Part shown: positions 1 through 34,162 of the stretch, piece by piece
Numbering within the stretch: position 1 is the stretch's first letter
Layout: the number at the start of each line of letters is the position of its first letter
Origin: Basidiobolus heterosporus B8920
Taxonomy: Eukaryota; Basidiobolomycota; Basidiobolomycetes; Basidiobolales; Basidiobolaceae
DNA length: 34,162 nt
Assembly: GCA_000697455.1 (NCBI GenBank)
Contig: JNET01032540.1
Location: forward strand, 1-34,162
Direction of reading: 5' to 3'
Notes under the pieces: generated by a model
Database searches by the model: none
The model's input: the letters and a program-made list of their open reading frames with translations, nothing else
Told to the model about the DNA's origin: nothing
Position numbers and translations under genes: made by a program

Positions 1-866
1 CTTCTAAACGGCCTCTCTCCAGTTTCTTGGGTATCGGAAAACCCCGAAGAGTCACAAGCTCTGAAACGTTTTGTTGGATTCGACTCGGTGGACATACTAG
101 TGTTAGGTAGACTAGAGTCAGTTGTATTTAAAGAGGTCGTATATATGGTAGCACTATGTAACATCCTCTGAGGTTGAGTGTTTCTAGAAAGCCTCTCAAC
201 CATGTTTAGAAGGAGTGGGTAATTCTTTAGAAGGCAAGTGGGTCTCTTGTTAATAATGAAAGAATAAAAAGAAGAAACCGTCTACTTGCGGTGTTCCTAT
301 GTACTCCATAGATTGCCGCAGTCAGGAATCTGTGACGGTAAGTGCCACTTTAAACTCCAGTTCAACATCATTAAGGAATTCCCTAATTTAGAAGAGTAAT
401 TGATTTATTTACACTTGGTTGTCACCAAACATCAAGCCGTGGTAAAGATTCGCCAATCAGCCAGGTGCTACGAACAAGTAGCATATCTTGTTTAGTTTTA
501 TTAAAGGGGCTGGGTCATTACCATCCTATGGGAGCCCGATTTCATGGTAATGTTATTCCTTGCATAACAAGACCTCTTTACTAAATGTACCAAGTATGCG
601 GCCAATACCATACATACATATGCACACACACTATGAAGGGAGCGTGCAAAGTCTCCTAACTTCAAGCGGAAGAAGAGTGCAGATCGTGTGGTATGGTTTC
701 ACTATAAATAGTGGACAGTGTGACTTTTCTGGCCCATCACATGGTCAGGAAATTCAAGGGATGATATAAATTTTGTCCACATCTCATTCCTACGTCACCA
801 CTAAAAAGAATGTTGGAATAAAATGATGGACTGTTGTTGGTACGTTATTTCAAGGATACCTCAAAC
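1..866. other. 5' intergenic region upstream of the M64 peptidase
   Basis: No gene could be supported here. A frame is open from the window edge to a TGA at about 168 (+ strand, about 55 residues), which could be the tail of a gene lying further left. A second frame is also open for 120 bases and the peptide matches nothing I know, so this is weak. The 69-codon frame at 560-769 looks like chance. The right part is the likely promoter and 5' UTR of the peptidase gene. Confidence 0.4.
703..711 (+). promoter_or_regulatory. TATA-box candidate for the M64 peptidase gene
   Basis: TATAAATAG, a full match to the classic TATA consensus, lies about 155 bases upstream of the chosen ATG at 867. A second, weaker TATAAA is at 765-770. 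The position is plausible for a fungal promoter, but the transcription start is unknown. Confidence 0.35.
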
Positions 867-2666
867 ATGAAGCTGTATCCATTGTCCTTGTTACTCTCTA
901 CGTTGGTCCTCACCAAAGGTGAACCATCAAACTATCTGGAAGCGTTTCAAATACGTGGACTTCGAACGGAAAATGAATGTCAAATAATAGGTCAAGGTCC
1001 TTCACAGCATTTACGAGTCAATAAGGTGTTGTTGTCCGAGCGCGCATTGGCTTATGATTCCCATTCTGGCCCACCTCAAGAGACAAAAGAGAAATATTTT
1101 GAGCTCACAGGGAATAATGAACTCCAGGTTCGTGAAAAGTTGACCGAATTGTGCCCCAACTCGTCGTACTCCTCACAGGCATTTAAGAAACCCTTGCTTC
1201 GCGAAGGAGACGAGCTAGTGCCAATCATCGAAAGTGGTTCTCCTTCCAACAGAATCGATGTTGTATTTATGGGAGATGGGTACACACTAGAAGAGAGAGA
1301 TAGGTTTATTAGTGATATTAAAAGGTTATCTAAAGACATGTTTACCGGTCACACCTTTGCCTCCTATTTACCACTGTTTAATATTTGGGGATTCTTTCGT
1401 GCTTCAGAAGAGTCAGGTATTGGAGCAAATGGTGTTCCCAAAAACACTGCCTTCGGTTTATACCGGGATGGTACTGAGCTACGTGGGATTTATCCATCCA
1501 AACGTAAATTAGCTAGAGAGGTATGTGAAGCCTTGAAGCCGTATCAATGCGATTATCCCAGTCTGATTGGGAACGATGATTTTTACGGTGGATTAGGCGG
1601 TGAGTTCGTCATCTCCACGCGTTCAGAAACTTCGGGCACGATTGTTTTAAGACATGAGATGGGACATAACTTTGTTGAAGTAGGAGAGGAATATGATGGT
1701 GGATATGTCTATGACGGGGTAAACTCAGCCCCATCGTTGGATGCTATTGGCTGGAAACATTGGGTCACTGGTCCCCTCAGAGAGCAGCGAAACGCGCTAC
1801 GAGTGCAAGATTACTCTTGGTATGATCTAGCGAAGGGACCATATAACATTACCTTCGAGTCAGACGGGAGATACCATAGATGGTACATGCAACTATCGGT
1901 GTCTGGCGCAGAAATCCCCAACTCCTTTGCAGTTTACTTGGACGGTGAGCCTTTGCCTTGGAAGACCAATGGAATTAGCGATCGCTCGTTTTATTCATGG
2001 TTCGTTGAACGTAAGTTGGCCCCAGGCTCCCACACGCTTGTCTTCGAGGCACCGATTCCTGCCAGTTCTGAAGGGCCTATACGACAACTTTGCTCAGTAA
2101 CCTTGCATGAGTATGGAAATGAATATGAATACCACTGGAACAATCGCTACGTTAACGCATATCCTACGTTTGACATTAGAGGAGTCAAGCACTATCGACC
2201 TACGAACGAATTCTGTTTGATGCGTAACATGTCCTCAGAAGATTTTTGTTCACCTTGTCAAGAAGGTTTATGGCAAAGATTCCTATCGAAAATCTCGTTT
2301 ATCGATGAGCTGAAGATTCAGCCAGTCTATCACCCTGCTGGCCATAATAAACCCAAACGTTTTCGCTTCACACTGACTCCCATCCAACTAGCCCAGTTCC
2401 GGAAACCCAGGATCAAGGGAGAAAGATACATCCTGAATTGGTACAAAAACGGAAAGCTAATCAAACGATTAAAGAACAAATTTCACTTCTCTCTGAAGAG
2501 TAAGAAAGCAGTGGGTACTTGGACTGCTCAACTCACTTTTGAGACGAAAGAAGTCCGCAAAGACACAGATGGCCTGCTGACCTCAAACAAAACTATTGAA
2601 GTTACTTCGGACTCCCCTTTCTTGGATATGAATCAAATGGACAACACGAAGTTGAACTGGGATTAG
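867..2666 (+). CDS. Secreted M64 family (IgA-peptidase-like) zinc metallopeptidase
   Basis: Single-exon gene of 599 residues. The frame can be opened further upstream at a TTG (834), but the ATG at 867 is followed at once by a signal peptide (MKLYPLSLLLSTLVLTKG), which fixes the start. Residues 263-267 are the HEMGH zinc motif, continuing as NFVEVGEEYDGG, which is the M64 form of the HExxH site with downstream Gly and acidic residues. A cysteine-rich stretch near residues 450-470 (CLMRNMSSEDFCSPCQEG) also fits the family. A family-typical segment of about 130 residues lies between the catalytic part and this cysteine patch, and the last 90 residues are basic with no recognised domain. The product is probably an extracellular or secretory-pathway protease; its substrate cannot be read from sequence. 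AATAAA at 2707-2712 follows the stop. The gene converges on RPL7 with only about 120 bases between stop codons. Confidence 0.9.
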   Translation: MKLYPLSLLLSTLVLTKGEPSNYLEAFQIRGLRTENECQIIGQGPSQHLRVNKVLLSERALAYDSHSGPPQETKEKYFELTGNNELQVREKLTELCPNSSYSSQAFKKPLLREGDELVPIIESGSPSNRIDVVFMGDGYTLEERDRFISDIKRLSKDMFTGHTFASYLPLFNIWGFFRASEESGIGANGVPKNTAFGLYRDGTELRGIYPSKRKLAREVCEALKPYQCDYPSLIGNDDFYGGLGGEFVISTRSETSGTIVLRHEMGHNFVEVGEEYDGGYVYDGVNSAPSLDAIGWKHWVTGPLREQRNALRVQDYSWYDLAKGPYNITFESDGRYHRWYMQLSVSGAEIPNSFAVYLDGEPLPWKTNGISDRSFYSWFVERKLAPGSHTLVFEAPIPASSEGPIRQLCSVTLHEYGNEYEYHWNNRYVNAYPTFDIRGVKHYRPTNEFCLMRNMSSEDFCSPCQEGLWQRFLSKISFIDELKIQPVYHPAGHNKPKRFRFTLTPIQLAQFRKPRIKGERYILNWYKNGKLIKRLKNKFHFSLKSKKAVGTWTAQLTFETKEVRKDTDGLLTSNKTIEVTSDSPFLDMNQMDNTKLNWD

Positions 2667-2706
2667 GTAGCTATGACAAAAGCCAAAATATTCCCAAATG
2701 AACATC

Positions 2707-2712
2707 AATAAA
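2707..2712 (+). terminator. Polyadenylation signal of the M64 peptidase
   Basis: AATAAA, 41 bases after the peptidase stop codon. The matching signal for the converging RPL7 gene is the reverse-strand AATAAA at 2761-2766, 20 bases beyond its stop. Confidence 0.5.
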
Positions 2713-2785
2713 AATATAGCGATTAAGAAATGAACTGAAGCCTTGACGAGCTCAGAAATCTTTATTCATGCGATTAATTAATAAT

Positions 2786-3639
2786 CTAGTTCATTTGTCT
2801 GATCAAAGCGTTGATCTTGTCTTCGCGGTCACCAGCATCACCACCTTCGATGAAGTGGACAGCCTTCTTGCCGGACCAACCACCAGTGGGGTTAGAGAGC
2901 TTGAAAGGCCACAAGAAGTTGTTGACTTGCTTGAAGTTAGGACCACAGGTGTAGATCTCGTGGATGATGTCTTCCATGCAGACAAGACCGTACTTGCCAA
3001 GGTTAGCCTCGACAATGGCGTTGTCAGTAAGAGGAATACGTTGTCTGTTGACCTTACCGTAACCACGCTTGTAGACCAATTCGCGGACAGACTTAAGGTT
3101 GGGGGTACCGAAAGCAATGTAAGGGGAAACAATTTGGAGCATCTCCTTGGTGGCCTTGGTCAAACGGATGAAGACACCGTTGTTGATTTGGAGAAGACGC
3201 AACAATTGAAGGATCTTACGGGGCTTGGGGGCAATCTTGTTGATACCCTTGGTACGGATAACGAAAGCAACCTTAGCTTGAGCAGGGATGTAGAAGTTAC
3301 CGTTGGCCTTAGCTTGACGCTTGAGGGCAATTTCCCTCTTCTCGGCTTGTTGGTACTCACGAGCGTAAGCAGCAGCTCTCTTGAAGACAACTTGACGCTT
3401 TTGTCTTTGAGCCTTGCGCTTCTCAGCGGCAGAGACAACCTTGGCGGCAGCAGCCTTTTCGGCGGCCTTTTGCTTCTTAAGAAGAGATTCGGGAACAAGA
3501 ATTTGTTCAACGGTAGCAGTAGTACTACGAAGGATAAGTTAGTACGTGTCTTAGGTATATATTATGATATAGCGCGTGGAATCAGCAATTTCACCCAGCT
3601 ATATCCAACTTCATCTTAAAATACTCACGTTCCAGCCAT
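2786..3639 (-). CDS. RPL7: 60S ribosomal protein L7 (uL30)
   Basis: Two coding exons on the minus strand, 3629-3639 and 2786-3524, giving 249 residues, the usual length for eukaryotic L7. The first coding exon is only 11 bases (Met-Ala-Gly plus two bases), so the intron sits directly after the start codon, as in many ribosomal protein genes. The 104-nt intron (3525-3628) has donor GTGAGT, a perfect TACTAAC branch site and acceptor CGTAG. The N-terminus is the Lys/Arg/Ala-rich rRNA-binding extension. The body contains the L30-like fold with stretches such as [17 protein letters not shown] and [14 protein letters not shown], which are strongly conserved in L7. Codon use is biased, as expected for a highly expressed gene. 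The long open frame on the opposite strand is a by-product of that bias. Confidence 0.98.
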
Positions 3640-4191
3640 CTTTGACTTGTCCGATGCCTAGCAAATGCGAAGGATTTAGGGAAGAGAGCGTAACATCCAC
3701 CAGATTCATTACAATTTATTGAAAGATTGATCTCACTTTTTTTTCGGCTAGGTCAAAATTTGGTCACCCTTTTTTTTCCTCCCCAATCAAATTCGGAATT
3801 TCTGATGAATCTAATATTTACATGGGTTTTAAGAAAAACGATCAATCCGTTGATCATGAGCAGATTTACGAGCAGGTAAATATGGTTTAGCATGGCAAAG
3901 AGCTCCATAGAATATTGAAATGCGACATTACAATCGAATCGTGAAAGAAGGAAAAAATAACATTACACTAACGATTCTACCATCACTATCGCCATATTCT
4001 GGCTACCTGGATTGATAAAATTGAATAGTTGACAAAATGCGACAATATGCGAACAAAAAGAAAACTTTTATATGTTTGATATAAAGGTGAGCAGAAGCAT
4101 GATTACTAGAACTAAAGAAAAGATAGCGAGTTATTTCTTTTAATTGTATGGTCGTATATGTATATGAATTTAAATATGTCCTCTATTTACA
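3640..4191. other. RPL7 promoter and gene C 3' flank
   Basis: AT-rich spacer between two minus-strand genes. It holds the RPL7 promoter and 5' UTR, with two homopolymer T/A runs near 3738 and 3770, and the 3' UTR of gene C. No further gene was seen. Confidence 0.5.
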
Positions 4192-7100
4192 CTACTGTGA
4201 ATCCTGGTCTCCCATAAAGCTCATATTGCGCAAAAAATCCATATTGCTGAACGAATCCACATCCAGATCTTCACCCAAACCAAGGTTCTCACCTTCCATG
4301 TTGTTGAAAAAACTTGAAAAATCTTCGTCCATGATGAACTGATCAATATCAATTGGATTGGATGTGGTGGATGAATCATTTGTCCCACTCGTAGGTGTTG
4401 GAGCTGTCGATGGGTTGGGTACACTAGTGGTTACGGGGGTATTGGGCATCGAAGCAGTCTATAAATTATAAACAATAAGTCAAACGCTAAACAGAAGAAA
4501 TCGAAAGTACACAGGTTTATCTTACTTGAGGTTCAGATGGTTTTTGAGCCTCAGTATTAGGAATCTGGGGACTAGAGTGGGCACTCTTCGATTGCGGTTG
4601 CTCCTTAGCTTGTGTAGGTTGCTGGGCTGGTGATGGTTTATGCACAGACTTCGGTGATGGAGTGACAGTTTTGAGTGCTTTGGGGACCTTTGGGCTTTTG
4701 GTGGGCGAGCTTTTGAGTGCTGTTGCTTCTACAGAGGCTGAATTAGCATTTGGTCCAGATGCAGTTGTAGCAGAGTTGGTGCTGGAATTAGGTTGAGTTG
4801 AGCTAGTATTGGCCCCGTTGTTAGTTCCAGTATTAGGAGGACGTATTGGTCCAGAGGCTGGTCCAGGCTTAACTTGAGTGGTAGCTGGCGATGGTGAAGA
4901 TGTCGACGGAGGATTATGTGGGGGTCCAGAGAGAGACTGCTGTTGGTGTTGAGGAGGGCGTGTGTGTCCTACGGGTTGAGGCTGGGGAGAATTACGTTGC
5001 TGCTGCTGCTGTTGTTGCTGCTGTTGTTGCTGCTGTTGTTGTTGTTGTTGTTGTTGCTGTTGCTGTTGCTGTTGCATTAACTGTTGCTGGTTTTGAGCTT
5101 GAGCCTGTTGCATCTTCTGTTGTTGCATTCGTAAGAATTGCTGTTGCATCATCATTTGAGTCATGTTTCCCACATTCCCTCCAAGCATCGCCGCATTCTG
5201 TGCACCCATCCCTCCAGCTCCACTAGCTTGTGGCCCATTCTGTCCACTCATCATCATTCGGGTTTGCTGTTGTTGCATAAGCATGCTCCTTTGTTGCAAG
5301 AATTGGATTTGCTACACGTCAAATAGAAATCTCTGGTTAGTTTCTCCTCATCCTTTCACTCCCTTCGCCACCTCACAAATAACCTGCTCCTTCCATACCT
5401 GAGGTGTTAGGTTCTGTTGCCATCCCTTCCCTAGCAGTTGTGCTTGCGCTTGTCCCGGACTTTGCCCTGCATTATTGCCTACAATCGTGAAGCTTTCGTG
5501 AGTATCTTTCCTACACTCTCCTACACTCCCCTGCACGCTTCATCTCTTCTCTCCCCCCACCCAACCATCGAAACAGCAAAATACAATATCCCACTACATA
5601 CCCATGAATTGTCCCATGTTCACATTCGGCGCTCCACTGGTTGCCGGACTACCATTGGCCCCCATGCCTTGTGCGGGATTCTGTCCCATGACTGGTGAGA
5701 ACCCAGCCATCGAAGTAGGTCCCATTGAGTTTGGTCGTGGTCTCTTCGGATCCGGTGGCGACCCTGTCTGATTCATGGACGATGCGAGTGCGTTGTTCTA
5801 CTCAGTTTTTGTTAGTGTTTGTGTGCTTGCTTTTTTTGCTTTTTTCCAACACCCTCCAACTTCCTCTTCTTCAAGATCAGTTATCTCATCTTCACTTACC
5901 ATCATTCCCGCCTGTCCTCCTTGTTGTTGTTGTTGTTGCTGCTGCTGTTGTTGCTGCATCGCCATTTGCGCGTTCTTCGCTTGTGCCATTTGAGCGGCTG
6001 TCATTCCTCCCATTCCTGGCATGTTCCTATTCCATCAAAATCTCGATTAGTCCCTGCCATGCCTAATTGCTCACCCATCCACCCACTCATTCGTGCACTT
6101 TCTCTACTCAGAATCAGACTCATGCACATGCTTATCTCTGTCACTTACCCTCCAGGTCTTTGCATTTGTGCCGCAATCTGGTGTTGAATCTCTGGCCTTT
6201 TCATCACCGACAATATCGCTTGCTAATGATAGGGAATCATTTTAGTCGCATGTAGCTATTATTGCCTTTGTCGCTCAACGAGCCCGCATTTCCCTTTCAT
6301 ATTTCCACTTACCTTCTCATTGTTGTTCAGAGTACTAGGATCTCGTCCAGCTAACCCAAGTGTCTGCATGATTTGTTGGACAATCACTGGATTTACCCCT
6401 GCTCTAATCCCTGGCCCACACGGCACCATCTGAGGTCCTTGGCCCGGCATGGGTTGGCCAGCCCCCGGTCGGTGTGCTCCATTATTCTCTCCTATTCCCA
6501 TCGCATTACCTGGTAGTTGTGCATTTGTTTGCTGTGGTGAAAAGGCATTCGCTACTCCTGGAACATTTATGCTTGGATTTGGTTGAGTGGGATTGTTGAT
6601 CACTGGTGAGTTAGACTTCGCAGTCAAATTCAATGGTAAAGAATTGATATTAGGGCTATTCAATCTATTAGTTGAGACTTGAACACACTTACCTGTGAAG
6701 TAGTTGGTTGCTGATTTTGTGTACTTGAAGGTAGATTCTGTCCAGGTTGTTGTACAGATTGTCCCATAGGTTTTTGGATCTGCGGTTGACCAAATTGAAT
6801 CCTTTGAGCTTTTAGATTCTGTGCCTAATCACCATATAATGTCCCTTTAATGTTAGAAGAATCTTGAAAGTGATCGGTTCCACGATTATATTTCATGAAA
6901 GTAAGTTTACCTCAACAAAAGATTGAGCATCTTTGCTGCCAGTTTTGTTTGTTCTTGCTGAGAAGATATCCCAAAACACCACCCACCATTCGTACAAGAA
7001 GCCGTTAGGTGAGTCTATTGGGACCTGTGAGTCACGAGCTACTTGAGCCTCGTTCATGAAAGCCTGGGCCGCACTAGTCCAGTTACGTTTTACGCAATAG

Positions 7101-7232
7101 TCATAAATATAAATGTTTAACCTAAGGTAAAAAGGAAACGCGTCAAAGAACAATCAGAAAACATCAAGGAATCCCTGAAATAATTTACATTTTGTCTCCT
7201 TCCCAGGCGTTTTTGGTAGGTGGTTGTGCCAT
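4192..7232 (-). CDS. LUFS/LisH-domain, Gln-rich transcriptional cofactor (LEUNIG/SSBP/Flo8-like), gene C
   Basis: Ten exons rebuilt on the minus strand: 7189-7232, 6911-7121, 6693-6824, 6313-6615, 6149-6222, 5900-6026, 5602-5797, 5399-5478, 4526-5311, 4192-4458; total 739 residues. Residues 1-85 form the LUFS domain (LisH helix pair plus flank). The exon-2 core with NIYIYDYCVKRNW, FLYEWWVVFWDIF and ARTN is very close to plant LEUNIG and animal SSBP proteins. The middle is rich in Gln, Asn, Pro and Met, with runs of 12 Gln (279-290) and 26 Gln (469-494). The C-terminus is acidic (IDIDQFIMDEDFSSFF, GEDLDVDSF), resembling an activation or cofactor-binding tail. In plants and animals this family bridges DNA-binding proteins to chromatin regulators in the nucleus. 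No WD40 repeats are present. The exon 3/4 junction is the least certain, because a peptide conserved in gene D falls inside the predicted intron. Confidence 0.88.
4997..5074 (-). repeat. Poly-glutamine (CAG/CAA) run in gene C exon 9
   Basis: Twenty-six consecutive Gln codons, mixed CAA and CAG, encoding residues 469-494 of gene C. A second run of 12 Gln codons is at 5921-5956. Codon mixing suggests the tract is partly stabilised against slippage. The gene D paralogue lacks both runs. Confidence 0.9.
5124..5622 (-). repeat. 499-bp inverted identical tract, copy in gene C
   Basis: Read in reverse complement, this segment is base-for-base the same as 20421-20919 (position p pairs with 26043 minus p throughout, so there is no indel). 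It covers the end of exon 7, intron 7, exon 8, intron 8 and the first part of exon 9 of gene C. Sequences outside both edges diverge at once. Confidence 0.95.
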
Positions 7233-8469
7233 GTTGATCTAATTGTTGTGAAAGGATGTTGGTGCAAATGGTGGAGTCGCGCAGTATCAAACAGCTTGAT
7301 ATGTGAACTATGCTCTTTTGAGATCACGAAAAACTCGTATCCTGTGTCTGGATAAAAGACATAAAAAATAAAGGTAAGCAGATCGTTCTGATGTGTGAAA
7401 ATGTCACCACAATATAGAGAAGGGGTTCAAGCAAAAAGGTTGAAGGGAGGTTACTTGGTTAGAGAACTTACCTTTACGATAGATACAAATAACCAAAATA
7501 GAAAGGCGATGTAGATTTCGTCCTTTGCGTTTCTGATATAGGGGCTATTGCTCTTATTATCGAACTAAGGGGATTTTCACTATACGGAGATGAAGCTTTT
7601 GTTTAGAGATCGAATCTAAACCTGAAAAGTCAAGTTGGCGATAGAACTGTGTATAACGTTCTTGGGTATACACGCTAACAGACAGAGGCAATCCCGAATA
7701 ATTCGAAGGAGAGTCAATCGAATTTACATCGCATTCAGATAATTATTTGTGAAGATTGGTATCAGTTTCCACTACGCCGATTGGTCTAACATTTTTCAGT
7801 GGGCATTATTAGTGGATAGCCCACTACAGATCGATTTCGAATTTGGTTGATAAGGACATGCTATTCATCTAATCACAATCGATATTATGGCACAAATGCA
7901 CCAAAAGCCACAACCCTAACCCTAACCCTAAACGATGATCTTGTATCCTTCAAGCGAGAAAAATGAGTCCAGGAATGGCTGCTTAACTAGGCTTAGCCTT
8001 CTTAACAAATGAACAGATGTGATCCAATTGCCCAGATTGCTTCCAACGAGATACTACGTTCTAGAATAAGTATTCAATTGAAAAACCAAACAACCTCATG
8101 AATTCCAATCCCGTTGCTGAATCGCCCCAAACAATTAGGAATTCTAACCCTCTCCTGTGATTTCACTCTAGTCCCACGCATTATAAGTAGAGTATTGGAT
8201 CATAATTGGCGCATGATTGATCGGGTCTGAAATGATAGAATAGGAACTATGGAGATGTTTACTTTATTTTTCAAATGAGAATGATAGTCCCTTGAAAGAG
8301 TGAAGGATAATGAAGTTCGTGCCTCAGGGAAGTGAAAATATCTAACAATACTTTCTCATGAAATATGAATGTTACCCATATGATATACTCTCCCTTTCAA
8401 TAATACAACCGTTTTAAAGCTATCAAAGAAAAGAATAATGCAGTAATAAAGCTGGTTTGGAGCCACATA
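7233..8469. other. Gene C upstream region and ATP1 3' flank
   Basis: 1.2 kb without a supported gene. On the minus strand a GTAAGT donor at 7471 and an acceptor at 7239, six bases before the gene C start codon, could bound a 233-nt 5' UTR intron. A telomere-like repeat is at 7912-7932. The left side carries the gene C promoter, and the right end the 3' UTR of ATP1 with a reverse-strand AATAAA at 8263-8268. Confidence 0.4.
7912..7932. repeat. Interstitial telomere-like repeat (CCCTAA)3
   Basis: Three perfect CCCTAA units flanked by AA and A. It lies in the spacer between gene C and ATP1, well inside gene-rich DNA. Such motifs also act as teloboxes in promoters of some eukaryotes. Two further CCCTAA units occur at 18962-18973 inside a Fip1 intron. 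Confidence 0.9.
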
Positions 8470-10296
8470 TTAGACGAAAGACTTGACAAATTCAGGGATG
8501 ACGGTGCGAAGTTTCTTATCAGTCTCCTCGGTAATTTGTCCGTCCTTCTTAATGGCCTCAAGAAGCTCAGGATGGTTGGAGGTCATATGGGGAAGGAAAG
8601 CACTTTCGAATTCGACAATGCGCTTAACGTCAACCTTGTCCAAGAAACCGTTGACACCAGCGAAGATGATGGCGACTTGTTGCTCGACTGGCAATGGCTT
8701 GTATTGAGGTTGTTTCAATAACTCGGTCAAACGAGCACCACGGTTGAGCAAGAACTGGGTAGAGGCATCCAAATCAGAACCGAATTGAGCAAAAGCAGCA
8801 ACTTCACGATACTGGGCCAAGAAGAGTTTTAATGAACCGGCAACTTGCTTCATAGCTTTAGTTTGGGCAGCGGAACCGACACGAGAGACGGAAATACCGA
8901 CGTTAATAGCGGGACGAATACCCTTGAAGAATAATTCAGCCTCCAAGAAGATTTGGCCATCAGTGATGGAAATAACGTTGGTGGGAATGTAGGCAGACAC
9001 ATCTCCACCTTGGGTTTCAATGATGGGAAGAGCAGTCAGGGAACCAGAACCGAAGTTCTTGTTCATCTTAGCAGCACGCTCCAAAAGTCTGGAATGAAGG
9101 TAGAAGACATCACCTGGGTAAGCCTCACGACCAGGAGGACGACGAAGCAACAGAGACATCTGACGATAGGCAACAGCTTGCTTGGACAAATCATCGAAAA
9201 CAATAAGGGCATGCTTGCCGTTATCACGGAAATATTCACCCATAGCACAGCCGGAGTAAGGGGCTAAGAATTGGAGTGGGGCAGCCTCGGAGGCGGTAGC
9301 AGCAACAACGATTGAGTACTTCATGGCATCATTTTCCTCCAAGGTCTTGACAAATTGAGCCACGGTAGATCTCTTTTGGCCAATAGCAACATATACACAG
9401 TACAGTTTCTTGGATTCGTCGTCACCATCATTCCACTTTCTTTGATTAAGAATGGTATCAAGGGCAACGGCAGTTTTACCGGTTTGACGATCACCAATAA
9501 TCAACTCACGTTGACCACGACCGATAGGGAGCATAGAGTCAATAGACTTCATACCAGTTTGCATAGGTTCGTGTACGGACTGACGAGGAATAATACCAGG
9601 TGCCTTGACTTGTACACGTTGACGGGTTGCTCCAGGAATGGGGCCCTTTCCATCAATAGGGTTACCAAGGGCATCAACAACACGACCGAGTAAGCCTTCA
9701 CCGGTAGGAACGTCAACAATGTTACCAGTACGCTTAACAGTATCACCTTCCTTGATTAAACGATCGTTACCGAAAACGACGATACCGACATTGTCTGGTT
9801 CCAAGTTAAGGGCCATGCCCTGAACACCAGAAGAGAATTCAACCATCTCTTCGGCTTGAACGTTCTTAAGACCATATACACGAGCGATACCGTCACCAAC
9901 GGAAAGGACACGACCAGTTTCGTTGATATCAGAAGAGTCGGATAAACCGAGAATACGTTCCTCAAGAATGGAGGATACTTCAGAAGTTGCTGTCAAAACC
10001 AAGTTAGCTACCACTTTTCTATTCTGTTGCACTTTAATAAAAACATACTAGGTTTGGCGCCAGCAGTCATCATAGAGCTGGAAGAGAACAATCTGGCGGT
10101 CATGGAGAGGGCACCAACATTGTGGCGAGCCTATAATATTTAGTTAGAATTATGGCGTATAACGTTGGCTAGACTATCCACGTTGACCGTACGAAGAGGT
10201 AGATATAAAATAGGAAGTTGTGATACTTACAATAGAAGCAGCGCTACGAGCAAGAGTTTGACGAGCAGCCACACGTAGTAAAGTGTTTCTAATCAT
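8470..10296 (-). CDS. ATP1: Mitochondrial F1Fo ATP synthase subunit alpha
   Basis: Three exons on the minus strand, 10231-10296, 10049-10130 and 8470-9989, giving 555 residues (yeast 545, human 553). Introns are 100 and 59 nt with CTAAC branch sites. The second intron runs past two nearer AG dinucleotides to GACAG at 9990; this joins a presequence ending AKP to [13 protein letters not shown], matching the yeast and human mature start. The first 45 or so residues are a mitochondrial presequence rich in Arg, Ser and Ala. The P-loop GDRQTGKT is at residues 215-222, in the non-catalytic nucleotide site typical of alpha subunits. Other family blocks present are [28 protein letters not shown] and the [10 protein letters not shown] segment. 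The protein forms the alpha3beta3 head of complex V in the matrix. Confidence 0.99.
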
Positions 10297-10737
10297 TTTT
10301 ACCTAACCGAGGGAAGTGAAAACGAGGGAATTAAACCAACGGGACAAGGTTAAGTGGTCGATTTACAATTACAATGTGGGGCAGAAATTTTTATAAAGAG
10401 ACTGGGTCTACTACACCAATTCCCCATCTACTGGCCATTAACTCACCCTTGATCTCACCTAGGCATTTCGCAGATCTACCTTGATTGGTCATTTTATCCC
10501 CACCATTTAAGCATCCTTATGGGGCTTTCACCGGGCTTTCAACGAAATTCCAACGATGTATAACATAACCTTATAACAAATGCAAAAGCAGTCGTACACT
10601 TTTATCATTTTGCATATTATATGCCAATATTTTGACTCCGCTTAATAAGGGACAAGTGGAAGAATGCTAGTCTGGAACAGTGGTGGTAAGTTTATTTGAA
10701 TGTTGAGTGGGATAAAATAATGCTAATTATTTAAGAA
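10297..10737. other. ATP1 promoter and cyclophilin 3' flank
   Basis: Spacer between two minus-strand genes. It should contain the ATP1 promoter and 5' UTR and the cyclophilin 3' UTR. No gene, RNA or clear motif was recognised. Confidence 0.45.
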
Positions 10738-11767
10738 TTATTCTTTGACCTCGCCGCAATCAGTGATTTCGATCTTGTTCTGTATATATATATCGGTTAT
10801 AGAGTAATTTCGAAGTGTCAGTCAGGAATTCAGTCCAGATTACGAGGAAATCACTACGTACCTTTGTGGCGCCAGAGGTAGATCCTTCGGCTTCGATTTT
10901 AGTCAGAGTTTCGTTTCCTTCACTCAATTGACCAAAAACTAGTGCAACAAACTCAGGCATTTATCGAGATAAGACGTGTATTAAAATAATTACTTACCGA
11001 CGTGATGGTCGTTGAGCCATGGGGTATCTTGGAAACAAATGAAGAATTGGCTTCCATTAGTATTCTAAGATAAAAGTTCAAGTTAGTTTGCACTATGGTA
11101 TATTACGAATTGGAGCATTGACACTTACTTTGCCAGCATTAGCCATACTCAATATTCCCTAAATTATATTGTAATTGTTAGCTATTCATATAGAGCATGC
11201 AAAAAGTGAACTGAGTAGGTACCCTGCCAGTGTGTTTGAGAGTGAAATTTTCGCTATTAACGAATGTACAATGAGTATTGACAAACGAGCTATACATCGT
11301 GAATTATGAAACATACTCGGCGAACTTGTTGCCGTAAATTGATTCACCGCCACGTCCATCACCTCGAGTGAAATCTGTAAAGGAAGTAAGTAAAAGAAGA
11401 TTTTTCATGAAATACTACGCTTTACTTACCACCACCTTGAGCCATGAAGCCAGGGATCACGCGGTGGCTGTGTTAATAGCGTAGAGTTAGCAACCACTGT
11501 GGCAAATACGACCTAATGAAAGACTTACAAAATACTGTTTTTGAAGTGAAGTGGGACACCAGAAAGTCCCTTTCCTTTCTCACCAGTGCTAATTTTTCGA
11601 GAAAAGCTGTTAAAAGAAGAACAAATTTTTAACGGAAATATTATGAAGTACCATAAGGCTCTGAAGTTTTCGGCAGTCTTGGGGACAGTATCCGAAAAAA
11701 GTTTGAATACCATACGTCCGGCGGGCTTGCCAGCAATTGCAACCTCCATGAATACTTTAGGGTTCAT
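10738..11767 (-). CDS. CPR1: Cyclophilin A-type peptidyl-prolyl cis-trans isomerase
   Basis: Nine exons on the minus strand: 11652-11767, 11529-11588, 11430-11467, 11317-11374, 11223-11253, 11129-11158, 10998-11064, 10862-10938, 10738-10779; 172 residues, the normal size of cytosolic cyclophilin A. All eight introns are 55 to 82 nt with standard GT-AG ends. The active site is intact: Arg61, Phe66, Met67 and Gln69 in [12 protein letters not shown], and Trp127 in DTPWLNDHH (the cyclosporin-contacting Trp of CypA). The loop [19 protein letters not shown] is the version found in plant and fungal cyclophilins. No signal peptide or extra domain is present, so the protein is probably cytosolic or nuclear. 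It is divergent from bL19m over a 404-bp shared upstream region. Two exons are only 30 and 31 bases. Confidence 0.98.
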
Positions 11768-12171
11768 TTTTGTTTAATACGATTTCACTGTTGGTAGAGA
11801 ATGACAAGATATAATGAAGCTCATAGCATTAAGTAATAAATTTTTATCCAGCTAAAATTGGTGCCTACTTGCTGATTGGACTAGATCAAATCTTTGAAAA
11901 GTATATGCAATGAGAGTGAATATTTCGAGATGAAGTGAATGTGAGAGGTGATTTAAATTATTTCAAGCATGAACTAAATATCAATCTCAATAGAACTTAA
12001 TATTAAGATTGTTTCGATATTTTACATTGGTGGGGTTTCTAAAGAGAAATTTACAAATTTTGATCCAAATTGCAAGGCGAGACAGATGAAATTTTTGCTT
12101 TTTTACGTTAGCAAAGTAGCTATCTCTGTGGTGTTCTGCTCTGTTGTTCTATTTACACGAGATATTCAGAT
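11768..12171. promoter_or_regulatory. Bidirectional promoter region between cyclophilin and bL19m
   Basis: 404 bases between two divergent start codons, AT-rich. Both promoters and 5' UTRs must lie here. I see no clear TATA box or known operator. Confidence 0.5.
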
Positions 12172-12902
12172 ATGTTCCTAGCCAATAGCCTAAAAAATTC
12201 TTTGACAAAGTCATTCCAATCAGTTGGTGCACGTTGCTTCAGCAATTCTCGCTCTATTCTTGGTGAGTCAAGTTTCTATTTAACAATATTTCTCCTTCGC
12301 ATCTGGCAGACCTACATGCCAGATTCGTTCAATTTCTTTTTAAAGAAGGATTCTGTACATGTTTCAGATATATGTATCAACACTTCTTTATGTCTTATTC
12401 TTACTAATTGACTCTTTCAGGCCTCGCCAAGTATGAGGTTCCTGAGCACGTAATTGTCCCCGAGAAACAATTTCAAGCACCTTCCTTGAAAGGAAAAAAC
12501 ATTATGGAAGTTATCAAACGTGAAGGTATCGAGCGTGCCGATTTGGATAAACGTACCCACATGTTCCGTGCTAACGGAAAGGATCGTGTTCGCCCCGGGT
12601 CTGTTCTTTTAGTCGAGACTTATAATGCTAAATCCAAAGACGCAGTATCATCCTTCATGGGTGTTTTGATTGCCATTCGTCGTAAAGGCATTGACTCGTC
12701 TATTACTCTGCGTAACATTATACTGAAGGTCGGAGTAGAGCAAAGATTTTCCATTTATTCACCACTCGTGAAGTCCATTCAGGTGCTTAAGGTGGGTGAA
12801 GGATTCAGAAGAGCCAAACTATACTACCTTAGAAACCAACCTGGAAAGGCCTTCAAGCTCAAGGGTCTCAGGAAAAGAAGTACAGATCGCTTGGGAAACT
12901 AA
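12172..12902 (+). CDS. IMG1: Mitochondrial large-subunit ribosomal protein bL19m
   Basis: Two exons, 12172-12262 and 12421-12902, separated by a 158-nt intron (donor GTGAGT, acceptor TTTCAG, branch TACTAAT); 190 residues. Residues 1-30 are a basic, Ser-rich mitochondrial presequence (NSLKNSLTKSFQSVGARCF). The rest is the L19 fold, recognisable by the pattern PGSVLLVETYN...FMGVLIAIRRKGIDSSITLRN and by VEQRFSIYSPLVKSIQVL, then YYLRNQPGKAFKLKG near the C-terminus. bL19 lies at the interface between ribosomal subunits. The length is typical of fungal mitochondrial homologues. Confidence 0.95.
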
Positions 12903-13886
12903 CGTTGTTAGATTAAGCATGGCCTATCCAATATTCACTCAGTTAGCGGATTTATCAATTTTCTTTAAGCTAGTTGGAATTGACCATAAGCATTATCACG
13001 TATATCTTTGATAGACCCTCTCACACAGCAGGCTCATCTTCGAAGCAGATTATTTGAATTCATCCATTCATTTATATTAGAAACATTTCAACTCATTAAA
13101 CAACAAACAAGCAGATTGTAATGAATTTTTATTGTACCTAATTAGCACCACAAATCTTAGTTATCGGAGTTTAGTACGAGTGACTTGATTTCCTAAGCAA
13201 CAAACTGGATTAATCAAAACTATATGATGTATCTGCATTCAATACTAGGTTAACGATGGTCATTGTCTTCTGAAGCTTACAACAATACAGGCGAAGAAAG
13301 AAGACGAAGGAAAACAAGGTTTGAATACGCCATGAATATATGCTAATCCGCATATAGAGAACCACCACTGCTCCGAAGCCAATAATATACATGTGGCATA
13401 ATACTGATTTCCCTTTTCGTGACAATCGAGTGAGATCATTTTCGAATATAGCCACCAGATACGTATGCCTGATGGTAGCCATGAACATTACCTTTTACAT
13501 TAGGGAATAATAGGAAAATGCAGTCAAATGATTACAAGATATGATGTACGCATATGAATACAAATTTACTTTTTAATTAAGTTGAGAAGGGGTTTCTGCC
13601 TCGTATAGCTAATTTGGTCTCTAGGCCATTTCAACCCCGATTCTAGGTGGTGGAAATGCATTAAGATCATTCGTCCGTCAGGCAAATACATCGCTGGAGG
13701 TTAGGGTTGGTTTGCGTTTGCATCAATCATTAGGATTAATGCCCAGTAAATTTTTACTTAATTCCCCTAATAGACCAAATACAATTCTAACTACTTCCTA
13801 AAACAATTAAAGTCAAGAACGTTAACCTTGCACTGCTTGGATATATTTCTACAACATTTCTATTTTTTGTATACCTCTTATCGAAC
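12903..13886. other. Intergenic region with one doubtful minus-strand ORF
   Basis: About 1 kb between bL19m and the PP2A subunit, AT-rich. A minus-strand frame at 13210-13488 (92 residues, ATG start) contains two hydrophobic stretches that could span a membrane, but I recognise no family and see no supporting splice or codon pattern, so it is not called as a gene. A TTAGGG-like motif is at 13701-13706. The right end is the PP2A subunit promoter. Confidence 0.35.
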
Positions 13887-15853
13887 ATGACTGAGAATGA
13901 CGGTGGATGGAGATTTGCTCAATGCTTTGGTGATAAAGGGGAGGTTGAAGATATTTCTGAAGGTAATTAGTGAATTTTGTCTATTTGTGTTTAAAGTTCG
14001 GGTTCTACAGTTCAGAATTTTTCGTAGAACTCATACAGTTGTACTGTCACTTTGTAATGTTGCTATATATATATATATATATCTCGCCGTATTTACATAC
14101 CCCCAATACATACTAGTTATACAATAGTAACGTTATTTGCCTCTCTATAGTTGATATCATTTCAACAGTAGAATTCGATCACACTGGCAATTATCTTGCG
14201 ACTGGAGATAGAGGAGGCAGGGTTGTGCTATTCGAGAGAAACGATGGCGTAAACATGTTTTCTTTTATTTAACCTAGTCAAGCATACAGTCTAAATACCT
14301 ATTCGTAAATATAGAAAAAAGGCTGCGAATATAAATTCCATACGGAGTTCCAGTCTCACGAACCTGAATTCGACTACTTAAAAAGTTTGGAAATCGAAGA
14401 AAGGATTAATAAAATCAGATGGTGCAAACGCCAGAACTCTGCGCATTTTCTGTTATCAACAAATGGTATGGTTCATTTTTATTATTGTCTTGCAAAAGCG
14501 GCATTCGAATCGAATGAAAAGCAAACACTACCATAATCCTTCCCCTCCACACATATAGATAAAACGATCAAGTTGTGGAAAGTTTTTGAGAAATCTCTCA
14601 AAGTTGTTTCTGAAAGAAATGTACCCCACGGGATGAATCGCCCTCTTTTAAGCAACAACTCGCTCAAACTTCCTAAGCTTACCCACCATGACACTATTGT
14701 TGCCGCTGTACCTCGGAAAATCTATTCCAATGCTCATGCCTATCACATCAACTCTATTTCCATGAACTCGGATGGCGAGACCTATCTCTCAGGAGATGAT
14801 CTCAGAATCAATCTATGGAATTTAGATATCAGTGATCAAAGCTTCAGTATCCTTTTTTGGTGACAGACAACTGCCAACAAGAGTAAAGTCAGTCATAACA
14901 TCCTTGACTAACCTTCACAGATATTGTTGATATTAAGCCAGCTAATATGGAGGAACTGACCGAAGTCATTACTGCTTCCGAGTTTCATCCTTCTCATTGC
15001 AACATGTTTATGTATAGTAGTAGCAAAGGCTCCATAAAGCTATGCGATATGCGAGAAGCAGCTTTATGTGATCGCTATGCCAAAAGTAACAAGCCTTCTA
15101 CAATTTTCTGGAGAGATGGTGATTACTAATCGTTTTCTTTCTAATTCTTGTTGCGTAGTGTTTGAAGAAGAGGAAGATCCAAGCAGCAGGTCGTTTTTCT
15201 CTGAAATCATCTCTTCTATTTCGGATGTGAAATTTAGCACCGATGGCCGTTACATATTGTCTCGCGACTACCTAACCTTGAAGATCTGGGATATCAATAT
15301 GGATAGCAAACCAGTTGAGACCATTAATGTTCATGACTATCTTCGAAGCAAGCTATGCGATCTTTACGAAAACGATTGTATTTTCGATAAATTCGAATGC
15401 AATATGAGCGGAGATGGAAAGTATCCTTTTTTGATCCGTTTTATCTGTGAGCAGTTCCTCAAACCGTGCCATGCTTGTTTGTCTCCTTGATTCAGGCTTT
15501 TACAATAGCTCCATTCTAACAGGCTCTTATAGCAACTACTTCCATATCTTTGATGCGAAAAACAAGAGTGAAGTAACTCTACAGGCGGATAAAAGTGCTT
15601 TCAAAGCTAAGCGCATTGGCTCCACTAAAAATAAGTTGTCATTTGGACGCTCTAGTAAAAATGGTAGAAAGGAGATTAATCCAGATATGATGGAGTTCAA
15701 CAAGAAGATTCTTCACACCTCATGGCATCCGAGAGAAAATACTATTGCAGTTGCAGCAACGAATAATCTCTTTATTTTCTCGTAAGTTCACAAGAGTACG
15801 GTTTGATGTTATTGAGGCTAATGAACTTTGACCATTGTAGACAAACTTATTAA
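13887..15853 (+). CDS. CDC55: PP2A regulatory subunit B (PR55/Cdc55 family)
   Basis: Eight exons: 13887-13962, 14151-14248, 14315-14465, 14559-14846, 14921-15085, 15159-15420, 15509-15781, 15841-15853; 441 residues (human PPP2R2A 447). The protein is a seven-bladed WD40 propeller that recruits substrates to protein phosphatase 2A. Diagnostic blocks are [79 protein letters not shown] and [16 protein letters not shown], all nearly the same as in animals and yeast. The acceptor of exon 7 was placed at 15508 rather than the nearer CAG, because only this keeps the frame into [15 protein letters not shown]. The last exon adds only four residues. Intron 1 (188 nt) contains a TA microsatellite. Confidence 0.97.
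14064..14082. repeat. TA microsatellite in CDC55 intron 1
   Basis: About nine TA units in the longest intron of the PP2A B subunit gene. It has no sign of function. Confidence 0.8.
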
Positions 15854-16312
15854 GCAATTAGTTGATAGCCCGTTTCTTGAGAAACCATACACCATATATC
15901 ACCTACGGAGTCATATTTCCTTATTAATTGTTTGATTCTTGAGTCATACCAGTAATTTCTTTTCATGCGCATTTTAAAGTAAGTAACTCCATATGTTCGT
16001 GATGGTTTGATAGTTCGTAGAACATATGGTTTATACTTCAAATATCATGTCTGCTTCAACATGCAAATCCTGTAAATTGTTTGAGAAATACAATTGCTTA
16101 TTTTTCTTACCCAATTTCAATCTGATTTATCCAAGAAAATACGAAATCGTTTCATCATATTATTATACATGAATGATCATTTTTTTCTGAGCCTTGTCAA
16201 TTGTTGGGCTGATCCAATCAATCAAGAATTATGAACAATTCTCAAAATTTCATTTTCACGGTAACATTTATAGATTTGATAATGCTATGTGACCTTAGAT
16301 TCTTTGATACCG
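15854..16312. other. Spacer between CDC55 and FIP1
   Basis: AT-rich spacer holding the CDC55 3' UTR and the FIP1 promoter. A 63-codon minus-strand frame at 15850-16041 overlaps the CDC55 stop and looks like chance. Confidence 0.45.
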
Positions 16313-19094
16313 ATGTCAAACAGCGCGTCTGGAAAATACATGGAAGAAGACGATCTAGACGATTTCTTGTACGGTGATTCTGCCAACGGTACAGCTATTG
16401 GTAATATATGCACGTGTTTGTATATCTTTGCCAAGACAATCATTCATTAACTACTTGTATTTTTAGGATCTGCACAAAACGAAAATAATGGTTTGTAGCA
16501 TTTGTTTAATATTTGCTTCTCTTTTTTCTTTGGACTACTTTTTTTACTTGTGTATTACTTTCGTTTTTCAAACATCTTACAGAATTAAATAAACTCATTG
16601 TTTTCTTTTAAATACCCACAAATAGAAGACGATTATTATGAACTATATGGTGGCAAAGAAGAGACAAGGTTGGAGCTGTTACTATTCTTTTTTGTTCTTT
16701 CCTGTTCTATTTGCGGGTTATCTAACTTTCGTGTAACAAGTGTAAATACCTCACAGGGGGACGAGCAGCATAAGATTGACATAGATAATACCATCGTAGA
16801 CGATGACGTCGATTATGGTGACGATAATGAAGAAGACAATCAAGAGGAAGAAAAGAACAATGAAGCTGATGCTGACGGTGATGAGGATGAAGACAGTGAT
16901 TCCGTTAGTAAATCATAACCAATGCCCAATGCTATTAAATAGGTTTCTGACACTCTATTAGGATATCGAGTTTGTCACAGAAATGCCCGAAGATGAGAAT
17001 CACGATGGGGAAGGCAGGTATGGATATTTTTTGACTGAATGAAGAAACTCTTTCTTTAGAGAATATATGTTCATCCTACCTACCTAAAGGCGAAACTCAC
17101 TTGTCAATATCAAGCCCAATCAATACCAGAAAAATACCAACTCTTCTGGCAACAACCAAGGTGACTGATTTTGTTTGTTTTACTTGTCGACAATCTGACT
17201 TACATATATATATTCATCGCTGATCCAGACGGAACACAACAAGCCACCGCTGCTAATCGTCCTGGAGGAATCGATATTAACGCTGTCGGTGAAATAGAAG
17301 GACAGAGTATATTCGAAGTTGATCTTGATTCGTTCGAAGATAAGCCTTGGAGAAAACCAGGTATGAATCGAAGAGTAATGGAATAGACCGTGTTCTCGAA
17401 AACTAAAATATCGCTGATACTTAAGGTGCTGATCTTACGGACTATTTTAATTACGGCTTTAATGAATATACTTGGAGGCTCTATTGTTCAAAGCAAAAGC
17501 AGATGAGAGAAGATCAATTCTTGCGCAAAAGAATTAACGTATGAAACACGGCTATGGTTTAGGATGTCATCCGCATTATATTATAAGAAACTTACATCAT
17601 ATTTCACTTCAAGGTGTACGAATCTAAACCCGATATGATGGGTGATATGCCACCAGACATGCCACCTTTTGGTGGCCCAATGTTTGATATGCCGCCCCAT
17701 GGACCTGGCCCATTCAGATTCCCACCTTCTCCTGCTCAGAGAATGAGTAAGTATTGCTTTACAATGTCAATTTGAGATACCATCCTTACAGTATTCAATC
17801 GATAGTGCGTAGACCAGGGGATCAAGAAGAATCGTCCGCTATTCAAGTAGTTTCTAGTGATCGAGAAAATATGGGCGAAAAGTAAGAATCCCTCCTTAAA
17901 TTGAATCCGTGTCAAGTACTAACTATTTTATAGTGATATGCCTGGTCGTATGAGACCGGATTTTATGAACCCAGAACGCTTTCCAAATAATTTCCCTGTA
18001 CCACCGCCAATGCCTATGGGCATGTTCCCTCCGGTTATTTCTTTTTTACCACTTTTTTCATTTTCACTGAAACTCATTTTTGTTGCTTTTGAATTGTAGG
18101 ACATGGTCCCACCTGGTGCAATGCCCCCTTCGATGTTCATGGGAGGACCAGACATGGGCCCTCCAGGTCCACTGGTTTATGATCCTGGTTTCCGTGGTGG
18201 CAGAGGTCGAGGGATGATCCGGCCCAACCAACCTATGATTAGAGGAACTCTACGAGGAAGAGGTCGAGGAAACATGTCACCCAAAGATGACAAATTATCA
18301 AATCCAAATGAAGAGCATCATCGTCGGTTTATTGATTTTTTATATTGGCGATGAGAATAGTATTGTAACCGTGTGTTTGTATTTTAGCGCGAGAGGGTGA
18401 TATGAGCAACAATAATGCTAACATGAATAACAACAAGATGCCCAGTATGAATAGAGGTCCTGGTGGACCTCATATGAACCCAGGTGTGATGAGAGAGCGC
18501 AATGCACCACCCTCTGGTCGTCCCGGAGGATTTGAACCAAGTGACCCTCCTAGCTCAGATCGCCGCAGAAGGTTTTTACTCGAATATTGTCGTCTAGTTG
18601 GCGTCTAAGCTTATAATCTTATCTTTATCATTAGCAATTCTCAAACTTCAGATAGAGTGACTGATCATGGAGATGATGAGAGACATGATAAACATTTCAA
18701 GGATGATAGAGAGCGAAACAGAGACAGAGATCGATCTGATCGTCATCGCGACAAGTCGAGCCGAGAAAAGGATTCAAAAGTACAATACACAATCTTCAAT
18801 TTCTATGCTATCCAAGACTGACATTGATGTGATATTATCCAGGATCGGTGGTCTAAACGGGAAGAGACTCGCTCGAAAGAGAGTAGTCGAGACAGTGGAA
18901 GAGATAGAGATAATGATCGTGATAGGCATGATGACCGTGGCTCAAGAGACAGGTAATCTAGCCCTAACCCTAACTTTGAGTAATTTATGAATTTTTAACT
19001 CATCCATGGTAGCAAATCAAGTAGGAAACGGATCTACGACTCAAGAGATGACGATGACAATCATCGTCGTTCTACGTCAAAAAGAAGACACTAA
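16313..19094 (+). CDS. FIP1: Pre-mRNA 3'-end processing factor Fip1 (FIP1L1-like)
   Basis: Sixteen exons: 16313-16400, 16467-16490, 16626-16668, 16741-16903, 16962-17017, 17090-17160, 17229-17360, 17426-17538, 17614-17746, 17806-17881, 17934-18033, 18100-18322, 18388-18571, 18635-18779, 18843-18952, 19013-19094; 580 residues (human FIP1L1 594). The N-terminus is acidic ([12 protein letters not shown] and later runs of Asp/Glu), as in the poly(A)-polymerase-binding part of Fip1. The family signature [20 protein letters not shown] lies at about residues 186-205. A Pro/Met/Gly-rich middle with RGG-like GRGRG repeats follows, and the C-terminus is a long Arg/Asp/Glu/Ser mixed-charge tail like that of animal FIP1L1, ending in RRH. 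The protein links poly(A) polymerase to CPSF on U-rich RNA in the nucleus. The least certain junctions are the donors at 16668 and 18322 and the acceptor at 17089. Confidence 0.92.
18962..18973. repeat. Telomere-like (CCCTAA)2 inside FIP1 intron 15
   Basis: Two CCCTAA units in the 60-nt last intron of FIP1, just after the donor. The sequence supplies CTAAC motifs but sits too far from the acceptor to be the usual branch site. Confidence 0.7.
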
Positions 19095-19869
19095 ATTCTG
19101 TGCATCTCGATAATATCACACCATTCCCTACTTCGTAAATTTATTTTGGAATAATTCCGAAACTTGTTAAACAAGGCCTAAAGTTATATAACTGAGTTCA
19201 TGGCATGATGGCTCGCAGCCGCAAGAACACCTTCGTGGTTGTACACGTTTTTGCTTAACTTTTTTTGATCGTTGTCTATTTAACATGTAGTTTCTTAGCT
19301 GTTTTTAGATATTAAATTCAATATATTCATGTTCGATCTTGAAATTTTTCACATTCAGAGGCTTCGAACCAACATACCTCAAGCGAATTTAAGAGTTTGA
19401 TTCTTTGCACAACATCATAACTTTGAGGATTAGCCTGACAGTTATATGGACGAATGTGATACTATCTTTTTTATGGAACACACAATAATATATCATATAC
19501 ATCCCTTCATTTATTACCCTTCCAGCCCAAATATCTACTGGTATCAATTTGAGTTCTTACCTACAATTACTTGAGATTCGTATTCTAGTTCATTTAATTG
19601 GGGAATATCCAATATTAGTTTAATAAGCTTGTATTGAACTACTAAACAGAACTGTATACTTGTTATTTGTAAGGTTATCATAGGAAGCCTTCATAAAAAT
19701 ATACCGAAACTTTACCTTCACTGTAGTTTATAACGACAATTTTTCTGACATGGAACCTTAGTTCTTTATCCCTGGAGCATAGTAAACAAGCCTGAACTAC
19801 TGTTACACCTACAAGTGTACGAATTCTACAAATTCCCAGTCTTTCAACAAATACAAATTGTTGCTCATT
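19095..19869. other. Spacer between FIP1 and gene D
   Basis: AT-rich spacer with the FIP1 3' UTR and any promoter of gene D. A 79-codon minus-strand frame (19678-19917) overlaps gene D exon 1 and has no recognisable similarity. A GGTTCGAAGCC-like box on the minus strand near 19367 was checked for a tRNA and does not fold as one. Confidence 0.4.
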
Positions 19870-19970
19870 ATGGCTCAACAATCGACAAAAAACGTGTGGG
19901 AGAGTGATAAATTGCATTTTAAAGCTCTATTGAGTTAATAATATTTTTTGTATTTTAACACAAGTTTCAA

Positions 19971-19984
19971 TATATATATATATA
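19971..19984. repeat. TA microsatellite in gene D exon 2
   Basis: Seven TA units encoding the YIYIY part of the LUFS domain. Given the acceptor at 19964, one TA unit fewer would restore the reading phase used in gene C. Confidence 0.8.
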
Positions 19985-20420
19985 CGACTACGGCCTAAAA
20001 CGCAACTGGACCAACGCAGCACAAACCTTGCTGACTGAAGCTCAGGTTGCTAGTGATTCTGTTGTTCTTATTGATTCTTCCCTTGGCTTTTTATATGAAT
20101 GGTGGGTGGTGTTTTTGGACATATTCTCAACAAAAAACAATAAGGCTGGCAGCAAAGATGTGCAATCATTTATAGAAGTATGTAAACCTCAAGCAGATAC
20201 ACTCTTGTATCGAAGCGTTTCAATTTTCACCAGATAATTTATTCCTCAAACTCAATTAATAAGGGACTGAGTTTGAAAGTGGAAAAAAATATTTGGGTGC
20301 AACAGCCTGGTCAAACTCTATCTGCTGTCTCGCAAAATCAGCAGGCAACTACTTCTCACATGGGTAAACCACAAAATCCAACCAATAGTATAAACAGTCC
20401 CAGTATCAATTCCCTTCGGC

Positions 20421-20919
20421 TGAACATGGGACAATTCATGGGTATGTAGTGGGATATTGTATTTTGCTGTTTCGATGGTTGGGTGGGGGGAGAGAAGAGA
20501 TGAAGCGTGCAGGGGAGTGTAGGAGAGTGTAGGAAAGATACTCACGAAAGCTTCACGATTGTAGGCAATAATGCAGGGCAAAGTCCGGGACAAGCGCAAG
20601 CACAACTGCTAGGGAAGGGATGGCAACAGAACCTAACACCTCAGGTATGGAAGGAGCAGGTTATTTGTGAGGTGGCGAAGGGAGTGAAAGGATGAGGAGA
20701 AACTAACCAGAGATTTCTATTTGACGTGTAGCAAATCCAATTCTTGCAACAAAGGAGCATGCTTATGCAACAACAGCAAACCCGAATGATGATGAGTGGA
20801 CAGAATGGGCCACAAGCTAGTGGAGCTGGAGGGATGGGTGCACAGAATGCGGCGATGCTTGGAGGGAATGTGGGAAACATGACTCAAATGATGATGCAAC
20901 AGCAATTCTTACGAATGCA
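20421..20919 (+). repeat. 499-bp inverted identical tract, copy in gene D
   Basis: Identical to the reverse complement of 5124-5622, including two complete introns (123 and 87 nt). On the left it joins a stretch that aligns with gene C exon 4, so the material corresponding to the rest of exon 4, exons 5 and 6 and most of exon 7 is missing here. On the right it ends in ACGAATGCA, after which the Gln-rich sequence differs from C. Confidence 0.95.
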
Positions 20920-23502
20920 GCAAAAACAGTCACAACAATGTCAAATGACACCCGATTTTCAGAATCAGCTGAATCCAACTCTCAAGTAGCAATTATCAAG
21001 TAATGGCGCATTGCAAAATAGCCAAAAAATACCCTAAAAAAACACTCATTTCAGGCTTGTCCGTTAGCGATGCTTCTAATAACAATGACTCTCAAAGCCA
21101 ACCTTCAAAATTACTAGACATCAATCAGCTCAAGAATGACGATTTTAACAAATTCTTTACAAACGATGATACTCGCGAGGACAGTACAGAGCTCAATGAT
21201 AGAAAGAGTATAAACTATTTTGGTAATATGGATTTCTTCTCCGACGTGGACTTTAACGAGAGCACAGGTAATTATACACCTTTCGGCCGCAGTCAATGTC
21301 ATCAATTACCCTCATCATAACCTTTAACATCATTGCTGATACCTCTCTTCTACAATAGAAAGCCAACCAGCAGTGCAATCAAGCGTCCAAGTGCTAGAAC
21401 TACTCGCTCGATTAACTGGACACTTCATCAAAGTTAGTACCTGTGCTATATCAAACAATGGAGAATTGTTGGCAAGTGCGAGCGTGACAAAAAAGTAATA
21501 CCAATAATGAAGATGTCAGTGGCATCCAATAATCAAACCATTAACTAATAGGTAATAATCTGGCCGATACCAAGTAAATCAAAGATATGAATGCTTGATG
21601 GGCATACCGAGTAAATAACCAACGCCAGATTCAGCCCAGATGATCGCCAATTTTTGGCCACTGCATCCTGAATGTGGGCACATATGACAAATTTGATTGC
21701 GTCACAACATTTGTTAGTCACACAAGATCAGTCACAGCAGTGGATTTCTGTACAATGGCTGGTAGTGACAGCTGTTGCTCAGTGGATACTGAAGGAGAAT
21801 TGAAAGCTTGGAACATCCACTCTGGAGTATACGAAAAGATCATTCAACTAGTGAGCCAACATTTATATATTGTTTTAACCCTAATATCTAGCTCTAGTCC
21901 TGCAACATTCAGTGTCTCAAAATACTGTGGGTACTCTTCCAATCCTGTCTATTACAACCCACAAATAGGATTGAAGGTTGCTGTCACCATTTCCAATTAT
22001 GTTGATGTTTTTACTTGTGAAGATGACTCCTTAGTCTCGAATCACTACTACGCAAATCTTCACTACACCACATAACAAAAATATATTTGCCCTGGATTGG
22101 ACCTCAGATAGCTCTTTTCCTTTGACTACCTCAGAGGATCACACGTGTGTGTGGGATACGTATACATTCATTCAAAATTATATATAGCCAACAGTCCCAG
22201 ACTAGAAAGATAACTAGCAGTTGTTTTCTTGCCAAAGACACACAAATCGTGGAAAATAAGCCATGTGGAGTTGCTATCGGGGAATACGAAACTATTTATA
22301 TATGGACTTTCGATGGCGAAGTGAGACCGAAAGCTGTCCCCGGCGCCCAGAATGGAGTAGTTTCTTGTTTGACCAGTAGTTGTACAAAAAACTCGGACTT
22401 GTTGTTGGCCAGTGCCTCTAGCTCGAAGGAGGAAAATCTCAAGACATGGAAAATCAGAATTGCAACGTAGCCATTGATTTTTTACCTTTACATTGCCTAA
22501 TTCTGCGTATTTTCATTGTTGATATACTGGTTTTGATTGTGTTTTTTTTATGTCAAGCTTTGCCAACTTTGATACCTTCGCGTTTCCTATCTTACATGTT
22601 CGGCCATTTCTTATGATTGGCACTTATTTCTAACTCGATTTCCACTCTAGGCCTTCACCCCATATTTACATACTTCACTTTCATACATTGCTAAATAAGT
22701 ATACCCTTTTACTAGTTTTGTCATCATACCATCAAGCAAATTAAGACAACCTCAATCATAGCTTAATTCATCTATTCGTATCTCAGCGGGTCAAATCGTG
22801 AAGAGCTACCAACACATCCGCACTCTTTTGAATTAAGTATGTTTTCCAAAATATAGGCGAGAATATTGGCATGAACAAATTAATACATCGGTTGCCTTAT
22901 TTACTACTTATCGATAATGCGTTGATGTTCTCGTTTGTAAGATTTTAAGTTACCGATTTGTTCTTTTATAAAGCACCGCCATTGAAGTCAGTTGGAATGA
23001 GTGATGGCTAGAGTTACTTATGGATAGAGATAATCTAATTATATCGGAGAATGCCCGAAAAGCTGGGAGAATTGATAGTGCAAAAAATTCCGTTCCAGAT
23101 CTTCATCCAGGTTGTTTCCTTTGGAAAATTTTTCGTGTTTCCTAAAGTAGGCACCAGCAACATGTACGATTTCCATGGAAATCTACATCTGGCCCTCGTG
23201 CTTGAATTTCTTGCCAATTCCACACCAATAATAACATCAAATCCTTAACGAGTCTAGAAATCAACAAGTTCTAGTTCTAGGCTACCCTGTAAATCCTGGT
23301 AATGCGGCACCCCTATTGGTTCAATCATCTATAGTAATATCCGAAATTGCCTTGAAACGTCAGCATCCTTAAAGCATCTGCTACTACTATTAAGTAAATC
23401 ATATGGATATTCCGCTGGATTCTACAACATTCCTCCACAGATCATAGCCCTGAAGACCACACGACATAGCACGACACAGCATCAGTCATTCGGTTCCATG
23501 CT

Positions 23503-23548
23503 ACATACACACGTACACACGTACACACATATACACCCACATGCACAC
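23503..23548. repeat. AC-rich simple repeat
   Basis: Imperfect ACAC/GTACAC array of about 46 bases in the spacer between gene D and PFK1. Confidence 0.75.
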
Positions 23549-24136
23549 TGTATTCACTGTTGAAATAATAAACTGGGGAATTCTAAATGGATACATGAAA
23601 GAACTTTGAGTATAGTCTGGACATGTAGCGACCAATGGTCGGGTCGCTCCAACTCAATCCTGATTCAACTCTTGAAAGAATATTCCATTGGTCAGATCCT
23701 GGTAAGATCCTTCTCCCGTGTCACCTATAAGCAATCCTCCGCCAACAATGCGATCCAAAGGTAATGGGAAAAGTGATGAGGAAGCTAATGTGTATTGCTG
23801 ACAGGTGAGGTGATGATATACTAAATGATGACCTACCCGAGGTGACCTACTCAAGGTACGCGTAGAACTTACTGACCTATCCTAGAACTCAGCCATGTGC
23901 GCATACTTAGATTCATCATTCGGCTGATGATATTCCTAAATTGCTTTTGCTACATCCAAGAATTGTCCTATTTACGAACGAGAATCGACGAATTCGATAA
24001 AAAAGAATCCCAACGTGCGTTCATTGGATTGACTAGCATATGGGATGGATCTGGGTGAATCCGGGACTGGCTATTGACAAGTATCAACCAAACATTTCTG
24101 TGCTTATCAGATTTCCTAATCAGTTAGTCATCGGCC

Positions 24137-24147
24137 TATATTTATAG
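24137..24147 (+). promoter_or_regulatory. TATA-box candidate of PFK1
   Basis: TATATTTATAG about 110 bases before the PFK1 ATG, followed by a pyrimidine-rich stretch (about 24175-24220) typical of strongly expressed fungal genes. Confidence 0.45.
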
Positions 24148-24255
24148 GAGGCTTCATTCCCAAGACACGTAACCATTTCTTTTAGCTTTCCCTTTCTTCA
24201 TAAGCTTGTTCCCTAGTTATCTCTGTGTAATTAGAGTCAATTATTGGTTATAGAA

Positions 24256-27060
24256 ATGACTGTGAACGGCATCTCTCACATTACTATTGCTACCTCTTCT
24301 CCTGAGCTGTTCAATGCTTCAGCTCAGTTCTACAATGATATTGGTTTCCAAACCATCAAGAAAGATGAGAAGGCCATTTGGCTTCAATGTTTTGGTTCCG
24401 ACTGTAGCAAAGAGTTAGCTATCAGATTGACCCTTTCTGACAAAGCCCCCGAGACTGGACACGCTGTCGACCTTTGTGCTGAAGCCAAAGCTCCCAGCGT
24501 TGAGATCGCTCTCCAACTCATTTCCTCTGATATCGTGAAGATGGAAGAAGCTCTTAAGAAAACTTCATACACTTACCAAAAGGTTCAAACAGCCATTGGG
24601 GATGCTACTTCCACTCAATATACCAACCTTTACATTCACGATCCCTTGAACAACCTTATCGTTGTTACCGACAAGGCCAATGCCATCTCTACTGCTCCTT
24701 TACCCAAAAAGAAGGTGACTGGTCAAACCTCCTTCGAACTTCCTACCCCTCAAGCTTCTGGGGATAGAAAGAAGAGAATTGCTGTTATGACTAGTGGTGG
24801 TGATGCTCCAGGTATGAATGCCGCTGTCCGTGCTGTCGTTCGTACTACTATCGCTTACGGATGTGAAGCCTATGCCATCTATGAAGGTTATGAGGGTCTT
24901 GTCCAAGGTGGTGACTTGATTAAGAAGATGGAATGGAGCGATGTTGGCGGTTTCCTTTCCGTTGGTGGTACTATCATTGGTACTGCTCGTTGCATGAGCT
25001 TCAAGACTCATGAGGGTCGTCTTCAAGCCGCTTTCCACTTGGTTGAGAAGGGTATCGATGCCATCATTGTTTGTGGTGGTGACGGTTCTTTGACTGGTGC
25101 TGATGTTTTCAGAGCTGAATGGCCCGGACTTGTTGAAGAATTGATCAGCCTTGGTCGCTTAACTAAGGAACAAGCTGAGCCCTACAAGAATCTTACCATT
25201 GTTGGTCTTGTCGGCAGTATTGATAACGATATGTCTTCTACCGATATTACCATTGGTGCCTACACTTCTCTTCACCGTATTTGCGAAGCTGTCGATTCCA
25301 TTTCCAGTACCGCCAGCAGTCATCAACGTGCCTTCGTTATCGAAGTCATGGGTAGACATTGCGGTTGGCTTGCATTGATGGCCGGTATCTGTACCGGTGC
25401 TGATTGGTTGTTCCTTCCTGAACATCCTCCTTCCTCTAACTGGGAAGAAGAAATGTGCTCCGTTCTCCAGAAGCATCGTGAACTTGGTAAACGTAAGAGT
25501 ATTGTCATTGTTGCTGAAGGTGCTTTGGACAAGGACCTCAACCCCATCAAGCCTGATCACATCAAGGATATCCTTACCAACAGATTGAAGTTCGATACTC
25601 GTGTTACTCTGCTCGGTCACGTCCAAAGAGGTGGTACCCCTTGTGCTTACGATCGTTACTTGGCTACTCTCCAAGGTGTTGAGGCTGTCAAGGCTGTTTT
25701 GAAGGCTACTCCTGAAACTCCCTCACCAATGATTGGAATGAGCGAGAACAAGATTACCAGCGGACCTTTGATGGAGGCCGTCGAGTTGACCCATCAAGTT
25801 GGTGAGGCTATCAATTCTAAGGACTTCAAGAAGGCTATGGACCTTCGTGATCCTGAGTTCTCTTCCCTCCTTGAAATTTACCAATCAAGCATTAAGCCCC
25901 ATCCTCAAGTCAGTGAGAACAAGAATGGTTTCCGCTTTGGTATTATGAACGTTGGTGCCCCCGCTGGTGGTATGAACGCTGCCACTCGTACTGCTGTCAG
26001 ACTTGCCATCAACAATGGTCATACCCCTCTTGGTATTTACAATGGTTTCAGCGGTTTAGCTAACGGTGAAGTTAAGGAACTGTCATGGTTATCTGTTGAT
26101 GGCTGGACTACTCGTGGTGGTTCTGAGCTCGGTACCAATCGTACTCAACCTTCCACCGATTTCGGTATGATCGCCTATAACTTGCAAAAGAACAACATCA
26201 ACGGTTTACTCGTCGTTGGTGGTTTCGAGGCCTATACTGCTCTTCTTGAATTGTACCAAAACCGTGACAAATACCCCGCTTTCCGTATTCCCATTGTCCA
26301 CATTCCTGCTACCATCTCCAACAACTGTCCTGGTACCGACTTCTCCCTCGGTTGTGATACCAGTTTGAACGCTATTGTTGAAGCATGCGATTGCATTAAG
26401 CAATCCGCCTCATCCACTAGACGCAGAGTCTTCGTTGTTGAAGTGCAAGGTGGCAAGTGTGGTTACCTCGCCACTATGGCTGGTTTGGCTGCTGGTGCTA
26501 ACGTGATTTACACTCCTGAAACTGGCATTTCTCTCAAGCAACTCCAAGGCGATATCAACGACTTCGTTGAACAATACGAGGAGGAAGCCAAGCAAGGTAT
26601 CTTAACCGGCAAGGGTCGTGTTGTTTTGAGAAACGAATGCGTTTCCAAGACCTACACCACTGATGTTGTTCACGATATCCTCCGTGAAGAATGCCGTCAC
26701 GTCTTTGATACTCGTAGTGCTGTTCTTGGTCACATTCAACAAGGTGGTACCCCCACACCTTTCGATCGTGTCCGTGCCACTCGTTTGGCTTATCGTTGCA
26801 TTGAATGGCTCGAAAACCAAGCCATGGCTAACCAGTCCGAAACTCTCAGAGGACCTACTGTTGTTGCTAACGATGCTAAGTCAGTTTGTGTCATTGGTAT
26901 TCGTGGTGCCAAGGTTAAGTTTACCCCAGTTATTGATTTGTTGTCCGAAACCGACCTCGTCAACCGTAGAGGTACCAACAACTGGTGGGAACATATCAGA
27001 GATGTTTGTTACATGCTCGCCAAGCCCAAGTACCAGGGTACTTTAAGCTTGACTAACTAA
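24256..27060 (+). CDS. PFK1: ATP-dependent 6-phosphofructokinase, fungal two-half type with N-terminal glyoxalase-like domain
   Basis: Uninterrupted frame of 934 residues. The frame opens at a TTG four codons upstream, but the ATG at 24256 is the start. Residues 1-150 form a vicinal-oxygen-chelate (glyoxalase-like) domain, as in fungal PFK subunits. Residues 175-550 are the catalytic half: TSGGDAPGMNA (ATP), GGDGS at 274-278, SIDND at 321-325 with catalytic Asp323, and VMGRHCGWLAL. Residues 556-934 are the C-terminal half, where the equivalent motif reads TISNN (686-690), so the catalytic Asp is lost and this half should be allosteric (fructose-2,6-bisphosphate site). The enzyme converts fructose-6-phosphate to fructose-1,6-bisphosphate in glycolysis. 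Codon use is strongly biased. The lack of introns over 2.8 kb contrasts with all neighbours except the M64 gene. Confidence 0.98.
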   Translation: MTVNGISHITIATSSPELFNASAQFYNDIGFQTIKKDEKAIWLQCFGSDCSKELAIRLTLSDKAPETGHAVDLCAEAKAPSVEIALQLISSDIVKMEEALKKTSYTYQKVQTAIGDATSTQYTNLYIHDPLNNLIVVTDKANAISTAPLPKKKVTGQTSFELPTPQASGDRKKRIAVMTSGGDAPGMNAAVRAVVRTTIAYGCEAYAIYEGYEGLVQGGDLIKKMEWSDVGGFLSVGGTIIGTARCMSFKTHEGRLQAAFHLVEKGIDAIIVCGGDGSLTGADVFRAEWPGLVEELISLGRLTKEQAEPYKNLTIVGLVGSIDNDMSSTDITIGAYTSLHRICEAVDSISSTASSHQRAFVIEVMGRHCGWLALMAGICTGADWLFLPEHPPSSNWEEEMCSVLQKHRELGKRKSIVIVAEGALDKDLNPIKPDHIKDILTNRLKFDTRVTLLGHVQRGGTPCAYDRYLATLQGVEAVKAVLKATPETPSPMIGMSENKITSGPLMEAVELTHQVGEAINSKDFKKAMDLRDPEFSSLLEIYQSSIKPHPQVSENKNGFRFGIMNVGAPAGGMNAATRTAVRLAINNGHTPLGIYNGFSGLANGEVKELSWLSVDGWTTRGGSELGTNRTQPSTDFGMIAYNLQKNNINGLLVVGGFEAYTALLELYQNRDKYPAFRIPIVHIPATISNNCPGTDFSLGCDTSLNAIVEACDCIKQSASSTRRRVFVVEVQGGKCGYLATMAGLAAGANVIYTPETGISLKQLQGDINDFVEQYEEEAKQGILTGKGRVVLRNECVSKTYTTDVVHDILREECRHVFDTRSAVLGHIQQGGTPTPFDRVRATRLAYRCIEWLENQAMANQSETLRGPTVVANDAKSVCVIGIRGAKVKFTPVIDLLSETDLVNRRGTNNWWEHIRDVCYMLAKPKYQGTLSLTN

Positions 27061-27514
27061 TGTAAAAACTCACCAAATATTACACCTGTCATATCCCCAG
27101 TGCTCATTTCAAAACAATAGATCCAACACTCAATGTATAGGAATTTTTATTCTCTACGATTAATACAATAAATATTCTATCCTAAATATTAGAAATTATT
27201 GATCAAGATTGATAATTCTGGTAGGGTTTTTGATTTCTATCTGAGTTCCTGGAATTTTGCTGTCCGAGATTGGTGAAGGGATTTACAAGGAGTATGATCA
27301 CCGATTAATTTTCGAACAATTTATTAAGAATCATGAATTCAATTAGAATCCTCCCAAGGGTAAGTGAACAGATCAGAAATAAGCTGTCACGCATATTTGT
27401 AAATCATTTACCTATTAGTTACTTTCTGAACTAATAATCTAGTTCGCTTTACTACCCAAGGAACTATTAGATTTTGGTTGAGATACGTGTTCTGTGTCTG
27501 TTTCTTTGACTCAC
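27061..27514. other. Spacer and 5' leader of the FYVE-RING gene
   Basis: Contains the PFK1 3' UTR and the promoter of the next gene. A GTAAGT donor at 27360 and acceptor TCTAG at 27441 could be a 5' UTR intron of about 80 nt. An ATG at 27333 upstream of it would make a short spliced upstream ORF ending just before the main start. This is inferred from splice motifs only. Confidence 0.35.
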
Positions 27515-30500
27515 ATGGATACTTTCACTGAGAATTCTACCACTTCTACTCCTGATGAGCTTCATAGCACTGTCACATTTTCTGGGAATGATGAACTTTT
27601 AACGCGTCAGGAAACTATTGACAATGATTCGTTTGCCGATGATACCAATCTCGTGGACAACTCTGAACCATTATCAAGTTGCCAACGTGATAGTGTTGAG
27701 TTACCTAAACTCAAGCTTGGAGCGGATGAGGGAACAGTGTTAAATACCATAGTTAGCGTTACACCTACACAAGATGATACAACAGAGGGCTCAACTAAAC
27801 AAGAAATACTTGAGGATCCGTCAGCTGAACTTGCTGAAGACGTAAAATCCTTATCTAACAAATCTCTTCAAGAGGGTCAACTAACTGCTGATACCCCGAG
27901 CGAATTAGTTGGATTATCCCAGACTGTTACACTAGACGAGTCTTCGGATGCTGCTTCACATTTAGATGACTTAGCCTCAAAAATTACTTCGAATTTTTAC
28001 GCTACCGCAGAGAGTGGAGACGCGAATGCGTTGTTTGAAATATTAAACCAACTTACTCAAGAGACCAACGCATTACCAAAAGACCTTGTAAATACCCCTT
28101 CCACTTTTACCGGCTTGACCGTATTACATTATGCAGCATCTAGAGGTCATTTGACCCTTGTCGAATATCTTATAGATACTGGTGCGGAGGTTGATATGGT
28201 GGATAGAGAAGGAGAAGTAAGTAAACACATTTACTAAATCGAAAACCAACACTTACTAAAACTTCTATTTCTATTTTGAAATTGAAGACGGCTTTGTTAA
28301 AGGCGGCTTTCAATGGTCACTTGAACGTGGTCAAGCACTTAAGCAATAATCAAGCATTTGTACATCATAAGGATAATGATGGTTGTACTGCATTGCATAA
28401 TGCTTGCTCCAGTGGTTGTTTAGGAGTAGTCAAATGGCTGTTGGAGAATACTACAGTTGACGTAAACGTAAGAAACAAAATGAATCACACACCGTTGAGT
28501 ACGCTCGTCCATTTTCCCTCTTCGATTTGTAACGCAAACTAAAGATATCATATGTTTAGTGAATGCGGCATCTAGAGGATTCCTAAATATTGTGAACTAT
28601 CTGGTGAATGAGGCCAACGCAGACCCTTCAATCAAAAATGATTTTGGTGAAAAGGCGTATGATGTTGCAGCAGCTAGAATGGAGGCACAAATATGTGAAT
28701 TGCTGGATGAAATGGAAAAAATTACTCAAGGTAAATGAAGGGTAAATTATTTGTTACGAATTTGTCATAACACAACATCGTGTCGGTAGTCAACTACGAT
28801 ACTATTCAAGATCACCAAACGGTATTAATGATACTGTACGAAAATCAGCAAGCTCCTCAAAGTCTTCTTTCCCGCTTGGCATCACCCCGATTTTCTCTCG
28901 GCTCACTATCGGAAGGTGGGGCTCGCTCATGGACCCTGGTAAATGGTAGACCAAGCTCCAAAGAGGCCATTCAATTACCAGCTGCAAACAGTGAATCTTC
29001 TACAGAAGAAGAATGGTTTTGGTTGACCGATTGGCAGATAGACCTGAAGCATAGCCAAGTAGATTCCGAGGAGGGGTGGCAATACGCCTATTCCTTCGAT
29101 GCGCTTCAAAACCAATGGTACAGATCACCGCCTGGTGCCGGTTTAAGCAGTAACTGGGTCAGAAGGAGAAGGTGGATTCGAGTTATGAAGCGCAAACTAA
29201 GTTCTGGCGAGCACAGCCAAGAGGTCATTTCTGATGGTATCGAAGGTAGCACCGTACCCTCATCTGCTTATTTGGAGCCAGGTGATTCTTCTCATCTAGC
29301 TCGAGGATCCAACGTTATCGCTATCCAGAACGGTGATAATCTTGGTAAAATACCTTTGAATTTAGTGCATACCTCCAAGATTTATTAATTGTCGAGCCTT
29401 TAGATTATTCTAGCTCTAACCATCTTCGAGATGAATCTCGGACTAGTCGCAGCCTACAAAATACCGACATAAATCTTCATTTAGACACAGGTATTACGGT
29501 CTTGTGGTGGTCAATATAATATGAGCTGAGCTTTAACCAAGTATTGTTTATTTAGAAAGCGAATTCCGTCGACCATCTTCTACCAATCGGTCACTAGCCA
29601 GATCCAACACGGTGTCAGTTATGGGTGGTGCTCATCTACGACAAACGTCGAATGTATCGTCTTTGAATACCGACTCCACAGCGGGCATATCTCCGTCATT
29701 GCTGCAAGTGCTTAACTCATCCTCAGCTCGCCTTCTCCCACTTTCTCCATCCTTGTGGGAGTCTGATGAAGATGCGCCAGACTGCCGTCAATGTGGGCGC
29801 AAATTTATGATATTCCTTCGTCGTCATCATTGCCGGTAAGGAGATAAATTCTATCCATTTTGTAATCAACCAATAACTCAAGCCGAACCTTCTGCCTATC
29901 GTGTGTATATAGTCGATGTGGTCTCGTGTTTTGTGATAGATGTACATCCTCTCGATTTCCGTTTCCTGTTCCCTCTCCAGCGGAAGATAACTTCACTATC
30001 TCTTACCAACGTGTGTGTGACACGTGCTTAGCATTGTTGAATTCCTTGCCAAAAAGTGCAAACCCATTGATGAATTCTTCATTGATGAGTCGAACGAATA
30101 GCCAAGCCAGTTTGATGAATGAGTGTCCTGTTTGCTTTACGCCCCTACAATCAATATCTACAGAAAGAGGGGCTCAAGAACGACATGTACAAGAATGCTT
30201 AGAAACCAGAGAATTCAGCACTTCTCCAAAGGGATCGAGATCTTTGAGTAAGGGCACATATTTACTGAAATAACGAAAATACATGATTATGTAATTGAAC
30301 TTTCATTTATGATTCCAGATTTCAAACTCAAAGAAGACTCCAATCTTTTGGGACAAGAATGCCCGATATGCTTCGAAGAATTTGCGTTAGGTATGTATTT
30401 TAATGATTCCAAAAGTCTCAAACCTACCTAACCAGCACACATGTTTTAGACGAAACCATCGCCAGGCTTACTTGTCTTTGTACCTATCACCAGGAGTGTA

Positions 30501-30550
30501 TCGACTCCTGGTTTGGTCGCGGAAAGCAGTGTCCTTTCCATTCTGGTTGA
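27515..30550 (+). CDS. Ankyrin repeat, DysF, FYVE and RING zinc-finger protein
   Basis: Nine exons: 27515-28216, 28288-28498, 28560-28730, 28790-29344, 29404-29490, 29556-29835, 29913-30247, 30319-30390, 30450-30550; 837 residues. Order of parts: a Ser/Thr/Asp/Glu-rich N-terminus (1-180); ankyrin repeats (about 190-355, e.g. TGLTVLHYAASRGHLTLVEYLI and DGCTALHNACSSG); a DysF module as in peroxisomal Pex23-type proteins (435-492, WFWLTDW, EEGWQYAYSFD, RRRRWIR); a FYVE domain (643-711, WESDEDAPDCRQCG, RRHHCRRCG, CDTC) that should bind PI3P; a CPVC..H...C knuckle (739-763); and a C-terminal RING-like finger (795-835, CPICFEEF...CLCTYHQECIDSW...CPFH). The combination suggests an endosomal or vacuolar membrane ubiquitin ligase with a substrate-binding ankyrin part. 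I cannot name a characterised orthologue with the full set. Confidence 0.9.
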
Positions 30551-31037
30551 TGAAGATTTGTCATTTGTTACTTCGTTAAGCGAATACAGTGATTCAATTT
30601 AAGGACATCTTAATTTGGGATATCTTTCAATCACTAGTGGATGCAGCATAGGTATTCGTGTATATAACAAAATTGGTTCCCCTATTTTTTCTTTAAAAAC
30701 ACCATCACCTTCACTTGGAGAACTTATGAACAGTTAGTCTAATCGAGACATATAATCATTCCATTGTAACTATTTGTCCATAAAATCCATAGAAGTGAAG
30801 AATTTAAACTATTCCATTAAATAAACCGAGAAAAAGCTCAAGTTGAGGAAATTTCCTATTCATTAATAAGTAAATTTGTCCTTATACATATACCAAAGTT
30901 GTGTGAATCTTATTCAACGAAATAATACTTGCTGGAAAGAAAGGGAAGAAAATATAGGGATAGGAGGAGAGTGGTGAGATGAGGTACGATTGATGGTTCA
31001 TTCAAACCTCACAAGAGTCGGCCATTTAATGGGAAAA
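30551..31037. other. 3' spacer between convergent genes
   Basis: Shared 3' flank of the FYVE-RING gene (+) and gamma-adaptin (-). AATAAA on the plus strand is at 30820-30825. No gene was seen. Confidence 0.5.
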
Positions 31038-34000
31038 TTAATGACTGAATAGACTCGCCGGAAACCCATTAAATTCGGAGATTTCGTCAATGTTTCCACC
31101 ATTAGAAGTAGTGTATGAAACCTTTAAACGAAGTCGAATTGGTGTCTATAATATGTAAACGAAATGGTGAGGTTATTAACAAGACTATTTCTATAAGTGA
31201 TTCATATTTTGGCTCATTACCCTCTGAGGATTTGCGATTCTGATTAGCTGCGTGGCTGACTCGTTAATGGGTACCTGAGTGGAGGAGATCGATTGCATTT
31301 GAAGTTTTTGTGATTTGGGTACAGCAATTTGGAATGCCAAATTCTCGATAGTCGCGCCCACTGCTTCGTTAAGGAAACGTATTCTAATATTGACAACGTT
31401 GGGATTTTGGGAATCTTGGTTGGGAATCATGATAATTTTGAACCCATTCTTATTGTATGCAATATATTTTCCTGCTATTTATCATACATTCCGTTAGTGA
31501 GGTGCTTCGTACATAAAGAAATTCAAACGTACCTGAGGATTGGGATGGATTGGTGGATGACTTATGCTGAATAGGGTTGCTGTTACCAATAGGCATAGAG
31601 CTTGGTGAACTCGTTACAGCAGGTGAGGAAATATCTCCTAAAAGGTCCAGAAGACTATCGCTTGTGCGCGCAGGCTTCGTAGAGTTGCCCGATGAAGTAC
31701 TTAAAGAATCGAGTCCGGTAGAAGTGGCTTTTGGTGGATTGGTCAGATTACTGGAGCCGAAGATATCGGCCAACAAATCTACCGTATTATCTGATTGAGG
31801 AGGTTGTGACGTAGTAGCTGAAGACTCGTCTCCAAGTAAATCCAACAAAGTCTAAATGTTAAGATAAGATCAATAAATATCTCAATAGAATAGAAATCTC
31901 TTGATTTACATTCTCTTGGCTACGTGTGGACTTTTTGTGGTTCTTCGGTTTGGACTTCTCAAGAACTAAATCAAAAACCAAGTTATTAATAAGTCTTTCG
32001 AAAATCATGGTCACAGTCGAGATCTTACTTGGACTATGCAAATCTGGTTTAGGTTCGGGTGGAGGCATACGTTCTAGAACTGCCGAACGAATCTCACTGT
32101 AGTTGTACAGGTTTTTATATTCGTTAGCACGCTGTTGAACTTCTGTCTCAACGCTGTTGGAGAATGTGGCGATAATGTCTTTGATGCGTTCTTGAGAACT
32201 TCTCTCCTTGAATCGGTCGGTTAGCTTGATCAAAGCAGTCATAATATACTCTCTGATGACTTGGTTGGCATACGGGCTATTGAGTATATTCTCCATCAGA
32301 GTAACGACATCGGATTCGGTAACCTACAATTCAAACCTTGGTTACGATGTGCAACTATTAAATAGAATCTAGATCATTATTACCTCACGGACAAGCTCCT
32401 CCTCTTCAAAATTACCCCCCTGCACAAGAAGATCACCGAATTCACCGATAACCCAAACACCAACAAGAACCAATGCTTCCTAATGCGAGTAAACAAACAA
32501 GGTCAATTCGACCGATCAACCAAAGAGATCAAAAAAACTGTACTTTGGAAATATCTTTTTTCAAAGAAGCATAAAGTTTTTGAGCGGTATAAGTTTGCAA
32601 TTCTGGGGCGTTCGAAACAATTCGAATGAAGTTAGATAGTGTCTCTTCGCGGCAGTAGTTACCAGCCTACGAGTTTTATTTAGCATATAAATATAGACGA
32701 TTGTATCCATGAGGAGTAAGGGTATTTACCAGTTTCAGTACACGTAATACGGTATCAATATGCCACCGCTTGTTGGGTGCGTATCTGAAATCACGAGAAA
32801 TATCTTAGTATATTCTTGCGATATCTTGAAAAAAATGACTTACCTATCGGCAGCAGCACATATTTTGGTGGTCATTCCAGCCTTGAATTCGGTATCTGCA
32901 ATCTCCAGGAAAGCGAGAAGCTCCCTGGTCATAACACGAACATTGGACTCATTGATAAGGGTGAACGAAAGTTCGAGTGCTCGGCGCCTGATGGAAATAT
33001 CAGGATCTTTCAAGCATTCAACTACAGTGCTGCGATGACGCTGTACAGTGTTCATGTCTACAGCCACAGTCTTATTCAATGTGTCCAACGCAACATAGCT
33101 ACATCGTAATTTACATGATTAGGGATCGTCTAGCAGAAGAAATCATTTGAACGTCAGAAATACCGTAAATTATTGTCTCTGTTACTGAGGAATCGGCCAA
33201 GAATATTGATAGCAAGAACGCGTAGTCCTTGGTCGGACTCGGTACCCATGATAGTGGTAACCGTTTCATACAGTACAGAGTTTCCAACATTTTTGGCTGA
33301 ATCAGTATTGGTAGCTACCTAAACATTGGAAATCCACATGAGCATCATGAATCTCCGAGATGTTCCAAATCCATATGATCCACACGAACCTGAGCTAAAA
33401 CATCGTTCATCGCCTCACTGGCATCATCGTTGTCCTCTCCCAAGTACCTAAGCAGACGAATTATCTTGACTTGCAGGAAAGGATCGGTAATTCCGGTAAC
33501 GTCGTGATCGGGGGAAAATCCGCCTGACGATAAAGCCTTCAAACGCTTGACTAAAGTGGGAATTGACTGTGAAGACATAAGCATAAGGTTCAAGTATAGA
33601 TCGAAAATTCCTATAAACTATCTTACGCGAATGAAAACTGAAACATTTTCTGGATTTTGTTGGCACAATTCTATGATTAGTGTGACACCAGTCAGCATAA
33701 CACTGTGACTTTTATCGGCGAGAAGGGCGTTGGCAGGTTCGAGTAAATTCTCGTAAAGATCAGGTGCTTTACGAACAAGTCGGATAGCACACAAAGCAGC
33801 CTAAATTGAAATTCGTTTAGTGGTAAATCATGGAGAAAGTCATTTAGAGAAACAATAAACTTGCTTTCTTCTTCATATAAGTGTTCGAACTTTTCATGAG
33901 TTTCTCAACCTCGTCGATCAGATCTTGAGCCATCTCACTAGACGCAATATTTCCTAGAGTACATAGTGCCAAACCAACGATATACATATTAGAATGATTC

Positions 34001-34162
34001 AAGTCACTATGTTTCATTGGGGATAAAAGATACATCAGATGAACTGTTATATGTGAAATGCTTTTTTTCGAAACACGGCTTACTTCTTCAGAGAGTTGGT
34101 AACAAGAGTCAGTAGCTCTTGGTTTTCATCGAGTAAAAGCATCATCCCAAGATATCCCAGAC
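31038..34162 (-). CDS. APL4: AP-1 adaptor complex gamma subunit (gamma-adaptin), 5' end outside the window
   Basis: Fourteen exons on the minus strand: 34084-34162 (partial), 33865-34006, 33627-33800, 33390-33566, 33164-33318, 32844-33098, 32730-32784, 32544-32666, 32384-32479, 32029-32323, 31910-31965, 31533-31851, 31221-31474, 31038-31145; 761 residues seen, about the first 100 missing. The trunk is an armadillo-like adaptin solenoid ([76 protein letters not shown]). A Ser/Thr-rich hinge holds two LLDLLGD clathrin-box-like motifs. The C-terminal ear begins near AYNKNGFKI and ends [10 protein letters not shown]...FNGFPASLF, which is gamma-adaptin rather than alpha or delta. AP-1 sorts cargo between trans-Golgi and endosomes. 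The second intron in view (33801-33864) uses a GC donor. All other introns are GT-AG, 58 to 77 nt. Confidence 0.97.
33801..33864 (-). other. GC-AG intron in gamma-adaptin
   Basis: On the minus strand the exon ends AAGAAGAAA and the intron begins GCAAGT, the consensus form of the rare GC donor, and ends TTTAG before GCTGCTTTGTG. Only this choice gives the conserved KKKAALCAIR; any GT nearby breaks the frame. Confidence 0.85.

Follow-up and report, generated by a model that had tools for sequence, protein, structure and literature searches.

The window analysed here is an entire contig of 34,162 bases from Basidiobolus heterosporus, in which two related genes, C and D, lie in opposite orientations. 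Gene C (4192-7232, minus strand) is predicted from the exon model, Pfam scans and protein comparison to encode a Gln-rich LUFS/LisH protein and has 10 exons in the model. A LisH match (Pfam, E 1.7e-7) falls in exon 2, the LUFS exon, and the gene is co-linear with the B. meristosporus protein P0121; both are devoid of WD40 repeats. In particular, the C-terminal repeats of a LEUNIG-type protein were not found in gene C, whose end resembles that of P0121 and whose last exon had no Pfam match. The exon 3/4 junction stays in frame only if the intron there measures 77 nt (6692-6616) or 161 nt, a 28-nt intron at this place having been rejected as it yields stop codons. Since the frame depends on one of these two introns, gene C is described as apparently intact, and it is presumably functional.

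Gene D (19870-22470, plus strand) comprises a LUFS part, a tract shared with gene C and a WD40 part, and matched the B. ranarum proteins P0122 and P0133 in tblastn and genome searches. Both the LUFS part and the WD40 part were detected in D by tblastn, and the deposited model of P0122 is without a LUFS start. Judged from its reading frames, D descends from a WD40-bearing gene and has decayed to a pseudogene. Its LUFS exon (19962-20180, plus strand; frames, exon model and tblastn) loses the frame of D exon 1 when splice sites homologous to those of C are used (GC at 19914, GT in C); an alternative GC-AG site would preserve the frame, and this first-intron lesion is therefore graded as likely. 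The WD40 part (21355-22455, plus strand; tblastn and genome search) contains an in-frame TGA at 21588 and TAA at 21612, both within codons of D aligned to P0122, and its frame breaks near 21668, 22046 and 22170, at places where an intron would not fit. Of the four matches between D and P0122 beyond the tract, three are 53-59% identical and the fourth, which spans introns, is 34% identical; P0122 and P0133, both from B. ranarum, share 79% identity over residues 380-784. The Pfam scans assigned no family to 4 of 8 pieces in one set and 3 of 9 in another and gave no match for three D pieces (the LUFS exon and two WD40 pieces), so the WD40 label of D relies on its likeness to P0122 and P0133. The sequence-only reading of this DNA had presented D as a diverged paralogue of C; the divergence stands, but D has to be regarded as a decayed pseudogene, with two stops and three frame breaks relative to the B. 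ranarum proteins.

Positions 5124-5622 are the reverse complement of 20421-20919 over 499/499 bases with no indel, and base-by-base extension evidenced that the identity ends immediately on either side; the BLAST version of the tract is 4 bases longer (5120-5622) and includes 1 mismatch. According to the exact identity and the exon model, the C copy (5124-5622, minus strand) covers the end of exon 7, a whole intron, exon 8, another whole intron and the start of exon 9, the complete introns measuring 123 nt (5601-5479) and 87 nt (5398-5312). The D copy (20421-20919, plus strand) is identical, displays the same open frames and GT/AG introns, and is located about 15,000 bases from the C copy in inverted orientation. 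When the window was compared with itself by BLAST, the tract pair was the only near-identical inverted match among those listed. Hence the perfect 499-bp inverted identity that had been claimed, together with its coverage of exons and two whole introns, was reproduced by BLAST, by base-by-base extension and by the exon model of gene C.

The tract occupies two places, and no third, in the 8.1-Mb, 428-contig assembly searched, counts that are lower bounds. The assembly is probably partial: all 21 contigs inspected (21/21) exceed 10 kb, and an estimate of 350 Mb has been published for the haploid B. ranarum genome (PMC3281927). As a control, repeats of 100 bp or longer with an identity of 95% or more were sought in a further 20 stretches of 10 kb, taken from 20 of the 428 contigs of this assembly. 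Such repeats were held by 1 of the 20 stretches, in the form of two direct pairs (399 bp at 98.2% and 168 bp at 95.2%), neither of them perfect; this control is rough, since 10-kb stretches are blind to repeats 15 kb apart.

Apart from the tract, the best match between C and D (BLAST) is a 207-bp block of the LUFS exon with 72% identity, in which 36/43 synonymous and 22/164 nonsynonymous sites differ (Nei-Gojobori counts), pS being 0.84 and thus near-saturated. These site counts indicate that C and D form an old pair that was long under selection, and a perfect tract within old paralogues argues that the tract was copied recently. Its two copies show 0 differences, which sets the 95% upper bound of their divergence at about 0.6% (3/499). 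At 72% identity the chance of 499 consecutive matches is near 1e-71 (0.72^499), so chance is no explanation for the identity. Two features by which interlocus gene conversion is recognized were both found in the tract, near-identity within clearly diverged paralogues and identity that extends to unconstrained sequence (the introns). The wide divergence outside the tract, even in the LUFS exon, had been anticipated from the sequence, and so had recent copying in preference to selection on the protein; the LUFS-block counts and the identical introns support both.

The borders of the tract are less simple. The left flank in D (20281-20420, plus strand) aligns to C 6755-6641, that is exons 3-4, with a score of 81 (best of 200 shuffles, 43), and not to C from 5623 onwards. 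The tract starts at C 5622, and about 1.0 kb of C is without counterpart in D at this edge; further left, D 20181-20280 gave no alignment to C (p about 0.18). The right flank (20920-21060, plus strand) displayed no significant alignment to C either (score 36; p about 0.18) and is rich in Gln codons at the junction, such codons opening the right flank in both C and D. In D no stop interrupts the reading frame at either edge; a TAG follows at 20987-20989, about 70 bases beyond the right one. The first tract bases, TGAA, recur (by eye) in C exon 4 at the corresponding position. On these alignments the left edge appears to be a deletion or a non-homologous join, and a short-homology join at TGAA or an older deletion in D that limited the homology would explain it equally well. 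Because the tract ends outside significant C-D alignment, the name homology-guided templated repair applies as well as gene conversion. Ectopic conversion or templated repair had been proposed beforehand, and recent copying holds; the left tract end, however, is not at a homologous place, D running on there into a stretch whose homologue in C is about 1 kb distant.

The tract was probably transferred by recent, non-reciprocal, homology-guided copying (interlocus gene conversion or templated break repair) of 499 bp, introns included, from C into an already decayed D. The last copy most likely ran in this direction, mainly on the observation that D is broken outside the tract and intact inside it, and in this respect the sequence-only reading is supported. 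If D had decayed after the copy, damage would be expected in the tract, which is undamaged; with a decayed D as donor, lesions should be seen in C, and an intact block with working splice sites would hardly come from a broken D. The tract itself retains an unbroken frame and two intact introns, and its peptide matches P0122 at 86/95 residues. The GC content of the tract is 0.477, compared with 0.502 and 0.500 in the C flanks and 0.37 and 0.39 in the D flanks, and whole-flank GC thus agrees, weakly, with D as the recent recipient. At third positions GC is 0.45 in the tract, 0.54, 0.39 and 0.46 in C exons 7, 9 and 10, 0.39 in the D LUFS block and 0.39-0.45 in the three usable D WD40 pieces (one of four D pieces being left out); as these ranges overlap, composition is a weak test of direction.

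An older layer is suggested by the residues of C itself. Informative residues, which exclude gapped columns and sites where C matches neither or both proteins, were scored as D-like (P0122) or C-like (P0121), and the D-like:C-like counts were 7:9 at residues 305-373, 26:1 in the tract, 3:11 at 469-528, 10:23 at 529-649 and 4:30 at 650-756. Fisher's tests gave 1.7e-4 for the part before versus the tract and 1.3e-12 for the tract versus the part after, values that are rough given non-independent sites and a low-complexity region. Consistently, the tract peptide of C, so close to P0122, matches P0121 at 60/93 residues. The analysis used P0121 and P0122 of 12 protein-search matches and P0122 and P0133 of 120 matches listed (2,971 found), with P0134 left out; the deposited model of P0122 starts at about C residue 313 and that of P0133 after the tract, earlier parts being outside the comparison. 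The phosphofructokinase (PFK) of the window (24235-27060) shares 87.6% identity with B. ranarum P0001 and 89.7% with B. meristosporus P0002, these two being 87.3% identical to each other. The remaining PFK matches reach at most 62% among the 120 matches listed; one gene is a thin basis for species distances. Since PFK places the three species at roughly equal distances from one another, the C block is read as D-type through an older D-to-C exchange. This comparison suggests that such an exchange may have taken place while D still worked, before the recent C-to-D patch. The last C-to-D step is well supported, the older D-to-C step moderately. A single copy of C into D, as formerly envisaged, accordingly accounts for the last direction but not for the D-like state of the C block itself (26/27 informative residues), which points to an older opposite exchange. 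A complete two-way course can be put forward only tentatively: a segment of the WD40 gene D would have passed to C, selection would have kept the block there while D died, and the block would then have been copied back to the dead D, in which it was the part that had kept enough similarity for pairing; nearly identical edges would have served on both occasions.

Several other courses were weighed against copying from C into a decayed D. That the recent event was reversed, with D donating the 499 bp to C and decaying later, is improbable: although the C block is D-type (26:1), although its D-like run starts at residue 379, near the tract start at 374, and extends to about 485, beyond the tract end at 468, and although PFK equidistance means that orthology alone cannot explain 91% versus 65% tract identity, later decay should have struck the tract, and two stops and three frame breaks lie beyond it with 0/499 differences inside. 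Moreover, the residue evidence fits an older transfer from D to C with a recent one from C to D after it. An intact second D-type copy outside the searched contigs could also have been the donor. Searches of the assembly with the D flanks recovered only D itself and the LUFS block of C, or D itself, a weak result in an assembly that looks partial and whose contigs seem to be truncated at 10 kb; with P0122, 13 of 19 matches lay in the window contig, the other 6 being WD40-part matches at 26-32% on four other contigs, and with P0121 all matches (10/10) lay in the window contig. A further proposal concerns the older layer only and is compatible with the recent C-to-D copy: conversion of C into D would have occurred inside B. 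ranarum, and the C gene of B. meristosporus would have diverged in the block. It is rather doubtful, since an additional event would be required, along with excess change in B. meristosporus C concentrated on the block, yet it gains from the fact that neither a B. ranarum C protein nor a B. meristosporus D protein that could polarise the block was found among the matches listed (12; 120 of 2,971; about 8,000 most word-sharing candidates scored), and from the absence of the tract block from the 133 other proteins compared (of 251, few of them LUFS proteins), the best match being 18 residues with E 0.37.

Of a different nature is the possibility that the identity was generated in the laboratory or in the assembly, either by merging short reads of two similar but non-identical blocks or by placing a C piece in D, through the assembler or through amplification template switching. 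Usual short reads are shorter than 499 bp, so the tract exceeds their span, and the pair comes from one contig of a fragmentary assembly (428 contigs, 8.1 Mb). In addition, a Basidiobolus study describes two of its genomes as 'more fragmented, Illumina-only' (PMC7466969), the present strain not necessarily being one of them. An artefact is still considered unlikely, as the coding frame is open across both D edges, C sequence is absent from either D flank, the block precedes the WD40 part in the same order in the B. ranarum WD40 protein, and D without the tract was not found in the searched contigs using the D flanks and P0122 as queries. Of the two, an assembly step that placed a C piece in D is the less likely, and the merging of near-identical blocks would itself presuppose an earlier copy nearly as young. 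Selection on protein or RNA that holds both copies alike can be given practically no weight: the introns and synonymous sites are as perfectly identical as the protein, D is broken outside the tract, 36/43 synonymous sites of the LUFS block have changed, and no support for it was found, the window being without an Rfam match at the gathering threshold. An RNA gene was set aside on the same Rfam result and for want of a tRNA. A retrocopy (processed pseudogene) was rejected because both copies contain two identical introns, and a mobile element because many dispersed copies would be expected and only two places were found in the searched, probably partial, assembly. Wrong pairing of gene halves, by inversion between repeats in assembly or recombination, is disfavoured by the unbroken match of both C ends to P0121 and by the D lesions on either side of the tract, of which the left one is only likely.

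Copying from C into the decayed D may have proceeded as follows. A break would have occurred in D, and the D end within the run of Gln codons would have paired with C (one-ended pairing). Synthesis would then have copied C from about 5124 to 5622, and the new strand would have been rejoined to the upstream remnant of D in the exon 3/4 region, either through the putative TGAA microhomology, about 1 kb of D being lost, or at the border of an older deletion where homology to C ended.

The case most likely belongs to interlocus gene conversion, an already well-known kind of event, conversion between duplicated genes (interlocus, ectopic or non-allelic) being textbook knowledge (PMC3924815). The case shares with such conversion a perfect tract with introns in diverged linked paralogues and one apparently intact donor, and differs in a left edge where the two genes are unaligned. 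In Schizosaccharomyces pombe, wtf pseudogenes altered by non-allelic conversion have been described (PMC11497594), likewise fungal paralogues in which a pseudogene receives a piece of another copy; wtf, however, is a large, fast-changing family followed in many isolates, whereas C and D are one pair in one genome and D is still broken elsewhere. In mammalian cells, gene conversion was reported to terminate non-canonically through microhomology-mediated joining (PMC5104497); there, as proposed here, copying from a homologous donor ends in non-homologous sequence with few matching bases at the join. That work relied on a long-tract reporter in mammalian cells, while the present course is derived from one natural sequence, the left edge of which an older D deletion would explain equally well.

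The locus offers a clean case of copying between paralogues in inverted orientation, in a fungal genus of early divergence; the introns serve as a neutral clock, and the recipient is a dead gene. It also calls for caution, as a pristine, recently pasted stretch in a pseudogene can mislead both phylogeny and the prediction of genes. Should the two-way history be true, an earlier conversion would have created the homology used by later ones, and the intact paralogue would act as a refuge that re-seeds the pseudogene.

Proteins with a LUFS domain include plant LEUNIG and fungal Flo8/Som1 (PMC12643531, PMC4631450), and a LEUNIG-like protein with LisH and WD40 domains (P0124) was among the 12 protein-search matches. 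In common with such proteins, C has LisH in its LUFS exon, and D has a LUFS exon with pieces matching the WD40 part of P0122; unlike LEUNIG, C is without a WD40 part, and it is set beside Flo8/Som1 by domain only. P0122 and the B. ranarum PFK are found on contigs of equal size (41,677), as would be expected if D lies close to PFK in both fungi.

The D gene bearing WD40 repeats is broken in the window (19870-22470), while two copies of it, the WD40 proteins P0122 and P0133, are present in Basidiobolus ranarum, and no B. meristosporus protein was found among the matches listed in the protein search (the best 120 of 2,971). The WD40-bearing D gene may be in the course of being lost in parts of the genus.

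In gene C, the reading frame at the junction between exons 3 and 4 is kept by an intron of 77 nt (6692-6616, ending in AAG) or by one of 161 nt (ending in CAG), whereas the remaining modelled introns of this gene have TAG at their 3' end. The segment removed under either of these introns looks as if it had been coding sequence for a long time, because the differences between C and D within it, compared by eye, fall mainly at third codon positions. The gene also contains a long CAA/CAG run encoding poly-Gln at 4990-5080, near the edge of the tract shared with D, and a second run of this type in exon 6 (near 5921-5960).

Among the control stretches from the same assembly, L023 (contig C5) contains a 399-bp direct repeat (5092-5490 and 9602-10000) with 98.2% identity, which is possibly another recent copy.

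Elsewhere in the window, the exon pieces at 14315-15785 look like a protein phosphatase 2A regulatory subunit of the B55 type; a Pfam scan of one of them (14315-14536) found no family. Short telomere-like CCCTAA/TTAGGG repeats occur internally in the contig, at 7914-7931 and about 18961-18974. The region 24235-28738 encodes phosphofructokinase followed by an ankyrin-repeat gene, and both kinds of domain are found within a single model of 1,185 aa in B. meristosporus (P0002), which is probably a fused gene prediction.
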